Origin: Candidatus Chloroploca asiatica | GTDB lineage: Bacteria; Chloroflexota; Chloroflexia; Chloroflexales; Chloroflexaceae | DNA: 64,000 nucleotides | NCBI RefSeq assembly: GCF_002532075.1 | Contig: NZ_LYXE01000036.1 | Coordinates: forward strand, 1 to 64,000 | Direction of reading: 5' to 3' | In this document: piece by piece, positions 1 to 64,000 of the stretch | Numbering within the stretch: the stretch's first letter is position 1 | Layout: the number at the start of each line of letters is the position of its first letter | Made by a program: the position numbers and the translations under genes | Notes under the pieces: generated by a model | Database searches by the model: none | Seen by the model: only the letters and a program-made list of their open reading frames with translations | What the model was told of the DNA's origin: nothing

Positions 1-92
1 TCGTGAGGCAACGAGCCCGACAAAGTAAGATTCTCTCGTGAGGCAGAACGGGCGGCAAATCTAGTTGACATTTAACATGTAGTGTGCGGGGG

Positions 93-416
93 GCGCAGCG
101 GCATCCCATCGGCGGCGTGCTCGCCCCAAACGAGAGTCGCGTCTTTCCCGGGCCACCCGAGAACATCTGGAACAATAGCTCCTCTGATCCGGGCTCCCTC
201 TATGATCCGGCGGGCCGCCTGGTCAGCTACTGGCCGGATTGAGCCGCTTGGCTCCGCACGTCTTCACCCCTATCGGGGTACCATATCGCCGTCGGCATTG
301 CCTCGGCCATCCTGGTTGTCATGGTGCTTGGCGTTCTCGTTCTGCTGATCCAACGCCCCCCCCTCCGTGAGCGTACCCGCTCCCCCTCCCACACCGTCAG
401 CGGCTTGTGTCATTAA
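93..416 (+). pseudogene. decayed membrane-anchored protein fragment
   Basis: One reading frame runs from about 93 to a TAA at 414-416 and is broken by a single in-frame TGA at 240-242. The part before the stop is coherent (…PPENIWNNSS…SLYDPAGRLVSYWPD). The part after it holds a convincing transmembrane helix (GYHIAVGIASAILVVMVLGV) followed by a Pro/Arg-rich tail. This looks like the C-terminal end of a membrane-anchored extracellular protein whose 5' part lies outside the window or is lost. I do not recognise the family. No start codon or ribosome-binding site is visible in this frame. Confidence 0.4.
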
Positions 417-748
417 GTCGTGATCGCAAGGTCACATTGGATCCAAACCACTGGCACCTTGCTCACTTTGGATCGAGCCGCTAGAGTCAACAACGTGGAT
501 TCCGAGTCTAAAGAAGAGACACTGCGTGGTCGAAAACGGCCCAGGAAAATCGCAAAGGCTCCTCGACACTGGTGAACAATAAAGAGCACTCCTTTGTAGA
601 GTGACATGGTATACTAGTTGTAACACTGAAAGTACACGAGAGTCGCATAGGTGATAGTGCAATGCAGTGTCTCTGATCAAATATTCGGAGGCTGTGCTCA
701 CATACAAGAGTCAAAGGTAAGATCGCAGTAGCGCATAAGGAACGCTGT
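417..748. other. intergenic stretch without a supported gene
   Basis: Several short overlapping open frames exist on the minus strand here, but none has a ribosome-binding site or recognisable composition. The only signal is TGGTATACT at 607-615, which resembles the TGG-TATAAT extended -10 elements seen at other genes in this window. Confidence 0.4.
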
Positions 749-802
749 CACGCTGAACGAAGTGAAGCGTCCCTGCCGAGATGCTTCGCTTTGCTCAGCA
801 TG
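749..802. repeat. REP-like interrupted palindrome
   Basis: The left arm CACGCTGAACGAAGTGAAGCG and the right arm (ATGCTTCGCTTTGCTCAGC) are imperfect inverted copies around a short CCCTGCCGAG centre. This form (…CGCTGAGCGAAGCGAAGC…) is a familiar intergenic repeat in many bacterial genomes. It sits just upstream of the large secreted repeat protein, so the open frame through it should not be taken as the N-terminus of that gene. Confidence 0.6.
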
Positions 803-888
803 AGGGAAACCGGCACAGTGTGACTTCTGCGGTATTGCGGGTCCGCCTTCGCACGCTCATCGCCCTGCGCTGGAACCAGGAACCCCCG

Positions 889-3800
889 ATGACCAGAACC
901 CGCGCTGCTCTCGCACCGCTCCGGCGCCTGCTCGCCATAATCCTGCTGCTCTGTTTGCTGCCCGCCCCGTCGCCGGCGCGGGCCGCCGTCGGCTTCGACG
1001 TGATCACCCTGCCTCCGAACCCGGAGCTCCAGGCGCTGGCGGGCGGCCTGATTGATAACAACGGCACGGTCTACTTCCTTGCCCAGATCTCCAGCACCAT
1101 CGGCGTCTACCGGCTAATCGCCAACAGCGTCGAACCCTTCCTGCTCGACGGCGCTCAGGTGCCCGCCCAGCTACCCTCGGGGATCGGCACCAGCATTACG
1201 ATCAACCGCGCCGAGCCCTGGTTCGTGGACGCGAGCGGGCGCGTTTATTTCTGGATCAACGAGGCCGGGCAGAGCCTGATCACGCGCGCGCTGCGCCTGG
1301 AGGTCGGCGGCGGCTTCACGCTGCTGCCACTCGGGCCGCCTGGCAGCCGCTTCAGGCCTGAGCACCCGACCAGCAATGGCCGCTGGCTCGCCACCGAGCC
1401 CGCCGAGGTTGAGGGGGACTCGGGTTTTATCGTCTACCGCAGCGATGGCGTGAGCAGCCAGGAAGTGCTACGGCGGCCGTCCACGCGTACTTCGTGCAGT
1501 AACGGCAGGCTCGCCGCTGCCAGCAGCAACGAGTCGCGGGTGCGCATAAACGCCAACGGCAAGGGGGTGATCCACGAGATCCTGAGCACACTGGTCTACC
1601 CCAACTCCGACTGCAGCGGGCCGCGCCCGCGCTTAGAGCAGATCGGCTTTCGTATCAGCAGTCTGAACGGCACCACCCAGGTCGAACAGCAATTTTCGAC
1701 CACCGAAGTCAGCGCCCTTGAGGTGCGCAGCCTCCAGTTGAATGACGCCGACAACCTGATCTACGCGCTGCTCACCTTTGCGCCGAACGACACCTGGAAC
1801 TTCAGGCTGGTGCGCGACGGCAGTACCCTGCTTGAGCGCAGCGGCAGCGGCCAGCCTTCGCGTTCGATCAGTGCCACCTTCAGCAGTGCGCTGCTTCAGC
1901 CCGACGGCAGCGTGGTCTACCAAATGGCCCCCGGCGACGACCCGGCGCAGCCAGCCGGCGGGCTGTTCCGCGACTCCACCCTGATCCTCGCCGGCAACGA
2001 TCCGCTCTTCCCCGCCCCGATCAGCTTCAGCTTCCTGTATCGGGCGAGCAGTGGGGGCGCACTGGCAGCCAACTACTTCGACCCGACGCTCAGCCGGGCC
2101 CGGCTCGTACTGCTCTCGCCCACCCTCGGTCGCTGGATCAACGGCGACGGCGGCGCCTGGAGCGACCCGACCAACTGGGCGGGCGAAGAGGTGCCGGGCC
2201 AGGGCGACAGGGCGCTGTTCAACCTGGCGAACACCTACACCGTCAGCACCGGTACGCAGCAAGTGGGCAGTGTGGAGGTGCAGGACGGCGAGGTAACCTG
2301 GACGGCAGGCGAGTTGGCGATCATCGGCGCGCTGCGGGTGGGCAGCCGGGATGGGCAGGGCGAGACGAGTCTGTCGGTCGTGGATCGCGTGCAGGTGGGC
2401 GAACTGTACGTGGGCGCGCTGCCGACCAGCGCCACTGACGACGAAACAAACGCCATCGTCCAGATTCTCGCCGACGGGCAACTCGACGTGAGCGGGCCGC
2501 TGGTAATCGGGCAGGCGGGCCGCGCCGGCTTCGGTCTCTTTGGCGGGAAGCTCACTACGGGTGAAACGAAACTTGGCGTTGGCGGGGTGGGGCGATTTGC
2601 TACCCTCGTGGGGGGAGAGTGGGACTCGGGCAGCCTGCTGGTGGGCGAGAGCTACCCCGGCTACATCAGCCTCGTCGGCGGCAGCGCGTTGCAGAGCAGC
2701 AGCGCACGCATTGGCGGCGCGCCCTTCTCGCCGAACTTCGATCCCGCCTTCGACCCCAGCGGCGGTGAGGGCGGCTTCTCGCAGGTGTCGGTCAGTGGGG
2801 TCGGCTTCGATGAGGCGATCAACCCCACCAACCCGACAAGCTGGAGCATCCAGGCCGGGCTGGAGCTCGGCAGCGGCCACCCCGGTAGCCTGCGCATCAG
2901 CGATGGCGGCAGCGTGCAGGTCGCGGAGACCCTTGCGGTAGATAATCTGGCACCGGGGCTGCCGGTCGCGTTGCCGCCCGGCTCATCAACATGGAGCCGC
3001 GTACTGGTCGGCGGGGTTGACGAGAGCCTAGAGCAGCCAGCCACGCTGCTGATCGGGCAGGATCTCCTGCTCGGCAATACCGCCGGGGCCGTCTCCAGCC
3101 TGCGCATCGTTGACGGCGGCATCGTCGATATCGGCCGTTCGCTCTCAGTCGGCCACCAGCCCGGATCGCTGCCCATCGTGTTCGTGGAGGGCGCGGGCGC
3201 GAGTCTCACGGCTGGGCAGGGGGCCGGCGCGAGCTGTAGTATCGGTTTCAGTGGAACCGGCGATTTCAGGGTGAGCGACGGCGGGACTTTCCGCTGCGTC
3301 GGCCCGCTCTTCATCGGCCTGGGCGACGACGAAGCGTCGCTGTCGGTTGCTGGTGCGGAGAGCCAGACGCGGGCGCAGCGCATCGAGGTGGGTGCCCCGG
3401 CCAGCGCCGAGCCTACCGGCGCCGGGGCAATCGAACTGGACGGCGGGCGCGTCGTTGCCGACCAGAGCCTCACCATCTGGGAGAACGGCACCCTCGGCGG
3501 TAGTGGCGAGGTCGTCGGCACGCTGGTGAACCACGGCACGATCAACGTGGGGCTGGAACCCCTGCCGCCGAGCGGCAATCTCCAGACACTGGCCGCGCTC
3601 GGTGCCCAACCGGGCACCCTGGCCATCGTAGGTGCGGCGACCTTTCTACCCGCCAGCAAGCTACGGCTGGATCTCGTCGGGGCGGACCAGTACGACCAGT
3701 TGACTGTCAGCGGGGCGGCGCAACTCGATGGCGAACTCATATTGGCGTTCGGCGAGGGCTACGCGCCCCGCGCTGGCGACAGCTTCGCGTTCGTCGGTGC

Positions 3801-3972
3801 CGGCAGCAGCGCGGGCGCGTTCTCGACCGTCACGGTGACCGGTCTGGCACCTGGATGGCAGTTCAACCTGAGCAGCAGCGGCGGCGTCACCACGCTGCGC
3901 TCGGAGAGCGACGCTGTGGCTACCACCACCCCGACGCTGCAGCGTGTCTACCTGCCCCTGGCCCGCCGCTAA
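889..3972 (+). CDS. secreted T5SS/PEP-CTERM-type repeat protein with YLPLARR tail
   Basis: A protein of about 1027 aa. The start at 889 is preferred because it opens directly on a signal peptide (MTRTRAAL…, hydrophobic LLAIILLLCLLPAP, cleavage near ARA); the longer frame from 781 only translates a REP-like repeat. The first 400 residues look like a propeller-type sensor region. From about residue 415 it becomes a series of short beta repeats with patterns such as LRISDGGSVQVAETLAV and LRIVDGGIVDIGRSLSVG. These match the T5SS/PEP-CTERM-associated repeats of autotransporter-like beta-solenoids. The last residues are VYLPLARR, the tail shared with the propeller proteins at 27.8-36.5 kb. The likely role is a surface or extracellular matrix protein; the ligand is unknown. 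Confidence 0.8.
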   Translation: MTRTRAALAPLRRLLAIILLLCLLPAPSPARAAVGFDVITLPPNPELQALAGGLIDNNGTVYFLAQISSTIGVYRLIANSVEPFLLDGAQVPAQLPSGIGTSITINRAEPWFVDASGRVYFWINEAGQSLITRALRLEVGGGFTLLPLGPPGSRFRPEHPTSNGRWLATEPAEVEGDSGFIVYRSDGVSSQEVLRRPSTRTSCSNGRLAAASSNESRVRINANGKGVIHEILSTLVYPNSDCSGPRPRLEQIGFRISSLNGTTQVEQQFSTTEVSALEVRSLQLNDADNLIYALLTFAPNDTWNFRLVRDGSTLLERSGSGQPSRSISATFSSALLQPDGSVVYQMAPGDDPAQPAGGLFRDSTLILAGNDPLFPAPISFSFLYRASSGGALAANYFDPTLSRARLVLLSPTLGRWINGDGGAWSDPTNWAGEEVPGQGDRALFNLANTYTVSTGTQQVGSVEVQDGEVTWTAGELAIIGALRVGSRDGQGETSLSVVDRVQVGELYVGALPTSATDDETNAIVQILADGQLDVSGPLVIGQAGRAGFGLFGGKLTTGETKLGVGGVGRFATLVGGEWDSGSLLVGESYPGYISLVGGSALQSSSARIGGAPFSPNFDPAFDPSGGEGGFSQVSVSGVGFDEAINPTNPTSWSIQAGLELGSGHPGSLRISDGGSVQVAETLAVDNLAPGLPVALPPGSSTWSRVLVGGVDESLEQPATLLIGQDLLLGNTAGAVSSLRIVDGGIVDIGRSLSVGHQPGSLPIVFVEGAGASLTAGQGAGASCSIGFSGTGDFRVSDGGTFRCVGPLFIGLGDDEASLSVAGAESQTRAQRIEVGAPASAEPTGAGAIELDGGRVVADQSLTIWENGTLGGSGEVVGTLVNHGTINVGLEPLPPSGNLQTLAALGAQPGTLAIVGAATFLPASKLRLDLVGADQYDQLTVSGAAQLDGELILAFGEGYAPRAGDSFAFVGAGSSAGAFSTVTVTGLAPGWQFNLSSSGGVTTLRSESDAVATTTPTLQRVYLPLARR

Positions 3973-3994
3973 GGGGCCTGGCGCACGCTGAACG

Positions 3995-4123
3995 TGTAGG
4001 TACCAGTTTCTTCTGCTGAGCACGGAGGTCTTGCGCCACCTGTACGGCTTTCGGATGCAACGCATCCCGCACATTCGCAAGGGCAATCGCGTAGGCGGTG
4101 TCCAAAAACACCTCATGGTTCAT
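3995..4123 (-). pseudogene. VapC-like PIN toxin, 5' remnant
   Basis: The ATG at 4121-4123 overlaps the stop of the antitoxin gene (ATGA). The first 43 residues (MNHEVFLDTAYAIALANVRD…LVPT) are a typical PIN-domain N-terminus with the first acidic residue in FLDTAYA. After LVPT the frame loses all PIN character and runs into the 3' end of the upstream secreted-protein gene on the opposite strand. The remaining acidic motifs are absent, so this is a truncated, inactive toxin. Recombination at about 3995 is the simplest explanation. Confidence 0.7.
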
Positions 4124-4341
4124 GGCGGCACCTTGCCGCCATATACATAGGTATCGAGGTGAAGCGACCAATCGGCTGGACCTTCCAGCGCGAAGGCTTC
4201 AGCCACATCGAGGAAGGAGCGTGCCGCTGGCGGCGCTTCGGCGATGATGGAGCGTTGAACTCGAGTGTTTGGGGGTACGTTGATCGGCTGCGTCGGCAAA
4301 AACACGTGGCCATCAAACACCGCATCAATGGTCGTTGTCAT
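4120..4341 (-). CDS. VapB/DUF104-like antitoxin
   Basis: A 73-aa protein beginning MTTTIDAVFDGHVFLPTQP and ending in ALEGPADWSLHLDTYVYGG. This is the pattern of small antitoxins encoded just before PIN toxins: a beta-strand opening of the TIDAVFDG type and a C-terminal LEGP-DW-LDxYLYG segment that occludes the toxin. The start at 4341 has a good ribosome-binding site (GGGAGG, 6 nt upstream); the longer frame to 4479 has none. It overlaps the toxin start by ATGA. With the toxin truncated, it is an orphan antitoxin. Confidence 0.75.
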   Translation of the reverse strand: MTTTIDAVFDGHVFLPTQPINVPPNTRVQRSIIAEAPPAARSFLDVAEAFALEGPADWSLHLDTYVYGGKVPP

Positions 4342-4435
4342 CACATCCTCCCTGCTTGCTTTCCATGCCGCCCACATACGGAAACACCGTTCCAGAAGCC
4401 ATTGGAGCATAGAAGGGGAGGACGGAACGACAAGC

Positions 4436-5050
4436 TCATGCTCTGGCACGAGCCGTGAGCAGCGGGGGTGCATGGACACGATGAAACATCACGGCAGAAG
4501 ATCGCTGCGTGCTCAGCGCCGCCTGCGTTGGGGTGGCCGCCGCCCGCTGGAGCACCCGCCCCAATGCAGGCGGTACCTCGCGCAGCCGCGCCACCGCGAG
4601 CGTGTCCGCTGCGCCAAAGATGCCCTCCAGCCGCTCCAGATGTTCCTGCGGGCCGACAGACACGCCCACCACGAGCGTGCCCTGGCGCCGCACCATTGCG
4701 ACCGTCGCGGCGACCATGGTCGGCGGTTCGTCCGTCGGCACCCCATCGTGCAGGTACAGGATCAAGCGCGTCGCTTCGGGTCACCGTGCCAGCACGGCGT
4801 GCGCCGCTGCCAACGACGCACTGGCACGCTCCGCCGTACTATCACCATACAACCCGGCGATCAGGGCTTTCGGGCCTTCCGCCTGCGCCGGCGTCGTCCA
4901 CGTGCGCAGCCAGGTGACCGGCTGATGCGGGCGGTTGAAATGCCGTACCGGTTCGTCTGGGTGCAGGTCATGCACCCGCTGGCCCCGATCCCCCGCGAAG
5001 CTGATGGCCAGCCTCCTGGTAGCGCGGTGCCGTCTGCGCCAATCATTCAC
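4436..5050 (-). pseudogene. VWA-domain protein, interrupted by a stop codon
   Basis: One minus-strand frame is open from 5050 to 4436 except for a TGA at 4781-4783. Before the stop it reads …AISFAGDRGQRVHDLHPDEP…PKALIAGLYGDSTAERA…HAVLAR; after it, PEATRLILYLHDGVPTDE…GTLVVGVSVGP. The block LILYLHDGVPTDE is the beta-strand/DGxP segment of von Willebrand factor A domains, as in CobT/MoxR-associated VWA proteins. The usual MIDAS DxSxS start is missing, so the 5' end is lost too. A nonsense mutation in an already truncated gene is the best reading. Confidence 0.6.
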
Positions 5051-5182
5051 GTTTCGCTCGATACCTCATCAGGGACCTCACGAGACACCCTACGCTCTCT
5101 AGGTTCACTTGCGTTGGGTGACATTCTTCGTGAGGCAACCATCCTGTCAAGGTTACATCGAACGTGAGGCGATGTTGCGCTC

Positions 5183-5308
5183 TGGTTTCCACAGAGCAGC
5201 GTTACCTTCCATGCCGATGGCTCAGCCGATGTCTCCGCAGAGACCCACGATCTCTGGCAGGCCCGCCAGATCCTTGTGAGGTATCGTGAACTACGCCCCG
5301 AGGGCTAA
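5183..5308 (+). pseudogene. WYL-domain regulator, C-terminal remnant
   Basis: The frame from 5183 to the TAA at 5306-5308 reads WFPQSSVTFHADGSADVSAE followed by THDLWQARQILVRYRELRPEG. This resembles the end of WYL-domain transcription factors, where a DGSxxV strand is followed by a helix that packs against the domain. The segment just upstream (IEREAMLR) fits the same family but lies in another frame, so there is at least one frameshift. No DNA-binding domain remains. Confidence 0.45.
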
Positions 5309-5311
5309 AAT

Positions 5312-5345
5312 GCGCCGAACGGCAAACACATGTGCCGTTCGGCGC
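5312..5345 (-). terminator. strong hairpin terminator of the sugar transporter operon
   Basis: A 13-bp perfect stem (GCGCCGAACGGCA at 5312-5324 with its complement at 5333-5345) and an 8-nt loop lie 18 nt past the stop of the permease gene. On the minus strand the stem is followed by ATTTTAG, a short T-tract. It could also serve the decayed plus-strand gene that ends at 5308. Confidence 0.8.
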
Positions 5346-5363
5346 CTTTCATCCCTTGTTGAC

Positions 5364-6581
5364 CTAGCGTGCGGCGCGCCGCGTTGCCACGTCGAAGATC
5401 ACCGCAGCCGCCAGTACCACGCCACGCACGATGTACTGATACGCAATACCGACGCCCATCAGGTTCATGCCACTGGTAAGCGAAGTCATAACCAGTGCAC
5501 CGATGATTGAGCCGGTCACGCGGCCTACGCCACCCGCAGCCGAGACGCCACCCACATAGGCCGCCGCAATCGCATCAAGCTCAAACAGCGTACCGGCGGT
5601 CGTCGTTGCTGATTGGAGCCGCGACGCAAACAGGATGCCGGACAGCGCCGAGAGCATACCCATCGAGCCGAACACAATGTAGGTGATACGCTTCACGCTG
5701 ATCCCACTGAGTTCGGCGGCTTCGGGGTTGCCACCGACCGCATAGATGTGCCGCCCCAAGACGGTGCGTGTCGTGACAAAGTGGTAAATGCCAACCACCA
5801 AAAGCATCACCACAACCGTCCACGACAGCCCATTAAAGTTTGCCAAGACCCAAGTAATCCAGCCCACAATCCCACTAATAAAGAGTAACTTGAGGATAAA
5901 GATCGCATTTGGCAGAACTTCGAAGCCATACACAATCTTCTTCTTGCGACTAATCAGTTCGTTATAGATAAAAAGCCCTATGGCGATAATGCCAAGCAAT
6001 AAGGTGAGGCTATGAATCTGTTCAAATGGCCCACCAAGCGGCAAATCGGGAATAAAACCGTTCCCAATCGCATTAAATGCCGCATCGGGAATAATAATCG
6101 TGCCGGTTCCTTCGGTGGCGAGTTGGAGCATCCCCCGGTAGATCAACCAACCCGCCAAGGAAGCTACGAACGACGGAATGCCCAATTGGGCGATCGGGAA
6201 CGCAGTGATCAAGCCGGCCAACGCGCCCAGACCCAGCACCATCGGAATGACAAAGAACGTTGGCAGGCCCCATTGCACCAGGGCAATCGCCGCCACTGCG
6301 CCCAAAAAGCCTGCTAAAAAGCCCACCGAAAGATCAATGTGGCGGATGACGATCACCAGCGTCATGCCGACGGCCAGCACCGCAATGTAACCTGTCTGAT
6401 TGAGCAGGTTGCTCAGGTTGCGTGGCGAGAGAAAGATCCCGTTTGTGGTGATAGCAAAGATTACCATGATCACAAACAGGGCAATATACATCCCATAGTC
6501 GCGGATGTTCTGACGCAGTACCTTACTCAGATCCTGCAAAAACGACCCCGGCGTCTGCGCTTCAGTCTTCCCCGACATCAT
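5364..6581 (-). CDS. mmsB: multiple-sugar ABC transporter permease (GguB/XylH-like)
   Basis: A 405-aa integral membrane protein with about ten hydrophobic helices, of the BPD_transp_2 (ribose/xylose/galactose) permease family. Typical segments are LLNQTGYIAVLAVGMTLVIV, RHIDLSVGFLAGFLGAVAAI and the cytoplasmic loop AVGGNPEAAELSGISVKRIT, which docks on the ATPase. The length fits the GguB/XylH type, which is longer than RbsC. A Shine-Dalgarno AGGAG lies 8 nt before the first of two adjacent ATG codons. It is the last gene of the operon, 34 nt after the ATPase gene, and moves monosaccharides such as xylose, arabinose, glucose or galactose across the membrane. Confidence 0.88.
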   Translation of the reverse strand: MMSGKTEAQTPGSFLQDLSKVLRQNIRDYGMYIALFVIMVIFAITTNGIFLSPRNLSNLLNQTGYIAVLAVGMTLVIVIRHIDLSVGFLAGFLGAVAAIALVQWGLPTFFVIPMVLGLGALAGLITAFPIAQLGIPSFVASLAGWLIYRGMLQLATEGTGTIIIPDAAFNAIGNGFIPDLPLGGPFEQIHSLTLLLGIIAIGLFIYNELISRKKKIVYGFEVLPNAIFILKLLFISGIVGWITWVLANFNGLSWTVVVMLLVVGIYHFVTTRTVLGRHIYAVGGNPEAAELSGISVKRITYIVFGSMGMLSALSGILFASRLQSATTTAGTLFELDAIAAAYVGGVSAAGGVGRVTGSIIGALVMTSLTSGMNLMGVGIAYQYIVRGVVLAAAVIFDVATRRAAR

Positions 6582-6615
6582 CGTTGTGACTCCTCGGTCA
6601 ATGCTGACCGTCCAC

Positions 6616-8136
6616 TCAGTTCGTTGCCAATTCCATAATCTTCTCGGGGGTGGCCTCAGTCACCAACAACTCGCCGGTAATCCGCCCCGACGCAACTACA
6701 TATACCCGGTCACTCATCCCCAGCACTTCGGGCAGTTCCGACGAGATCATAATGATGCTCATGCCTTGATCGACCAAGCTATTCATCAGGGTGTAGATCT
6801 CGTATTTGGCCCCGACGTCAATCCCACGCGTTGGCTCATCCAGGATCAGCACATCTGGCTTTACAAAGAGCCATTTGCTGAGGCAAACCTTTTGCTGATT
6901 ACCGCCGCTGAGATTCGAGATGCGCTGTTCGACGCTCGGCGTCTTGATATTCATCGTCGTGCGATACTCATTGGCGATCTTGACCTCGGCGTTGGCATCA
7001 ATCACGGTGCGTTGGGCCAGGGCACGCAGGTTGGCAAGGGTAATGTTTTGCTTGACATCTTGGATCAGGATCAAGCCATTGCCCTTGCGATCCTCGGTGA
7101 CGTAGGCAATCCCGGCGGCAATCGCATCGGAGGGACGCCGCAATTGGCACGGCTTACCCTTGACCTGAAGCTCGCCCTCAATCCGGTAATGGGGCGAATT
7201 GCCGAAAATGCTCAAGGCCAGTTCGGTACGCCCCGATCCCATCAGGCCCGCAAATCCGACGATTTCGCCTTTGCGCAGGGTGAAACTGACGTTGCGCAAG
7301 ACTTGGCGACCCAAACTTGGGCTGTAGGCGCTCCAATCACGCACCTGGAGCACGACCTCACCGGGTTGCTTATGCTCACGCGGCGGATAGATCTGTTCAA
7401 TCTCGCGCCCGACCATATGCTTGATCAAGACCGGCTCGCTGACCTCACCTTCGTGGGCATCAAGCGTACAGATCGTCTGCCCATCGCGCAGCACCGTCAC
7501 GCTATCGGCAATCGCGATCACTTCCTTGAGTTTGTGCGAAATGAGGATGCAGGTCACGCCCTGATCGCGCAGACCACGCAGCAGATCGAGCAAATTGGCG
7601 CTATCATCTTCATTCAAGGCGGCGGTCGGCTCGTCCAGGATGAGCAACTTCACATCACGACTGAGCGCCTTGGCAATCTCGACCAGTTGCTGCTTGCCGA
7701 CGCCCAAATCCTTAATTTTGGCTTCGGGATTGACATCGAGGCGCACTTTGGCGAGCATCTGCGTCGCCCGTTTAATCGTCTCGTTCCAGTCAATCAACGC
7801 CCCTTTGCGCACCTCGTTGCCCAGAAAGATATTCTCGTACACTGTCAGTTCAGGCACGAGGGCTAGTTCTTGATAAATAATTGCAATCCCGACGCGCTCA
7901 CTATCGCGGATGCCCCGGAACTGCTGAACTTGGCCGGCAAAGCCAATCTCACCGGTGTAGCTACCGTGCGGATAGACCCCGCTCAACACCTTCATCAGCG
8001 TAGATTTGCCCGCACCATTTTCGCCAACCAGACAATGAATCTCGCCCCGCTTCACACTGAAGGTGACATTATTCAGGGCCTTCACCCCAGGAAACTCCTT
8101 GGTGATGCCCCGCATTTCCAGAATAGCAGTGGTCAT
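6616..8136 (-). CDS. mmsA: multiple-sugar ABC transporter ATPase (GguA/XylG-like)
   Basis: A 506-aa protein with two fused nucleotide-binding domains, as in the carbohydrate uptake transporter-2 class. Domain 1 has Walker A GENGAGKST (residues 38-46) and Walker B LLILDEPTAAL. Domain 2 has the degenerate Walker A typical of this class (GLMGSGRTE), signature LSGGNQQK and Walker B LILDEPTRGIDVG. It powers sugar uptake through the permease encoded 34 nt downstream. Its ribosome-binding site is weak (AGGCAAG) and only 13 bp separate it from the inserted IsrB gene upstream, so the insertion probably displaced its original leader. Confidence 0.9.
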   Translation of the reverse strand: MTTAILEMRGITKEFPGVKALNNVTFSVKRGEIHCLVGENGAGKSTLMKVLSGVYPHGSYTGEIGFAGQVQQFRGIRDSERVGIAIIYQELALVPELTVYENIFLGNEVRKGALIDWNETIKRATQMLAKVRLDVNPEAKIKDLGVGKQQLVEIAKALSRDVKLLILDEPTAALNEDDSANLLDLLRGLRDQGVTCILISHKLKEVIAIADSVTVLRDGQTICTLDAHEGEVSEPVLIKHMVGREIEQIYPPREHKQPGEVVLQVRDWSAYSPSLGRQVLRNVSFTLRKGEIVGFAGLMGSGRTELALSIFGNSPHYRIEGELQVKGKPCQLRRPSDAIAAGIAYVTEDRKGNGLILIQDVKQNITLANLRALAQRTVIDANAEVKIANEYRTTMNIKTPSVEQRISNLSGGNQQKVCLSKWLFVKPDVLILDEPTRGIDVGAKYEIYTLMNSLVDQGMSIIMISSELPEVLGMSDRVYVVASGRITGELLVTEATPEKIMELATN

Positions 8137-8149
8137 AGATAGCTTGCCT

Positions 8150-9208
8150 TTAGGCGCGGAAACCCAGCCGCTTTAGCGCTGGGAGGAGCGCCCTGCTTGA
8201 GACAGCTTTAGCTCGTATCCGCCATGAGGCAGTACAAAGCATCTGGCAGTCGGATACATGTACGGTCTGTGTCAGTCGCTTGCCAGTCTGCATGTTGTGC
8301 AGGCTGATCCGTCCTTTGTACGTGCCTCCCACGTAGGCTACTCCCCACTTCGGATGGCGCACCCATGATCCTCGTTTCAGTCCGAGGCTACGTGTACCGC
8401 CATACGGTTTACGGACACCTCCCTTCTCTGGTTGGAGGCGATGGAGTTGCCGCCGGTGGAACCGCAAAGGGACAAGATAGAGCATGTTGATGCTCGTCGG
8501 CTTTGAAGGCCCGCCTAGGGCGTAGCTCGCCAGCACAAACGAATCGACACAGTGCGCATCCCATTGATCGCTCGTTTTGTCTCGACTTTTCTTCAGTCCT
8601 GCCTGCTCTCTTAACGACTTGGTGTAGTGCGATGGAACGGCCTGGACAGGCGCGATCTGATCGAGTTGGTCGTAGCCCCACAGCTTGCCAACCTCAAGCG
8701 GGCTGAAAGACGCATTCCAGCGGCGTTTGCCCTCCAGCGTGATAGCGGCAATATCCTCAATCACAATGGCCGTGATGGGGTAGTAGCGAGCAAGCCAGCG
8801 AGCAATGCGAACCTTCCAGCCCCAGCGGGACCGGGTTGAAGGTGGTATGCCGCCGCGTGCCCGGTTTTTGCGATTGGCACGGCACGGCGTTTTGCGATAG
8901 CGCCTGGTCCGGCGCATCTGCCGTCTTGTTTCGACGTGTTCCTTCACCCAGGTGACAGCATCAGCCTGAATGTTTAGGATGGTGTGCTGCTCAGTCTGAA
9001 GGGTGTAGGCCTCCTTCTTGCTTCCGGGGTCTATCCCGAGCGCTATCGGCTGGGTTTCGCCGGTCTCTCGCTTGGTCAGCACCAGGTAGCAGATTCCACG
9101 GTCAAAACGTTTGACCGCCTTTCCGTTACGAATAAGCTGCCGAGCGCGTGCCGCGTGACAAGGCATCAGCCGCTCGCCAGTAGCACTCAAAACCGGAATA
9201 TATTGCAT
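8150..9208 (-). CDS. isrB: IsrB-like RNA-guided nickase (RuvC only, no HNH)
   Basis: About 352 aa. The N-terminus carries the PLMP domain (GERLMPCHAARARQLIRNGK), followed by RuvC-I (ALGIDPGSKK), an arginine-rich bridge helix (RRQMRRTRRYRK), RuvC-II (IVIEDI) and RuvC-III (SDQWDAHCVDSFVLA). Only about 60 residues lie between RuvC-II and RuvC-III and none looks like an HNH nuclease. This separates IsrB from IscB, and the length fits IsrB. The C-terminal KRGSWVRHPKWGVAYVGG region fits the target-interaction domain. All RuvC acidic residues are present, so it may be active. ATG at 9208 is chosen; a GTG three codons upstream is also possible. Confidence 0.85.
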   Translation of the reverse strand: MQYIPVLSATGERLMPCHAARARQLIRNGKAVKRFDRGICYLVLTKRETGETQPIALGIDPGSKKEAYTLQTEQHTILNIQADAVTWVKEHVETRRQMRRTRRYRKTPCRANRKNRARGGIPPSTRSRWGWKVRIARWLARYYPITAIVIEDIAAITLEGKRRWNASFSPLEVGKLWGYDQLDQIAPVQAVPSHYTKSLREQAGLKKSRDKTSDQWDAHCVDSFVLASYALGGPSKPTSINMLYLVPLRFHRRQLHRLQPEKGGVRKPYGGTRSLGLKRGSWVRHPKWGVAYVGGTYKGRISLHNMQTGKRLTQTVHVSDCQMLCTASWRIRAKAVSSRALLPALKRLGFRA

Positions 9209-9217
9209 AGTGATCAC

Positions 9218-9470
9218 TCACAATCTCGCCCGAAGGCGGCTAATTATCCCTTCGACACTGACCGACCGAGCGGGTAGGGACTAGGGAGGCATCTCTACCG
9301 TCGTTTGGGCTGCCACGCCCAGCCGGTTCAGTATGTGTGTCTAGTCAGGACTTGCGTTGTGGGTAAATGATTGGCGTTCGTTTACTCCACAAGCCCAGGA
9401 GCTTCAGTCCTGGGTTCTTGACCTGTGCTTCTCGCCTCGTTGGCTGATGGTCAGTCCTTGGCCTCGCGGA
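9218..9470 (-). ncRNA. putative omega RNA of the IsrB element
   Basis: The 250 nt immediately upstream of isrB hold no gene but many helices. They include a 7-bp stem with a 7-nt loop (CCCAGGA at 9394-9400 with TCCTGGG at 9408-9414), a bulged GTGGGTAAA/TTTACTCCAC helix (9359-9367 with 9381-9390), a GGCTGGGCGTGGCAGCC hairpin, and pairing in the GTAGGGAC…TCTCTAC region. IscB and IsrB proteins use a structured RNA encoded just upstream of the gene on the same strand, so position and structure fit. The guide would lie at its 5' side, towards 9470 or beyond; I cannot define it. Confidence 0.6.
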
Positions 9471-9501
9471 GGTTTTGGGAGGGCCAAGCCCTCCCAAAAC
9501 C
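9471..9501 (-). terminator. 13-bp perfect hairpin after the binding-protein gene
   Basis: GGTTTTGGGAGGG (9471-9483) pairs perfectly with 9489-9501 around a 5-nt loop. It lies 45 nt past the stop of the sugar-binding protein gene and lacks a clear T-tract. It may be the attenuating hairpin that often follows binding-protein genes in ABC operons, or part of the left end of the IsrB element. Confidence 0.5.
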
Positions 9502-9546
9502 CACGGACCGGCAGGTGAGCGTGAGCTTCCATGCCGGTCGAACCTC

Positions 9547-10692
9547 TTACGGCAAACCAGTGAAGTCACTGGCCTGATAGTAGCCGGAGTCGATCAACTC
9601 GGCCTGGACATTGTCACGGGTCACTGTAACCACGGGGGCTTGGACGGCGGGTACCTCAATCCGTCCGTTGTTGTAGCTCCCCGACGCTTCAGGTGTGCCA
9701 TCGGTCAGCAGGGCAATCGAGGCGTCAATCGCGCTTTGCACCAGGGTGCGCACGTCCTTGAAGACGGTCATGGACTGCTTGCCATCAATGATGTACTGGA
9801 CGGAGGCTTGCTCGGCGTCTTGCCCGGTGATCAAGAAACTGGTTACAGCTGGGTCGGTGGCGAAGGTGTCGGCGATGGCGCGGGCGGTACCGTCGTTGGG
9901 GGCCAAAACGAACACGTCACCCTTGGCATCATCAGGCGCGGCGGTCAAGTTGGCCTCAGCCAAGGTCTTGGCAGTATTAAAGTCCCAATTGGTCGTGATC
10001 TGCCCAATGATCCGGGCCTGCTGTTCGCGGGTGAGCGTCGCTTCATTGGACAGGGCCACAGCCTCGGACGAGTTGGCAACCACAAAAGTGCCATCAGCAA
10101 TCTTGGGCTGCAAGACACCCCACGCACCTTCGAAGAAGATGAAGGCGTTATTGTCGGTGGCGGCCCCGGCGTAGAGATAGAGCGGGTTGCCGCTGCCAGT
10201 GGCGTTATCCACCAAGAACTGCGCCTGCTGGGCACCGACGGCGATGCTATCAAAAGTTACGTAGTAGTCAACCGCGTCAGTCTCGCGGATGAGCCGGTCG
10301 TAGGAAATGACCTTGACTCCGGCAGCACGGGCAGCGTTGGCCGAAGCGGCGGCAGCTGTCCCGTCGTGCGGGGTGATGATCAGCACTTGGATGCCCTTGG
10401 TGATCAGCGACTCAACATTGGCCTGTTCGCGGGACGAATCGCCCTGGCTAAACAGAATCTCGACCTGATAGCCAGCGGCTTCCAGAGCTTCCTTAAAGCG
10501 GGTCTCATCCTGGATCCAGCGCGGCTCGTCACGGGTGGGCAACACAATTCCGACCGCGAGTTCGGAAGCGGGCGAGGCGGTAGTGGTTCCAGCGGTGGGC
10601 TCAGATGGAGCAGCGGGAGTTTGAGCGCCACAGGCAGCGAGCAACAAGCTCGCGATCAGCGCGAGAATAGCGAAGACACCTTTGTTTCGCAT
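9547..10692 (-). CDS. chvE: ChvE-type multiple-sugar-binding lipoprotein
   Basis: A 381-aa periplasmic-binding protein of the type I (sugar/ribose) family. The N-terminus is a lipoprotein signal (MRNKGVFAILALIASLLLAAC) with lipobox LAAC, which anchors it outside the membrane. The mature part follows the ChvE pattern: VGIVLPTRDEPRWIQDETRF, GIQVLIITPHDGTAAA, VKVISYDRLI, PNDGTARAIADTF and FLITGQDAEQASVQYI. AGGAGG lies 10 nt before the ATG at 10692; the longer upstream frame is not protein-like. It is the first gene of the operon, with a leader of about 160 nt. Likely ligands are aldose sugars such as galactose, arabinose, xylose and glucose. Confidence 0.9.
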   Translation of the reverse strand: MRNKGVFAILALIASLLLAACGAQTPAAPSEPTAGTTTASPASELAVGIVLPTRDEPRWIQDETRFKEALEAAGYQVEILFSQGDSSREQANVESLITKGIQVLIITPHDGTAAAASANAARAAGVKVISYDRLIRETDAVDYYVTFDSIAVGAQQAQFLVDNATGSGNPLYLYAGAATDNNAFIFFEGAWGVLQPKIADGTFVVANSSEAVALSNEATLTREQQARIIGQITTNWDFNTAKTLAEANLTAAPDDAKGDVFVLAPNDGTARAIADTFATDPAVTSFLITGQDAEQASVQYIIDGKQSMTVFKDVRTLVQSAIDASIALLTDGTPEASGSYNNGRIEVPAVQAPVVTVTRDNVQAELIDSGYYQASDFTGLP

Positions 10693-10857
10693 GGGTGCAT
10701 GTCCTCCTAGACAGCAATAAAGTTCAAATAACGCAAACAACCGACGACGAACCGAACCTGAGCACCGAGCTAGAGCATAAAGAGGATAAAGATATAGATG
10801 GTGAGCGAAAGCCTCCTTTCGCTGTCGGCCCAATACTTTGGGTAGCAAAGCGTTGCA

Positions 10858-10863
10858 ATTATA
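10858..10863 (-). promoter_or_regulatory. extended -10 promoter of the sugar transporter operon
   Basis: On the minus strand the sequence reads AGTGGTATAATTGC, a TGG-TATAAT extended -10 element with a perfect -10 hexamer. No good -35 box is found 16-18 nt upstream. It lies about 165 nt before the chvE-like start. The leader between them contains a GCGAAAGGAGGCTTTCGC hairpin that may modulate expression. Confidence 0.6.
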
Positions 10864-10916
10864 CCACTTTTGCGTAGGAAATTGGTATCCGCATGGCGTC
10901 ACGAAAGATCTTACTT

Positions 10917-11037
10917 TAGGCAAGCACATGCCTCATGAGTTCGATGAAGATATGGTCGTGGGCGCGCCCACGACCGTCCATGCTGATCCTGGCTCCTGCG
11001 GCCTCTAGCTTGCTCGTGAGCTGCGGACTGGTGAAAT
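10917..11037 (-). pseudogene. IS3-family transposase (integrase core) fragment
   Basis: The minus-strand frame reads HFTSPQLTSKLEAAGARISM followed by DGRGRAHDHIFIELMRH. This is the rve integrase core of IS3-type OrfB proteins near the last catalytic region (FTSxxFTxxLxxAGxxISMDGxGRAxDNxFxERLW). It is cut at both sides within about 40 residues, and the ERLW helix is changed to ELMR. Nothing else of the element remains. Confidence 0.7.
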
Positions 11038-11147
11038 GGCTATCAGGTAAAACACAGCGCCCAGAAAATGGTGAGTGGGACTTGCATAAGGATGCGTTGA
11101 AGCACAGCGGTGAAAGAACTATGTTGAGGCGCAGTAGCGATCAAAGT

Positions 11148-11252
11148 TTACGGTTCTGGGACGAGCGCAAGAAAATCCGCCGCACTGATGATCGCGATGC
11201 CGCGAAAGACGCCAAGAGGCAGCAGATGCTTGCGATCGCCAGTCACGATCGT
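11148..11252 (-). pseudogene. PIN-domain toxin, C-terminal remnant
   Basis: The frame reads TIVTGDRKHLLPLGVFRGIA followed by IISAADFLALVPEP. This is the C-terminal part of VapC-type PIN toxins, where TGDRH-LLPL carries a catalytic Asp and the protein ends in a SPxDFL helix. It joins directly and in frame to a group II intron reverse-transcriptase fragment upstream, so this is a recombination junction rather than a gene. Confidence 0.65.
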
Positions 11253-11254
11253 GC

Positions 11255-11440
11255 GCACTTGCAGGAGCAGCGTTTTGTGGCTCTTGGCCGACGGCGTGAT
11301 GAGAAATTTGTGCTGTTTGCCGTTGGGGTACTTCCGGATGTGCTGCCCCAGAACGTCGAACCCGTCCGCGATATGCGTGAGGCTGGTCTTCTCGGGCGAG
11401 TTCGATGTGGACGGGCGATGCTTGCGCACACCGGCCCTCA
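11255..11440 (-). pseudogene. group II intron reverse transcriptase fragment
   Basis: Residues EKTSLTHIADGFDVLGQHIR followed by KYPNGKQHKFLITPSAKSHK match the end of the reverse-transcriptase palm and the start of the maturase (thumb) domain. In intact proteins this reads KTxITHIxxGFDFLGxNIRKY…LIxPSKKS. The segment just upstream (SPVHIELARE) continues the family in another frame, so it is frameshifted as well as truncated. No catalytic YADD box or intron RNA domain is visible. Confidence 0.7.
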
Positions 11441-11467
11441 CGGGTGGGCGCATCAAGATCAAAGAAG

Positions 11468-11487
11468 CCCAATTCTTTAGAATTGGG
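11468..11487 (-). terminator. short palindrome at the end of the zinc operon
   Basis: CCCAATTCT (11468-11476) and AGAATTGGG (11479-11487) form a 9-bp perfect inverted repeat overlapping the stop codon of the FAD-protein gene. The next bases on the minus strand are GGCTTCTTTG, a weak T-rich stretch. It may terminate the three-gene operon or mark a recombination joint with the fragments next to it. Confidence 0.45.
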
Positions 11488-12706
11488 AGTTGTCACATTT
11501 GCCAATAAAACGTGCCCCGGCGTGACGCGCTCCGGCGATATTGCGTGCGACTGGTCCCAGTTCGAGTTCGGCGAGCGCCCCGGTGACATAGAGTCCCGGT
11601 GCCCAGACGAGTGATGGTGAGACGCATGGGTAGCCGCAGGGCGCGGTGGGCAGTTCGTAGGTGGCAATCGCCTCGTCGAGCCACGCACCGCCAGGGCGAT
11701 GGGGGGCAAAGCCGGTTGCCAGCAGCACGTGGTGCGTGTGGAGCGTCAGGTTCGGGAGTTCCAGGCTCGTGGTGCCATCTGGCTCAACCCTGGCCTCGCC
11801 TACTTCACCATGCATGATCCGCAGCCAGCCTCGGCGTTCGGCGCGGCGCAGGGCACGCGCAACGTCGTCGGGCATGCTGCCGGGACGTCGGGCACCAGTG
11901 ATGAGCGCACGGCGGCGGCAGACGTCGGGCTCATCGTGGAAACCACGGAGTTCCTTTGGCCCGACCCAGCCCGGTGGGCTATCAAAGGCCTCGATGCGCA
12001 GCGCATGGCGCATGAGGAGCGTCACCCGTCCCGGGGTTGCCTGGGCGAGCGCCACGGCCACCTGGGCGGCGCTTATCCCTCCCCCAATGACAACCGTGTG
12101 ATCGCCTGGGTTCCCGTTGGCCCAGAGCGATTCGGACGAGGCGGCATCTTCACGTGAGACCGGGCTAGGATCGCATGCGTCGGGCTCATAGAGATGGCGC
12201 ACACTTGCGCCAGCGGCTCGCAACGCCTGCGCCCATTCCGGCCAGCGTGGTTGCTCGCCGGTACTGAGGGCGAGCAGCACATGCCGTGCTGCCAGGCTCC
12301 CCTGATTGGTCGCGACATGCCAGCCCTGTGCGGTGCGTTTGAGGCCGGTTGCACGTCCTTGCAGATGCATCTGATCAAGCCCGTGCTGCTTGATCAGGTG
12401 CGCGCAATGGTCGCGAAACAGCGCGAGGGCGGGGCGGCGATAGGGGCCGCGAAACTGCGTGGTTTGCACCCCACGCCGTCGGGCGAAGTGCCAGAGATCG
12501 TGCGGATCAAGCGCCAGATGATGCACCAGCGTTGAGCGCAGATAGGTCATGCCAGGGGCCGAGGTGCAACGATCCCAATGGGCGAGCAGATGCGCGTGTG
12601 GATCGAGGATGCGCAGCCGTTCGGCGGCAACCCCGGCCCGGGCCGTCAGGACAAGCGCCAGATGGGTGCCGTGGAGGCCGCCGCCAATGATGAGCCAGTC
12701 GAGCAT
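11477..12706 (-). CDS. FAD/NAD(P)-binding oxidoreductase of a zinc-responsive operon
   Basis: A 409-aa flavoprotein of the lysine/ornithine N-monooxygenase-like or pyridine-nucleotide-disulfide superfamily. The N-terminal Rossmann motif is DWLIIGGGLHGTHLA (FAD). A second dinucleotide fold is TVVIGGGISAAQVAVALA (NADPH). The late motif LLATGFAPHRPGG closes the FAD site, and SAPGMTYLRS fits the substrate-flavin region. It begins 9 nt after the L28 gene and belongs to the same operon as the COG0523 GTPase, so it is probably made under zinc shortage. The substrate is unknown; a role in metallophore chemistry or flavin-based metal handling is only a guess. The last residues (GKCDNSQF) may be altered by the adjacent rearrangement. 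Confidence 0.7.
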   Translation of the reverse strand: MLDWLIIGGGLHGTHLALVLTARAGVAAERLRILDPHAHLLAHWDRCTSAPGMTYLRSTLVHHLALDPHDLWHFARRRGVQTTQFRGPYRRPALALFRDHCAHLIKQHGLDQMHLQGRATGLKRTAQGWHVATNQGSLAARHVLLALSTGEQPRWPEWAQALRAAGASVRHLYEPDACDPSPVSREDAASSESLWANGNPGDHTVVIGGGISAAQVAVALAQATPGRVTLLMRHALRIEAFDSPPGWVGPKELRGFHDEPDVCRRRALITGARRPGSMPDDVARALRRAERRGWLRIMHGEVGEARVEPDGTTSLELPNLTLHTHHVLLATGFAPHRPGGAWLDEAIATYELPTAPCGYPCVSPSLVWAPGLYVTGALAELELGPVARNIAGARHAGARFIGKCDNSQF

Positions 12707-12715
12707 TGGCGTTGC

Positions 12716-12958
12716 TCACCGTTCCACATCTTTGAGTTTGAGACCACGGTCACGCAGCGCGAGCATCAGCCCCTTCTTCTCGATCTCGCGCAGCGCGGCC
12801 GCCGACAAGCGCAGGCGCACAAAGCGTTGCTCTTCGGGCACCCAGATCCGGTGATAGTGCAGATTCGGCTCCCAGCGACGGTTGGTACGCCGTTTTGAAA
12901 ACGAGACATTGTGGCCGTAGGATGGTTTGCGGCCCGTCAGATCACATCGTTTTGCCAT
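12716..12958 (-). CDS. rpmB: ribosomal protein L28, zinc-free (C-minus) paralogue
   Basis: An 80-aa L28 with the family opening [20 protein letters not shown] followed by [14 protein letters not shown]. Zinc-binding L28 has two Cys pairs; here only one Cys remains and the second pair region reads [16 protein letters not shown]. This is the form made during zinc starvation so that ribosomal zinc can be released. It overlaps the end of the COG0523 gene by 17 nt and precedes the FAD protein by 9 nt, which fits a zinc-responsive operon. A zinc-type L28 should exist elsewhere in the genome. Confidence 0.88.
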
Positions 12959-14219
12959 TGCTCACGCTCCTTTCGTACGTGTCGTCGTCGTCGTCGTCAT
13001 ACGCATCGAAAAACTCCCATGACCCGAAGGGATCCTCGAAGTGGGCCCATTCGTCAGGGCCGAGAGCCATTTCGCGTTCGGTCAACAGACAGGCATCGAG
13101 TTCAGCGCGCAAGGCGGCCTCATCGAGATGCTGCCCAATCAGGACAAGCTCCTGGCGTCGGTCGCCCCAGGTCGGATCCCAGCGCTTGACGAGGAACAAC
13201 TCGTGCTCGGGATCATCGGGCACGGCCTCTTCGGGCAGCGCGGCCCACCAGCGACCACCTGGCTCAACGCGACAGGCACCGCCGGCCTGTGACCAGACGC
13301 CGTTCAAATCCATGCGGGTAGCTAACCAGAAGAGCCCCTTGGAGCGGAGCACACCGGGCCAGGGCTGGTTGATCAGCTCCCAGAAGCGCTGAGGATGAAA
13401 CGGACGCCGGGCGCGATAGACAAAACTAGCGATGCCGTACTCCTCGGTCTCGGGCACATGCTCACCGCGCAGCTCCTTGAGCCAGCCGGGAGACTGGGCG
13501 GCGTGTTCGAAGTCGAAGCGACCGGTATTGAGCAGCGCGTTGAGCGGCACCTGACCAAAGCTGGAGCGCATGATCTGGGCCTCGGGATTGAGTTTATGCA
13601 GCAGCGCCTCGAGCTGATCAAGCTCATCGGGCTCCACCAGATCGGTCTTGTTGAGCACAAGAAGATCGGCGAACTCGATCTGATCGATCAGCAGATCGAC
13701 CACCGTTCGCTCATCGCCTTCACCGGCATCGATGTTGCGGTCGCGCAACTCATCGAGCGACGCAAAATCCTGGGTAAAGTTAAAGGCATCGATTACCGTC
13801 ACCATCGTATCGAGACGAGCGAGATCACCGAGATTGACGCCATCAGGCCCGGGAAAGGTAAAGGTCTCGGCGACCGGCAGCGGCTCGGCGATCCCGGTCG
13901 ACTCGATTAGCAAATAATCGAAACGACCTTCGCGGGCGAGGCGCGCCACCTCAACGAGCAGATCCTCGCGCAGGGTACAGCAAATACAGCCATTAGACAT
14001 CTCGACGAGGCGCTCTTCGGTACGGCTGAGTGCGGCCCCCCCACCGCGCACGAGCTGCACATCAATATTGACCTCGCTCATATCGTTGACGATCACCGCG
14101 ACACGCAGGCCCTCACGATTCGCGAGCACATGGTTGAGCAGCGTCGTCTTGCCCGAGCCAAGAAACCCTGAGAGCACCGTCACGGGCAGGCGGTGCGGAG
14201 ATACGGGAGTTGCTGTCAT
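12942..14219 (-). CDS. COG0523 zinc-chaperone GTPase (ZigA/YciC-like)
   Basis: A 425-aa G3E-family GTPase. It has Walker [10 protein letters not shown] (residues 18-26), the metal-binding NGCICCT motif (77-83), the switch motif ESTGIAEP and the guanine-specificity NKTD. The C-terminal CobW_C domain is present. The tail is acidic, with six consecutive Asp encoded by a GTC-type trinucleotide run at 12981-13000 (complement), followed by [11 protein letters not shown]; acidic or His-rich tails bind metal in this family. It leads a three-gene operon with C-minus L28 and has a Zur-box-like palindrome 4 nt before its ATG. The likely role is delivering zinc to priority enzymes under deficiency. Confidence 0.88.
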
Positions 14220-14222
14220 AAG

Positions 14223-14237
14223 TGATACATTCTATCA
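14223..14237. promoter_or_regulatory. Zur-box-like palindrome 1
   Basis: TGATA-CATTC-TATCA, perfect 5-bp arms with a 5-nt spacer, immediately before the GTPase start codon. The arms and spacing equal those of the published cyanobacterial Zur box TGATAATNATTATCA. Repressor bound here would cover the ribosome-binding region. Confidence 0.7.
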
Positions 14238-14288
14238 ATAGTTTCTAACGAAAAAGAACGACTCAAGGCGAGTCGGTTATGCTGGTAA

Positions 14289-14303
14289 TGATAGAATATA
14301 TCA
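14289..14303. promoter_or_regulatory. Zur-box-like palindrome 2
   Basis: TGATA-GAATA-TATCA, the same arms and spacing as the first copy, extended by AA and TT on the two sides to a 7-bp perfect arm (AATGATA…TATCATT). It lies 66 bp from copy 1 and about 70 bp upstream of the GTPase start, where a promoter would be expected. Confidence 0.75.
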
Positions 14304-14441
14304 TTGTGCTTGTCAAGGAGCGAGCGTCAAACAAGTAGGGCGCTTGCGGGATGCATACACAGAAGATGCAATCGCCCTGGTCAAACAAGGTGTGTCCGTG
14401 GTATCGGGCGGCTTGACCGCCCCACAGCACGGACATACCTA

Positions 14442-14450
14442 TGGTATAAT
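14442..14450 (+). promoter_or_regulatory. extended -10 promoter of uvsE
   Basis: TGGTATAAT gives a perfect TATAAT at 14445-14450 with the TGN extension. It lies 43 nt before the uvsE start. No -35 box is seen at normal spacing. Confidence 0.65.
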
Positions 14451-14493
14451 CTACACGGAAACGTATAAAACCCCTCGACTAGGGAGGTCTGGC

Positions 14494-15429
14494 ATGGTAC
14501 GACTGGGTTTTGTCGTGCGGGCGATTGGGCGTCCGGGGTTAGCCAGTGGTGGCAGGCGCGAGCGGGGGGCGCATTTGAGCCTGGATCTCGCGCGGCTCGG
14601 GGATATGGTGGGGTATCTGGGACAGATCCAGGTGCGCTACTACCGGGCTGCGTTAGCGCTCACGGCACGCGACGGCTTTGGGCAACTCGCGGCGTGTGCC
14701 GATCAACTCGATCTACTGGCCGAACAAGTTGCGCAGGCGGGCCTCCGCATCACGCTGCACCTTGAGCATGGGCTCACGCTGGCGACCGCTGATGCTGAGC
14801 TTGCGCAGCGGAGTGCGGCGACGATCGAGGCGGCGGCGGCGCTGCTCGCGGCGCTCGATGGGCAGCGCCGTTCAGCGCAAATCGAGGGCATCGTTGTTGC
14901 GCATCTTGGAGCGGCAGCGGATGATCCGCTGAGTTACCGTCGCTTTGCGCTGCGCTACCGAGCACTTTCGCCGCGGGCGCGGGCGCGTCTGGCGCTGGAG
15001 CATGAAGCCAACGGGCCGAGTCTTGGGCAATTGCTGGTGTTGCACGAGCAGTGCGGGGTACCGCTGGTCTTTGACACGTTGCACTGGGAACTGCACAACC
15101 CCGAGGGCTTCAGCCTGCCTCTTGCGCTCGGGCTGGCGCTGGCGACCTGGCCGCCGGGGACGCGGCCCGAGGTTCACCTGAGCACGCAGCGCACCGAGGC
15201 GCACCTCTTGCCGGGGCGAGCCGGGACACCGATGCGCATTGTCGCGCCGCGGGTGGGGCAACATGCCGACTTCATCGCCCCGGGCGACCTGATCCGGCTC
15301 TTGGTTGCGGCGCGTGGCTTGCCGTCATTTGACATCATGCTCGAAGCGAAAGGGGGTGATCTGGCGCTCGCGCGCTTGCGGAACGACCTTGCGCGGACGG
15401 CGCCAGAGCTTGCCGCGAGGCTTGACTGA
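14494..15429 (+). CDS. uvsE: UV damage endonuclease UvdE/UvsE
   Basis: A 311-aa TIM-barrel endonuclease of the UVDE family, starting MVRLGFVVRAIGRP. The family nicks DNA 5' of UV photoproducts and other lesions and uses a metal cluster. Seen here: the opening strand LGFVVRA, the barrel strand IVAHLGAAADD (in place of HPG), the catalytic Glu strand LALEHEANG, the strand VPLVFDTLHWELHNP with a metal-ligand Asp and His, and VHLSTQR. Length is normal. The ATG at 14494 has GGGAGG 6 nt upstream and the extended -10 43 nt upstream; the longer frame from 14344 is not used. UV repair fits an organism of sunlit habitats. Confidence 0.88.
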   Translation: MVRLGFVVRAIGRPGLASGGRRERGAHLSLDLARLGDMVGYLGQIQVRYYRAALALTARDGFGQLAACADQLDLLAEQVAQAGLRITLHLEHGLTLATADAELAQRSAATIEAAAALLAALDGQRRSAQIEGIVVAHLGAAADDPLSYRRFALRYRALSPRARARLALEHEANGPSLGQLLVLHEQCGVPLVFDTLHWELHNPEGFSLPLALGLALATWPPGTRPEVHLSTQRTEAHLLPGRAGTPMRIVAPRVGQHADFIAPGDLIRLLVAARGLPSFDIMLEAKGGDLALARLRNDLARTAPELAARLD

Positions 15430-15463
15430 GGTAGCGGGCAGGTAAGACGAGAAGCAATCCCTT

Positions 15464-15540
15464 TTGGCGCAAAGGCGCAGAGGCGCAAAGGTTTGATGGA
15501 TCTGCATCCACAGCTTCGCGCCGCTGCGCCTTTGCGTCAC
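15464..15540. repeat. GCGCAAAGG palindromic repeat, copy 1
   Basis: The left arm TTTTGGCGCAAAGGCGCAGA faces the right arm CTGCGCCTTTGCGTCAC with about 35 nt between them. It is the shortest member of the TTGACGCAAAGGCGC family found at five places in this window, and it lies between convergent genes. Confidence 0.75.
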
Positions 15541-15630
15541 CTTATCCGGCCTTATTGGCAGGGCACAGCATCAAGGCAACCAGGGCTTGCCAACGGGGAG
15601 GACAGCGAGGCCAAAGAGATCCTGGAAGAA

Positions 15631-16566
15631 TCAGGTGGAAGCAGCATTGCGTACGAGCAACTTGGTCAACTCGGCGCAACTAAAGAGCACAAGCGCATTG
15701 ATGTAGGTCCAGAGTTGCAGTGCAAAGATCGTACCAATCGCGCCATAAATGCTCACGCCACTAAAAAAACGGATATAGAGTCCGAGGCCATAGGTCGTGA
15801 TCAAGACCGCAACGGCGCAGACAAAGCCGGGCACAACAATATCGCGTAGGCGCAGGAGGACAGGGGGCATCACCCAGAGCAAGAGCATAAAGATCAGGCT
15901 ATAGAGAAAGAGCAAGATCAACGGAGCGAGTAGCGAACTCAGGGTACTGCCGATCAAGGGCAGATCATTGAGTAACGCACGGGCAAGATTGAGCAGAAGA
16001 TAGATGAGCAAGCCAACGGTTGCGATCAACGGGGCGACAAAGACGATGCCAAACGCGATCAAGGCATCAACAATGCGTCCCGGCAGCGTTGCGCGGAGAC
16101 GGCCCAGCGAAGACGTCGTTGGAGGGACGGGTTGCTCATTGCGCCAGATCCAGCGGAAGGCATAGCGGAGAAAGCGAAAGCCCGAGGAGGCGCTAAAGAG
16201 CAGCATCCCAACGCTCACCCCGGCGATGAGCAGCGACTGATGCTGCACCCGTTCGAGGAACGTCGTCAGAATCTCGGTAAAAGTCGGGCCGACGAGTTCC
16301 GTCATCTGACGAACAAAGCGATCGGCGGCGACCGGATCAACCACACGGAGCAGGAGACCGGGCAGGGAAATAATCAAGATGAGCAGCGGCACGGTCGAGA
16401 GCGTACTATAGTAGACCAGCGCCGCACTAAGGGCACGGCCGCCATCGTCTTTGAAGGCAGCGTAGGTGCCCCGCAGCAGGATCAGCAGGTAGGCGAAGTC
16501 ATGGCGGATCTTCTCACGTACTGAATCGAGCATCGACGAGGGACGACGCTCAGGTTGCAGCGACAT
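15631..16566 (-). CDS. YihY/BrkB-family membrane protein
   Basis: About 311 aa with six or so long hydrophobic helices. The family hallmarks are a conserved first helix ending in the SAALVYYSTLSTVPLLI segment and the last helices VSIYGAIGTIFALQLWTYIN and LVLFSCAELTKLL. The function of the family is not settled (early papers called it RNase BN or a serum-resistance factor). The 5' end overlaps the patatin gene on the same strand. Candidate starts are 16566, 16572 and 16533; 16566 is chosen without a decisive ribosome-binding site, so translational coupling to the patatin gene is likely. Confidence 0.8.
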   Translation of the reverse strand: MSLQPERRPSSMLDSVREKIRHDFAYLLILLRGTYAAFKDDGGRALSAALVYYSTLSTVPLLILIISLPGLLLRVVDPVAADRFVRQMTELVGPTFTEILTTFLERVQHQSLLIAGVSVGMLLFSASSGFRFLRYAFRWIWRNEQPVPPTTSSLGRLRATLPGRIVDALIAFGIVFVAPLIATVGLLIYLLLNLARALLNDLPLIGSTLSSLLAPLILLFLYSLIFMLLLWVMPPVLLRLRDIVVPGFVCAVAVLITTYGLGLYIRFFSGVSIYGAIGTIFALQLWTYINALVLFSCAELTKLLVRNAAST

Positions 16567-17608
16567 CGGCATTCCAGTTCGCAAGAAACGCATCAGCCTG
16601 AGCCTCGCCATCGGCGATCAGATTCAGCAGAAAATCGCGATCGCGGTTCAGCTTGGAGACATAATTGAGGCTCCCCTTCAGATGCGGGCTCATCTCGATC
16701 GAGTGAATATCCACTGCTTTCAGCCCGAGATCTTTGAGCTGCCCCTGGCGCACCCATTCTGAAACCTTGCGAATCACATCGAGTTCGTGGTTCAGCGAAA
16801 GATTACCAGCAAGCGAATTGCGGCGATCCTCAATCTCTTCGATGCTCATTGGTTCCTGGGTAATGCGCTGGGGATTAATGCGCACCACCCAGATCTCATC
16901 CGGCTTGAGCGCCGTATCAATGCCCACAACAAGCTGGCGCACCGGCGGATTCTGCGAAAAGAGCCCGTCCCAATAGACTTCATCATCGATCTTGATCGCC
17001 TGGAACAGGGTGGGGAGGGTGGTTGAGGCAAGCACCGCATCGGTACTAATCTCGGCCTTCATCGAGTCGAAGGCTTTAAACGTGCCGGCCATGACCGCAA
17101 TCGCACCAAGCAACAAACGGGGCTGATCGACCGGTTGTTGGATTTCATCGACATGAAAATACTTGTCAAGCAACATCCGCAGATCGAGGAACTCGGGGCG
17201 GGGCGCAAATTGCTTGAGCAGGTCATTAGCCAGCACCATCTGCGGCGTATACGGGCTCGACTTCAGGGCTGGCAACTTGCCGCGCACCTGCATATTGAGC
17301 AAGGTCATCGTCCAATCATTCCAAAAGCGTTCCCAGGGCAACTGAGGCGCATTATCGAGCCAGAAATCTTGGATGATCGCGCTAATCTGCTCGCGCTGCC
17401 ATTCCCCCCGTTCCACCTTGATCAAGCCATACCAGGCGAGGGCGGCACAGATAGCCCCACCGGAGGTACCAGTCAACGCACAGATCTGATAGCGGCCGTG
17501 GGCCTCATCACGCAGCAACGACTTCAGCACTCCGGCCGTAAAGGCCGTATGGCTGCCCCCGCCCTGACAGGCAATCGCGACCCGGCGTGGACTTGTTTGG
17601 CTAGACAT
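16550..17608 (-). CDS. patatin-like phospholipase
   Basis: A 352-aa serine acyl hydrolase with a Ser-Asp dyad. The oxyanion loop is ACQGGGSHTAFTAGVLKS, the nucleophile elbow is LTGTSGGAIC (Ser49), and the second catalytic residue is Asp214 in YWDGLFSQNPP (the DGG/DGA motif). The start at 17608 has GAGGAAAC 5 nt upstream. The longer frame upstream only translates GACGCAAAG repeats into CVFASLRL-type residues. No signal peptide, so it is probably cytoplasmic or membrane-associated. It overlaps the downstream BrkB-like gene, which suggests a two-gene operon acting at the membrane. Confidence 0.88.
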   Translation of the reverse strand: MSSQTSPRRVAIACQGGGSHTAFTAGVLKSLLRDEAHGRYQICALTGTSGGAICAALAWYGLIKVERGEWQREQISAIIQDFWLDNAPQLPWERFWNDWTMTLLNMQVRGKLPALKSSPYTPQMVLANDLLKQFAPRPEFLDLRMLLDKYFHVDEIQQPVDQPRLLLGAIAVMAGTFKAFDSMKAEISTDAVLASTTLPTLFQAIKIDDEVYWDGLFSQNPPVRQLVVGIDTALKPDEIWVVRINPQRITQEPMSIEEIEDRRNSLAGNLSLNHELDVIRKVSEWVRQGQLKDLGLKAVDIHSIEMSPHLKGSLNYVSKLNRDRDFLLNLIADGEAQADAFLANWNADVAAT

Positions 17609-17650
17609 CACAGTTTCCTCAATTCTGTACGCGCAAAAGGTTGGGCCGTG

Positions 17651-17792
17651 TTGACGCAAAGGCGCAAAGGCGCAAAGGCGCAAAGACGCAAAGACGCAAA
17701 GACGCAAAGACGCAAAGACGCAAAGACGCAAAGACGCAAAGCTATGGATGGAGCTAGATCAAACCTTAGCGCCTTTGCGCCTTTGCGTCAAA
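17651..17792. repeat. GACGCAAAG palindromic repeat, expanded copy 2
   Basis: It starts TTGACGCAAAGGCGCAAAGG and runs through three GCGCAAAG and about seven GACGCAAA units. After a 30-nt loop it ends with GCGCCTTTGCGCCTTTGCGTCAA. The left arm has expanded as a 9-bp tandem repeat, while the right arm is short. It lies directly upstream of the patatin gene. Confidence 0.85.
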
Positions 17793-17808
17793 CTCTCCGA
17801 GCCTTTAC

Positions 17809-18174
17809 TTACGGAAACGGATGGAGAAAGCGTTGGATTTCGACGCGATAGCCATCGGGATCGCGGGCAAAGAAATGATAAATCTGATAGCGCGGATTTT
17901 CGCGGGGCGGAGCATCGACTGAAACCCCGCCAGTGGCGAGGCGCTCATACCAGGGATCAACCTCGTGGGTCACGAGGGTCAGGATCAAACGATCATCGGG
18001 CGCAAGCGGCCCCTGCTCGTGCTGACAGAGACCAACAAAGGCACCGGGTGCCACCTGATAGATCTGAATACCGCCCTGATCGAGCACCAGCTTTAGTCCC
18101 AGAATATGGTGATAAAACTGATAACTACGTGACAGATCGGCGACTGGAAAGAAGAGGATATGACTGTCAAACAT
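17809..18174 (-). CDS. VOC-family (glyoxalase/bleomycin-resistance fold) protein
   Basis: A 121-aa protein with the paired beta-alpha-beta-beta-beta units of the vicinal oxygen chelate fold. The opening strand is SHILFFPVADLSRSYQFYHH with a candidate metal-ligand His. The C-terminal strand is HFFARDPDGYRVEIQRFLHP, where Glu of VEIQRF is the usual last ligand. The start at 18174 (MFDSH) has AAGGA upstream; the residues before it (MARTHA) are less likely. Family members include glyoxalases, dioxygenases and drug-binding proteins. The substrate cannot be told from sequence. Confidence 0.8.
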   Translation of the reverse strand: MFDSHILFFPVADLSRSYQFYHHILGLKLVLDQGGIQIYQVAPGAFVGLCQHEQGPLAPDDRLILTLVTHEVDPWYERLATGGVSVDAPPRENPRYQIYHFFARDPDGYRVEIQRFLHPFP

Positions 18175-18205
18175 CGCGTGTGTCCTTGCCAAGAAGACGA
18201 GTTAT

Positions 18206-18394
18206 TTGACGCAAAGGGGCAACGCTGCGGATGTTGTTTGACGCAAAGTCGCAAAGGCGCAACGCTGCGGATATTGTTTGACGCAAAGGCGCAAAGTCGC
18301 AAAGGCGCAACGCTGCGGATGTTGTTTGACGCAAAGGCGCAACGCTGCGTATAGAGATGCATCAAGGCTTAGCGCCCTAGCGCCTTTGCGTCAA
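18206..18394. repeat. GACGCAAAG palindromic repeat, expanded copy 3
   Basis: It opens with TTGACGCAAAGG and closes with CGCCTTTGCGTCAA. Between them a longer unit, roughly GGCGCAACGCTGCGGATGTT plus GTTTGACGCAAAG, is tandemly repeated about four times. The repeated unit differs from copy 2, so each locus has expanded on its own. It separates two divergent genes, the VOC protein and the Gdx exporter. Confidence 0.85.
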
Positions 18395-18554
18395 CACGAC
18401 TCAACCGTTGGCTTGAGCGGATTATCCTGGGGTATTATATAGCAACCCGAACGGGTTTGTAAAAGGGGTTTGTGTTGCTGCGGCAGCGCCTGGGCAGGGT
18501 TTTGGGGCGTAACCCCAGTTCACTGAAGACCAATGACGAGTAAGGAAGAACAAC

Positions 18555-18875
18555 ATGGCATGGATTGTCCTCATCATCGCGGGCCTCATGGAAATGGGGT
18601 GGGCCTTGCTCTTAAAACAGACGCAAGGGTTCACGCAAGTGGGACCAACGATCGGCTTCATCATCACCTTAAGCATGAGCATGGCGCTGCTCGGCTACGC
18701 CTTACGCACGCTGCCGGTGGGTACCGCGTATGCGGTCTGGACAGGCATCGGGGCCGCGGGCACCGCGATTGTCGGCATGATCTGGCTTGGCGAACCACGG
18801 GACGCACTGAAGCTCATCTCGTTAGCCATGCTGATCGGCGGCATCATCGGCTTACGGATCAGCGCCGGGGAGTAG
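18555..18875 (+). CDS. gdx: guanidinium exporter Gdx (SugE), SMR family
   Basis: A 106-aa four-helix transporter of the small multidrug resistance family. Helix 1 carries the essential Glu13 (LIIAGLMEMGWALLLKQ) in the Gdx-type context. Helix 3 has the GTAYAVWTGIGAAGTAIVGM motif and helix 4 ends in IGLRIS. The subtype fits guanidinium exporters (formerly SugE) rather than EmrE. Gdx works as an antiparallel dimer that exchanges guanidinium for protons. I searched the 150-nt leader by eye for guanidine-I, -II and -III riboswitch signatures and saw none. The start has GAGTAAGGAAG upstream. Confidence 0.88.
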   Translation: MAWIVLIIAGLMEMGWALLLKQTQGFTQVGPTIGFIITLSMSMALLGYALRTLPVGTAYAVWTGIGAAGTAIVGMIWLGEPRDALKLISLAMLIGGIIGLRISAGE

Positions 18876-18879
18876 ATTT

Positions 18880-18918
18880 TGCCGCAACAGGTTCAGCTTT
18901 GCTGAACCTGTTGCGGCA
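18880..18918 (+). terminator. 18-bp perfect hairpin after gdx
   Basis: TGCCGCAACAGGTTCAGC (18880-18897) pairs with all bases of 18901-18918 around a TTT loop, 5 nt after the gdx stop. There is no T-tract after it. Position and strength suggest a transcription end or 3'-protecting structure that isolates gdx from the tRNA gene. Confidence 0.65.
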
Positions 18919-18949
18919 GCCATGGCAAAGAAGCACATGGTTGATCGCA

Positions 18950-18958
18950 TGGTATAAT
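18950..18958 (+). promoter_or_regulatory. extended -10 promoter of tRNA-Leu
   Basis: TGGTATAAT, with TATAAT at 18953-18958, lies 13 nt before the tRNA. It is the same extended -10 form as at uvsE and the sugar operon, without a clear -35 box. Confidence 0.65.
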
Positions 18959-18971
18959 CAGGGGAACGTCA

Positions 18972-19057
18972 GCCGGAGTGGCGAAAAGGCAAACGCTGCG
19001 GTCTTAAAAACCGCTGGGGGCAACCCCTTACGGGTTCGAGTCCCGTCTCCGGCACCA
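18972..19057 (+). tRNA. tRNA-Leu (anticodon TAA)
   Basis: 86 nt with a 7-bp acceptor stem (GCCGGAG with CTCCGGC), D arm, anticodon arm GCGGT-CTTAAAA-ACCGC with anticodon TAA, a long class II variable arm (TGGGGGCAACCCCTTA) and T arm ACGGGTTCGAGTCCCGT. The discriminator A is followed by an encoded CCA. The minus-strand open frame through it (…GDGTRTRKGLPP…) is an artefact of the tRNA sequence. Confidence 0.97.
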
Positions 19058-19069
19058 GCATTGCAAAGC

Positions 19070-19120
19070 CATGAAACGCCTCCGGGCCGGTCGCCAAGAT
19101 CGGCCCGGAGGCGTTTCATG
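19070..19120 (+). terminator. 20-bp perfect hairpin downstream of tRNA-Leu
   Basis: The arm at 19070-19089 (CATGAAACGCCTCCGGGCCG) pairs fully with 19101-19120 around an 11-nt loop, 13 nt after the tRNA. After it come four TGTAGCC or TTGTAGCC copies over 60 nt (to about 19176) instead of a T-tract. It may terminate the tRNA transcript or be a leftover of an element that used the tRNA gene end as an attachment site. Confidence 0.6.
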
Positions 19121-19346
19121 TAGCCAATCATGTAGCCAAAGCCGGAGCGTTTGTAGCCGTCCACGGCGGTGTGTAGCCATACGCCAGGCGTGCGTTGATG
19201 AGGTGCTCGGAAATTCCTTACAACTCCGAGCCTGCTCCGGCCACCCCGACACTGAAGTTTACCCCATAACGTATCCCGCACATCCGAGCGATTTCACGCG
19301 ATACTCTAACCATCGGCCCAAGCAATGATAGCCCAGGAGGTTAGAG

Positions 19347-19697
19347 ATGAACGGCAACCGCACCGCCCGCGACTACCGAGCGACGCTCGCCCTTACCGCC
19401 TTCGTCCTGTTCGCCTTCGTGCTGCTCACCGCGCTGCTGGCCCCCGACGCTATCCCGCTGCTAAGGGGGCTGAGCGCGCGAAGGTGGACGAGGCGTCAGA
19501 CCGCTGGCGCGTCGCCCATCTCATCGAGTCGACGCAACTCCTCGCGGGCCTCGGCGAGGTCACGGCGTAGGCCTATTCGTTCAAAGAGATCAATTGCCTC
19601 GGCAAGCGCTGCCTTTGCGGCATGGGTATTCTCCTGCATCGCGCACAGACGCGAAGTCAGACGTAAAGCGTATGCGAGCTGTTCGCGATCATGGTAG
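19347..19697 (+). CDS. possible truncated small membrane protein
   Basis: An ATG with a good GGAGG (7 nt upstream) opens a frame MNGNRTARDYRATLALTAFV followed by LFAFVLLTALLAPDAIPLL, a clear single transmembrane helix. After about 45 residues the frame turns into Arg/Ser-rich residues because it runs antisense through the end of the STAND gene. The first part looks like a real gene start whose 3' end was replaced. It is probably a remnant. Confidence 0.35.
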   Translation: MNGNRTARDYRATLALTAFVLFAFVLLTALLAPDAIPLLRGLSARRWTRRQTAGASPISSSRRNSSRASARSRRRPIRSKRSIASASAAFAAWVFSCIAHRREVRRKAYASCSRSW

Positions 19698-21763
19698 TGG
19701 CGTGCTAGCCGAACACTTTGCTCAAGTGCCTGTTCGGCACGCTCGATGTTTTCTTCATCCAGTTCAAGCGCAGCGAGACGGATCTGGTTGAAGAGCATGT
19801 AGCGCCCATAGTTATGCGCAACGGCCTCGTGGAGTGCCTCCTGGAACAGCGCACGGGCTGCTTGCTTCTGTCCTTGGTAGTATAAGCACAGACCTACCCA
19901 TTGACGACTTGTCACACTTCGATAGTGGGAGAGCTGTTCGGGTTCAGCAAGAATCCTTCGCCAAGACATTTCAGCCGCTTTAACATCATCAATGGCAAGA
20001 GCATATGCACCGAGACAATGGTGAACGAGGAAGAAGGTGTCCCCAGAGAGAGGTCGGTTGTGGATGCGATGTTCAAGTGCTTGGCGAAACTCCGTTGCCT
20101 CACTAATTTTTCCCTGTCGACTTAACATCTGAACTTGATATGCGAGCGCACGAACCTCTTCAATGAAATTTTCTATCTTTCGCACTGCTTCGAGCCGCAT
20201 CAAGTTTGCATCAAACCATTTATCCCATAACCCTTTCACATAATAATAGTACATAGAACCGTGCCCGAGTTGGAGGACATCTTCATAGCAACGATTGTGG
20301 TAAGCCCACTTCATCGCCCAGAAGGTTGTCTCGTGTTCCAGATCGAGCAGTGATAATTTTTCCACTTCATGAGGGCAATGGCCTACTTGTAGTGCAAGAG
20401 TTACACACCAAGAAACCCATCGTTCGCGGGCATTACGCTCAAATAATGGCTGGTCGGCCAAGCGCGCCATGGCAAAGGCAAGAACCAGAGGATGAATGGT
20501 GTAGCGTGGTGGATGATTGAGATCATCCTGCTGCACATCAAGCAGCGCAAGATCCGCGAGACGCTCTACTGCTCGGTCGAAGGCAAACCCCTGGACATCA
20601 GCGCTGGCACTCAGTGCTTCGGCGCTCGCATTGGTTGGGAAGAAGGTGGCAACCAGAAGCACGCGTCGAGCGGCTTCGTCAAGGAATGACCAGGCACGAT
20701 CAAAGAGGTCAGCGAAAAGCTCGCCACGCGCCGCATACAGATCATCAACCACCTGCTGCAAGGGTCGCCGTTCGTATTTCAGCAGCCCCAGGGTGATGGT
20801 CAAGGCTTTGGGGTTGCCGCCCGTAGCGGCGAGCAAGGGTTCCACCTGGGCTGGTGCGCCAATGAGTTGATCAATCTTGAGCAGGCGCGCCCGTTCGTGG
20901 ATCAATTGCCACGCTTCACCATCGCTCATCCCGCGCAACTCAACCGGCCAGCCGCCGCGCCGATATTCGCGGCGGTATTCGCGGGTGGTGATCATCGCTT
21001 TGCTTGGCTCTGGCAAGTTTAGAAGCCAGGCGATCAGGGCGCCGTCGGTGATGGTCTCGACGTTGTCGAGGCAGACGAGCACGCGCTGGCGGCGTAGCAG
21101 TTGCTCGACCTCGCGGCGTTTTTCGTCGTGCTCGAACTGGGTGAAGCCGGGGTAGTCGAGCGTGCGGGCGATCTCGTCGAGCACGATGCTGAGGTTGGTC
21201 GTGCCTGGGCGGTCTTTGTCGCTGACCCAGACCGCCGCATCGAACCGTGCCGGGCTGTTCTCGTCTTTCAGGCAGGCGTCGGCAACTTCGCGGGCGAGGC
21301 TGGTCTTGCCGTTGCCGCCCAGGCCGACGATGATTACCGCCGCCGAGCGTTTGCTCAGGCCGTCCAGTACCTCAGCAAAGGCTTCGGCACGCATCACAAA
21401 CTGGCTATAGGTTGGGGCCGGCAGGTTCTGGTAGACGCGCGGCGGCCGCGGGCGCGCCGGGCCGAGGGGACAGAGGCGGTCAAGCAGTTGGTCGGCCTGG
21501 TGGTACCGTGCGGCGTGCAGGAAGCGCTGGAGCCATTCGCGGGAAAAGAGGCCGCGTCGAACGGCAGCTTCGGCGATGATTTCGATGGTGCGCGGGTCGG
21601 GGGGCAGGGAGCCGGCCTTGTAGCGCTGGATCGCTGAGCCGGCCAGTCCAACTTGCTCGGCCAGTTCCTCCTCGATGATCGGCGCGGTCTTGCCTTCATA
21701 GGTGGCAATGCTGTTGATGGCCCCCTTGAGCAGGCGGCCAAAGGTTTCGCTACGGTTACCCAT
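19496..21763 (-). CDS. STAND protein: HTH, NB-ARC ATPase and TPR repeats
   Basis: A 755-aa protein. Residues 25-60 form a Cro-like helix-turn-helix (EELAEQVGLAGSAIQRYKAG). The NB-ARC domain follows: Walker A VGLGGNGKTSLA (147-154), Walker B VLVCLDNVE (228-236), the TTREYR sensor, and the GGNPKAL motif of the helical subdomain. The last 300 residues are TPR-like (EQALEQSVRLARHYHDREQL and similar), a likely ligand sensor. STAND proteins switch from ADP to ATP on ligand binding; many are regulators and some are anti-phage sensors. The presence of an HTH and absence of an effector enzyme favours a regulator. The start at 21763 has AGGAGA 6 nt upstream. Confidence 0.82.
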   Translation of the reverse strand: MGNRSETFGRLLKGAINSIATYEGKTAPIIEEELAEQVGLAGSAIQRYKAGSLPPDPRTIEIIAEAAVRRGLFSREWLQRFLHAARYHQADQLLDRLCPLGPARPRPPRVYQNLPAPTYSQFVMRAEAFAEVLDGLSKRSAAVIIVGLGGNGKTSLAREVADACLKDENSPARFDAAVWVSDKDRPGTTNLSIVLDEIARTLDYPGFTQFEHDEKRREVEQLLRRQRVLVCLDNVETITDGALIAWLLNLPEPSKAMITTREYRREYRRGGWPVELRGMSDGEAWQLIHERARLLKIDQLIGAPAQVEPLLAATGGNPKALTITLGLLKYERRPLQQVVDDLYAARGELFADLFDRAWSFLDEAARRVLLVATFFPTNASAEALSASADVQGFAFDRAVERLADLALLDVQQDDLNHPPRYTIHPLVLAFAMARLADQPLFERNARERWVSWCVTLALQVGHCPHEVEKLSLLDLEHETTFWAMKWAYHNRCYEDVLQLGHGSMYYYYVKGLWDKWFDANLMRLEAVRKIENFIEEVRALAYQVQMLSRQGKISEATEFRQALEHRIHNRPLSGDTFFLVHHCLGAYALAIDDVKAAEMSWRRILAEPEQLSHYRSVTSRQWVGLCLYYQGQKQAARALFQEALHEAVAHNYGRYMLFNQIRLAALELDEENIERAEQALEQSVRLARHYHDREQLAYALRLTSRLCAMQENTHAAKAALAEAIDLFERIGLRRDLAEAREELRRLDEMGDAPAV

Positions 21764-21956
21764 TGTCTTCTCCTGGCAGTTGCATTGGCTCACTTGACCA
21801 TGTTGCCGTGTCGCCACGCGGAGATGTCGGCGCAGGCACGCCGAAATTTCGGTGTCACCACTGGGGAAAGTTCCGCGTTGCCTGGGGGCCATATCCGCGC
21901 TGGCCTGTAGTTTACTACAGCCAGGAACAGTGTCCACGCCGAGAGGAGGCCCCCCG

Positions 21957-22154
21957 ATGGAAATTTTATCACTGATGGCCCTGGTCGTCGCTCTTGCGGC
22001 CCTGCTTGGCGGATTCTTTCGCAGCCCGCCAGCGCCGCAGGTCATCTACATTCCGGTGCCCCAGCCCGAGCCGTCCGCATCGGGTGGCGGTTGCCTGCCT
22101 CTGATCATTACCGCGCTGGTGATGCTGGTGCTGTTGGGCGTGATCCGCTTCTGA
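21957..22154 (+). CDS. small hypothetical membrane protein (65 aa)
   Basis: MEILSLMALVVALAALLGGFF is a first transmembrane helix. A proline-rich linker (QVIYIPVPQPEPSASGGGC) and a second helix (LPLIITALVMLVLLGVIRF) follow. GAGAGGAGG lies 6 nt before the ATG, a strong ribosome-binding site, so the gene is probably real although I do not recognise the family. It is divergent from the STAND gene, with about 190 bp between their starts. Confidence 0.6.
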   Translation: MEILSLMALVVALAALLGGFFRSPPAPQVIYIPVPQPEPSASGGGCLPLIITALVMLVLLGVIRF

Positions 22155-22187
22155 GGGATAGGCGGGCCGCTTGTTCTCGAACGAGAT

Positions 22188-22303
22188 GGTTGATTCTTTC
22201 AGCCACGAAGGAACGCAAAGAACGCAAAGAACACCCATTGGTTGATTCTTTCAGCCACGAAAGAACGCAAAGAACGCAAAGAACGCAAAGAACACTCATT
22301 GGT
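22188..22303. repeat. AACGCAAAG tandem repeat, two 52-60 bp copies
   Basis: The unit GGTTGATTCTTTCAGCCACG followed by AAGGAACGCAAAGAACGCAA and AGAACA…CATTGG occurs twice in tandem. The second copy has one extra AACGCAAAG. The core AACGCAAAG is related to but distinct from the GACGCAAAG palindromes elsewhere in the window and lacks an inverted right arm. Confidence 0.8.
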
Positions 22304-22475
22304 ACTGCTTGACACCTGGGGGCAGCATTGCCGCTGGGAGCGTGGGCGGGCCGCCCGGGCTCCCAGGAGACAGGAGACGTTGGAACAGGCACGCTCTTTG
22401 GCGGGCGCTCAGGCCGTCTACGAGCCGCCCAGGTGGCATACCTGACCCTGTCAGCAAGCCGTAGGGTGTCAATGC

Positions 22476-23432
22476 TTGAACCGAAAACATCACAGGTGCG
22501 CTCTTGGGAGATACGGCGGCGAGGCGCTCGACCGCTACTTCGCAAGCCGGTCGCCCGAGAGCCGGGCACGCCAGCGCCATAGCTCTGGAACCGAGATGCT
22601 CATCGGCCTCAAGGCGGTGGCCGAGGATCCGCAGACTGGCGAGGCTCGCCCCACGCACGCCGGCCTCCTGATGTTCGGCTACGACCCGCAGCTTTACCTG
22701 CCGCAGAGCGAGGTCGTCTGCATTAAGTACGCCGACACCCAGGGCATCCGCACCTACATCGACCGCAAAAACTTCGTGGGAACGATGCCTGAACTGATCG
22801 ACAAGGCGAGCAGCTTCCTGCGACAGTATATCCGCGTGGGAGCCACCATCCGCGGCTTTTACCGCGAGGACGAGCCCGAATATCCCTATGAAGCCCTCCG
22901 CGAGGCGGTGGTCAATGCGGTGATCCACCGCGACTACGCCCGCTCCGGCGAGACGGTGCGCGTCTTTCTGTACTCCGACCGCGTTGAGATCCGCAGCCCG
23001 GGGGCCTTGCTGCCCGGCGTCTCACTCAACGACCTGGTCGCGCTTCGCGTCACCTCAGTGCCGCGTAACCCTGTACTGGCCGGCCTGCTCCGCGATTTGC
23101 CGGGGTACATGGAGCGCATTGGCTCCGGTATCCGCTTTATGCTCCGCGAGATGGAAGCCCTGGGCCTGCCGCCGCCGGAGTTCTCCGAGCACTTCGACTT
23201 CGTCGTGACCTTCCGCAATGGTGGGAAGGGGATGGAGCCGGAAGGGCTGAACGAGCGCCAGTTGAAGGCGCTGGAGATGGTGCGGGTGGCCGGGAGCATC
23301 AGCACCAGCGAGTACTGTGTCGCGACGGGTGTCTCGCCAAGCACCGGCCTGCGTGACTTGACCGAACTTGCCGCGCACGGGCTGCTCGTTGCCCGTGGAA
23401 AGCGCCGGGCGAAACGTTTCTACCTGCCCTGA
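22476..23432 (+). pseudogene. AlbA_2/Schlafen-type ATP-binding regulator, 5'-truncated
   Basis: About 318 aa of a family whose members normally begin with an AlbA_2 (Schlafen-like, putative DNA-binding) domain followed by a GHKL-type ATP-binding half. The second half is intact: THAGLLMFGYDPQLYLPQ, REAVVNAVIHRDYARSG (the NAxxHRDY motif), IEIRSPG-type strands and a C-terminal winged helix (TGVSPSTGLRDLTELAAHGL). The AlbA_2 domain is gone: upstream of ALDRYFASRSP the reading frame shifts and turns to unrelated residues. The function is probably lost. Its 3' end overlaps the convergent integrase reading frame. Confidence 0.65.
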
Positions 23433-24866
23433 TCCGTTTCTTTTTCGCCACACCATTTCGTCAGGCTTGACGAAATAGTGTGGCGAAATCGTATGTTTCC
23501 TGTCGTTGTAATGGCGCGTGTGCGGCACCATCACCGCTTCTTGCCCGGGATGCTCGAACCGCGTTGACTTCTGCCCGCCAATTTCGTCATGCCTTTTCGT
23601 CACCGATGACGAAATCGGCGTGGAAATGCTCCCCTCCCAGTCGGCTGTCTCCGGCGCCGAAGACGTCGGGGGATTGGGCGGGGGCGCCGTTGTCGCAGCG
23701 CCAGGGTCTCCCTCAGTTAACAGCCCGTCGAGGATGTTGACCGCCTCGCGCTGCACTTCGGGGAGCACGTGCCCGTAGGTGTTCATCGTGGTCGAGATTT
23801 GGGAATGGCCCAGGATCTCCATCACCACGCGCGGGTGAATATCTTGCTTGATCATCAGTGTGGCGCAGGTGTGGCGCAGGTCATGAAAACGGACGGTCTT
23901 CGGCAGGCCGGCCTTCTCCAGCAGCGCCTTGAAGTGCTCCGTCAGGCTCTCTGGTGCGAGTGGCGTGCCAATACGCGAGGTGAAAACCATCCCGCTCTTG
24001 CTCCAGTTTGCCGCAGCCTTCTGCTCGGCCTCCTGACACGCGCGGTGTTGCTTCAGCGCGTTCACCAGGCGCAGCGGCAGGGCAATCGTGCGGACACTGG
24101 CCTCGGTCTTGGTCGTGCTGCGCTCTAAGCGACCATTCTGGCGCTGCAATGAGCCAGAGATGCAGATTGTGGCCCCGACCAGATCGACATCCTCCCAGCG
24201 CAGCCCGAGGATTTCGCCTTTTCGTGGACCGAGCCCCAGGGCAATACGGTAGAGTGCCTCCAGACGATCCCCCTGGACAGTGTCAAGGAGTTTCTGCGCC
24301 TGGACCGTCGTGAGCGGCTGGGCTTTGAATGTGACCTTGCCAGGGATGTCCACCAGGGTGGCGACATTGCGCACGACGTAGCCGTAGCGGAGGGCCTGAT
24401 TCAGGGCGCAGCGCAGCGTTGCCCGCACGTTGCGGATGGAGTTGGACGAGAGCCCGTTGTCTGCCAGATGGTTGAGCATCTTCTGGACGTGGTCAGGAGT
24501 GAGCCCGGTGAGTTGAAGCGTGCCTACCGCTGGAATGATGTGGTGCTGGACGTCCTGGGCATACTTGGCGTACGTTCGCACGCGCACCTGGCGCTTGACG
24601 GTCTCCTCAAGCCAGGTCTTCAGGAACTGCGTAACGGTCTGTTGCTGCGGCGTCAGATTGACGCCGGCGGCCTGGTCGCGATGGATGGCCTTCAGTTTGG
24701 CCGCAACCTCTTTGCGGGTCTTCCCGTAGATCACTTTGCGCGTGCGCTTGCCATTGACCAGGCCCAGGTCGACGGACGCGCACCACTTGCTGTCGCTGTC
24801 GCGCTGGTAGATGGCCCCTTCTCCGTTGCCGCGCCGTTGTCCTGCCGATGTTGTGTCTTGACAAAT
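23055..24866 (-). CDS. int: phage-type tyrosine integrase
   Basis: The N-terminus has an arm-type DNA-binding region (NGEGAIYQRDSDSKW…NGKRTRKVIYGKTRKEV). A core-binding SAM-like domain follows, and then a catalytic domain with Arg in GPRKGEILGLRWEDVD, HDLRHTCATLMI, LGHSQISTTMNTYGH and the Tyr nucleophile in TMNTYGH. No ATG or GTG precedes the arm domain in frame; an ATT at 24864-24866 with AAGGTGGAG 2 nt upstream is the only start that includes it, otherwise GTG at 24734 is used. After the catalytic domain the frame continues about 150 residues beyond normal length and 378 bp into the convergent AlbA_2-type gene, so the native stop is probably lost. Confidence 0.75.
   Translation of the reverse strand: MCQDTTSAGQRRGNGEGAIYQRDSDSKWCASVDLGLVNGKRTRKVIYGKTRKEVAAKLKAIHRDQAAGVNLTPQQQTVTQFLKTWLEETVKRQVRVRTYAKYAQDVQHHIIPAVGTLQLTGLTPDHVQKMLNHLADNGLSSNSIRNVRATLRCALNQALRYGYVVRNVATLVDIPGKVTFKAQPLTTVQAQKLLDTVQGDRLEALYRIALGLGPRKGEILGLRWEDVDLVGATICISGSLQRQNGRLERSTTKTEASVRTIALPLRLVNALKQHRACQEAEQKAAANWSKSGMVFTSRIGTPLAPESLTEHFKALLEKAGLPKTVRFHDLRHTCATLMIKQDIHPRVVMEILGHSQISTTMNTYGHVLPEVQREAVNILDGLLTEGDPGAATTAPPPNPPTSSAPETADWEGSISTPISSSVTKRHDEIGGQKSTRFEHPGQEAVMVPHTRHYNDRKHTISPHYFVKPDEMVWRKRNGSGQVETFRPALSTGNEQPVRGKFGQVTQAGAWRDTRRDTVLAGADAPGHPHHLQRLQLALVQPFRLHPLPTIAEGHDEVEVLGELRRRQAQGFHLAEHKADTGANALHVPRQIAEQAGQYRVTRH
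23444..23487. terminator. 20-bp inverted repeat between convergent genes
   Basis: The arm 23444-23463 (TTCGCCACACCATTTCGTCA) pairs with 23468-23487 with one mismatch and a GGCT loop. It lies 12 nt after the stop of the plus-strand gene and is preceded by TTTCTTTTT. It can work as a terminator for the plus-strand gene or in both directions. Its TTTCGTCA core is repeated nearby. Confidence 0.6.
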
Positions 24867-24898
24867 GGCTCCACCTTAATCGTTCACTGGTGTCCACG

Positions 24899-24946
24899 CA
24901 CCCCCGCTGCGCACCGCGCTGCCTAAAGCGGTGCGCAGCGGGGGTG
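24899..24946. repeat. 19-bp perfect inverted repeat upstream of int
   Basis: CACCCCCGCTGCGCACCGC (24899-24917) and its exact complement at 24928-24946 flank a 10-nt centre (GCTGCCTAAA). It lies about 35 bp upstream of the first integrase codon. It may be a recombinase binding or attachment structure, or a terminator shielding the gene. Confidence 0.65.
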
Positions 24947-25669
24947 TTGCGGTGTGAGGGCGCGGCGCAGGGCTGCACGGCGGTCAATGGGGGGCAGGGA
25001 TGGCGTGGGTGCGGTGCTTGGCAGAACATGCGGTCAGGGCAATGGGGCGTGCGCGTGCGGTATGTTGGCTCCCGCGAGCGCATGCCTCTGAGCATGCGCG
25101 TTTTCGGAGGTTTTGCCCCGATCCCGCTGGTAGACCCGTTGCGTGATCGTCGCAAGATGCGCTCGCCCGGCCCCTTGGTTCACGGGTTCACGCAGCGGTG
25201 CCAAGCCCCGTTTCGGCCTCCCCGGATAACGCCATGCTTTACGACCTTTACGAGTCGTTTTCTTTGTGCTTTTTTCCACAAAAAAACATGTCACTGCTGC
25301 GTGGATGGTTTTTAACCAAACAGGACTGATTTCTATGCTATCTTCATCGTGCCCATCTTCCCTCTCGCGACGCCGACCTGGGCCGACGACCGAGCTGCTC
25401 CTGCATCAGGGTGCTCGTTGTTGTCGGTGTGACTGAGCGTGGTGATCTCCGCGGCCCGTCACCTGCATGCTGCATCTTGCTCCTCGTCCCGGTTGTTGAC
25501 GTGCCACCAAGTCTGATTCCGTGTCCATCCGTGACGATGCGCTGCCTCTTGCCACGCGGCGAGGGGAGGGCGCCAGAGGTGGTCGCCGAAGCCCCCACCA
25601 GCCATAGCAGGGGGGCGGGACTGGCTCCGGGTGATCGGTGTCGTTCGCCCGTGCCAGAGAAAGCCAGCG
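24947..25669. other. 720 bp without a supported gene
   Basis: Open frames here lack ribosome-binding sites and family character. One 8-bp perfect palindrome (GCGCATGC-CTCTGA-GCATGCGC, 25078-25099) and an A/T-rich patch (25255-25330) stand out. The patch may carry a promoter, but I see no convincing -10/-35 pair. Confidence 0.5.
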
Positions 25670-26194
25670 ATGCAGCTTCGGAGCCTCGGAAGCATGGTGG
25701 GAAGTCTGGCCGCAGGCCCGGTTGGGGCGCTGCTCGGCGGCCTGGCGGGGGGCCTCGTCAGCGCAGCGGCCGACCAGGTGCTCCCCGGTGCGTCGGGGAT
25801 CCTCGCCAATGCGCTCAGCGCATCGGGCAGCGAGGCGCTGCAGACGGCGGGGCTCCGGTTGCGGGAGGGCAGCACCCCGGCTGAGCGGGCACACCTGAAT
25901 CACGATCTGCAGACTGCCTTGCGTGCGGCATGTCTGGCGGCCCTGCACGACCTGGGTGGGGCGGTCAGTTTTCCTGCGGCGTGGATGCCCGCCCCCACCC
26001 TCCGCTCAGGGAGAACGTTTTGGGCTGGCGATAGCCTTTCCCTCCCACCCGCCCCTCGCCCCCACCAGGGTGGAGGGGCGTTTTCCTGCACCGCCATCAG
26101 GTGTTTGGGCATCACCGCTCCTCGCTCCCACCAGGGAATCAGGAGACAGGGGGGCGAGCTTCCGCCACTGCTAGGCGGCCAAGCGCTCAGGTAG
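25670..26194 (+). CDS. truncated hypothetical protein with glycine-rich N-terminal helix
   Basis: The frame opens MQLRSLGSMVGSLAAGPVGA followed by LLGGLAGGLVSAAADQVLPG, a glycine/alanine-rich amphipathic segment. It continues with SGILANALSASGSEAL and RAHLNHDLQTALRAACLAAL, two helical segments typical of the start of large P-loop or repeat proteins. After about 105 residues (AVSFPAAW) it becomes proline-rich residues of low coding quality (CCCACC-type runs). It is probably the 5' stub of a larger gene. There is no strong ribosome-binding site. Confidence 0.4.
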   Translation: MQLRSLGSMVGSLAAGPVGALLGGLAGGLVSAAADQVLPGASGILANALSASGSEALQTAGLRLREGSTPAERAHLNHDLQTALRAACLAALHDLGGAVSFPAAWMPAPTLRSGRTFWAGDSLSLPPAPRPHQGGGAFSCTAIRCLGITAPRSHQGIRRQGGELPPLLGGQALR

Positions 26195-26239
26195 GCTCGA
26201 AGTCAAGGGAGACACATAGCGACAAAGGAGTGCAAGACC

Positions 26240-27784
26240 ATGCAACGTTTCTCACTGGTGTTGGGGATCCTCATCGTTGCGCTGCTGCTGGCGCTGCCTG
26301 CTGCGCCGTCTGGCGTGCAGGCCCAGGCGGATCAGGGGCGGATTGTGTTTGTTTCGTATCACGAAGCAGAAGGTAAGCGTGCGATCTCGGTCATCAATCC
26401 CGATGGGAGTGGCCTCACCCGCTTGACTTCGTTTGATACTCGAGGTGATTATGCGCATCCGGTCTGGTCGCCGGATGGAAGCCAGATTGCTTTTACTATC
26501 TATCAACAGTTTAGAGCCGATGCCTGGCACAGCGATATCTATGTCATGCAAGCCGATGGCAGCAATATCAGACGCCTGACGAGATTGGATTGGGCGTCTC
26601 AGCCAGTTTGGTCGCCTGATGGTCAACGCATCGCTTTTATTTATAGCGAAAATGAATCGGCAAGAAAGCTTTTCACGATGCGTTCTGATGGATCAGACAT
26701 CGTTGAAATACCGATATTCTTTCAACTTAATAACGAACGGCCAAATTGGATCGCTGATCTTGCTTGGCATCCTGATGGGAATAGAATTTCTTTCTCATCT
26801 GTGGATGTACGCGAGGGAGAAGGTGTTACATATCATTATAACTACTCAGCTATTTATATAGTTGATAAAAATGGCGGTGCTGCTCAGTTCTTAACAGCAG
26901 GTAGCGCCCCAGCATGGTCACCCGATGGTAGCCGCTTGGCGTTCATCGCTAATACCGCTGGTGATGTTGGCTTCTTGTTTGTAATGCCTGCTGATGGTTC
27001 TAGCGCAGCTCGCTGGATCAACGAAGACGATTTTTTTGAGGCTTATGAGCCCACATGGTCTCCTGACGGCAGCAAAATAGCTTATTACGGCATGGAGTTG
27101 GGAGGAATTGGCATTTTTATCGTCAACGCCGACGGATCAGGGCGGTTTAAGCTCGTTGATGATGGTCGCTCCCCCAACTGGTCGCGCCCAGCCGGGTCGC
27201 CTGCACCAGCCCCACCGCCCCCGGCGGGTGACGAGCGCTGTTTTGCCGAGACCGGTTTCTGCATTGCGGGGCGCATCCGTAGCTACTGGGAGCAGAATGG
27301 CGGCTTGCCGGTCTTTGGCTTCCCGCTAACGGAGCAGCGCGAGGAGATGATTGAGGGGCGGGCGATCCAGGTGCAGTGGTTCGAGCGCAATCGCCTCGAG
27401 TTGCACCCGGCCAACCCGCGCCCCTACGATGTGCTGCTGGGGCGGCTCGGTGCGGATCGTTTAGCACAGCGCGGTTACGACTGGCAGGCGGTCGCACCCG
27501 AAACGCCCCAGACTGGCTGCCGCTTCTTCGTCGAGACGGGGCGCAACGTCTGTGGCGACATTCTGGCCGCCTGGCGCGCTAATGGCCTTGAACTCGACGG
27601 GCGTCCCGGTTTTAGCGAAAGCGAAAACCTGGCGCTCTTCGGCCTGCCGCTCACCGGCCTGATCACGGAGCAGTTGAGCGACGGACGCGAGTACCAGGTG
27701 CAATACTTCGAACGTGCCCGCTTCGAGCTACACCCCGAGAATGCGCCCCCCCTACCACGTTTTGCTGGGCCTGTTGGGGAGTGA
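26240..27784 (+). CDS. secreted TolB-like PD40 propeller protein with 3' frameshift
   Basis: A 514-aa protein. The signal peptide is MQRFSLVLGILIVALLLALP…VQA. Six PD40/TolB blades follow, each with a DGSxxxRLT or WSPDGSQIAF pattern (for example HPVWSPDGSQIAFTIY). After a Pro-rich linker, the last 180 residues contain two copies of a Chloroflexota-type domain (CFAETGFCIAGRIRSYWEQN, then CRFFVETGRNVCGDILAAWR). The end is shifted: a run of seven C at 27746-27752 throws the frame into PLPRFAGPVGE, while one C fewer gives PPYHVLLGLLGSEVRGGR with a stop at 27801-27803, like the PYDVLLGRLGADRL of the first copy. Confidence 0.8.
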   Translation: MQRFSLVLGILIVALLLALPAAPSGVQAQADQGRIVFVSYHEAEGKRAISVINPDGSGLTRLTSFDTRGDYAHPVWSPDGSQIAFTIYQQFRADAWHSDIYVMQADGSNIRRLTRLDWASQPVWSPDGQRIAFIYSENESARKLFTMRSDGSDIVEIPIFFQLNNERPNWIADLAWHPDGNRISFSSVDVREGEGVTYHYNYSAIYIVDKNGGAAQFLTAGSAPAWSPDGSRLAFIANTAGDVGFLFVMPADGSSAARWINEDDFFEAYEPTWSPDGSKIAYYGMELGGIGIFIVNADGSGRFKLVDDGRSPNWSRPAGSPAPAPPPPAGDERCFAETGFCIAGRIRSYWEQNGGLPVFGFPLTEQREEMIEGRAIQVQWFERNRLELHPANPRPYDVLLGRLGADRLAQRGYDWQAVAPETPQTGCRFFVETGRNVCGDILAAWRANGLELDGRPGFSESENLALFGLPLTGLITEQLSDGREYQVQYFERARFELHPENAPPLPRFAGPVGE

Positions 27785-27861
27785 GGTGCGGGGTGGACGG
27801 TAGGCGGCAAAAGTAGTTGGTTAGCGTCGGCACCATAGCAGTAATCAGTAAGGAGAAGCTT

Positions 27862-30207
27862 ATGAAACTGCACCTCTTGAGGAAAAATGCGCTCGGAACG
27901 CTGGCAGTCTTCGCGCTACTTGTGTATCTCTGCTCACTGACACCGTTTTCCCGTGTGCAGGCGTCTGGTGTTATCTCTGACTGGACGCCGATGACGATAA
28001 CCGATTGGGCTGGACTAAATGGTGTCTGGGGTAGTAGCGCCAGCGATGTCTATGCAGTCGGTGAAAAAGGCACCATCCTGCATTACGACGGCAGGGAATG
28101 GCAGCAGATGATCAGCGGGACGAGTACGCAAGATGGCGTGGTGTTAAACAGTGTCTGGGGGAGCAGCAACCGTGATATTTTCGTGGTCGGAAGAGGTTTC
28201 AGCACGACGAGTGGGCTAATCCTGCATTACAACGGCGAGGAATGGCAGCAGATGCCTAGTGGCACAAGAACGCCGTGGCTTTATGGGGTATGGGGTAGCA
28301 GTGTTAGCAATGTTTATGCAGTGGGCCACGCTGGCACGATCCTCCACTACAACGGCAATAGCTGGAGTCCGATAGCGAGTGGGACAAGCAGTGCTCTGAA
28401 GGGCATCTGGGGCAGTGGGCCGAACGACGTGTTTGTTGTGGGCGACTCTGGCCTGATTATGCACTATAACGGTGTATCTTGGAGTGAGACGACCGCAACG
28501 GATTGGCCAATCAATAGCGTCTGGGGCACAAGTGCTAGCAATGTGTTTGCCGTTGGCAGTGGGGGGATTCTGCACTACAACGGCATTGGTTGGCGCTTGA
28601 TACCAAGCGGGACAACAGGCGAGTTGCGTAGTGCGTGGGGCAGTGGGCCAAACGATGTGTATGCAGTCGGCGATGATTACTACAACAAAGGCACTATCTA
28701 CCACTACAACGGTAGTAGATGGGAATTTATTGATAATTTTGGATGGCGAGTGAATTCTGTATGGGTTTCAGACACGAGTAACGCATTTTTTGTTGGCAGG
28801 AGAAGTACAGTAGGTTTTATTGTACACCATAAAGACAGCAATTGGCATGTGATGGACTATAACAATTTGAACGACATGGATTATGATGCTATGTGGGGCA
28901 CAAGTGATCATAACATCTTTGCGGTAAGAGACCAAACCAGCAGTCAACATCGACCGATCTTACACTACGATGGAATGAATTGGAAGGTCATGCCCGTCCC
29001 GATGAATTACTATCATGCTTCTCTGTACGACATCTGGGGTAGCAGTGCTAGCGATGTCTTTGCCGTGGGATATACATGGCCTTCCAACGGCTGGAATGGC
29101 ACGATCCTCCACTACGATGGTAATAACTGGGAAGCTATGACCAGTGGGACGGACATGCGACTGTATAGCATATGGGGTAGTAGTGCCAGCGATGTCTTTG
29201 CCGTCGGCTGGAATGGCACGATCCTCCACTACGATGGTAATAACTGGGAAGCTATGACCAGTGGGACGGACATGACACTGTATGGTATATGGGGTAGTAG
29301 TGCCAGCGACGTCTTTGCCGTCGGCCGGAGTGGCACGATCCTCCACTATAACGGGAGTAGCTGGAGTCCAATAGAGAGTGGGACATCGCGTTTTCTAAGG
29401 GCCGTCTGGGGCAGCGGCCCGAATGACGTGTTTGTTGTGGGCGACTCTGGCCTGATTATGCACTATAACGGGAGTAGCTGGAACTCCATGGCGAGTGGGA
29501 CGACCCGAGATCTGTATAGTCTATGGGGCAGCAGCGCCAACGATGTCTATGCCGTCGGCCAGAGTGGCACGATCCTCCACTACGATGGCCGAGAATGGCA
29601 ACCGATGATCGCGGCACCAGACGAAGAGTTTTCCGGGATGTGGGGCAGTGGCACAAGTAATGTATTATTCGGGCTGGGGAAGTATAGCATATTCCAATAT
29701 GTCTCCATTCCTCAGATTGTAGTTAGCTCGCCGCAAGTCGCCGCTGGAAGTATCAACCCAGGCAGTCGCCATAACCTGCTTTACGCGCTCAAACTCGATG
29801 TCACGAGTGGCGATACTATCCTGAACGATTTGAAACTCACCACACAAGGTACGTATCGGGCCGGTGAGATTACCAATCTGCGGCTATGGTATTCGAGCGA
29901 CGCCACCTTCGATCCAGTTAATGACACACTGCTTGGTCGTGTCAACATCCCTACCGCACGCGGAGGAGTCCAGACCTTCTCCAGTTTCAACCGGCAGAAG
30001 TTGACCCAAAACAGCAGTAGCTACCTGTTTGTCACTGCTGATGTTGCTGCGGATGCACAAGCAGGGAGCACGGTCGCGATCACCGGGCCTTCAATGAGAG
30101 ACATCAGCTTCTCCGTTGGCATCGGCACAGGCGTACTTGGTAACGGCGGCGCACAGGATATTAGCTCTAGTGCAAAGAAGGTCTACCTGCCGCTCGTGTG
30201 GCGCTAG
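27862..30207 (+). CDS. secreted WGSS-type beta-propeller repeat protein
   Basis: A 781-aa protein, start ATG 27862 with AAGGAG 7 nt upstream. A signal peptide (residues 1-35, ending RVQA) is followed by about 14 blades of 40-46 residues with the consensus VWGSSASDVYAVGxxGTILH YDGxxWxxMxSGT. Each blade pairs a WGSS/DVxAVG strand with an ILHYNG strand. The last 170 residues form a beta-sandwich-like domain (NDLKLTTQGTYRAGEITNLR). The final residues are VYLPLVWR. Two adjacent blades share a 69-nt identical segment, so the array is still changing by duplication. The role is probably surface recognition or matrix binding; the ligand is unknown. Confidence 0.82.
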   Translation: MKLHLLRKNALGTLAVFALLVYLCSLTPFSRVQASGVISDWTPMTITDWAGLNGVWGSSASDVYAVGEKGTILHYDGREWQQMISGTSTQDGVVLNSVWGSSNRDIFVVGRGFSTTSGLILHYNGEEWQQMPSGTRTPWLYGVWGSSVSNVYAVGHAGTILHYNGNSWSPIASGTSSALKGIWGSGPNDVFVVGDSGLIMHYNGVSWSETTATDWPINSVWGTSASNVFAVGSGGILHYNGIGWRLIPSGTTGELRSAWGSGPNDVYAVGDDYYNKGTIYHYNGSRWEFIDNFGWRVNSVWVSDTSNAFFVGRRSTVGFIVHHKDSNWHVMDYNNLNDMDYDAMWGTSDHNIFAVRDQTSSQHRPILHYDGMNWKVMPVPMNYYHASLYDIWGSSASDVFAVGYTWPSNGWNGTILHYDGNNWEAMTSGTDMRLYSIWGSSASDVFAVGWNGTILHYDGNNWEAMTSGTDMTLYGIWGSSASDVFAVGRSGTILHYNGSSWSPIESGTSRFLRAVWGSGPNDVFVVGDSGLIMHYNGSSWNSMASGTTRDLYSLWGSSANDVYAVGQSGTILHYDGREWQPMIAAPDEEFSGMWGSGTSNVLFGLGKYSIFQYVSIPQIVVSSPQVAAGSINPGSRHNLLYALKLDVTSGDTILNDLKLTTQGTYRAGEITNLRLWYSSDATFDPVNDTLLGRVNIPTARGGVQTFSSFNRQKLTQNSSSYLFVTADVAADAQAGSTVAITGPSMRDISFSVGIGTGVLGNGGAQDISSSAKKVYLPLVWR
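29089..29274. repeat. 69-nt exact duplication inside the propeller gene
   Basis: Positions 29089-29157 and 29206-29274 are identical, starting GGCTGGAATGGCACGATCCT. The period of 117 nt equals one 39-residue blade, which indicates recent unequal crossing-over or gene conversion. Confidence 0.85.
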
Positions 30208-30297
30208 TATGTCAGTGGGCTGCGACTGTCCTGCTGCGATGCGGCTTTGCTGCACCGCAGCAAGACCATGTGGCATCAGCTTAAGGATAAAACTATC

Positions 30298-32085
30298 ATG
30301 ACGCACCGCTTTTTCACGTCGCTCGCGGCCTTGACGCTCTTCGTGCTCGTGTTGGTTGGCGGACTACCCGCGTTGCCTACTGCCGCCACTGCGGCACCGC
30401 CAGTCTTGGCTCAAGTGATCGCGGGATGGTCTCAAACGTGTGTGATCAATTCCGCCGGGCAATTGTACTGTTGGGGTGCAAGTTCAGAGGTGCCGAGCGA
30501 CCTTGGCACGGTTAGCCAGGTCAGCGTGGGTGGGGGTCACACCTGTGCGATGAAGGAAGACGGGGCGCTGCGCTGCTGGGGGTACAACGACGAAGGCCAG
30601 GCGACGGTGCCAGCCGACCTCGGCGCGGTCAGCCAGGTCAGCGTGGGTTCTCACACCTGTGCGGTGACGGTGGCAGGGGCAGTGCGCTGCTGGGGGTATA
30701 ACTTGCACGGCCAGACGACAGTACCAGCCGATCTCGGTGCAATCAACCAGGTCAGTACGGGTGCACATCACACCTGTGTGGTGACGGCGGCTGGGGCGCT
30801 GCGCTGCTGGGGGAACAACGAGTTCGGCCAGAGGACGGTACCGGGCGACCTCGACGCGATCAGCCAAGTCAGCGCCGGTTCGTTTCACACCTGTGCGCTA
30901 ACGACGGACGGGGGGGTGCGCTGCTGGGGGTATAACTTGTCCGGCCAGACGGAGGTGCCAGGCGATCTCGGGGTGGTCATCCAGGTCAGCGCGGGAAGAG
31001 ATCACACCTGTGCGCTAACGACAGACGGGGCGCTGCGCTGCTGGGGTTCTAACTCGCATGGACAGCTGAGGTTGCCGGCTGACCTTGGCCCGGTCAGCCA
31101 GGTCAGCGCCGGGAGTGGTGGGCATACCTGTGCGATAACGACAGACAGGGTGGTGCGCTGCTGGGGGGCAAACACGTACGGCCAGGCGACGGTACCGGCT
31201 GACCTTGGCCCGGTCGGCCAGGTCAGCACCGGTTTCGATCACACATGCGTGCTGACGGCGGATGGCGAGTTGCACTGCTGGGGGCGAAACGAGAATGACC
31301 AGACGAAGGTACGGGACGACCTCGGCGCGTTTAGTCAGGTCAGCGCAGGCGGAAGTCACACCTGTGCGATAACGACAGACGGGGCGCTGCACTGCTGGGG
31401 TTCCAACGGGAATGGCAAGGCGACGGTACCGGCTAACCTTGGCCCGGTCAGCCAGGTCAGCGCCGGTTCGTCTCACACCTGTGCGATAACGACAGACGGG
31501 GTGCTACGCTGCTGGGGATGGATGGGATCTGCGGCTGTGCCGGATAACCTCGGGGTGGTCAGCCAGGTCAGCGCGGGTTCTCACACCTGTGCGGTGACGG
31601 TGGCAGGGGCAGTGCGCTGCTGGGGAAGAAACAGTGAGGGCCAGGCGGAGGTGCCGAGCGACCTCGGCGCGGTCACCCAGGTCAGTGCAGATTGGCGGCA
31701 CACCTGTGCGGTGACGACAGACGGGTCGTTACGTTGCTGGGGGTGGAACGGAGGCGGCCAGGTAATGGTACCGCACGACCTTGGTACGGTCAGTCAGGTC
31801 AGCACGGGGTGGGAACACACCTGTGCAGTAACGACAGGCGGGGCGCTGCGCTGCTGGGGTTCTAACTCGCATGGACAGCTGAGGTTGCCGGCTGACCTTG
31901 GCCCGGTCAGCCAAGTCAGCGCCGGTCGGTTTCACACCTGTGCGATGACGGCGAACGGAGCATTGCGCTGCTGGGGGAGCAACGGCTCCGGCCAAACGAC
32001 GATCCCCCGCGATCCCTTGCGGGTCATTGAGATCGTGCCGCCAGACTTCAGGCACAGTGTGTACCTGCCGCTCCTTCAACGATGA
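30298..32085 (+). CDS. secreted RCC1-type (BLIP-II-like) propeller protein
   Basis: A 595-aa protein. MTHRFFTSLAALTLFVLVLV starts a signal peptide that ends near TAATA. About fourteen repeats of 36-38 residues follow, with consensus VSAGxxHTCAVTTDGALRCW GxNxxGQxxVPxDLGxVSQ. This is the RCC1 fold in its BLIP-II-like short form. Each repeat carries one Cys in HTCA and one in RCWG, so each blade may hold a disulfide. The tail is VYLPLLQR. AAGGA lies 11 nt before ATG 30298. A 74-nt segment is exactly duplicated (31027-31100 and 31840-31913), showing conversion between distant blades. Confidence 0.82.
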   Translation: MTHRFFTSLAALTLFVLVLVGGLPALPTAATAAPPVLAQVIAGWSQTCVINSAGQLYCWGASSEVPSDLGTVSQVSVGGGHTCAMKEDGALRCWGYNDEGQATVPADLGAVSQVSVGSHTCAVTVAGAVRCWGYNLHGQTTVPADLGAINQVSTGAHHTCVVTAAGALRCWGNNEFGQRTVPGDLDAISQVSAGSFHTCALTTDGGVRCWGYNLSGQTEVPGDLGVVIQVSAGRDHTCALTTDGALRCWGSNSHGQLRLPADLGPVSQVSAGSGGHTCAITTDRVVRCWGANTYGQATVPADLGPVGQVSTGFDHTCVLTADGELHCWGRNENDQTKVRDDLGAFSQVSAGGSHTCAITTDGALHCWGSNGNGKATVPANLGPVSQVSAGSSHTCAITTDGVLRCWGWMGSAAVPDNLGVVSQVSAGSHTCAVTVAGAVRCWGRNSEGQAEVPSDLGAVTQVSADWRHTCAVTTDGSLRCWGWNGGGQVMVPHDLGTVSQVSTGWEHTCAVTTGGALRCWGSNSHGQLRLPADLGPVSQVSAGRFHTCAMTANGALRCWGSNGSGQTTIPRDPLRVIEIVPPDFRHSVYLPLLQR

Positions 32086-32107
32086 GCGTCGAGACAAGGA
32101 AAAAACT

Positions 32108-33352
32108 ATGCGCCCAACGATCAAACAGTTCACGCTGCTGGGCCTGGTGCTGGCCTTGCTTGGGCTAGGGCAGTTCACTGGTCTGTCAGCAGCAAGCTGG
32201 AATGGCCCAGCCAGGGAGGCAGGGCTGACCCAAACCACGACCCCGCTGACCGGAATTGTGCAAGTCTCAGCCAGTTTTCACACCTGTGCATTGACCTTGG
32301 AAGGCGATCTGCTCTGTTGGGGCGCTAACAGCAGTCGTCAGTTGGGTGATGGAACCTTCAACCATCGCCTGCTTCCAATGCGTGTGGAAAGACTCGAACC
32401 CAAGGCCCGTGCTGTTGCGACGAGTAACGGCGAAACCTGTGTTGTTACCACTGAGGGGGCGGTGCTGTGCTGGGGCTCGAATTTGGACGGTCAATTGGGT
32501 AACGGTACCACGCAGGGTAGCTCATGGCCAGTCATGGTCAGCGGCTTGGATCGTGGCGTTACTGCTGTCAGCGGAAGCTATGGCCACTTTTGTGCCCTTA
32601 CACTCGAAGGCGATGTCTGGTGTTGGGGGCGCAACGATTATGGGCAGTTGGGGGATGGGACAACCGAACAGCGGCTTACCCCTGTCAAGGTTAGCGGACT
32701 GAATCGTGATATAGCTACGCTTGCCGTAGGCAACTACCATACCTGTGTGCTTACCAACACAGGAGGGGTGAAGTGTTGGGGGCAAAACTTCGCGGGGCAC
32801 CTTGGCGATGGAACACGCGAGAATCGTGCTGAACCAGTGGCTGTCGTTGGCCTCGATCAGGGTGTCAGCGCGATCACGCTGGGACTAAACCATACGTGTG
32901 CGCTCACCGATGCGGGGGCAGTACTCTGTTGGGGTGGAAATATCTCTGGTGAGCTTGGTGATGGCACCACGATCGGTCGCCTCACCCCAGGGCTTGTCAG
33001 TGGCATGGAGCAGGGGATTACCGCTATCTCGGCTACAGAACAGCATACGTGTGCTGTAACCGCGCAAGGTGGAGTAGTGTGCTGGGGCAAAAACAATGAA
33101 GGCCAATTGGGTGATGGGACGACAACGCAGCGACCCATCCCAGTAGCGGTGACTGGTCTTCAGAGCGGCATAACTGCAGTTGTGACGGGAGGGTTGCACA
33201 CCTGTGCGCTCATGCTGGACAGGAGTCTGCACTGTTGGGGGTACAACGTGTATGGGCAGTTGGGTGATGGCACGACAACGCGACGCCTGACGCCGGTCGG
33301 GGTTGTTTGGGAAGCGCCACAATCGGTCTTCCTGCCGCTGGTGCGCCGCTAG
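32108..33352 (+). CDS. secreted RCC1 repeat protein (GDGTT type)
   Basis: A 414-aa protein. The signal peptide (MRPTIKQFTLLGLVLALLGL…LSAAS) is followed by seven RCC1 repeats of 50-52 residues with consensus VSAxxxHTCALTxEGxVxCW GxNxxGQLGDGTTxxRLTPV xVSGL. A seven-blade number equals the classical RCC1 propeller. The Cys pair per blade is kept (HTCA and CWG). The tail is VFLPLVRR. The gene starts 22 nt after the previous stop, with AAGGAAAAAA upstream, so it is probably co-transcribed with its paralogue. Longer repeats than in the upstream gene show that the two are not recent copies. Confidence 0.84.
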   Translation: MRPTIKQFTLLGLVLALLGLGQFTGLSAASWNGPAREAGLTQTTTPLTGIVQVSASFHTCALTLEGDLLCWGANSSRQLGDGTFNHRLLPMRVERLEPKARAVATSNGETCVVTTEGAVLCWGSNLDGQLGNGTTQGSSWPVMVSGLDRGVTAVSGSYGHFCALTLEGDVWCWGRNDYGQLGDGTTEQRLTPVKVSGLNRDIATLAVGNYHTCVLTNTGGVKCWGQNFAGHLGDGTRENRAEPVAVVGLDQGVSAITLGLNHTCALTDAGAVLCWGGNISGELGDGTTIGRLTPGLVSGMEQGITAISATEQHTCAVTAQGGVVCWGKNNEGQLGDGTTTQRPIPVAVTGLQSGITAVVTGGLHTCALMLDRSLHCWGYNVYGQLGDGTTTRRLTPVGVVWEAPQSVFLPLVRR

Positions 33353-33368
33353 ACTAAGGAGGCATTAC

Positions 33369-36300
33369 ATGTCTATCCGCAATCGTTTTCTGATGAGAGT
33401 CGCTTCGTATGATCGATTCCATCGCTTGGCGATGAGCACGCAACGACTGCTACGGCTAACCTGCATCTTGCTGCTGACTGCCATCATCTTGGGCGAACCG
33501 GCGACGGCAAGCACCCAGGGGAGCGGCTGGCAATGGCAGAACCCGCTTCCTCAGGGGAATCATCTCCTGAGTATCTGGGGGATAGACGCCAATAACATCT
33601 GGGCGGTAGGAAACGGTGGGGTTATCTTGCGCTGGGACGGCCAGACCTGGCAGGCCCAAACCAGCGGCTTCGGGAACGCACTTACTGCGATCTGGGGAAC
33701 GAGTGCTCGAAACATCTGGGCCGTCGGTACGGATGGCATCATCATCCGGTGGAACGGCAGCACATGGTCACGCTACCCTACCCCCACCCGAAGTCAGCTT
33801 AACGCGATCTGGGGAGCCGATGCCAACAATGTCTGGGCAGTCGGTAACGACGGCACGATCCTGCGCTGGGACGGCAGTACATGGTCGGCTGAGACGAGCA
33901 ACACATCCAGGCGCCTCAATGGCGTCTGGGGCACAGACGCCGGCAATATCTGGGTGGCAGGCAATAACACCATCCTGAAGTGGGACGGTACACATTGGGT
34001 AGAAAAACACCAATCGCGCATCCTATTCACTGCCATTTGGGGAACCGATGCACAAAACATCTGGGTCGTCGGCACTGCTGGTACTATTCTGAAGTGGAAT
34101 GGCTGGATCTGGTCTGCCGAACACGTCAATACGAACGAGACGCTGTACGGGATTGGGGGTCTGGACGCTGAGCATGTCTGGGCCGTCGGCGAGCGTGGCG
34201 TCATTGTCGCCAGATCCTTTACTGCTGATAGCTTTGAGGTCAGTTGGCGCCTGCAGCGGGTCGACTCACCTCCACGGCTCAGCGCGATCTGGGCTCTCGA
34301 CGCAAATAACGCCTGGGCCGTTGGCGAAGCTGGCACCATCCTCGAATGGAAGGGTATCACATGGCGTGACCAGCAGCGGATCTTTGAGCGCATGACGTTC
34401 AATGGCGTTTGGGGTGCAGATGCTGATCACGCCTGGGCGGTTGGCAGTGCTGGTGCTATTCTGCAGTGGAATGGCGCTACCTGGTCGGCTCAGACGAGTG
34501 GCACCACCCATGCGCTCCGGGCTGTCTGGGGGCTGGATGCCAATAATGTCTGGGCGGTGGGCGAAAATGGTACCATCCTGAAGTGGGATGGCACAGGCTG
34601 GGAACAACAACTCAGCGGCACAACCGATAGCCTCACGGGTGTCTGGGGCCTTGATGCCGAGAATATCTGGGTTGTGGGCCAGGGGAACACGATCCTGAAG
34701 TGGGATGGTCAGGCCTGGGATGCGCCGCCGCAGATGGAAAACCGTCAGAGACTCCATTTCGAAGCGCTCTGGGGTACCGACGCCGACAACATCTGGGCCG
34801 TCGGCATGCAAGGTATTTATAAGTGGGACGGCCAGACCTGGGAAATCCAATTATGGGAGCAGGAGAACTTGTTTCGGGGGTTCAAGGCTATCTGGGGTAC
34901 CGACGCCAACAACATCTGGGCTGTTGGTCGCAAAGGCGTTTATAAGTGGGATGGCCAGACCTGGGCGGCGCAGTCCTTCGATTTCGAAGGGCACCTCCTC
35001 TCGAGTGTGTGGGGCTTAGATGCGAATAATGTCTGGGCGGTGGGCGAAGGAATTTTCAAGTGGGATGGCCGCGCCTGGTCGCGCCAGGCAAGCGAAGAAG
35101 GGCACAGGATCTTCGCCGTTGGGGGCAGTGACGCTCATCACGTCTGGGTCGTCGGGTCAGGGATCCAGTTGTGGAATGGCGATCAGTGGAGCGACGCGGA
35201 TCCAAACCTGCCTAGGATCGACAGTCTGATCGGGATCTGGGGTGCGGATGCCCGCAACGTCTGGGCGGCTGGAAGCAATGGAACGATTGTTAAGTGGAAC
35301 GGTCGCAAGTGGGTCAAACAACGCAGCAGTACGAACGACGCCGTTATCCATGCTTTCTGGGGATTCGATGCCGACAATGTCTGGGCTATCGGAAGACAAG
35401 GCTATAGCTGGTTGCCTGATCATCGCGGCATCATCCTGAAATGGGACGGTCGCACCTGGGCGCCGCAACCAATCGGTTCACCGCCGTACCTCACGGCGAT
35501 CTGGGGAGCCGATGCCAGCAATGTCTGGGCTGTCGGATTGAATGGAACCATCCTGAAATGGGATGGACGTACCTGGTCGCCCCAGGTGAGCAGCACCAGC
35601 GATGACCTCAATGCCATCTGGGGGCTGGATGCCAACAATGTCTGGGTCGTAAGTAATGAAGGCGCAGTGCTAAAATGGGACGGTTTGGCCTGGACAGAGC
35701 ACTCCAGGTTAGGAACAACCGAACTAACAAGTAGACTAACCGGCATCTGGGGGACGGATGCCAACAATCTTTGGGTCATCAGTAATAACAGACGAATGTA
35801 TGACAGTAGCATTATGAAGTGGGATGGCAGCGCCTGGCACCAGCAATGGAACGCTCACCGTAACGAGCACATGATCATCCATCTCTACGGAATCTGGGGA
35901 CGGGATGCCAACAATGTCTGGGTCGTAGGGGAAGATGGCTACAGTAGTGGCATCACACTGCGCTGGGACGGCAACTCCTGGCTCGATCAACACATAGGCG
36001 TCAGCTACAGCCTGCGTGGGATCTGGGGTACACCAACCAATAATCTCTGGGCGGTCGGCGATGCCGGCGTCATCCTCTATCATGGCGATTGGCCGATCAT
36101 CAAGCCCAGCCTGACCTGTAACTTCTCCGAGGGAGCTCCTGGAAGCGCCTTCCTGATCACGGGAACCGAGTTCCCGGCACGGACGACGGTGCAGTTGCAG
36201 ATCAACGGCAGCGACATCGGCAGCGTCAGTACTGATCGCAATGGGCGCTTCACGGCGCTTCTCCAGACTGAGGCGACAGCGCCAGAGGGTTACTACGTGG

Positions 36301-36479
36301 TCAGGGCCAACACGACTGCCGTGAATAGCGGAGCAAGCGTGTGGGGAAGCTATCGGCTGGTACATACTACTCCGCTGCGTATGCCGCCGAGCGACGCGCC
36401 TGCAGGAATCGCGATACCGGACAATGTTCCAGCCCACGCTCGGTTGCCTGTGCTCCATCTGCCATTGGTACGACGTTAA
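33369..36479 (+). CDS. large secreted IWGTDANNIWAVG propeller protein
   Basis: A 1036-aa protein, ATG 33369 with AAGGAGG 7 nt upstream. A signal peptide (hydrophobic LLRLTCILLLTAIILGEPAT) is followed by about 21 blades with consensus IWGTDANNIWAVGxxGTILK WDGxxWxxQxSGT. These are the same fold type as the WGSS protein but with a DANN-W core. After the blades comes an Ig/IPT-like domain (CNFSEGAPGSAFLITGTEFP), a common cell-surface beta-sandwich. The tail is LHLPLVRR. Twenty-one blades would make three seven-blade propellers. It is the last intact gene of the cluster. Confidence 0.84.
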   Translation: MSIRNRFLMRVASYDRFHRLAMSTQRLLRLTCILLLTAIILGEPATASTQGSGWQWQNPLPQGNHLLSIWGIDANNIWAVGNGGVILRWDGQTWQAQTSGFGNALTAIWGTSARNIWAVGTDGIIIRWNGSTWSRYPTPTRSQLNAIWGADANNVWAVGNDGTILRWDGSTWSAETSNTSRRLNGVWGTDAGNIWVAGNNTILKWDGTHWVEKHQSRILFTAIWGTDAQNIWVVGTAGTILKWNGWIWSAEHVNTNETLYGIGGLDAEHVWAVGERGVIVARSFTADSFEVSWRLQRVDSPPRLSAIWALDANNAWAVGEAGTILEWKGITWRDQQRIFERMTFNGVWGADADHAWAVGSAGAILQWNGATWSAQTSGTTHALRAVWGLDANNVWAVGENGTILKWDGTGWEQQLSGTTDSLTGVWGLDAENIWVVGQGNTILKWDGQAWDAPPQMENRQRLHFEALWGTDADNIWAVGMQGIYKWDGQTWEIQLWEQENLFRGFKAIWGTDANNIWAVGRKGVYKWDGQTWAAQSFDFEGHLLSSVWGLDANNVWAVGEGIFKWDGRAWSRQASEEGHRIFAVGGSDAHHVWVVGSGIQLWNGDQWSDADPNLPRIDSLIGIWGADARNVWAAGSNGTIVKWNGRKWVKQRSSTNDAVIHAFWGFDADNVWAIGRQGYSWLPDHRGIILKWDGRTWAPQPIGSPPYLTAIWGADASNVWAVGLNGTILKWDGRTWSPQVSSTSDDLNAIWGLDANNVWVVSNEGAVLKWDGLAWTEHSRLGTTELTSRLTGIWGTDANNLWVISNNRRMYDSSIMKWDGSAWHQQWNAHRNEHMIIHLYGIWGRDANNVWVVGEDGYSSGITLRWDGNSWLDQHIGVSYSLRGIWGTPTNNLWAVGDAGVILYHGDWPIIKPSLTCNFSEGAPGSAFLITGTEFPARTTVQLQINGSDIGSVSTDRNGRFTALLQTEATAPEGYYVVRANTTAVNSGASVWGSYRLVHTTPLRMPPSDAPAGIAIPDNVPAHARLPVLHLPLVRR

Positions 36480-36580
36480 CGGCGTGCAGTAATGGTTTGC
36501 TCAAAGCAATCCACAGACCTCCGAACCTGCAAGCGCATGCGTAGTCTCCACTCCTAACGATGTGGCAAAAGGAGAACCTC

Positions 36581-36850
36581 TTGACTCATCACTTTTCCAC
36601 GTCGTTCGCCGTTCTGACGTTCTTCGTTCTGTTGTTGGTTGGCGGACTACCCGCGCTGCCCACGGCGGCAACTGAATCATCGCCAGCCCCTGAAGCTACT
36701 GCGCCGCTCGCATAGGCACATCCCGTGCTGTTGCGATTCGCGCTCAGTGCCGACCACAGCTTCCCGGCCAAGCTCGGCTCGATCACTCGTACCAGCAAGG
36801 TTGTGCCGGTGGCCGAACCTCTCGCTTCCGCTGACCACAGCCTCCCTTGA
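36581..36850 (+). pseudogene. decayed paralogue of the RCC1 protein (signal peptide and stub)
   Basis: A TTG with AAAAGGAG upstream opens LTHHFSTSFAVLTFFVLLLV followed by GGLPALPTAAT. It aligns residue for residue with the signal peptide of the RCC1 protein at 30298 (MTHRFFTSLAALTLFVLVLV, GGLPALPTAAT). A TAG at 36713-36715 interrupts the frame, which then continues coherently (AHPVLLRFALSADHSFPAKL) to TGA at 36848-36850. No RCC1 blade remains. The cluster was thus once larger. Confidence 0.65.
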
Positions 36851-37150
36851 CTCCTTCGCCGGAAAGGTGCCCAGAACTTGCGACGCCTACCGCCGCACCC
36901 TTTGGCACTTCCGTGCCAACGCACTGGCAAGGATCTCTTGCAACGAAATCGTTCGCCAGTGCTACCGGCTCTGGCTTGCAGATCGATACAACAACTGGTG
37001 TCGGATCGAACGAACGAGATGAAGCGCGAAGGCGAACCTGAGTTTGCGCTGCGCCCGGACGCCCGCCCCAATACGCCATGTCTCCGGGCGTGTCCTCACA
37101 TGACCACATATGTACCCTAAACGCCCCACCGACAACGCAAGCATCCAGGC
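36851..37150. other. spacer without a supported gene
   Basis: Short open frames on both strands have no ribosome-binding site or family features. The sequence may be debris of the decayed propeller gene or of the integrated element whose recombinase gene follows. Confidence 0.4.
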
Positions 37151-38170
37151 TCATTCTGCCGGCGCAAAGAAGGGCACTTCGACAAACTCAACTGCTTTGC
37201 GTTTGGCCGCTTCGCCCCGCCGGTCGTAGCTGGCCGTGGTCGTCACTTGCGCGTGCCCGACCAGTTGTTGCACTGTCGCCAGGTCAATCCCGGCATCGAG
37301 CAGTTCGGAGATATAGGTGCGGCGCATATCATGCGGGGTACAGGCGGGGATGCCAGCTTCCTGGGCTCGGTTGGTCAGGATCAGGGCCACCGCTTCGGCA
37401 GTGATCCGTTGGGTGCTAAAGCGGCCCCCTTTGTAGGCCCGGATGAACATGGCCCCTGGATGGGTGCCGCGCACCCCGAGCCAGACCTCCAGTGCGGCGC
37501 GGGTGCCGGAGGGTGCCCAGACCCGGCGATCTTTGTTGCCTTTGCCGCCGCGCACCAGCAGTTCGCCGGTCTCGCGGTGATAGGCCTCCAGATTCAGCGC
37601 GGCCACTTCGGCGCGGCGCAGGCCGGTGCCCCGGATCAGCGCGAGCACGGCGGCATCGCGGCGACCGAGCGGTGAGGGATCATCCGCGCAGGCCCGCAGC
37701 AACGCCCGTACCTCGCTGGGGGTGATCACGCGCCCGGTGGGTTCGCGGTGGCCTTTGACGGTCGGCACCAGCACGGCCCGTTGATACTCCTCGGCGGGGA
37801 GCTCGCCCAGCCGGAAGGCTTCTTGCAAGACCCGGCGCAGCGCGGCGAGGATCTTGTTGGCGGTGGCCGGGGCGTAGCGTTCGACGAGGGTGGCGCGGAG
37901 CGCAATGGTGTGGGCGTAGCGCACGGCTCCCCAGGGCGTGTGGAGGCAGCGCACGTCCTGGCCGTCGGTCGTGCGCACCTCGGCCACGCCGAGCAAGGCG
38001 GCCACGGTGTTCAAGGCTTCGCGCATGGTACGCCGGGAGCCGGGGGTAAGGTTGGCGAGGTAGAGGGCGGCGGCGTTCGGGCGACCGGTGTCCGAGTCAC
38101 GGGCGATCAGGTCGCCCTCGCAGGGTGGTTCCCAGTCAGTTGGTGGGGTCGGCGGGGCCGGATGGGTCAT
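37151..38170 (-). CDS. tyrosine recombinase (XerC/D-like integrase)
   Basis: A 339-aa protein. The N-terminal SAM-like core-binding domain (TPGSRRTMREALNTVAALLG) is followed by the catalytic domain. It has Arg in GTGLRRAEVAALNLE, then RGGKGNKDRRV with the beta-hairpin Lys, TPHDMRRTYISELLDAGID (HxxR), QLVGHAQVTTTASYDRRGE with the GH motif and Tyr nucleophile. All catalytic residues are present. ATG 38170 is chosen because GGAGG lies 5 nt upstream. It may belong to an integrative element carrying the defence genes that follow, or be an integron-like orphan. A perfect palindrome lies 25 bp before the start. Confidence 0.85.
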   Translation of the reverse strand: MTHPAPPTPPTDWEPPCEGDLIARDSDTGRPNAAALYLANLTPGSRRTMREALNTVAALLGVAEVRTTDGQDVRCLHTPWGAVRYAHTIALRATLVERYAPATANKILAALRRVLQEAFRLGELPAEEYQRAVLVPTVKGHREPTGRVITPSEVRALLRACADDPSPLGRRDAAVLALIRGTGLRRAEVAALNLEAYHRETGELLVRGGKGNKDRRVWAPSGTRAALEVWLGVRGTHPGAMFIRAYKGGRFSTQRITAEAVALILTNRAQEAGIPACTPHDMRRTYISELLDAGIDLATVQQLVGHAQVTTTASYDRRGEAAKRKAVEFVEVPFFAPAE

Positions 38171-38194
38171 GGGGGCCTCCGTGGACAATAGGTT

Positions 38195-38214
38195 GTGAGA
38201 ATCGTCATTCTCAC
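38195..38214. promoter_or_regulatory. 8-bp-arm palindrome upstream of the recombinase
   Basis: GTGAGAAT-CGTC-ATTCTCAC, perfect arms with a 4-nt centre, 25 bp upstream of the recombinase start. It could be an operator for self-regulation or half of a recombination site. Confidence 0.55.
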
Positions 38215-38746
38215 GACTTATTCTACCACCTCACCCGCCCCCGGCCCGCACACCCGTGCGCCCTCACCGCTACGGGGAAGAGCCGCAGGCGCACGGGCGC
38301 GTGGTCGGATCGTCGAGCGGCGCAGGGCGTCGCGACGACCCTGTGCCTGGACATCGGGGGCGAGGATCAGCCTGGTGGCTCCGTGCTCGTGTGGCCTGGG
38401 CGTCGATGGACGAGCAGGGCTGTTCGGCGTACCTGTGATCATTGGGGATGCGCAAGCGCGCCTTCTTCGTTTGCGTGGCCTGCGGTGCGGTCGGGAGGTT
38501 GGGGACGCTGGTATCAGTGCAGCACCGGCGTAGCGCAATGGATGGTGCGGCCAGTACACTCAAGCATGACTTCGACTCGGAAGAAGGCGTTAAGAGTCTG
38601 GATACAAAATGGTAATGTGAGAGTGTTAGAATATCTTATATGATTGCATACCAAAGCACATGGTTAGAGCGTCTCTCACATGTCTTTGCAAAGCACATAT
38701 AACTATCGTATCTGTGAGTGCCAATGTTGGCTGTGTGAGGAAACCT
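38215..38746. other. 530-bp upstream region of the BrxD/helicase operon
   Basis: GC-rich up to 38570 with no supported gene, then an A/T-rich stretch (38580-38700) holding TTAGAATATCTTATATGATT around 38628-38647, which contains candidate -10 hexamers. This is probably the promoter region of the four-gene operon. I see no convincing -35 box or operator. Confidence 0.45.
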
Positions 38747-39589
38747 ATGACTACCCCGGTCGCGATTGAGGACATTCTCAAGGCCCTGCCCACTGCATCG
38801 GCAGATACTGCCAAGTTGCCCAAATTGCTGGCTGAGCTCAATCGCCTGGACAATGATCGCGCTGCGAATCTCGCGAAGATTAAAGGGATTGTGAAGCAAC
38901 TCAATGCAGTCGATTCGAAGGATCACCATCCCCAGATTGTCCGACTTCGCGAATGGGTAATGGCTTATGAGAGCGAGATCAGCCAGCTCGAGCAAGAACT
39001 GCGCCAACGCTTTGGCAAGGAGCTTGCTATTAGCTTGCGTGATCTCGATCTTACGCTGACAGGTCAGTACCCTCTGCTTCATGCGAACTTCTTTACCTTC
39101 CACATGCTTGCAGACCAGAGCAAGGTGGAAATCTGGTATGGCTACGAGCAGGAATTGTTGGATACTGCCCCACTGCTAGCATCCGAAGTGAGCAAGCGGG
39201 TTACCCGGATTCTCAAGCAACTCGGCCGTTCGTTGCGACCAATAGAGTACTTGGTTAAATTAGAAGAGGCTATCCGGCGAGTACCCCACAGATCAGATTT
39301 ACCTGGAGTACCCATCATCAAAGTTCTGCCTGAAATCGCTCATCTTCTCCAGAGTCGTAGTTACTATCAGAACCCCATTCGTGAACATTACCGCAGCTAC
39401 AGTCGGGCCGATTTTAGCTATGACCTAGATCGCTGTCGCCGCGATGTGGAGACTCGCGGGCGTGTGCAACTTACGATTGCAACCCGTATGTACACCCGAA
39501 GCCGAGACGACTTCTTGTGGATCCCAGATGTCAATGGGACGGGCGGAACAACCTACTCTCACCTCAGTTTGAAGGAAACAGTGATATGA
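38747..39589 (+). CDS. coiled-coil protein of unknown function, first gene of the BrxD/helicase operon
   Basis: A 280-aa protein that I do not recognise. Residues 20-100 are helical and heptad-like (LPKLLAELNRLDNDRAANLA and REWVMAYESEISQLEQELRQ), a likely coiled coil. The middle has a mixed alpha/beta segment (LLHANFFTFHMLADQSKVEI with WYGYEQELL) and the end is rich in Arg and Tyr (YYQNPIREHYRSYSRADFSY), as in nucleic-acid-contacting proteins. GTGAGGAAAC lies before ATG 38747. Its stop overlaps the next start (ATGA), so it is translated together with the ATPases and helicase and is probably a structural or specificity subunit of the same complex. Confidence 0.7.
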   Translation: MTTPVAIEDILKALPTASADTAKLPKLLAELNRLDNDRAANLAKIKGIVKQLNAVDSKDHHPQIVRLREWVMAYESEISQLEQELRQRFGKELAISLRDLDLTLTGQYPLLHANFFTFHMLADQSKVEIWYGYEQELLDTAPLLASEVSKRVTRILKQLGRSLRPIEYLVKLEEAIRRVPHRSDLPGVPIIKVLPEIAHLLQSRSYYQNPIREHYRSYSRADFSYDLDRCRRDVETRGRVQLTIATRMYTRSRDDFLWIPDVNGTGGTTYSHLSLKETVI

Positions 39590-40821
39590 GTGACACCAAT
39601 CTCTCGCCCTTGCTCGCTCTGCGTATCATCCAGGCGCTTGGTGGTCCTGGCACACCGCCTGAGGAGGGACTCCAACACTTTTCGGTGGGACTGGATCCAT
39701 ATCTCAATGTGCTTGATGATGAATATCTTGATCGCTACATCCAGTATGGTGGTGCAAGCTTTAAGATGGTGGTTGGCATTTATGGCGGTGGCAAGACTCA
39801 TTTTCTCTACAGCTTGCGTGACCGAGCCCGAGCTAAGCACTATGCCGTTTCCTACGTGAGCCTGAAGAGTAGTGGCGAAAGCCCTTTCTATGCGCTTGAC
39901 CTGGTATATAAGGCAATCGCGGCTGGACTACTCCCTCCTGATGATGGTACTGATCAGCATATTGACCGTGGTATTCGCTCATTTCTCCGGGCATGGTATG
40001 GCAAGCGTCTGCAGACATATCAGACACAGGAAATGAGTCTGGATCGAGCCCGTGAATGTCTTGCTGATGACATTCGGCAGATTGATCTTCCTAACCTAAA
40101 CTATCGAACTGCGGTCAGAAAAGCCCTTGAGTCGTACCACAATAACCGGCAAGAAGCCTTTGACCAGGTGTGTCAGTGGCTTCAGGGCGAAGGGTTTGAC
40201 CGGCGTGCCCTTCAGCACTATGGCATCAACCAGAAGCTTGATCGGAGCACTGCGTTCCCAATGATTCGTGCCATGGTACGCATGGTGCGTGAGTTGGGCT
40301 ACAGTGGCCTCGTCGTGCTGCTTGATGAGGCGGAGCGTATTCCTAGCCTTAGCACGCGAAATCGTGAGCAACTCCTGAGTAACCTTCGTGAGATGATCGA
40401 TGAGTGCGGGCAGTCCTCGTTCGAGGGCATGTTCATAGTCTATGCCGTTCCTGATCAAAACTTTCTCGAAGGTCGCACCCAGGTCTATGAGGCTCTGAAA
40501 CAGCGCTTAAGCACCGTCTTCACCGAGATCAATCCAACTGGGGTCAAGGTGATGTTGGAACAGACGGTTGGTGACCACACTATGTTTCTTCATACCCTTG
40601 GGACGAAGCTTGCACAGATCTACGAGGTTGCCTACCAGTGTTCATTCGACGCACAAGAACTCAACGAAATGGTGATCATGGTGGCCGATTGGGCCGAAGA
40701 TCAACGTTTCGGTGACGAGGGCTATAAACGACTATTCGTGCAAACGATGGTTGCGGGGCTTCATTATCTCAACCACCACGGCATATGCCCAACCCTTACA
40801 GAGATCACCAGAAAGCCATAG
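39586..40821 (+). CDS. BrxD-like P-loop ATPase 1 (DUF2791 family)
   Basis: A 411-aa AAA/STAND-type ATPase. It has Walker A VGIYGGGKTHFLYSL (residues 64-71), the SSGESPFYALDLVYKAI segment after the first strand, and Walker B GLVVLLDEAERIPSLSTRNR with the extended DEAE. A sensor-like strand, FEGMFIVYAVPDQNFLEG, and LKQRLSTVF follow. This matches the DUF2791/BrxD family, known from BREX systems and from stand-alone modules with a BrxHI helicase. The start overlaps the previous stop by ATGA. A second, diverged family member lies directly downstream, so the two may form a hetero-oligomer that loads or regulates the helicase. Confidence 0.75.
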   Translation: MSDTNLSPLLALRIIQALGGPGTPPEEGLQHFSVGLDPYLNVLDDEYLDRYIQYGGASFKMVVGIYGGGKTHFLYSLRDRARAKHYAVSYVSLKSSGESPFYALDLVYKAIAAGLLPPDDGTDQHIDRGIRSFLRAWYGKRLQTYQTQEMSLDRARECLADDIRQIDLPNLNYRTAVRKALESYHNNRQEAFDQVCQWLQGEGFDRRALQHYGINQKLDRSTAFPMIRAMVRMVRELGYSGLVVLLDEAERIPSLSTRNREQLLSNLREMIDECGQSSFEGMFIVYAVPDQNFLEGRTQVYEALKQRLSTVFTEINPTGVKVMLEQTVGDHTMFLHTLGTKLAQIYEVAYQCSFDAQELNEMVIMVADWAEDQRFGDEGYKRLFVQTMVAGLHYLNHHGICPTLTEITRKP

Positions 40822-40823
40822 TC

Positions 40824-42155
40824 ATGACATCTCACACCATCCATCATCCGATCCACGGTTCAGGGGTTGTGATCGGACAGCGCTTTGCTGGCTTTGAGCT
40901 TCATGTACGCTTTAGCAACGGTCGCGAACGATACGTGCGTGCCGATGAGGTACAGGCAGAGGCACCAGCGATGCAAGAGCTAGATCCAGTTCAGGTTGCA
41001 CATCCCACTCGGCAGGTATGCTCGGGACCTCCTGTTCCGCGAGGCATTATCGAAACTCTTCGCCTGGGCATTGTGCCTGAAAATCGGGTACAAACGTTCA
41101 CTTTCGGGCGTGATGCTGAGCTTGCTCAACTTCAGGGGTGGCTAACCGCCGAAGATGATGGCGCACGCATTATCCAGGGTACCTATGGCACAGGCAAAAC
41201 GCACATCCTCAACTACTTGCGACGGTACGCCCTGAAAGAAGGGTATGCCGTCGCGTTCATCGAGATGGACACGCAAGAGTCACCCTTCTCGAGGCCAAAG
41301 CGCGTTTATAGCCAGGTCGCCGAGAGTCTGACCTATCGCGATGCTCTCACCGGACGTCACCTGGGGTTTAAGGACTTAGTGCGGTGCGCCGTCTACGCTG
41401 GCCTGACCCGTACGCATCCGTACTTCTCCCATCTCGAGACACACCTTGCGGATGAGGCCGTGTGGAACTGGATCATGGCGCGTGAAGATATACCTCGGCC
41501 CTACGATGTTAACCACGCCTATAACAGCTTACCAGGACTCTACAATCACGGAACTGCTGCAAACATCTACACCAACCTGCTCTCTGGGCTTGGTTGGTTC
41601 TGTCAGCATCCGAAGCTAAGTCTCAAAGGCCTCATTCTGATCTTCGATGAGAGCGAAACTCTTTTTGGTTATCAAACGCGAGACTCGAGTGTAAAGAGCT
41701 TTAATTTCCTTGATACACTCCTTGCCGTTGCTAACAATGATCCTTGGATGCTTGGTCATCCACAAGATAGGGGGTTTATCACAAGTTCATACGCATGGAA
41801 TATTCCCTTCTTGTACCAGCCAATCAGTGGTCTCAAGCTTGCCCTTGCCTTCACAAGCCTCTATAATGCACCTACGGCCGTCAAGGAATCTCTCATTGCA
41901 ACTTCAGTGGAACAGATTGTCTTGCAACCGCTTGATGAGGAGGCACTCTACCATATCTTTGAGAAGGTTCGCGGGTTCTACCGCCAAGCATATTGTTTCA
42001 AAAGTGATGCTCTCCCTCTCGATGTGGTCTTCCAGCGGGTTCTGGAAAAGACTCAACAGCACGACTCGCTCCGGATGAAGATCAAGGGCTTCGTTGAAGC
42101 CCTTGATCTCCTCCGACTGCATCCAGGTGTGTCCCCTGATGAGGTGCTGGTGTGA
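40824..42155 (+). CDS. BrxD-like P-loop ATPase 2 with N-terminal SH3-like domain
   Basis: A 443-aa protein. Residues 5-45 (HTIHHPIHGSGVVIGQRFAG followed by FELHVRFSNGRERYVRADEV) look like a small Tudor/SH3-like barrel of the kind found at the end of UvrD/PcrA and in CarD-type proteins, a candidate protein or DNA contact. The ATPase part has Walker A IQGTYGTGKTHILNYL (119-126), FIEMDTQESPFSRPKRVYSQ and Walker B GLILIFDESETLF. It ends in a helical region. The start is 3 nt after the previous stop (an earlier in-frame ATG at 40785 is possible). The end overlaps the helicase start by GTGA, which implies coupled translation. Confidence 0.75.
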   Translation: MTSHTIHHPIHGSGVVIGQRFAGFELHVRFSNGRERYVRADEVQAEAPAMQELDPVQVAHPTRQVCSGPPVPRGIIETLRLGIVPENRVQTFTFGRDAELAQLQGWLTAEDDGARIIQGTYGTGKTHILNYLRRYALKEGYAVAFIEMDTQESPFSRPKRVYSQVAESLTYRDALTGRHLGFKDLVRCAVYAGLTRTHPYFSHLETHLADEAVWNWIMAREDIPRPYDVNHAYNSLPGLYNHGTAANIYTNLLSGLGWFCQHPKLSLKGLILIFDESETLFGYQTRDSSVKSFNFLDTLLAVANNDPWMLGHPQDRGFITSSYAWNIPFLYQPISGLKLALAFTSLYNAPTAVKESLIATSVEQIVLQPLDEEALYHIFEKVRGFYRQAYCFKSDALPLDVVFQRVLEKTQQHDSLRMKIKGFVEALDLLRLHPGVSPDEVLV

Positions 42156-43720
42156 ATGACCGTGATTGTACACGAATATTGCGTACTCGTCTGCCTCATG
42201 CCTGGCGTCCGTTCTTCGGCAGTTACGGTAGACTCACTTTGACCCAACTCGCAGCCATACCCTATGTGCTGGATGGGGCTCAGGTCGTCTTGATGGCACC
42301 GACTGCGTCTGGGAAAACCGAGGCAATTGCGGCCCCAGTTTCCCAACTTCACCGGAATGAGGGTTGGGAAGAACTTGCTGTCATATATGTGGTTCCGACC
42401 CGGGCTCTCGCGAACGATACTCTTGTTCGTGTCGGTGGCCCGGTCAGCGATATGGGATTCCGCATTGAACTCAAACATGGTGATCGCCCGTATCTTCCGC
42501 AAGCGCTAGACTGGTTGATCACAACTCCGGAGTCACTCGACTCGCTCCTGTCCCGACGTCCGCAGATGCTCAAGTCAGTTCGGGCTATCATTCTGGACGA
42601 AATCCATCTCCTCGATAACACCTATCGTGGAGACCAGCTGCGCATCCTTGTCACACGCCTCCAGGCACTGACCGCAACCCAACTCAAAATCCACCTTATC
42701 TCAGCAACCCTTGCCGATCCAGATGCGGTTGCAGCACGCTACGTCACCAGTGCGACAGTTGTGGCGATCGATGGACAACGATCGGCGTCACTCCAGTTTG
42801 CTGCCAACCACACCGATATCAAACTTCTTGCCCGAACCAAAGGTTGGAAAAAACTGCTGTACTTTTGCAACAAGCGTGAGGGCGTTGAGCTTGTTGCTCG
42901 TGACCTTGCAGAAATCTGGCAACCCTACCCCGTGGTCGCTCACCACGGCTCACTCAGCCGTCAAAGACGTGAAGAGGCAGAGCAAGTTCTCCGTGAAGCA
43001 CGGGTCGCTGTTGGAGTTGCAACATCAACCCTCGAAGTTGGGATTGATATTGGTGATATTGACGCAGTCGTGCTTGCCGACATCCCCTGGAGTTGTTCTG
43101 CGCTATTGCAGCGCATTGGGCGGGGTAATCGGCGATCTGGCAAGATCGAGGTGGTTGGCATCAGTACTGATATTGCAACTCAGCGTGTCTTGTCGGCAAT
43201 GTTTGATATGGTAACAGGTGGCTATCTCGATCCCAGCCCCTATATCCTTGATCGTTCGGTAGTCGTGCAGCAAATTTTTTCCATTCTCTTCCAGCAGCAG
43301 GGGAGTGGTAGTGACGAACATGAGCTTGCGGCCCTTCTCCACCATCTGGCGCTTCCCTCTGAGGTTAAGGCCATTCTGAATCATTTAGCAACGCGGGATT
43401 GGCTCGAGCAAAAGAGTAATAAGTGGTTCTTAAGTACGACTATGCTCGATAAGGCTGAGCGAGGGGAAATCCACTCTAATATTCCAGATTCTGCTATGTA
43501 CCAAGTCATTGACGTAGAGTCGAATCAGCAGGTTGGTTCCGTTGCAGGGGTAGTTGATCAAGTGTTCCTCCTTGCGGGTGTAATCTGGGAAATTCTTGAT
43601 GTGCATTATCCAGTGATGCGCGTCCGACGATATCGGGGTTCGGCTGATCCTGCCGTGTTTAAACGCCATCCGCAAGCCGGGCGGTACACCTCCTTCCTCC
43701 CAGTTCATCTTCGGCGCTAA
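42152..43720 (+). CDS. Lhr/BrxHI-like superfamily 2 helicase
   Basis: A 522-aa helicase with a GTG start (GTGA overlap with the ATPase gene). It shows motif I MAPTASGKTEAI (49-57), motif Ia VVPTRALAND, motif II ILDEIHLL (DEIH, 149-152), motif III LISATLAD, motif V VGVATSTLEVGIDIGDIDAV and motif VI LLQRIGRGNRR. This set is typical of COG1201 (Lhr-like) helicases, and the short length without the long Lhr C-terminus fits BrxHI-type proteins. A C-terminal winged-helix segment (ILNHLATRDWLEQKSNKWFL) is present. It is the motor of the four-gene operon, and probably acts on invading DNA. Confidence 0.82.
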   Translation: MNDRDCTRILRTRLPHAWRPFFGSYGRLTLTQLAAIPYVLDGAQVVLMAPTASGKTEAIAAPVSQLHRNEGWEELAVIYVVPTRALANDTLVRVGGPVSDMGFRIELKHGDRPYLPQALDWLITTPESLDSLLSRRPQMLKSVRAIILDEIHLLDNTYRGDQLRILVTRLQALTATQLKIHLISATLADPDAVAARYVTSATVVAIDGQRSASLQFAANHTDIKLLARTKGWKKLLYFCNKREGVELVARDLAEIWQPYPVVAHHGSLSRQRREEAEQVLREARVAVGVATSTLEVGIDIGDIDAVVLADIPWSCSALLQRIGRGNRRSGKIEVVGISTDIATQRVLSAMFDMVTGGYLDPSPYILDRSVVVQQIFSILFQQQGSGSDEHELAALLHHLALPSEVKAILNHLATRDWLEQKSNKWFLSTTMLDKAERGEIHSNIPDSAMYQVIDVESNQQVGSVAGVVDQVFLLAGVIWEILDVHYPVMRVRRYRGSADPAVFKRHPQAGRYTSFLPVHLRR

Positions 43721-43738
43721 ACTGGATCCAAGGGCGTA

Positions 43739-45718
43739 TCACCTCGATCTCTTCCATCGGAGAAGCATGTGTTGCCACATGCTCATCGGTTCACCTGGTT
43801 GCAGCAAGGGGGTGTCAAGAAAGGTTTCCAGATCCGCCTGGGTGAAAATGATCACGTCGCCCTGCGAGCCTGGGTTAATCAGATAGTCCGGGATGTCTTT
43901 GCGCAGCTTGCGGGCACTGACGATATCATCAAGCTTCAAGATGACTTTGCCTGCCTGGATGCTCCATGCGCTCGGCTTGTGACGGTAGAGTTGTCCCAAT
44001 TCATCTTTCACCTTGTCGTGCTTGGCCTGCACATAGTCGTTCATGCTGACGGTGCGACACCACGCAGGCAGCGCCCCCTGGCGATGCTCCGCGAAAATCT
44101 CGACGAGGATCGTTGACGAGAAAGCGAGGATGTCGGTGGGCGGCTCATCCTGAAGCTGCTCCAGCACCCGCCGGAGGTACTCGCGGTAGAGCGCCGTCCC
44201 GAGGGCGCGCTTGATCTTCTTGATCTGGCTTGCCAATTTCCGGCTTTCGCCGGTATGATCAGGCAGGGATGCGCCGGTGTAGATGATCAGGGAACGCTTG
44301 CGGATTTCGGTCTCGAAGGTGTCCTTTTCGGCGTTCATTGAGAGCACCGTGATGGGGTACTCGCGGAGTTGCACGGAGTCGTCTTTAATGAGCGCATTGA
44401 CGTGGTTGTCGAAGCGTGTCCGATCTAGGTCGTCAAAGACCATCGGGTAGCGTCGATTCTGCTCACGAAGTCCGGGAATGTTGCTCTTGGTCAGCCAATC
44501 ATTAGGCAGGAAGCCTTCCCGTCCAAACATCGACACCAATAACGTGCGGATGAGTTCTGACTTGCCGCAATTACTCTTGCCGTAGAGCACTCCGAAAATG
44601 GGGTAATCCATCAGATACTCGTCACGAGCCAGGGCGCGGTTGCGGAAGTCGCAGATGAATGGCCCCACGTACAGCCAACTCATGAACGTGAAGTAGTCGC
44701 GGGCAAGCCGGGCCGGATCGCCACCGCGGAACTGGGTAAAGCCCTTGAAGTACTCGGTCAGACCGTCCACATCGGCTTGCACCGCCGCTGGAGGAGGGAC
44801 AAGGGCATATGGCTGGCCGGAGAGCACGACTTCGCTCCGCTCCCGGTAGATGCTGAGGTACTCCTCTGTGTTTTCCGTTTCGGTGCGGGAGTTACTGCGG
44901 ACATACTGCACCACCCGGCTGGTTGTCCCGCGATCCAGGCGCACGACCCCGTGCTCCGTCGTCAGTACGGAACTCAGGCCGGTGTAGTGCTTTGGTGTTT
45001 TCTGGCTCAGGGCCTTTTGCACGGGGGTTGGTGCTGGTGAACGGTCAGACACGATGATAATCTTTGGCACCTCGCCGCCTGGACGGCCAGCGGAGAGGGC
45101 TGGGAGTTTCTCAATGTCGATCACGTCGTCGAGCACGGCTGTCTTCGCAATGCTCGTGGCCGATCTCTGGCGGATGTGCTCATATTTGGCACAAAAGTAG
45201 TCCCAGGCACCGGGATCGTTGTCGAAGCAGAGGTAACTTTCATTCTGTGTCCCGGTAAACGCCGCGTCAGAGAAGTTTGCTGACCCGGTGATCACCCGGT
45301 GACCTGCTGACCCTTCAAGCAGAAAGAGTTTCTCATGCGAGATCATCTCCTGCACGACGTAGAGTCGCAGCGCCCCTGATTCAATCTTCTGACGGATGTG
45401 AACGTGTGCCGTGCGCTCTGTGATGAGATCGCGGAGCAGGAACTCCTGGTAGTGGAGGTATTGCGCCATGCCGTTGAGGATGTCCTCGCGGCCAAAGACA
45501 ATCTCAATGTCCGCAAGCGCAGCCGCTGCATGATTGATGATCGCGACACTGTTGGAGTAGGTCAGCACCCGGAGGGAATCGTAGCCTGCAATAAGTTCGG
45601 GGAACGATGCCTCCTGCTGGGCAACGAACGATGCCTGGACGATCTGGAGTTTGGGCCGTTCATCTAATTCCCGAAAGAGTGGCCCCTCTTGTTGCTGCGC
45701 TGCTTTTTTGGTTCGCAC
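43739..45718 (-). CDS. PLD-nuclease/P-loop ATPase fusion, candidate defence protein
   Basis: A 659-aa protein. The N-terminal half (residues 30-190) is a phospholipase-D-type nuclease with a single HKD motif, HEKLFLLE (from His128), then RVITGSANFSDAAFTGTQNE. One HKD means it must dimerise. After a linker comes a P-loop domain: Walker A GVLYGKSNCGKSELIRTLL (380-387), which resembles superfamily 3 helicases, Walker B YPMVFDDLDRTRFDN (425-433) and a C-terminal helical part. The start is GTG 45718 with AGGAGG 6 nt upstream. It is convergent with the helicase operon, 18 bp apart. The combination suggests ATP-gated DNA degradation; I do not know a named system with it. Confidence 0.7.
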   Translation of the reverse strand: MRTKKAAQQQEGPLFRELDERPKLQIVQASFVAQQEASFPELIAGYDSLRVLTYSNSVAIINHAAAALADIEIVFGREDILNGMAQYLHYQEFLLRDLITERTAHVHIRQKIESGALRLYVVQEMISHEKLFLLEGSAGHRVITGSANFSDAAFTGTQNESYLCFDNDPGAWDYFCAKYEHIRQRSATSIAKTAVLDDVIDIEKLPALSAGRPGGEVPKIIIVSDRSPAPTPVQKALSQKTPKHYTGLSSVLTTEHGVVRLDRGTTSRVVQYVRSNSRTETENTEEYLSIYRERSEVVLSGQPYALVPPPAAVQADVDGLTEYFKGFTQFRGGDPARLARDYFTFMSWLYVGPFICDFRNRALARDEYLMDYPIFGVLYGKSNCGKSELIRTLLVSMFGREGFLPNDWLTKSNIPGLREQNRRYPMVFDDLDRTRFDNHVNALIKDDSVQLREYPITVLSMNAEKDTFETEIRKRSLIIYTGASLPDHTGESRKLASQIKKIKRALGTALYREYLRRVLEQLQDEPPTDILAFSSTILVEIFAEHRQGALPAWCRTVSMNDYVQAKHDKVKDELGQLYRHKPSAWSIQAGKVILKLDDIVSARKLRKDIPDYLINPGSQGDVIIFTQADLETFLDTPLLQPGEPMSMWQHMLLRWKRSR

Positions 45719-45841
45719 GTTATCCTCCTCATCCTGCTAGGGTTTAGTGGCCCTCGTCACAGGTGATAAAGCGAGTGATGGGGTGAGCAGGTACGGGCCT
45801 CCCCCATCCATGTGCGCTACAGGCTCGCTAGGTCGCCCGCC

Positions 45842-46738
45842 TCATCGCGGCGTGATCGTCCAGGCTCCATCGGCTGTGATGTCCCAAAAACACCGCGAAG
45901 CCTGACCAAAGACGACCATGTGCTCGCTGTCAACGATGCCAATGTCATTGACGAGCAGATCATCGTCCGTATCACAGCGCAGGAACACGGCGAAGTTGCT
46001 GCCACCCTGGTGCGTAAAGTGATAGGTTTGTCGCGATACGGCGGGCGTGAACCAACCACGGATGTCATCGCCCTGCCCTTCAAGCGCATTCCGGGCCGCT
46101 TCGTCCCAGGCGAGCGGTGTGACTCGGATGAGCCATGGCCCATCGGCATTGATCTCGAGATCGTAGGTGCCAGCGGGAAGATAGCGATGGCCTGCATAAT
46201 ATCCGATCTCATTCACGAGCAGTTCGCGCTCATCCTGTTCGTCATAGGCCAGTACGGCAAAGTTGCTCCGTCCTTCATGGCCGAGATAGATGCGTGAGAT
46301 CATAGGCACGGTAAGCGCCAAGACCCGCGAACTTGTCCCGGTGAAGACTTCCGGTGGGATGGGGGTCGGGATGCTGGTCGGCGTGCTGGTGGGTGCGGGG
46401 GTGCTGGTGGGTGCAGGGGTGCTGGTAGGCGCGGGGGTGCTGGTAGGCGCGGGGGTGCTGGTAGGCGCGGGGGTGCTGGTAGGCGCGGGGGTGCTGGTGG
46501 GCGCAGGGGTGCTCGTGGGTACGGGTGAATTCGTTGGTTCGGCTGGTGCTTGGCGTGCCTCCATGCGTATGACAGACACGGGCGCACGTGTCGAAGCCTG
46601 GGCAGCTTGCAGGGTGATCACGTTCGTTCCGCCCGCCGTCCGTTGACCTAGCTGAAAGCCGACAAACATGCTGAGCGCGATCAACAATCCGAGGGCCAGC
46701 AAGACCACGATGAACTCAAGCGGTGATGAGCGACGCAT
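45842..46738 (-). CDS. membrane-anchored protein with PAPTST linker and paired beta domains
   Basis: A 298-aa protein. An N-terminal transmembrane anchor (FIVVLLALGLLIALSMFVGF) is followed by an extended linker of about nine PAPTST hexapeptides encoded by an 18-bp tandem repeat. Two similar beta domains follow: SRIYLGHEGRSNFAVLAYDE…VNEIGYYAGH and TYHFTHQGGSNFAVFLRCDT…VNDIGIVDSE. Each ends in a DGxWxIxxR strand, as in carbohydrate- or ligand-binding modules. The start is ATG 46738 with AAGGAGGTTCC upstream. It probably sits outside the membrane on a flexible stalk. The ligand is unknown. Confidence 0.7.
   Translation of the reverse strand: MRRSSPLEFIVVLLALGLLIALSMFVGFQLGQRTAGGTNVITLQAAQASTRAPVSVIRMEARQAPAEPTNSPVPTSTPAPTSTPAPTSTPAPTSTPAPTSTPAPTSTPAPTSTPAPTSTPTSIPTPIPPEVFTGTSSRVLALTVPMISRIYLGHEGRSNFAVLAYDEQDERELLVNEIGYYAGHRYLPAGTYDLEINADGPWLIRVTPLAWDEAARNALEGQGDDIRGWFTPAVSRQTYHFTHQGGSNFAVFLRCDTDDDLLVNDIGIVDSEHMVVFGQASRCFWDITADGAWTITPR
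46381..46530. repeat. 18-bp tandem repeat (VNTR) encoding PAPTST
   Basis: About nine copies of GTGCTGGTAGGCGCGGGG or close variants; four consecutive units are identical. Each encodes one PAPTST hexapeptide on the minus strand. Copy number is likely to vary between strains without breaking the frame. Confidence 0.85.
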
Positions 46739-46964
46739 AGGAACCTCCTTGGGCTGGGGCGCTGCTGCGATGCGAAGACGTGCGCCATAGGGAGATGACA
46801 CCGGATCCTGATCCAGGGGCATGAGAAGTGCCGCTATGAAACCACCTCAGATTGCTCCTCTTCTGAGTATGGCACGACCATGTGACAACGAGTGTCACAC
46901 GCATGCATCGATGGCTCTGTTTTCGCCAACACCACGGGGATCGCTGCAGGGGCGCTTGGCGGCA

Positions 46965-47080
46965 AAAAAGGCCGGTTGTTTGACGCAACGGCGCAGAGGC
47001 GCAGAGGATTTACATATCTTTGCGCCTTTGCGCCTTTGCGTCAATACGGATCTGTAGGTGCCTTTGCGTCGTTGCGTCAA
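46965..47080. repeat. GACGCAAAG palindromic repeat, copy 4
   Basis: It is preceded by GGCAAAAAAGGCCGGTTGTT and runs TTGACGCAACGGCGCAGAGG, a loop containing TTTACATATCTTT, then GCGCCTTTGCGCCTTTGCG TCAA. A second partial right arm follows (CCTTTGCGTCGTTGCGTCAA). The left flank is shared with copy 5 at 59522, but the central loop is inverted relative to it. Confidence 0.85.
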
Positions 47081-47116
47081 AGTGGATGGAGTTGGGCAAG
47101 TTTCGCTCGTTGCTGT

Positions 47117-49531
47117 TCAACCTCCAACTGACGACTGGTTCGCGTGCGCATCGTCTTGTTCCAATACCGGCAGAGGCCAGGCCAGCAGCAGCACATTTAG
47201 CGCCCCTACCCGCAATGGCCCGCCCGCGCAGAGCGTGCGCAGCAGTTCACGGAAACGGTTGCGGGCGATGGGCGTGGTATGGGCGGCCTGATTGCGCGCC
47301 CGTACCAGGATGTCGATTTCGGGGATCAGTTGTGCGATGTTGACCACAAATGCGGTATCCTCAGGGTCAACCTGGCCTACCCAGACCTGCGCCAGGTGCG
47401 CGGCAATGCGCGCCCACAACGCTGGGTGCTTGCGGTAGACGCCACCTAATGCGCCGAGCGTCGGTTTGCCATATGGAAAGTCGGCCCCTGTGATGCCAGG
47501 GATGGAGAGGATGCGCCGCTGCAACTCGCGCTCGAGCACGCGGGCGACGTGGATGATGGAGGCTGAGTAGTCGTTGGCCTGCACGTCGTCGAGTTGGTCG
47601 CGCAGGTAGATCGCCAGCGCGAGCGATGCGCGTTCGGTGGGGCCGATCAGGGGGAGGGTGCGATCCAACCCAATGTCGCCGAGTTTGGCTTCGTAGCGCC
47701 CTAGATCATGCAAGGCACCGGTGATTTCGGCGAAGCGGCGGGTCAGTCCTTCGATGCGACTGACGGCATACTCAATGGCAGTTTCATCAAGCGTTTCCAA
47801 CGCGCCTACCGCAAAGAGACGATCCAGTTCGCTCAGCAATTCGTGGGCGGTACGTGGTGGGCGCACGGGCGGTGTCGCCCCGACCTGGCCGATGATATGG
47901 CACAGTTGCTCGTCGCGGCAGCAGTGATGGCTACGACTGACCAGATCAACGCGCCAGGGGCCGATATGTGGCTTCGGGCAGACCAGCAGGTCTTCTGGCG
48001 CGAATGCAGTCCCGTCGCGCCCCAGCATCGCTCCGCGCTCGCTTAGGCTCAGCGGGTCGAGGAAAACGCCGTGGCAGGCTACCGGTACTTGCGCACGCAA
48101 CGCCTGGTGCGCCTCGTCAAGTACTGCCACCAGGGTGGCGTGCGTTGCGGCCAATCCGCCAATCTGCGGGCATGCCCGCCAGATCGTGATCGCTGCATCC
48201 GGACGTGTGCTCTGCGCTGCTGCCGGTTCAGGCCATACCCGGTAGAGCGGGCCGACTGCTGCGGTCGCACTGAGTTGTTCAAGAAGGTCGCTGTCCTCCA
48301 GGTCAGCCGGGCGTTCAGCGCTCTGGAAGGCAAAGAGCAAGGCCCCGCGACATTCACCCGTCAGCTGTAGGTCGGCGATCATGCGTTTGATCGTTCCCGA
48401 CGGCGCACGGACACTATCGCGAGGCTTGTAGTACTTCGCATCGAGCACATACCCTGGCTCACGCCAGATCAGGCTGCCCTGCTGCCTCACCTCGGCCCGC
48501 CCGTCGCGCTCTAGGTAGAGATCGGGCCTGACGCCTGGAGCCTGATGCCAGTGATGGGGAATAGTGCGGTCGTGCTGGAGCCAGTAGACCCGTCTGTCGT
48601 CACCCTCACCCCAGTGGAAGCGCAGTCGCATCGTCCCTACGTGCCAGATTTCTCGCACGCCCCGTCTTTCCAGCAGTTCGGCGAGTTCGTAGAAGAGCCA
48701 GATCTGATAGAGGTAATTGTCACGGGCTGGATCCGCACCAAGCATGGGGGGAGCGTTGGCGGATAGGTTGCGCTCAAGGAGGCGCAAGCCTCTGAGGTTA
48801 CGCCGCCAGGCCAGGAGATCATCGTAAGCGCTGTTGTGACCAGGCACAAGGTGCGCCTCGACCGCTCGCTCTAGATCGATAGGCCGCTGTTCGGCATCAC
48901 CGTTGGCGATGGCTTCAGCCTCACGCACCAGACCAACAAACTGTGGGAAGGCCAGTTCACGGGTCACCTGTTCAAGCATCTCGTGCAGGGGATGGCGCAA
49001 CGCCATAGCGCCAGCTACCTCTCGTTCGGCATCCAGGCGCACCTGGATTGCAGCACGATATTCCAGCAGAGTCACCACTGTCAAGAGATTCTCGGGGGTT
49101 GCAAAATGACGCCGACGCTGGCGGGTATGCACGTGCAGAGGCGGCTCACCAGGGCGATCACGTAGACCCGCAGCAAGCGTATGTGCCCAGTCGATGCGCC
49201 CCCGCGGCGGCAATTCCTCTATCAGTCCCTCGCGTGGAGCCAGGAAACTCAGCCGACGCTTGATGCGTGGCAGGATGGACGCAAGCAGTTCATCACGCAG
49301 ATAGATCAGCACGGCGAGTTCGCGGTACGGGTGCAAGACCGTGTAGTGCTCATCGTCAAACAGGCTTCCCAGGCGTGGCGCAAAACTGCTGCCCAGTCGC
49401 CGCACGTCGTGGCGTAAGAGCAACTCAACCATTCGCCCCTGGAGCCAGAGGAACGCTTCACATTCCACGGATGAAGGATGAATGGTGAAGGATGCAGCGT
49501 GGGCCATCTCAGCACGCGCCTCGTCGCTCAT
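47117..49531 (-). CDS. McrC-like PD-(D/E)xK nuclease subunit
   Basis: An 804-aa protein that follows an McrB-type ATPase gene after 70 nt. The nuclease core is visible at residues 334-372: GVRPDLYLERDGRAEV, then GYVLDAKYYKPRDS, the PD…DxK pattern, with Glu in LFYELAELLERRG before it. This arrangement is as in the DUF2357/McrC group. The N-terminal 270 residues and the C-terminal 350 residues are mostly helical and unassigned; the latter has a histidine-containing SRSHHCCRDE segment. It would cut DNA when translocated by its ATPase partner. The first residues (SFTIHPSSVE) come from a TTCATCCTTCATCC-like repeat, so the true start could be a little downstream. Confidence 0.72.
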   Translation of the reverse strand: MSDEARAEMAHAASFTIHPSSVECEAFLWLQGRMVELLLRHDVRRLGSSFAPRLGSLFDDEHYTVLHPYRELAVLIYLRDELLASILPRIKRRLSFLAPREGLIEELPPRGRIDWAHTLAAGLRDRPGEPPLHVHTRQRRRHFATPENLLTVVTLLEYRAAIQVRLDAEREVAGAMALRHPLHEMLEQVTRELAFPQFVGLVREAEAIANGDAEQRPIDLERAVEAHLVPGHNSAYDDLLAWRRNLRGLRLLERNLSANAPPMLGADPARDNYLYQIWLFYELAELLERRGVREIWHVGTMRLRFHWGEGDDRRVYWLQHDRTIPHHWHQAPGVRPDLYLERDGRAEVRQQGSLIWREPGYVLDAKYYKPRDSVRAPSGTIKRMIADLQLTGECRGALLFAFQSAERPADLEDSDLLEQLSATAAVGPLYRVWPEPAAAQSTRPDAAITIWRACPQIGGLAATHATLVAVLDEAHQALRAQVPVACHGVFLDPLSLSERGAMLGRDGTAFAPEDLLVCPKPHIGPWRVDLVSRSHHCCRDEQLCHIIGQVGATPPVRPPRTAHELLSELDRLFAVGALETLDETAIEYAVSRIEGLTRRFAEITGALHDLGRYEAKLGDIGLDRTLPLIGPTERASLALAIYLRDQLDDVQANDYSASIIHVARVLERELQRRILSIPGITGADFPYGKPTLGALGGVYRKHPALWARIAAHLAQVWVGQVDPEDTAFVVNIAQLIPEIDILVRARNQAAHTTPIARNRFRELLRTLCAGGPLRVGALNVLLLAWPLPVLEQDDAHANQSSVGG

Positions 49532-49601
49532 AGTTTGCCCCGTCCGCGCTGTTCTTCTGCCGGAGCTTGGAGACAGAACTGTTTCATCCGTATAGTCTTT
49601 C

Positions 49602-52600
49602 CTATAAACCTCGCTCGCCGATCAAGTCGCGTAAGCGCCGTCGAAATGCGCCTGATGGCGGCAAGGCAAGGGCAACATCGCTGAGGAAGACCCGCCCAAG
49701 CTGCGCAGCGCTCAGCAGAGTCTCTTCGCGTACGGCAAGGTCGCTCGTGCCGTGGATGGCCGTGTCACGCTCACGCAATGCGTACAGGTAGCCAGCACGT
49801 CGCCCGGGTGGTAACTCGCGCACAATCGCTTGCACTGCCGCCGCAAACTCTCCTGGCTGACCGGCGTGCTCAAGGAGGGCGTCGAGCGTGCGCTGCTCGT
49901 CGCGGCTGAGCACCTGCAACTGGTCAGCCAGGCCGTCGGCTAAGGCCGTATCCAGCGCTTCGTCCCAAGGCATGCCTACCCGCACCCCGGTCAACACATT
50001 CAGATAGACGGCAACCACCTGGGCTGTGCCGAGTTGGCGGAAGACCCGGATAGCGCTAAAGATGCGCCAGAACGACTCCAGGACAGTCGCGACCTCGGGT
50101 GTTTCAGCCTGCCATTGGTAACGCCGTGGTTTGTGCGCGTCGGTGATTGGCTCGACGCGAAGCACCCCCGGCCAGCGAAAGCCCCCCGCCGCATCGTGCT
50201 GTTCAATCGCGGCGAAGCCATCGTCCCGCATCCGGCGGAGCGCCTCCTTTAGCGCGATACCCTGTTCGAAGATCGTATCGGCCGGCGATGGTGGCAGCAC
50301 GTCGATGAAATCGAAGCGGCGCTTCATTGCCTCTGAGATCTGGTTGAGGAAGTGGCGGTCGAAGCTGTTGAGGGTGCCGATGATGCGAAAGTCACGTGGG
50401 AGCGGAACCTCGCGCAACTCACCCTCACGCGTCGGCACCGCCAGTGTCGCCTGTTGTCCCCCGCTCAAGGTCGTGAGCAGGCTGCCGAAGGCGGCGTCAA
50501 TCGGGGCACGGGTAAACTCATCGATCACGAGCCAGATCCCTCGGTAGCGTCGGCCTTCGTGATGACGATCACGGCGGAGAAAGCCACTTGCCGGTGGAGG
50601 CAGGCGTCGTCCACGCTCGGTGTCCTGATAGTGCTGGAGGAGCACCCGCGTCAGAACCCCATGTTCAATGGTATAGCTCAGGGCACCGCTCGTGCTGTCG
50701 AGACGGGGGCCAATGCCGCCAACGACATCACGTACGCCCCAGTCTTCGGTCGCAGTAACGACGAGGGCTGCATAGCCATGTCGCTGCTCGGTGACCTGTT
50801 CGAGCGGCGGTAGATCTGGGCTAAAGGTGAGTCGCTGGAAGGTGATGGGGGCTTCGCGCCAGAGCAAGCTAGGGAGCCGCCGGGCTAGTTCCGTCTTGCC
50901 TGTGCCTGGCGGCCCGCTCAATACCACGTGGCGTCCTGCCAGCAGTGAGCGGTATATGCGACGGATTACGGCATGATCAAAGAGGAGTTCCTGCCCCAGT
51001 TCGTCCATACGCTCTTCAAAGGCTTCGACTGGCGGTAAGGCTGCGTCGGTAGCCAGGTGAGCGAGGTCGCTGCTGAACGTACCGCTACGCTCGTCTTGCA
51101 GGGTCGTGAATAAGTGTGCGTAGGCCAGACTCGCTGGATCAGTCGCTTCCGCGAGAGTCAGGTCAGGGAGACTCGGCAACCAGGCGTCACCGTCGACGGT
51201 GACCAGGCCTGCCTCGGCGTACCAGCCGACGAGTCTGATTGCATCAGCCTCACCGAGTTCGGGGGCGAAGTGCTCGACTGGTTGGGGGGCCTCTGTTGCC
51301 GCCAGGCGTGGCAAGATCGCCTGCGCTGGAAGGAGATACTGCTCTACTGCACCCTCCACCGGGGCGAGCAATGCCAGCGCACAGAGCCGCAGCAGAGCCG
51401 TTTCGTCGCCGCTCACATAGGGGCGGCTCCGGTAGTTCTTTGGTCCGGCACTCATGATCAGTCGCAACTGGAGCAACTCAGCCACCAGATCGTCGGCATC
51501 GAGTGCCGCGCTCAGCGGCGGATCACTCGCCTGCGCCCGTGCCAACAGTTGCTCGGCGGTCAACTCTGTGTCGCCCATCCCGCGGGCCAGGCTGAGATAC
51601 GGAGCCAATTGCTCCCATCCGGTCGGCAGTCGACTGGCGCTGCGCGGTTCACCCGCGTCATCCACCTGGAGCAAGCTGAGCAGTGTGTGGTAGTCGTCGC
51701 GGCTCAGCGGCATAACCGTATGCGGGTTCTTGATCCGGTTATAGAGATGAGTATAGTTGGCGTGGCGCAAAGCTTCGAGCAGATTCTGCGGCTCGGCAGG
51801 GGCATCGGCCCAGGCTACGCGCAGGTATTGGGTAAACTCATCGCCGAGCGTCGTCGCCGCACAATCTGCCCGTGGCCGTTCGGGATCAAAGGGACTGGTG
51901 ACCACCCCGATCCCACCGATCACCCCACCCTGGACGTAGGCGACCACGCGGTCGCCTGCACGAATCTGGTGAAAGCGCTTGACACTCTGATTCTGTGCAT
52001 CGAGCGGCCACCCAATCGCGATCACCCCATGACGTCGGGCGTTCTCCCAGAGCTCGCGCGGAAAATGGATCCGCCAGCAGCGTGCCGTCTCCTCGGCATA
52101 GATCTTTGGCGAACGCGTCGGTGGCTCAGACAGCACGGCGGGAAGTTCCAGGTCATCCGCCGCGTCGGCTGCGGTGGCTACTGCTGCGAGCACCCAGCTA
52201 TTCCGCCCCCGGTTGTGGAAGCGCTCATCGCGCAGCAAAATGCTGGCAAGCGAGAGCTGCGGTGTCTGACCGCGCAACTCGGCCAGTCCCTCCATCTGAA
52301 TGCGCGCAAGAAGGTCACTGAGGTGGAGGGGGCCGCCACCAGCGCGTGACAGGATCGTGAACGCAGCATCAGCAATTGTCATGTGAGTTCCCCTCGGCGC
52401 ACCGGCAACAGTGGTGGGTCGGTCGTGTGGATGCATTGCTGGCGCAACGATCACCTTCATGGCCTCCTGAAAGGCCGCATAGTCGGTGCTGCTGGCCAGG
52501 ATACAGATGATGCCATAGCGATCGCGCTCAAACGTGAGCGGCGGGCTGAAGCCCCGGAGTTGTTCTAAGCGCTGACCATCAGGCTGATCAGCAATCCTGA

Positions 52601-53732
52601 GCAGGATCCCACCGCGCTTGTTGACACGCCCCCAGACGCTGCGGCTTCCATCGAGATGAACGCTGAACCGTTGGTTGGTCGACGGCGCAAAGGTGACCCG
52701 TGCGCCGAAGGTCGTCACCAGCCAGGCCGGGAAGTCCTGCACGAACGCACGATTGAACGGGTCGAGCGTCTCAATCCTGGCCTGCCAGGTATCGATCGGC
52801 TCAACCCGCTCGTCGTCGAGGGAGAGCGCGAGGTCAGCGGGCTGGTCATCATCAATGGCGGCGGCAATCAGGCTAGCGAGAGCCACCGCTTCGTCAGGCG
52901 TAAGCCGGAAATTGGTGCCCTGAGCGTTCCGTAAGATCGCCATATTGGCGAGCCTGGGGATCTGATGAAGTTCCCGTCGAGAGAGGCGATTACGCAAGAC
53001 CTGCTCGATCTGTAGGCGTACACGTCGCTCGGTGGGGTTGAAGCGCGTCGCATCGCGGTAGAAGCGCAGGTCGTCTTTCGCTTCCGGCATCACGGCGGGC
53101 GCACCCAGCACGCGAGCAACGCCGAGCACCCCTGCGTGAGGGCCGGACTCCCACAGGTAAACCGTGTCACCAACACTGATCTCATTGGCATGCTGGCGGA
53201 TATTCCAGGTGAGCGTATCCAACGCTGCCAGGGCACCAGGCAAATCGTAGGTCTCATGGTTCGCCTGAAAGATCCAGTCTCGTCTCTCCCGCGAAGGAGG
53301 TGGCGATGCGATGGTTAGCCCTTCATCCGTTCCATCAACAAGCCGCATAGAGCGCTCCGAGCGCTCGACCAACGACGAGGTTGCTTCATCCGTTGAAGGG
53401 GTAGGCGCGCCCGGCTGATCCCAGGAAGGCGTATACGCGACATCGGCTAGGCGCGCCCGAGCCGCCAGAAGCTCCTCTTCGGTAAAGAGTTCCATAAACT
53501 CGGGTTTGAGCATCTGGGCCTCGACGCTCAAATCGAGCCGACCCTTTTCCCAGAGGGTACTGAAACCCTCGGTGGTCTTCTGCTGGTTCAGGATCAGCCG
53601 CGCCGTCTCGACCCCACCACGTTCATTGAGCAATTGCAAGAAGCGCGTCGGACGGTAGCCGATCTTGAGCGCTTCCTGATAGGTCGCAAGCAAAGCCTGA
53701 TGGAACTGGGCGGCGCGATTCGGGTCGTTCAT
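49602..53732 (-). CDS. McrB-type AAA+ restriction ATPase with EVE, HARE-HTH and second EVE domain
   Basis: A 1376-aa protein. Domains in order: a helical N-terminus; EVE domain 1 (152-290, DWIFQANHETYDLPGALAAL and VGDTVYLWESGPHAGVLGVA); an unassigned segment; HARE-HTH (449-518, MTIADAAFTILSRAGGGPLH); EVE-like domain 2 (550-690, CWRIHFPRELWENARRHGVI and VVAYVQGGVIGGIGVV); and the McrB AAA+ module (920-1200). The AAA+ part has Walker A VLSGPPGTGKTE (940-947), Walker B IWLVIDEFTRAP and RIIGTLNSFDRHFLNQISEA. EVE and HARE domains recognise modified bases in other systems, so this is probably a modified-DNA restriction sensor and motor. Start ATG 53732 has only a weak ribosome-binding site. Confidence 0.82.
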   Translation of the reverse strand: MNDPNRAAQFHQALLATYQEALKIGYRPTRFLQLLNERGGVETARLILNQQKTTEGFSTLWEKGRLDLSVEAQMLKPEFMELFTEEELLAARARLADVAYTPSWDQPGAPTPSTDEATSSLVERSERSMRLVDGTDEGLTIASPPPSRERRDWIFQANHETYDLPGALAALDTLTWNIRQHANEISVGDTVYLWESGPHAGVLGVARVLGAPAVMPEAKDDLRFYRDATRFNPTERRVRLQIEQVLRNRLSRRELHQIPRLANMAILRNAQGTNFRLTPDEAVALASLIAAAIDDDQPADLALSLDDERVEPIDTWQARIETLDPFNRAFVQDFPAWLVTTFGARVTFAPSTNQRFSVHLDGSRSVWGRVNKRGGILLRIADQPDGQRLEQLRGFSPPLTFERDRYGIICILASSTDYAAFQEAMKVIVAPAMHPHDRPTTVAGAPRGTHMTIADAAFTILSRAGGGPLHLSDLLARIQMEGLAELRGQTPQLSLASILLRDERFHNRGRNSWVLAAVATAADAADDLELPAVLSEPPTRSPKIYAEETARCWRIHFPRELWENARRHGVIAIGWPLDAQNQSVKRFHQIRAGDRVVAYVQGGVIGGIGVVTSPFDPERPRADCAATTLGDEFTQYLRVAWADAPAEPQNLLEALRHANYTHLYNRIKNPHTVMPLSRDDYHTLLSLLQVDDAGEPRSASRLPTGWEQLAPYLSLARGMGDTELTAEQLLARAQASDPPLSAALDADDLVAELLQLRLIMSAGPKNYRSRPYVSGDETALLRLCALALLAPVEGAVEQYLLPAQAILPRLAATEAPQPVEHFAPELGEADAIRLVGWYAEAGLVTVDGDAWLPSLPDLTLAEATDPASLAYAHLFTTLQDERSGTFSSDLAHLATDAALPPVEAFEERMDELGQELLFDHAVIRRIYRSLLAGRHVVLSGPPGTGKTELARRLPSLLWREAPITFQRLTFSPDLPPLEQVTEQRHGYAALVVTATEDWGVRDVVGGIGPRLDSTSGALSYTIEHGVLTRVLLQHYQDTERGRRLPPPASGFLRRDRHHEGRRYRGIWLVIDEFTRAPIDAAFGSLLTTLSGGQQATLAVPTREGELREVPLPRDFRIIGTLNSFDRHFLNQISEAMKRRFDFIDVLPPSPADTIFEQGIALKEALRRMRDDGFAAIEQHDAAGGFRWPGVLRVEPITDAHKPRRYQWQAETPEVATVLESFWRIFSAIRVFRQLGTAQVVAVYLNVLTGVRVGMPWDEALDTALADGLADQLQVLSRDEQRTLDALLEHAGQPGEFAAAVQAIVRELPPGRRAGYLYALRERDTAIHGTSDLAVREETLLSAAQLGRVFLSDVALALPPSGAFRRRLRDLIGERGL

Positions 53733-53881
53733 TGAAGAAGCTTTCACAAGAAATACATGCGAAAGCACAGATGTTTTCACTCTCCTATTATGCGTCACGT
53801 GGAGCGCTCTTTCAAGATGAACGCCCTCGTCATCCAGGGCGATTGCATCTTCTCTTCACACGCCCCACCATGCCTGACGGA

Positions 53882-54958
53882 TTAGCCCCATCCGCCCATA
53901 CCGTTGGCGTCAACGCCTCGGCTCTCGCGTACGAAGCCGGCCTTCGCCGGCTGAGTCAGGCCACGTAGGTGGCCGTCTCCTTGTTGGCGCACTGGTTGCT
54001 CGGCAGTGTGCCGACTCGCCGAGAGAAGATAAGCCTGCGTTAAGCGTGCCGCCACACCACGTTGAAGCGTTCCATCTTCAAGGTAGCGGTAGAGGTTATC
54101 GCCGGGACAGGTGATGAGCGATCCTGTGCGCGGGTCAATGTGTTCGCCACGTGCGTTCAGCGGGATGAAGTCGCGGTGGCCGTGGATCGTGTCGGGTGCG
54201 AGGTGGTAGGTAGCGGCGATCCAAGCCATCAGTTCGATAATGGCCGTGATCTGGGCCGAATTGGGTTCTTGTTCCCCAGCGTCATATTTACCCAAGAGTG
54301 CGATATGGATGTGGCCCCGGAGATCGTAGTCGGTATTTGAGCTACCCTGTGCGGCCAGCATGCGCCCCTCGTAGATTGTTCCCTCAAGGTCAATGATGAA
54401 GTGGTAGGGGATATCGGGCCAGCCGCGGTTGTCCAGGCTCCAGCGCTGCACCCTGCGCAGGTACTCGGGTGCCGGCACGCTTCCGTCAAAGAGGACTCCT
54501 TCGTGGTGCAGGGTGATCTGTTGAGGCTGGTGGGAGGTCAGATCCGCCATCGGGTCTACCGCACCCCAGGATGCCCGGCTCACGATCGCAGGCTTCGGCA
54601 CAGACACATGGGCCTGCACCACAGGCTCGTGCGGTACGCCTTGATCGGGCTGTTGCACCGCCGGTGGGGTGCGTCGAGCTGTCGGGGTTCGCACAAGCGC
54701 GATGAACGACGTAGGTGATGGTTGCACCTCTACAGCTGACATCTGATCGGGCTCGCGTGGAGCAGTAGTTCCTGTCGTGGAAGGAATTGCGGGAAGCACC
54801 CTATCACGCGAATTCGTCATCCCGACCAATCCGCTCACGAAGCCGACGGTGACAACGGTGCCGAGTAGCCAGATGAGAAGCATGCGGTGCCTTTTGAGGC
54901 TATGTGGCGATCTATTTGGTTGGGGATCGGCGTCGTGGCCCTGATGATCCTGTGTCAT
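53882..54958 (-). CDS. membrane-anchored PGRP-type amidase (Amidase_2)
   Basis: A 358-aa protein. The N-terminal transmembrane helix (MLLIWLLGTVVTVGFVSGLV) is followed by a 70-residue low-complexity stalk and a peptidoglycan-recognition domain from residue 123. Zinc ligands of N-acetylmuramoyl-L-alanine amidases are present: His151 or 152 in TLHHEG, His in IHGHRDF (259-261) and Cys284 in ITCPGDN. The RASWGA opening and WPDIPYHFIIDLEGTIYEGR core are typical. It should cleave the peptide side chain from muramic acid outside the membrane. The start overlaps the stop of the upstream giant gene by ATGA, so the two are translated together. Confidence 0.85.
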   Translation of the reverse strand: MTQDHQGHDADPQPNRSPHSLKRHRMLLIWLLGTVVTVGFVSGLVGMTNSRDRVLPAIPSTTGTTAPREPDQMSAVEVQPSPTSFIALVRTPTARRTPPAVQQPDQGVPHEPVVQAHVSVPKPAIVSRASWGAVDPMADLTSHQPQQITLHHEGVLFDGSVPAPEYLRRVQRWSLDNRGWPDIPYHFIIDLEGTIYEGRMLAAQGSSNTDYDLRGHIHIALLGKYDAGEQEPNSAQITAIIELMAWIAATYHLAPDTIHGHRDFIPLNARGEHIDPRTGSLITCPGDNLYRYLEDGTLQRGVAARLTQAYLLSASRHTAEQPVRQQGDGHLRGLTQPAKAGFVRESRGVDANGMGGWG

Positions 54959-57900
54959 GGCTCACGCTCCCCAGCAAGAATCGCTTTCACGTCAGTACGA
55001 AAGGCTAAGATTGATGGCATATTAGCACCCGGACTCGTAGTTGTCCCCTTTGTGAAGGGGTCGAGCGGCGCGACCTGCGCTAATGTGTAGATTGCATCAG
55101 GGGCGATAGTGTGGTGTTGGCAGAGCCAGGCCATCAGCCAGGTGATCGAGCGTACGCTGGCCGCAGTTGGCTCCTGGAGGTCATAGTTGCCCAGCACTCC
55201 AATCACGATAGAGCCATCGAGTTGGTAGCTTGGGTTAGCCGCTGCATAGGAGGAGTTGCTTTGCATCATGACGTCGCGGCCAGCAAAGATCGTCCCGTCT
55301 GGCGCAATGATGTAGTGGTAGGCGATGTCGGGCCAGCCGTTATTCAGGTGGACGATCTGGTTGGAACGGACACGAGCGGCTAGCGCGTCGCCAGCGCAGC
55401 AGTTCCTGGCCTCGTGGGAGAGAACAATGCGCACCGGTGTATGCGGGATCAGCCCGCTACCCGGGGCATCCGCATTCCAGGCCTCCCGTGGCACCAGGGG
55501 CGGATCGGCGAACACTTGGGGGCGTGGTAATGTTGTTAGATCAGTATTCGAGGATGGTTGCGTGATTACCCCGCTTACCATCGTTGAGATAGGGGCCACT
55601 GTGACCGTGGGTGCAAGTATGCTCGTTGAGGTGGGCTGTCTGGACGATATGGTGGGTTCTGCTGTAGTTGAGGCCACGGTCTTGACCAGTGAGGGCACGT
55701 CCGAGGGAAGCGTGACCAGCGTATTATCCAATCGCCCAACAAAGGCAAATATGAACAACAGCGCGAACTGAACGAGCAGCAAGGCCCCGCCCGCGAGTGC
55801 CACAAGCTGCGCCCAGAGACGTTGGGTGGGGCTGATGCGGGGGTACACGGCGACAAATGCCCCTCCGAGAAGGATCACCAGGGACAGGGTGATGCCGACG
55901 ACGTAGCCTGCGAGGCTCTGGGGATTGCTGCGCGTCACGGTGTAGGTCACCACGCTCGAGCGGTTCGCCACATCGTCCTCGGCAAAGGCGTAGAGCATCG
56001 TCACCTCGTCTGCGTTGACCGCAAACGGCCCCTGGTAGAACTGGTAGCGCTGCCCATCGGTCGAGTAGAGCACCTGCTTCACACCGGAGCCACGGTCTTC
56101 GGCGGTGATCGTTACCAGCCAGCGATCGCCTTGCGGGACGACGAAGATCTTCACCGTCGGCGGCTCGCTATCACTCGCCACCGCGCTGCCGGCTACCATC
56201 GTTGGTGCTACACCGAGATCAATGCTCCCACTGTTCTTCGCTTCGGCAGACGGAACCATCGTTGCTGCGACGGTCGCTTGCGCCTGATCGGCACTCACGT
56301 CAGGTCGCCACGCCGGGTCATCGCCCAATTCGGAGATGCGCTGCGGCACGCCGCCCGCAGCGCTGATCAGCCAGAGTCCACCCGTCCCACCGCTGATGCC
56401 CCCGGCATAGACCAACCAGGCGTTGTCTGGTGCCCAGTCAATCGCTGAACCCCAATACTCATTGCCCAAAATCCGCCGGGGTTCTGCATTGGGCTTCCCC
56501 GCATCTATGAGTAACAGCGCATTACGCCAGTTGCCTGACGAATCTCCTTGAGGGCAGTCAGCCGCGATGACGGCCAGCGTTGTGCCATCAGGTGACCATG
56601 AGGCATCAAACGTACTCTGGCCTCCTGCCGGCCACGCACAATTATAGTTGCCGTTATTCCAGACAACCTCGGCCTTCCCCGTTGCTAACTGACCCCAGCC
56701 CATATCACTGCTTAGCATCATCATCACATGATCGTCAGCCAGCACTTCGATCTTATCGACCACATGGTAATCAGTGGCTACGACAGTCTCTTGACCGGGC
56801 TTTATGGCACGAATCACGTCCCATTCACCCACGATCTGATTGTGTTCATGTGCTTTTGTAATCCGCACAAAGAAGAGCGCCCCGTCGGGCGCAAACGATG
56901 GCAGGTACTCGTCCTGCCGATTCGAGGAGAACTGCTCTGTGCTGCCGCTCGCCACATCCAGGACGTAGATGTCGTAGTTCCCGGCGCGGTTTGAGGCATA
57001 GGCCAGTCGCTGTCCATCGGGCGACCATGTCAGTTGAATGCCACCACGCCACTCGCCTGGCAAGCCAACTGTCCCATCGGTCACAAGCGGCGTGGTCTTG
57101 CGGCTGGCAAGATTGAGCAAGTAGATGTTGCCGTCCTGCACGTAGGCAATCTCGCCGGTGGTGGGCACGGTGGGGAGAGTGGAGACGGGTGATGGGCGTG
57201 GGGATGTTTGCGCGGTGCTTTCTGTTGCCGACCTTGTCCAGCGCAGGTCGGTCGCATGCTTTGGCAGGTCGATCACCTTTCGTAGCCCGCTGCCGTCTAG
57301 ATTGACGACCCAGAGCGCTACCTCACCAGACTGGAGTTGGCCTGGGTCGCTGGTGATGAAGGCCAGGGTCTGCTGGTCAGGCGCGAGCACCATTGCGCTC
57401 GCGACTTTGCCTGCCACGAGCACCCGGTTGTCGCTGCCGTCTGCGTTGGCGAGGACAATATCATACTGCGGTGACACCGGTTCCGAGCCCCAGACACCCT
57501 TACAGATATAGCGGCTGTAGATAAAGCTCAGATCGGCTAACCAGACAACGCTGATCGGGGTGCCGGAGAGCCACGTTGACTCGCTGTTGGTACGCTCCAA
57601 TGATCCGCTGCAAGCTAAATCCCACGTATAGATAGCGCGCTGACCATCAGGGTGGACCCAGCCTGGATATACACCAAAGCTCTGGCCCTGCATCAGGCTG
57701 ACGGTACGCGAAGCCAGATCAAGCTGGTAAAAGGCGCATACGGCAGCCTCACCCATCAACGGATTACAAGCGACAAAGAAGACTTGTGTGGCATCGGCGC
57801 TCAAAACGAGTTTTGGGAGGAAACTGCTACCGAAATGAGAGAAGGTTAGCGAAATTGTTGTAGGAAATTGCTGATAAAAAGCACTGCTTTCTAGGATCAC

Positions 57901-59181
57901 CTGACGATCACTGCCGTCTCGGTTTGCTCGAAGAATCTGAAAGGGTTGGCGATCATTGAAATCAACTGGCCTCCATGAGTCAGACACTTCGATCCAAAGG
58001 AGCGTGTTGTCTGGCCCAATGATGCTGCCAACTGGCGGTGCTGTCCCCATCGTCGCACTGCTCGTGTTGTTCAGGTCAACCAGGTACTGTTGCCCACCCG
58101 CGCTGTAGACCAGGCCGGCAACTTGTCCAATTGACGGAATGGGCATGGGCGTGGTATTGCCTGTGCCATCGCCTGTGCCATCGCCCGTGGTCACGCCATT
58201 GCCCGTCATATCTTCGGGCTGGCCTTCTAGAGGGTCGCCCCAGCAGCGCAGGCCGCCAGCTGTTGTCACGGCACAGGTATAGTTATTCCCAGCGCTGACC
58301 TGGCTGACTGGGCCGAGGTCGGCGGGTACACGGATCGCATCGCTCGCGTCGCCCCCCCAGCAGCGCACTGTCCCCGCCGTTGTCACTGCACAGGTATGGT
58401 TGAACCCGGCGCTGACCTGGCTGACGGGGCCGAGGTCGGCGGGTGTCGTTCCGTCGCCCCCCCAGCAGCGCAGCGATCCCTGCGCGTCCAGCCCACACGC
58501 ATGCTGCCCTCCAACACTCACCTGCTTGCGTGGGCCAAGATCACGAGGCATGCCCCCTTGCTCATCAAGCCCCGGCATGTTGCCCCAGCAGCGGACGGTG
58601 CCAGCCGATGTGAGCGCACACGTGGTACCAGTCCCAGGAATGCCGATGCTCGAACTGATCTGGTTGACCGAACCGAGATCGGTGGGAACCTTGATCTGAC
58701 CGCTCAACGGCATGCCCCAGCACCGCATCGTACCAGCGTTATTCACCGTGCAGGTGATCTTCGCACCTGCACTGACGTGATTGATGGGGCCGAGGTCGGC
58801 GGGCACATTGGTCTCGCCATAGTCGTTGCTGCCCCAGCATTGCACCGCACCGGCAGTGGTTACCGCGCAGGTATGGCTGAACCCCGCGCTGATCTGGCTG
58901 ACGGGGCCGAGGTCGGCGGGCACATTAATCTGACCGTTCTCATTGCGGCCCCAGCAGCGCACCTCACCGGTACTCAACAGCACGCACGCATGGCTCCACC
59001 CGAGACTCACCGCCTGCACACTCACGTTGGACTGCGTGGCTGGGGCGGCAATCAGGGTGCCACTGACCATCGACAGCGGCGCGCCGAGGATGCCAAGCAG
59101 CACAGCAACAATGAGGGCGAACCGGAGTATGCCAGGCGTCAGGCGCGCCGAGGACGGATGGACAGTTGTGAGGGAAGACAT
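54955..59181 (-). CDS. giant surface protein: RCC1 repeats, TolB propeller, TM helix and degenerate PGRP domain
   Basis: A 1408-aa protein with a signal-anchor helix (FALIVAVLLGILGAPLSMVS). Residues 50-335 hold eight RCC1 blades with HTCAVxxAGxVRCWG pairs, closely related to those of the RCC1 protein at 30298. Residues 345-1040 are PD40/TolB blades (TWSPDGQRLAYASNRAGNYD). An Ig-like segment and transmembrane helices follow (VVGITLSLVILLGGAFVAVY and LVALAGGALLLVQFALLFIF). Residues 1240-1400 are a PGRP domain (VPREAWNADAPG, WPDIAYHYIIAPDGTIFAGR). Two of three zinc ligands are lost: HGHRD is YTLAQVAP, and TCPG is TSPG. It probably binds peptidoglycan without cutting it. AGGAG lies 9 nt before the ATG. 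Confidence 0.82.
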   Translation of the reverse strand: MSSLTTVHPSSARLTPGILRFALIVAVLLGILGAPLSMVSGTLIAAPATQSNVSVQAVSLGWSHACVLLSTGEVRCWGRNENGQINVPADLGPVSQISAGFSHTCAVTTAGAVQCWGSNDYGETNVPADLGPINHVSAGAKITCTVNNAGTMRCWGMPLSGQIKVPTDLGSVNQISSSIGIPGTGTTCALTSAGTVRCWGNMPGLDEQGGMPRDLGPRKQVSVGGQHACGLDAQGSLRCWGGDGTTPADLGPVSQVSAGFNHTCAVTTAGTVRCWGGDASDAIRVPADLGPVSQVSAGNNYTCAVTTAGGLRCWGDPLEGQPEDMTGNGVTTGDGTGDGTGNTTPMPIPSIGQVAGLVYSAGGQQYLVDLNNTSSATMGTAPPVGSIIGPDNTLLWIEVSDSWRPVDFNDRQPFQILRANRDGSDRQVILESSAFYQQFPTTISLTFSHFGSSFLPKLVLSADATQVFFVACNPLMGEAAVCAFYQLDLASRTVSLMQGQSFGVYPGWVHPDGQRAIYTWDLACSGSLERTNSESTWLSGTPISVVWLADLSFIYSRYICKGVWGSEPVSPQYDIVLANADGSDNRVLVAGKVASAMVLAPDQQTLAFITSDPGQLQSGEVALWVVNLDGSGLRKVIDLPKHATDLRWTRSATESTAQTSPRPSPVSTLPTVPTTGEIAYVQDGNIYLLNLASRKTTPLVTDGTVGLPGEWRGGIQLTWSPDGQRLAYASNRAGNYDIYVLDVASGSTEQFSSNRQDEYLPSFAPDGALFFVRITKAHEHNQIVGEWDVIRAIKPGQETVVATDYHVVDKIEVLADDHVMMMLSSDMGWGQLATGKAEVVWNNGNYNCAWPAGGQSTFDASWSPDGTTLAVIAADCPQGDSSGNWRNALLLIDAGKPNAEPRRILGNEYWGSAIDWAPDNAWLVYAGGISGGTGGLWLISAAGGVPQRISELGDDPAWRPDVSADQAQATVAATMVPSAEAKNSGSIDLGVAPTMVAGSAVASDSEPPTVKIFVVPQGDRWLVTITAEDRGSGVKQVLYSTDGQRYQFYQGPFAVNADEVTMLYAFAEDDVANRSSVVTYTVTRSNPQSLAGYVVGITLSLVILLGGAFVAVYPRISPTQRLWAQLVALAGGALLLVQFALLFIFAFVGRLDNTLVTLPSDVPSLVKTVASTTAEPTISSRQPTSTSILAPTVTVAPISTMVSGVITQPSSNTDLTTLPRPQVFADPPLVPREAWNADAPGSGLIPHTPVRIVLSHEARNCCAGDALAARVRSNQIVHLNNGWPDIAYHYIIAPDGTIFAGRDVMMQSNSSYAAANPSYQLDGSIVIGVLGNYDLQEPTAASVRSITWLMAWLCQHHTIAPDAIYTLAQVAPLDPFTKGTTTSPGANMPSILAFRTDVKAILAGEREP

Positions 59182-59521
59182 GGTGCAAGCTCCTGTTCAG
59201 ACGTAAGCGTGACGCTATGCTGCCGGGCGGGCTGGACGTGGCCGTGCGCACCACCGAATCAGGCCCTTGCTGGTGCGCTGGATGGTCATACTCATATAAA
59301 GCTCTGTGCCCATCAAATTCCTGCGAAGGCAAGATCTCCGTCGTGGCGACCGTCCCATCGGGAAACCCGAGGCGCTCGATCCGTGAGGGAGCGGTAACGC
59401 CTCGCGTGATCCTTTGTCTTCATCAGTACCAGATCATGCCCAACAACTCTTGCCTTTCTGTGAAGAGTTGCGAAAGCTTCACGATGAGGCCTCGTCGCAG
59501 AGTTCACCCCGAGAAGCAGGC

Positions 59522-59640
59522 TGCAAAAAAGGCCGGTTGTTTGACGCAAAGGCGCAAAGATATGTAATACCTCTGCGCCTTTGCGCCTTTGCGTCAACAC
59601 GGATCTGGATGCGCAGCGTTGCGCCTTTGCGTCAATATGG
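59522..59640. repeat. GACGCAAAG palindromic repeat, copy 5
   Basis: TGCAAAAAAGGCCGGTTGTT, then TTGACGCAAAGGCGCAAAGA, the loop TATGTAATACCTC, TGCGCCTTTGCGCCTTTGCG and TCAACACGGATCT. A second smaller arm (GCGCAGCGTTGCGCCTTTGC) follows. Flanks match copy 4, but the loop is in the opposite orientation. Confidence 0.85.
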
Positions 59641-59718
59641 GTCAACCTTCGTTGCAAGGTAGGGGGCGTATCACCTGGCCAAGGGTCTGTGGTTCGACTT
59701 GCGAAGATGCATGCGTTT

Positions 59719-60532
59719 TTATGCCAGGGCTTCGATCTGCGTTAAGATTCCCCGTGCAATCAGTGCTTCGATATGGGCCTGGACGTCGTGTGGGTGGCGC
59801 CCGCCACGTAGCAACAGACCCAGTTCCATGTTGAGGCTCAGTGCGTACCGGGTCAGGTTCGCACTGGAGATGAGCAAGGTCTGCCCGTCGGCGATGGCAC
59901 ATTTGACATGCAGGGAGCCATGCCGTCCGTCGTTGTCGCGTGGCCGCTGGGCGAGTGGCCACTGGTAGATCGTTGCGTGCGCCGCGACCTGTGGCCCCAG
60001 CGCGACCAGGCTGTCATAGGCGATGTTGCCGGCCCTCGCGTGCGGTGACTCGATGACGAGGCGGAGCATGATCCCCCGCTGGGCCGCCCGACGGAGGGCG
60101 ATCCCAATTTCGGGGATGTCGTAGACCGCAAAGGCGATGATGAGCAGATCCTGCTGCGCTTCGTCGATCAGTCCTTGCAGTACCTGGGCAGTGCGTCGCA
60201 GCGGTTGCCCGCTCGCCGGCCCTGTCCACACTACCTCGACGGTCTGGACGCGGCGCTGCCGACGCACCGCCGTCCCGGCCGCCTGGAGCGCCAGGGCAAC
60301 ACTGGCTGGAGGCACCGTCGGAGCCAGCGCCTGCCAGGTGGTGATAAACGCCCCAACCTTGCTCGCGATAGTGTGGTGCGGCCAGCACCTGGGTCGCGGT
60401 CGTGTGCAGCGCCGGCCATGAACCGGCAGGGATGGGCGCGATCACCTCAGCCAGTGGGCTGATGGCTCCCTCGGGGAGCCCCTCGAGCAGCGTTGCCAGC
60501 GCTTCGAAGAGCGTGCTCGTCGGCAGGGTCAT
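59719..60532 (-). pseudogene. drmC: DrmC-like PLD protein of a DISARM remnant, frameshifted
   Basis: The first frame (from ATG 60532) reads LFEALATLLEGLPEGAISPL, AEVIAPIPAGSWPALHTTAT, QVLAAPHYREQG. The second frame continues GAFITTWQALAPTVPPASVA and runs to 59719 with the single HKD motif HVKCAIADGQTLLISSANLT and LNMELGLLLRGG. The join is at about 60353-60362 (CCAACCTT on the plus strand), where removing one base restores a continuous DrmC-like protein of about 270 aa. Order and overlap with a drmB tail support the assignment. DrmC is the PLD-type subunit of the DISARM anti-phage system. Confidence 0.72.
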
Positions 60533-60690
60533 ACGCTCCCTCCAAAGAAACTCAGATCGCTCCGCTCGACCGTCGGGACGAGCAGCGACCGATTTAGGTA
60601 GCGGTTCCCGCGCTCACACGAGGTCTCGGGGACAAACAGGCAGGCGTGGCAAGCGGCGCCATGCAATGTCTGCGGCTCCGTTAGCGGGGT
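60529..60690 (-). pseudogene. drmB: DrmB (DUF1998) C-terminal fragment
   Basis: The last about 50 residues read LHGAACHACLFVPETSCERG, NRYLNRSLLVPTVERSDLSF, FGGSV. HGAACHxCLxxxETSCExxN RxLDRxLL is the C-terminal signature of DUF1998/DrmB proteins, with four Cys-type metal ligands. The stop overlaps the drmC start (ATGA). The remaining 500 or more residues and the drmA helicase are absent. The cut lies close to 60690, where the RelE gene's tail begins. Confidence 0.72.
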
Positions 60691-61103
60691 GTGCTCAGCA
60701 CACAGGGCCCTGCTCCCCAAGACCCAAGACCCGAGCCCAGGCTTCGCACCCTCGATACCCGATACCCGACCCCCGACTCCTGCGGCACCAACGCCTCCTG
60801 GTCAGGGCTCATCGTGGGCGGGGCCACCTCGGGGAGCTCAGCGTCATAGGTGCGGTCGTCACGCTTGCGCACACTCAGCAGCTTGATCCAGCCCTGGCCG
60901 ATGCTATAGAAGATGCGATAGTCGCCGACCCGCGCCCGGTAGACATTGGCGTAGCCCTTGAGTTTCTTGGCATCACCGTGAGCAGAGTGCGGATCGACCC
61001 CTAGCACCTTCAATTTCTGGCTGACCAGTTTGCTTACCTGCTTGGGCAGATTCAGCGATTCGTTAAAAAAGGTTGGCCTGAAAGAAAGCTCGTAGCGAGT
61101 CAT
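60681..61103 (-). CDS. RelE/ParE-family toxin with degenerate tail
   Basis: The first about 95 residues form a RelE-like fold: MTRYELSFRPTFFNESLNLP, KLVSQKLKVLGVDPHSAHGD, AKKLKGYANVYRARVGDYRI, FYSIGQGWIKLLSVRKRDDR. The strand VYRARVGDYRIFYSI and the basic RKRDDRTY end carry the residues used by RelE mRNA endonucleases. From about residue 105 the protein (GYRVSRVRSLGSGLGSWG) only translates a GGGTATCGG/GGGTCTTGG simple repeat, so the original 3' part is lost. AGGAGC lies 7 nt before the ATG. It is preceded by a small frameshifted gene that could have been the antitoxin. Confidence 0.7.
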   Translation of the reverse strand: MTRYELSFRPTFFNESLNLPKQVSKLVSQKLKVLGVDPHSAHGDAKKLKGYANVYRARVGDYRIFYSIGQGWIKLLSVRKRDDRTYDAELPEVAPPTMSPDQEALVPQESGVGYRVSRVRSLGSGLGSWGAGPCVLSTPR

Positions 61104-61118
61104 GATCGCTCCTGCCGG

Positions 61119-61270
61119 TTACGTTGCTGCCATGGTCTCCCGGATCTGCTGGAGGCGTCGAAGTATTTCGGTATGCCACTCGCCAAATATATAGGCTGCG
61201 CAAAGATGGGCAAGAAGGCGAGCAGAGCATCAAGTTGCGCACGACGAAGTGGGAGAGGAAGAGGTGTCAT
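61119..61270 (-). pseudogene. small frameshifted gene before relE
   Basis: The frame from ATG 61270 reads MTPLPLPLRRAQLDALLAFL, PIFAQPIY. A shift within the TATATATTTGG run (61187-61197 region) gives a continuation IFGEWHTEILRRLQQIRETM, AAT and a TAA at 61119-61121, 16 nt before relE. Both halves are well formed, so an insertion or deletion in an AT repeat has split a gene of about 50 aa. Its position before the toxin suggests an antitoxin or partner. I do not recognise the family. Confidence 0.45.
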
Positions 61271-61285
61271 CTGATGTCGCTCCAC

Positions 61286-61729
61286 TTACATGAGTCGGTC
61301 GGCCTGCCCTGCATAGGTATCCAGCGAGGTGCGGTGCCAGAGCGCATCGTGCAGCCACGATCCACCGAGGCCAATCGCCAGCAGTCCATCTCGCCGATCA
61401 GGGTCGCAGAAGACGAAGTAGAACACGTGTACCCCATTGTGTATCCACGTCATCAGGTCGCTCGGATGAATGGGTTGCCAGGTTGCCCGGGCCTCACCAC
61501 TTTTGGGAAAAAGCGTCACGTAGCGGACGGCGGCATGGGGGCAGCAGAAGATCGCTGGCCCGCAGCGGCTGTGGTCATCTGCATCGGTATCGTGTCCATG
61601 GTGGATGCAGGCAGCACCATCGATGAATGGCACCAGCCAATCAGTGTGCCGCCAGTTTGGAGGATACCGGTGGTTCGCCCGTGACGCAGGCGCTCGTGGT
61701 GGTGCGGCGCGGCCTTTGCGACGCTTCAT
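61286..61729 (-). CDS. hypothetical protein, His/Trp-rich
   Basis: A 147-aa protein without a family I recognise. It begins MKRRKGRAAPPRAPASRANH, a basic tail. The core is rich in aromatic residues and His (DWLVPFIDGAACIHHGHDTD, CGPAIFCCPHAAVRYVTLFP, MTWIHNGVHVFYFVFCDPDR). The Cys/His content could bind a metal. AAGGAA lies 8 nt before ATG 61729. Downstream are the frameshifted gene and relE on the same strand. Confidence 0.5.
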   Translation of the reverse strand: MKRRKGRAAPPRAPASRANHRYPPNWRHTDWLVPFIDGAACIHHGHDTDADDHSRCGPAIFCCPHAAVRYVTLFPKSGEARATWQPIHPSDLMTWIHNGVHVFYFVFCDPDRRDGLLAIGLGGSWLHDALWHRTSLDTYAGQADRLM

Positions 61730-61829
61730 AGCCACATTCCTTGATCATATTTGCCCAGCGAAACTGACCCTGGCTCACGGCACCCCATGGTCTGCGGTCG
61801 ATATGCGCGTGTTCGGGCAGCTAGGCATG

Positions 61830-62022
61830 TGATGCAGATACGAACACCGTACATACATCACCGTCGAAAGATAGCTCTATCATAACATAAATGATCCTGT
61901 AATCACAGCTCGATCTGATAATAGACTCGGGGTTCGGGGGTCAGGGTTCAGGGTTCGGTCGCGTACCTGCGCCCCCCGATCCATAAACCCTGGCCCTTGC
62001 ACCCTGGCCCCTGCCCCCTAAA
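61830..62022. other. intergenic DNA with GGGTTCAGGGTTC simple repeat
   Basis: An A/T-rich stretch (61875-61925, CTATCATAACATAAATGATC) may hold the promoter of the minus-strand gene. It is followed by CGGGGTTCGGGGGTCAGGGT, TCAGGGTTCGG and a matching CCCTGGCCC-rich stretch. These TTCAGGGTTCAGGG-type runs are low-complexity intergenic repeats. Confidence 0.55.
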
Positions 62023-62214
62023 CCCAATACCTTGCAAATAAGCGGCGCGGCAGCTTCTGTGGCATACTTTCGAGTGCCAACCCAGAAAGTTTGACCACAG
62101 GAGCCACCGCTCACCACCGGTGGTCGAACCGTCTGGTTCGCAGCTACTGCCAGATGGCAGCGTGCTGCTAACCCCTCGTCAACGCGAGCCTTGCCTTATT
62201 TGCAAGGTATTGGG
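62023..62214. mobile_element. 192-bp MITE with 20-bp perfect terminal inverted repeats
   Basis: The left end CCCAATACCTTGCAAATAAG (62023-62042) is repeated exactly in reverse complement at 62195-62214. The 152 bp between carry no gene. Long perfect ends, small size and lack of coding capacity define a miniature inverted-repeat transposable element, probably mobilised by a related DDE transposase elsewhere in the genome. The right end lies 2 bp from the hicA stop codon. No clear target-site duplication is seen. Confidence 0.85.
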
Positions 62215-62215
62215 C

Positions 62216-62436
62216 TTAGACCTGTTCCCACTCCTCACGGCTCACGTCGGCCTGACGAAGTATGGTGGCGAGCAAACCAACGCCAATATCTCCGTGATGC
62301 GGATTGGGAATAGTGATGCGCTTCTCCTCGCGCACCATAAAGGCATGGCGACCAGCGGGATAAGGTCCTTGAAAGCCCAAGGCCCGCACAGTCCACGAAT
62401 CAGACGCACTCGGCTGATGGGCCCAAAGGGTGGCAT
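62216..62436 (-). pseudogene. hicA: HicA-type mRNA interferase, frameshifted
   Basis: The first frame reads MPPFGPISRVRLIRG. The remainder, in another frame, reads TVRALGFQGPYPAGRHAFMV, REEKRITIPNPHHGDIGVGL, LATILRQADVSREEWEQV and ends at TAA 62216-62218. Together they form a complete HicA of about 73 aa, including the catalytic GRHAFMV segment with the active-site His. The shift lies near 62388-62394. The start overlaps the hicB stop (TGATG). The toxin should be inactive unless frameshifting occurs. Confidence 0.78.
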
Positions 62437-62690
62437 CAGGCGGCCTCCTGCGTGCGGATAGGCTGGCTCAAGTCGATCCCATCAAGTGGTGGGATGGCGT
62501 GTCCCAAACGCAAACCAAGCCAGATCCAATCTTCCAGCGCAGATTGAAGATCCTCGCGACACGCTTCGAGGGTCTCAGCGTGGCCGATCACGCCTTGCAA
62601 GCCAGGGATTTCACCAACAAAGCCTTCGTCATCAACCAATAGTTGGTAGGTGGCGCGGCGCATTGCCGCCGCAATGTAGGCACTCAGCAT
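62436..62690 (-). CDS. hicB: HicB-type antitoxin
   Basis: An 84-aa protein of the HicB family, with the partial RNase-H-like fold YQLLVDDEGFVGEIPGLQGV followed by the helix TLEACREDLQSALEDWIWLG. GAGAGGAAGAG lies just before ATG 62690. It would neutralise HicA, whose gene follows with a TGATG overlap but is frameshifted. The antitoxin-first order is the less common hicBA arrangement, normal for this subfamily. Confidence 0.85.
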   Translation of the reverse strand: MLSAYIAAAMRRATYQLLVDDEGFVGEIPGLQGVIGHAETLEACREDLQSALEDWIWLGLRLGHAIPPLDGIDLSQPIRTQEAA

Positions 62691-62759
62691 GGCTCTTCCT
62701 CTCGTTGAGCATGTTCCGCTCGCAGCATCTTCGCTCGCATTGTAGCACGGCCCGCTCGA

Positions 62760-63839
62760 TCACCTCAACACGTACTGCATTGGCGCAGCCTGCCGCACTA
62801 ATCCCTTCAGTTCAAGCAGGGTCAGGGCCCCCGCCGTCGCCTGCGCCGTCAGATTCGCTTCGCGGCTCAGTTCATCAATATGGCACGGTGTGTAGCTGAG
62901 CAGGCCAAGCAGCGCCGTTTCGATCGGATCAATCGGCAATTCGCTCCGTGCTTCGCGCTGCACACTCGCGCTGGTGAGATCGAGGTCGGCGAGCAGATCG
63001 TCAGCCGAACGGACAAGCGTTGCACCGTCGCGGATCAGCCGATGACAGCCGGCACTCTGGCGGGAGAAGATCGGCCCCGGCAACGCAAAAACCTCGCGCC
63101 CCTGATCGAGCGCAAAGCCCACGGTAATCAAAGCGCCACTCTTTTCGCCCGCTTCGATCACCAGCGTTGCCCGGCTTAACCCACTGATGATGCGATTGCG
63201 CGGCGGGAAATTCGCTGCCACCGGCATCGTCCCCAAAGGATAGTCACTGATCAATGCGCCCTGCTCGATGATGCGCTGCGCCAGGCGCTGGTTGCGTTCG
63301 GGGTAGGGCTGATCAACCCCACTGCCCAGCACCGCAAGCGTGCGCCCACCCGCCTCCAGCGCCGTCTCGTGGGCCAACGTATCCACACCAAGCGCCAAGC
63401 CGCTTATAATAGAGACACCCGCACGGGCCAGGCCATCAGTCAGGCGCATCGTCGCCTCACGTCCATAGGTTGTCGGCGCACGGGTACCAACCAGAGCAAT
63501 CGACCAATCATCGGCCGGCGTCAATGCGCCGCGCACATAGAGCAGCGGTGGGGCAGCGGGGATATTGCGCAGCAAGTGAGGATAGGCCGCATCATCAATC
63601 GTCAGCAACGTCACCCCGGCCCGCGCCGCCCGTTCCAACTCGGCATCGAGGTCAAGCCGCGTGCGCACCGCCATCAGCGACGCACTCGTCTTGCCTTCGA
63701 TCCCAGCGGCAGCCAGCGCAAACGCATCGGCATGCCAGGCCGCCTCCAGCGAGCCACACTGCTCAACCAGGCGCGCCAGGCGGATCGGGCCAATACCCGG
63801 CACAAGATTGAAACCAAGATAATAGCGCGTATTTGTCAT
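62760..63839 (-). CDS. dprA: DNA-processing protein DprA (Smf)
   Basis: A 359-aa protein of the DprA/Smf family, the loader of RecA onto incoming single-stranded DNA during transformation. An N-terminal SAM-like helix-hairpin-helix (LVPGIGPIRLARLVEQCGSL) is followed by the Rossmann fold. The hallmark segments are VGTRAPTTYGREATMRLTDG, SGLALGVDTLAHETALEAGG, LAVLGSGVDQPYPERN and FPPRNRIISGLS. The C-terminal winged helix is IETALLGLLSYTPCHIDELS. Length is normal. ATG 63839 is the likely start. It is a core gene next to the accessory island, so it may mark the island's right edge. Confidence 0.92.
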   Translation of the reverse strand: MTNTRYYLGFNLVPGIGPIRLARLVEQCGSLEAAWHADAFALAAAGIEGKTSASLMAVRTRLDLDAELERAARAGVTLLTIDDAAYPHLLRNIPAAPPLLYVRGALTPADDWSIALVGTRAPTTYGREATMRLTDGLARAGVSIISGLALGVDTLAHETALEAGGRTLAVLGSGVDQPYPERNQRLAQRIIEQGALISDYPLGTMPVAANFPPRNRIISGLSRATLVIEAGEKSGALITVGFALDQGREVFALPGPIFSRQSAGCHRLIRDGATLVRSADDLLADLDLTSASVQREARSELPIDPIETALLGLLSYTPCHIDELSREANLTAQATAGALTLLELKGLVRQAAPMQYVLR

Positions 63840-64000
63840 AGCATCGGTCTTCTCAACAAGCTAGGGCAACCCTCGTTCTAGAGTTATACCGCTGCCAGAC
63901 CAATTTTGATACGGGTGCGGGGGGGTAATAGTAGGACGATTGCATCATACGAAACCGGATACAAACATACGCGCTATGTGGCAGCATGTGCATGCAACCA
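63840..64000. other. upstream region of dprA
   Basis: 160 bp with no gene. GAGTTATACCGCTG and TACGAAACCGG are A/T-containing patches, but I see no clear promoter. Confidence 0.35.

Follow-up and report, generated by a model that had tools for sequence, protein, structure and literature searches.

A recurrent four-gene operon with an unequal pair of BrxC/BrxD-family ATPases and a BrxHI-like helicase, probably directed against invading DNA

In the genome of Candidatus Chloroploca asiatica, four overlapping or abutting genes (positions 38747-43720 of the window, i.e. the whole 64,000-nucleotide stretch analyzed; forward strand) encode a protein of a new family (gene 1), two ATPases (ATPase 1 and ATPase 2) and an SF2 helicase. 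This quartet is a real, ancient set. Its location on a stretch that a sister genome lacks, and the same gene order in distant bacteria, in archaea and on plasmids, make it probably an unnamed relative of two virus-defence systems. At slightly better than even confidence, we read it as a mobile system that probably acts against invaders (phages or plasmids) and would constitute a third ATPase-plus-helicase lineage beside BrxD–BrxHI and SngB–SngC. Our literature search found no description of the quartet in print.

Table 1. Coordinates of the quartet and of neighboring features in the window
Feature	Coordinates	Strand	Description
Tyrosine recombinase	37151..38188	-	Pfam Phage_integrase 1.8e-27; adjoins the 7.3-kb stretch
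Low-GC stretch	38508..45819		7.3 kb, with the quartet and the PLD/ATPase gene; absent from the syntenic contig of the sister genome
Gene 1	38747..39589	+	280 aa; ATG at 38747, GAGGAA upstream; family new
Gene 2 (ATPase 1)	39586..40821	+	411 aa; BrxC/BrxD family
Gene 3 (ATPase 2)	40824..42155	+	443 aa; BrxC/BrxD family; N-terminal extension of ~70 aa
Gene 4 (SF2 helicase)	42152..43720	+	522 aa; GTG start; DEIH box; short C-terminus
PLD-like nuclease domain and P-loop region (PLD/ATPase gene)	43739..45718	-	659 aa; convergent to the quartet; Pfam PLDc_2 5.7e-05, below cut-off

Gene order, recurrence and mobility

The gene content and the junctions are those of the original prediction, as checked on the open reading frames: gene 1 and ATPase 1 overlap by ATGA (39586-39589), the stop codon of ATPase 1 ends at 40821, leaving a gap of 2 nt before the ATG of ATPase 2 at 40824, and ATPase 2 and the helicase overlap by GTGA (42152-42155), the helicase stop codon ending at 43720. 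Note that the ATPase 2 query used in the searches starts at 40821, i.e. one codon before the ATG.

The order gene 1–ATPase 1–ATPase 2 is found in 27 of the 28 distinct loci long enough to be judged, relatives of gene 1 lying upstream of ATPase 1 in 26 distinct loci other than that of the window. The 28th, L019, is degraded: it retains gene 1, part of the helicase and an ATPase 1 of reduced length, and has no ATPase 2. The count of 27 omits L064, L067, L069 and L071 (the contigs of L017, L016, L018 and L020, respectively), L065 and L068, which are cut inside ATPase 1, and L015, whose contig ends inside ATPase 1. The helicase gene lies downstream of ATPase 2 in 21 of the 27 loci, in two of them after a Uma2 gene. 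As for the six loci without it, L031 and L051 end at most 0.6 kb past ATPase 2, ATPase 2 is followed in L054 by a transposase-like open reading frame with masked bases, and no helicase was found within 2-7 kb downstream in L030, L056 and L058. The Uma2 nuclease gene was rejected as a core component, being present in only three related loci. Importantly, when the ATPase 2 profile was the sole query, 22 loci were obtained, of which 20 include the sequence before ATPase 1, and each of these 20 has gene 1 there (four of them being contigs already present in the gene-1 profile); the association is therefore more than chance.

Carriers belong to the Chloroflexota, Ignavibacteria, Cloacimonadota, Tectomicrobia, Anaeromyxobacter and Riflebacteria and, in the archaea, to ANME-2/Methanosarcinales, Thaumarchaeota and Brockarchaeota; G094, with a weak gene-1 match (E 5.7e-4) and the other genes not beside it, was left out. 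The distribution is patchy: gene 1 is present in 7 of 61 relatives, and the quartet in 6 of 400 genomes of the phylum; among 151 around an archaeal carrier, only two have it, and these were known already. ATPase 2 matches 22 plasmid records, of which nine were examined; two of these hold quartets, those of Desulfomonile tiedjei (pDESTI.01, NC_018026.1, quartet at 10215-15641) and Aulosira laxa, which are also the two returned by the gene-1 search of plasmids. In a named strain, the quartet is thus carried by a plasmid of 27 kb. Phage records gave no match to the ATPase 2 of the window at E <= 0.001, and scans of IMG/VR gave one 64-residue match for ATPase 2 and none for gene 1. A first scan of genome contigs with ATPase 2 alone returned none.

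The stretch 38508..45819 is missing from a genome of the same genus (G001), reflecting either a gain in the window genome or a loss in G001, and the GC content of the quartet is 0.51-0.55 versus 0.56-0.70 upstream. Together with the patchiness, the plasmid copies and the trees, in which the helicase of the window groups with Ignavibacteria and not with other Chloroflexota, this suggests that the quartet is mobile. The tyrosine recombinase beside the stretch is also present in the sister genome G001 (DNA 94% identical, protein 95% over 322 aa). The PLD/ATPase gene has relatives on eight plasmid records and none in viral contigs. We rejected it, for now, as a fifth component because none of the other quartet loci compared contains a relative, and it is probably separate cargo.

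The four proteins

Both ATPases match the Pfam family BrxC_BrxD (PF10923; 162.9 bits for ATPase 1 and 87.6 bits for ATPase 2, cut-off 22.2), in keeping with the predicted tandem of two different BrxD-like ATPases, and they are the only BrxC_BrxD matches of the whole genome (E <= 0.001). With the NCBI BrxD equivalog model, they score 142.4 and 72.9 bits, short of the cut-off of 350. ATPase 1 shows a Walker A lysine (K71), a Walker B motif (D248, E249) and a putative arginine finger (R308, assigned by position alone); these residues and R383 are invariant in the 27 aligned proteins. ATPase 2 likewise keeps the Walker lysine and the DE pair in 27/27. Stricter text patterns (n=27) recover Walker A and B in 25 and 16 ATPase 1 proteins and in 24 and 25 ATPase 2 proteins, respectively. 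The two proteins differ at the R308 column, which holds an arginine in every ATPase 1 (27/27), SngB (7/7) and BrxD (5/5) sampled but in none of the 27 ATPase 2 proteins, where it corresponds to a gap (21/27) or another residue (6/27). The apparent loss of the finger position in ATPase 2, with both Walker motifs intact in the alignment, is new here. Since the equivalent of R308 is missing in ATPase 2 and kept in all the others, the two ATPases probably form an asymmetric hetero-oligomer serving the helicase; the hetero-oligomeric ATPase that had been proposed to control the helicase is thus probable. In the ATPase tree, ATPases 1 and 2 form groups with modest support (57 and 87) and long branches, apart from BREX BrxD, the reference set being small. 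Against PDB sequences, the ATPase 2 profile gave only weak matches to DnaA (E 0.0014) and TnsC (E 0.019), and ATPase 1 gave none.

The helicase displays the motifs APTASGKT, DEIH, SAT and QRIGRGNR, and its best PADLOC match is BrxHI (E 3.9e-72), followed by SngC (E 3.3e-60), as expected for the compact, BrxHI-like DEIH helicase described earlier. Among 18 quartet helicases, a narrow text pattern for motif I matches 10, and SAT is matched in all. In a tree rooted on Lhr, these 18 proteins form a clade of their own (100/99), sister to BrxHI plus SngC (100/95); in the small reference sample, the SngC (7 proteins) and BrxHI (5 proteins) clades are supported by 100/99 and 98/95, respectively, and SngC groups with BrxHI, not with the quartet helicases. 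In a published tree (PMC12278908), SngC and BrxHI join DruE and DpdJ in what may be a separate clade, one characterized by functions against phages. The short C-terminus is not the mark of a truncated pseudogene, because equally short relatives (517-547 aa) from Ignavibacteria, Cloacimonadota, Tectomicrobia and Anaeromyxobacter group with the window helicase (98/95 without Anaeromyxobacter, 82/58 with it). Among solved structures, the best matches are 5v9x and 7lhl, two ATP-dependent DNA helicases that we take to be Lhr. Despite this likeness to Lhr and ligase-associated DEXH helicases, the quartet helicase lies outside the Lhr outgroup and far below the NCBIfam cut-offs (161.7 bits versus 850 for TIGR04121, the ligase-associated DEXH model).

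Gene 1 has no significant family match in Pfam, PADLOC, NCBIfam or PHROGs. It had been described as an unrecognised coiled-coil protein; unrecognised it is, but the AlphaFold2 model (pLDDT 88.2, pTM 0.83) is not mainly coiled coil and comprises three regions, namely a helical N-terminus (1-100), an alpha/beta middle region (~105-160) and a winged-helix-like C-terminus (~163-280). Modeled alone, the C-terminal domain (pLDDT 89.8, pTM 0.82) has the order H-H-H(short)-H-E-E-E, and the 50 VIA matches listed are nearly all winged helices, with Z scores of only 4.6-6.2; they include ORC1 and Cdt1 domains (weak, Z 5.5-5.8) and TubR, a plasmid partition protein (Z 6.2 over 83 residues, rmsd 3.1). Every winged-helix match of gene 1 has a Z score below 8. 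With the whole protein, the best VIA matches (Z ~8) fall on the N-terminal helices of unrelated proteins, including clostridial toxin domains, which we interpret as a widespread arrangement of helices. Foldseek gave no match at E <= 0.001 with gene 1 or its C-terminal domain, and the gene-1 profile gave no significant match among PDB sequences (best E 0.071). The C-terminus is predicted to be a winged helix, from which DNA binding would follow.

Alternative readings and known relatives

Could the quartet act on host DNA? As a DNA-repair or replication-restart module, it would use the ATPase pair and the winged-helix protein to place its helicase on host DNA that is damaged or stalled, and would have no anti-invader role. 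The core lacks a nuclease and the helicase bears some resemblance to the ligase-associated enzymes, as a repair function would allow. Moreover, the families listed for 84 neighbor proteins from 19 loci (25 of 126 for Pfam, 25 of 98 for PADLOC) are mostly metabolic, regulatory or general kinase and methylase families, few being clearly defence-related; with mostly housekeeping families among the listed neighbors, this is not a typical defence-island set. Defence-type neighbors do occur in three places: an EVE/HARE-HTH/AAA_5 gene in the window, AbiE genes on the Desulfomonile plasmid and a phosphatase–BrxD–BrxHI set on the Aulosira plasmid. However, the patchy spread within the phylum and around the archaeal carrier, the plasmid copies, the variable stretch and a helicase closer to BrxHI/SngC than to Lhr all argue against a repair role, which we consider unlikely.

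Shango deserves closer comparison. The original prediction had named BREX proteins as the relatives of the quartet, and the BrxD- and BrxHI-type matches bear this out, but Shango (SngB and SngC) is also among the closest relatives, by PADLOC and by the trees. As described in PMC10250203, Shango confers modest protection (10-100-fold) on Pseudomonas PAO1 against many phages. Like the quartet, it is a short operon with a BrxC/D-type ATPase beside a BrxHI-like SF2 helicase, and one may imagine a divergent Shango in which gene 1 replaced SngA and SngB was duplicated, with the same mechanism and another sensor. SngA–SngB–SngC loci with a single ATPase do occur in the same phylum (one ATPase in each of the five Chloroflexota SngA loci examined). 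Yet SngA has TerB_N and/or TerB_C domains, whereas no TerB was found in gene 1, in six relatives (alignment A1) or in two further relatives, the unrelated winged-helix-like gene 1 standing in its place; comparison of gene 1 with five SngA proteins by hhalign gave a probability of 0.1%, and the SngA profile matches nothing in the genome itself. In addition, the single SngB has its counterpart in a pair of ATPases in 27/27 quartet loci, ATPase 2 lacking the finger residue, and the helicase forms a separate clade from SngC. The quartet is thus not a Shango member, because it has no TerB protein and two ATPases, and a divergent Shango is improbable.

We give slightly less credence still to a replication, partition or transfer function serving the mobile element and not the host. 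The plasmid copies, the variable stretch and the TubR match would fit such a function, but most of the copies found lie on contigs that are not recognized plasmids, with genes of housekeeping type around them, and pDESTI.01 already has its own ParA-family gene close to the quartet.

Finally, the quartet resembles BREX type 2 in its ATPase–helicase pair, and BrxD is proposed, in PMC12839542, to possibly load or activate BrxHI. It differs in that its contig has no PglZ and no PglX was found near it, in ATPases that score below the BrxD model cut-off, and in ATPases and helicase that fall in separate clades. In agreement with the reported lack of pglX, pglZ, brxA, brxB and brxC, PADLOC found no PglX, BrxA, BrxB or BrxL among 16 proteins of the window (for the helicase, among the best 25 of 89 matches), and PglZ matches occur in the genome on two other contigs only, C49 and C168 (E <= 0.001). 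A complete BREX nearby was rejected: the contig has no PglZ, the genome has no further BrxC_BrxD protein, and of 22 carrier genomes, some of which may be incomplete, 14 gave no PglZ match. Because of this last count, we regard the quartet, recurring in 27 loci, as a stand-alone set separate from BREX, as had been suggested. That it is a detached accessory module working with BREX proteins encoded elsewhere is very improbable, the genes for PglX-like, PglZ and BrxL proteins that the same genome has on a different contig, the PglZ of the other 8 carriers and the Aulosira quartet directly following a phosphatase–BrxD–BrxHI set being outweighed by the carriers without PglZ and by ATPases and a helicase that are not of BREX type.

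A possible mechanism and its meaning

An anti-invader role for the quartet is plausible. ORC–Cdc6–Cdt1 load a helicase on host DNA during origin licensing, and the quartet resembles this machinery in its ORC-Cdc6-class AAA+ proteins, in a predicted winged-helix partner similar to ORC1/Cdt1 domains and in a helicase as client, but has an SF2 helicase where licensing has MCM; we note a resemblance only and claim no relationship. BrxC/BrxD-type AAA+ ATPases are classed as ORC-Cdc6 in the BREX survey (PMC12839542). Starting from the observed gene order, motifs, lost finger residue, clades, plasmid presence and variable stretch, we infer the following scheme. Gene 1 would bind DNA through its winged helix and recruit ATPases 1 and 2, which would form an ORC/Cdc6-like hetero-oligomer whose arginine finger comes from ATPase 1, ATPase 2 being unable to supply one. 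Hydrolysis of ATP would then load the SF2 helicase on foreign DNA, or release it there, and unwinding of this DNA would make replication or packaging fail. Nucleases from elsewhere, or the in-operon Uma2 nuclease in one sub-clade, would finish the DNA. More specifically, and tentatively, since we would sooner doubt this than accept it, the quartet may be an unnamed bacterial and archaeal immune system built on the logic of origin licensing, in which the winged-helix protein and the asymmetric ATPase pair mark foreign DNA and load an SF2 helicase on it.

If the favored reading is correct, the BrxD–BrxHI pair would not be peculiar to BREX: a minimum of three systems, namely BREX-2, Shango and the quartet, would be built around it and would differ in their DNA recognition component, the quartet operon needing no methylase or phosphatase. 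The ATPase asymmetry is addressable by a single point mutant, at R308. The annotation of defence systems would also have a gap here: with current profiles, the parts of the quartet register as BrxD and BrxHI alone, and the set could be mistaken for a partial BREX.

Composition and recurrence of the quartet

The four genes lie where the original prediction placed them and, as it held, form a single operon, joined by an ATGA overlap, a 2-nt gap and a GTGA overlap. The description of both ATPases as BrxD-like is borne out by their matches to the Pfam family BrxC_BrxD (162.9 and 87.6 bits; cut-off 22.2), and the families closest to the helicase are BrxHI and SngC, the helicases of type-2 BREX and Shango; gene 1 gave no significant match in any of the four libraries searched. 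We recognised no printed description of the quartet in the open-access literature searched.

When the window's genome and 60 relatives were searched by sequence, 7 of the 61 genomes proved to carry gene 1, followed by ATPase 1 in all six other carriers (in G024 ATPase 1 runs off the contig end). Among 400 genomes of the phylum, a gene-1 profile matched seven times: six matches fall within the set and one, in G094, is weak and has none of the set's other genes beside it. An alignment scan of a species-genome collection with ATPase 2 returned 22 loci, from Chloroflexota, Ignavibacteria, Cloacimonadota, Tectomicrobia, Anaeromyxobacter, Riflebacteria, ANME-2/Methanosarcinales, Thaumarchaeota and Brockarchaeota. 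Twenty of these loci include the sequence upstream of ATPase 1, and every one of them has gene 1 there, as judged with profiles from Chloroflexota only; four of the 20 are contigs already in the profile. Plasmids included, 28 distinct loci are of sufficient length for a verdict; genes 1, 2 and 3 occur in order in 27 of them, the remaining one (L019) being degraded. A downstream helicase is present in 21 of these 27 loci, preceded by a Uma2 gene in two. Around one archaeal carrier, gene 1 was found in 2 of 151 genomes, both already among the known carriers. The set is therefore old, transferred and rare. Note that three related Chloroflexota loci contain a Uma2-family gene between ATPase 2 and the helicase (65-80% identical to the L018 copy).

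Coordinates of the quartet, its surroundings and features of other loci (G001, same-genus genome lacking the 7.3-kb stretch; L-numbers, fetched loci)
Feature	Sequence	Position	Strand	Remark
1058-aa protein	window	33303-36479	+	many repeats of type IWGTDANNVWAVG
Tyrosine recombinase	window	37151-38188	-	left edge of 7.3-kb stretch; also kept in G001
Gene 1	window	38747-39589	+	
ATPase 1	window	39586-40821	+	
ATPase 2	window	40824-42155	+	
SF2 helicase	window	42152-43720	+	
PLD-like + P-loop protein	window	43739-45718	-	inside 7.3-kb stretch
ORF with Pro/Thr-rich stretch	window	45842-46822	-	right edge of 7.3-kb stretch
18-nt tandem repeat	window	46362-46559		encodes the Pro/Thr-rich stretch; 8 overlapping copies of 72-nt reference reported
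Two-gene pair	window	47117-53798	-	DNA mostly present in G001 too
EVE + HARE-HTH + AAA_5 gene, 1398 aa	window	49602-53798	-	about 3.8 kb beyond 7.3-kb stretch
Uma2-family gene	L018	4123-4713		in operon
Uma2-family gene	L016	446-1123		in operon
Uma2-family gene	L068	1863-2483		in operon
BREX-like set	L022 (contig C49)	6545-19698		
Deinococcus psychrotolerans plasmid set	L075	3047-10981		

Relationship to BREX and Shango

With seven Lhr proteins as outgroup, a tree of helicase cores unites the 18 quartet helicases in a single clade (support 100/99), whose sister clade consists of SngC and BrxHI (100/95); an unrooted tree of longer sequences gave the same outcome. The window helicase clusters in the helicase-core tree with its counterparts from Ignavibacteria and Cloacimonadota (98/96), away from other Chloroflexota, a grouping which points to probable acquisition across phyla. 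Like these relatives, the window helicase has a short form (517-547 aa), most others being about 690-740 aa long; since its relatives are equally short, the protein is complete and truncation is ruled out. In the ATPase tree, where the reference set is small (seven SngB, five BrxD), support modest (57 and 87) and branches long, one origin each suffices for ATPase 1 and ATPase 2.

When 67 ATPases were aligned, the Walker A lysine, the Walker B DE and R383 (ATPase 1 numbering) proved identical in 27 of 27 sequences of each quartet ATPase. R308 is kept in ATPase 1 (27/27), SngB (7/7) and BrxD (5/5), and its column contains no arginine in ATPase 2 (0/27), with a gap in 21 sequences and a different residue in six. 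This pattern points to R308 as the putative arginine finger of ATPase 1 and to a heteromer of the two ATPases, in which ATPase 1 alone would donate the finger.

The quartet is neither BREX nor Shango. It is separate from BREX in that its helicases fall outside BrxHI and no PglZ was found in 14 of the 22 carrier genomes (of unstated completeness). In the window's own genome, contig C49 bears a BREX-like set made up of one full-length PglX-like gene, a further PglX-like piece, PglZ and BrxL, and contig C168 an additional PglZ; BrxC_BrxD has no further match anywhere in this genome outside the window. Of 301 genomes of the phylum, 12 matched the SngA profile of Shango; each of the five loci examined has one ATPase and one helicase, and all three SngA proteins scanned have TerB domains. 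The quartet contains two ATPases and a gene 1 without profile similarity to the SngA proteins of those loci.

A variable stretch and plasmid copies

G001 carries both flanks on one contig (94-99% identity): the recombinase region (window 37146-38507) is followed by about 229 nt and then by sequence from window 45820, so that the 7.3 kb between, containing the quartet and the PLD/ATPase gene, is missing. Most of window 27.8-37.1 kb is likewise unshared with G001, and the site is thus variable on both sides of the recombinase; the retention of the recombinase in a genome without the stretch suggests that the site may be a hotspot. The low GC content of the quartet (0.51-0.55, versus 0.56-0.70 upstream and 0.60-0.64 downstream) favours gain of the 7.3 kb by the window's genome rather than loss from G001. 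No clear direct repeats frame the stretch. Relatives of the PLD-like protein are found on Acetobacter, Komagataeibacter and Thermus plasmids (8 records), and other large genes occupy the place of the 1058-aa protein in G001, beside the recombinase. The EVE/HARE-HTH/AAA_5 protein reads as McrB-like; the adjacent 804-aa protein, unmatched in Pfam (E <= 1e-4), PADLOC and PDB sequences, is possibly its partner.

In Aulosira laxa the quartet is carried by a plasmid that is typed as conjugative, and it comes immediately behind three genes whose annotations read phosphatase, ATP-binding protein and helicase; in trees, the last two cluster with BrxD and BrxHI, and the phosphatase is presumably PglZ. 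The Desulfomonile tiedjei quartet shares a 26.9-kb plasmid with AbiE genes. The Deinococcus psychrotolerans plasmid set, for which we know of no name, comprises genes for two proteins resembling long coiled coils, for a BrxD-like ATPase and for a helicase, plus an HNH gene; another BrxD-like ATPase is encoded farther along. In trees, the set's ATPase and helicase fall close to BrxD and BrxHI.

Gene 1 structure and proposed action

The AlphaFold2 model of gene 1, built from the window protein and 20 relatives (pLDDT 88.2, pTM 0.83), displays N-terminal helices, a middle alpha/beta domain and C-terminal helices with a beta wing; the C-terminal domain modelled alone was equally confident (pLDDT 89.8, pTM 0.82). 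Foldseek found no solved relative of either at E <= 0.001. A second structure comparison matched the C-terminal domain to TubR (Z 6.2, 83 residues, rmsd 3.1), human ORC1 (Z 5.8, 83 residues, rmsd 3.8), yeast Cdt1 (Z 5.5, 78 residues, rmsd 2.5), linker histones, forkhead domains and archaeal Orc1/Cdc6, all with Z below 8, scores that according to the tool may reflect common arrangement alone. Nearly all are, by title or known fold, winged helices, and it is this consistency, despite low Z, that argues for a winged-helix C-terminus. This domain is also the most conserved, with 15 of 118 columns at least 85% conserved (4/100 and 3/62 in the other two).

Two observations speak against a role in defence. 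Among 84 neighbouring proteins from 19 loci, the families listed are mainly metabolic or regulatory (25 of 126 Pfam families) or general kinases and methylases (25 of 98 PADLOC families), with a few restriction-type methylases and one Mokosh-type match. Three loci (L056 and L058 from archaea, L030 from Chloroflexota) have no helicase near genes 1-3; the trio may act alone or rely on a helicase encoded elsewhere. The best-supported reading is a mobile anti-invader system that would act as a helicase loader, combining a winged-helix protein, an asymmetric ATPase pair and a dedicated SF2 helicase. What is observed directly is the order of the genes, their motifs, the clades they form and their occurrence both on plasmids and within a variable stretch; how the system acts is inferred. 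The quartet is sister to the BrxD-BrxHI module of BREX-2 and to Shango.
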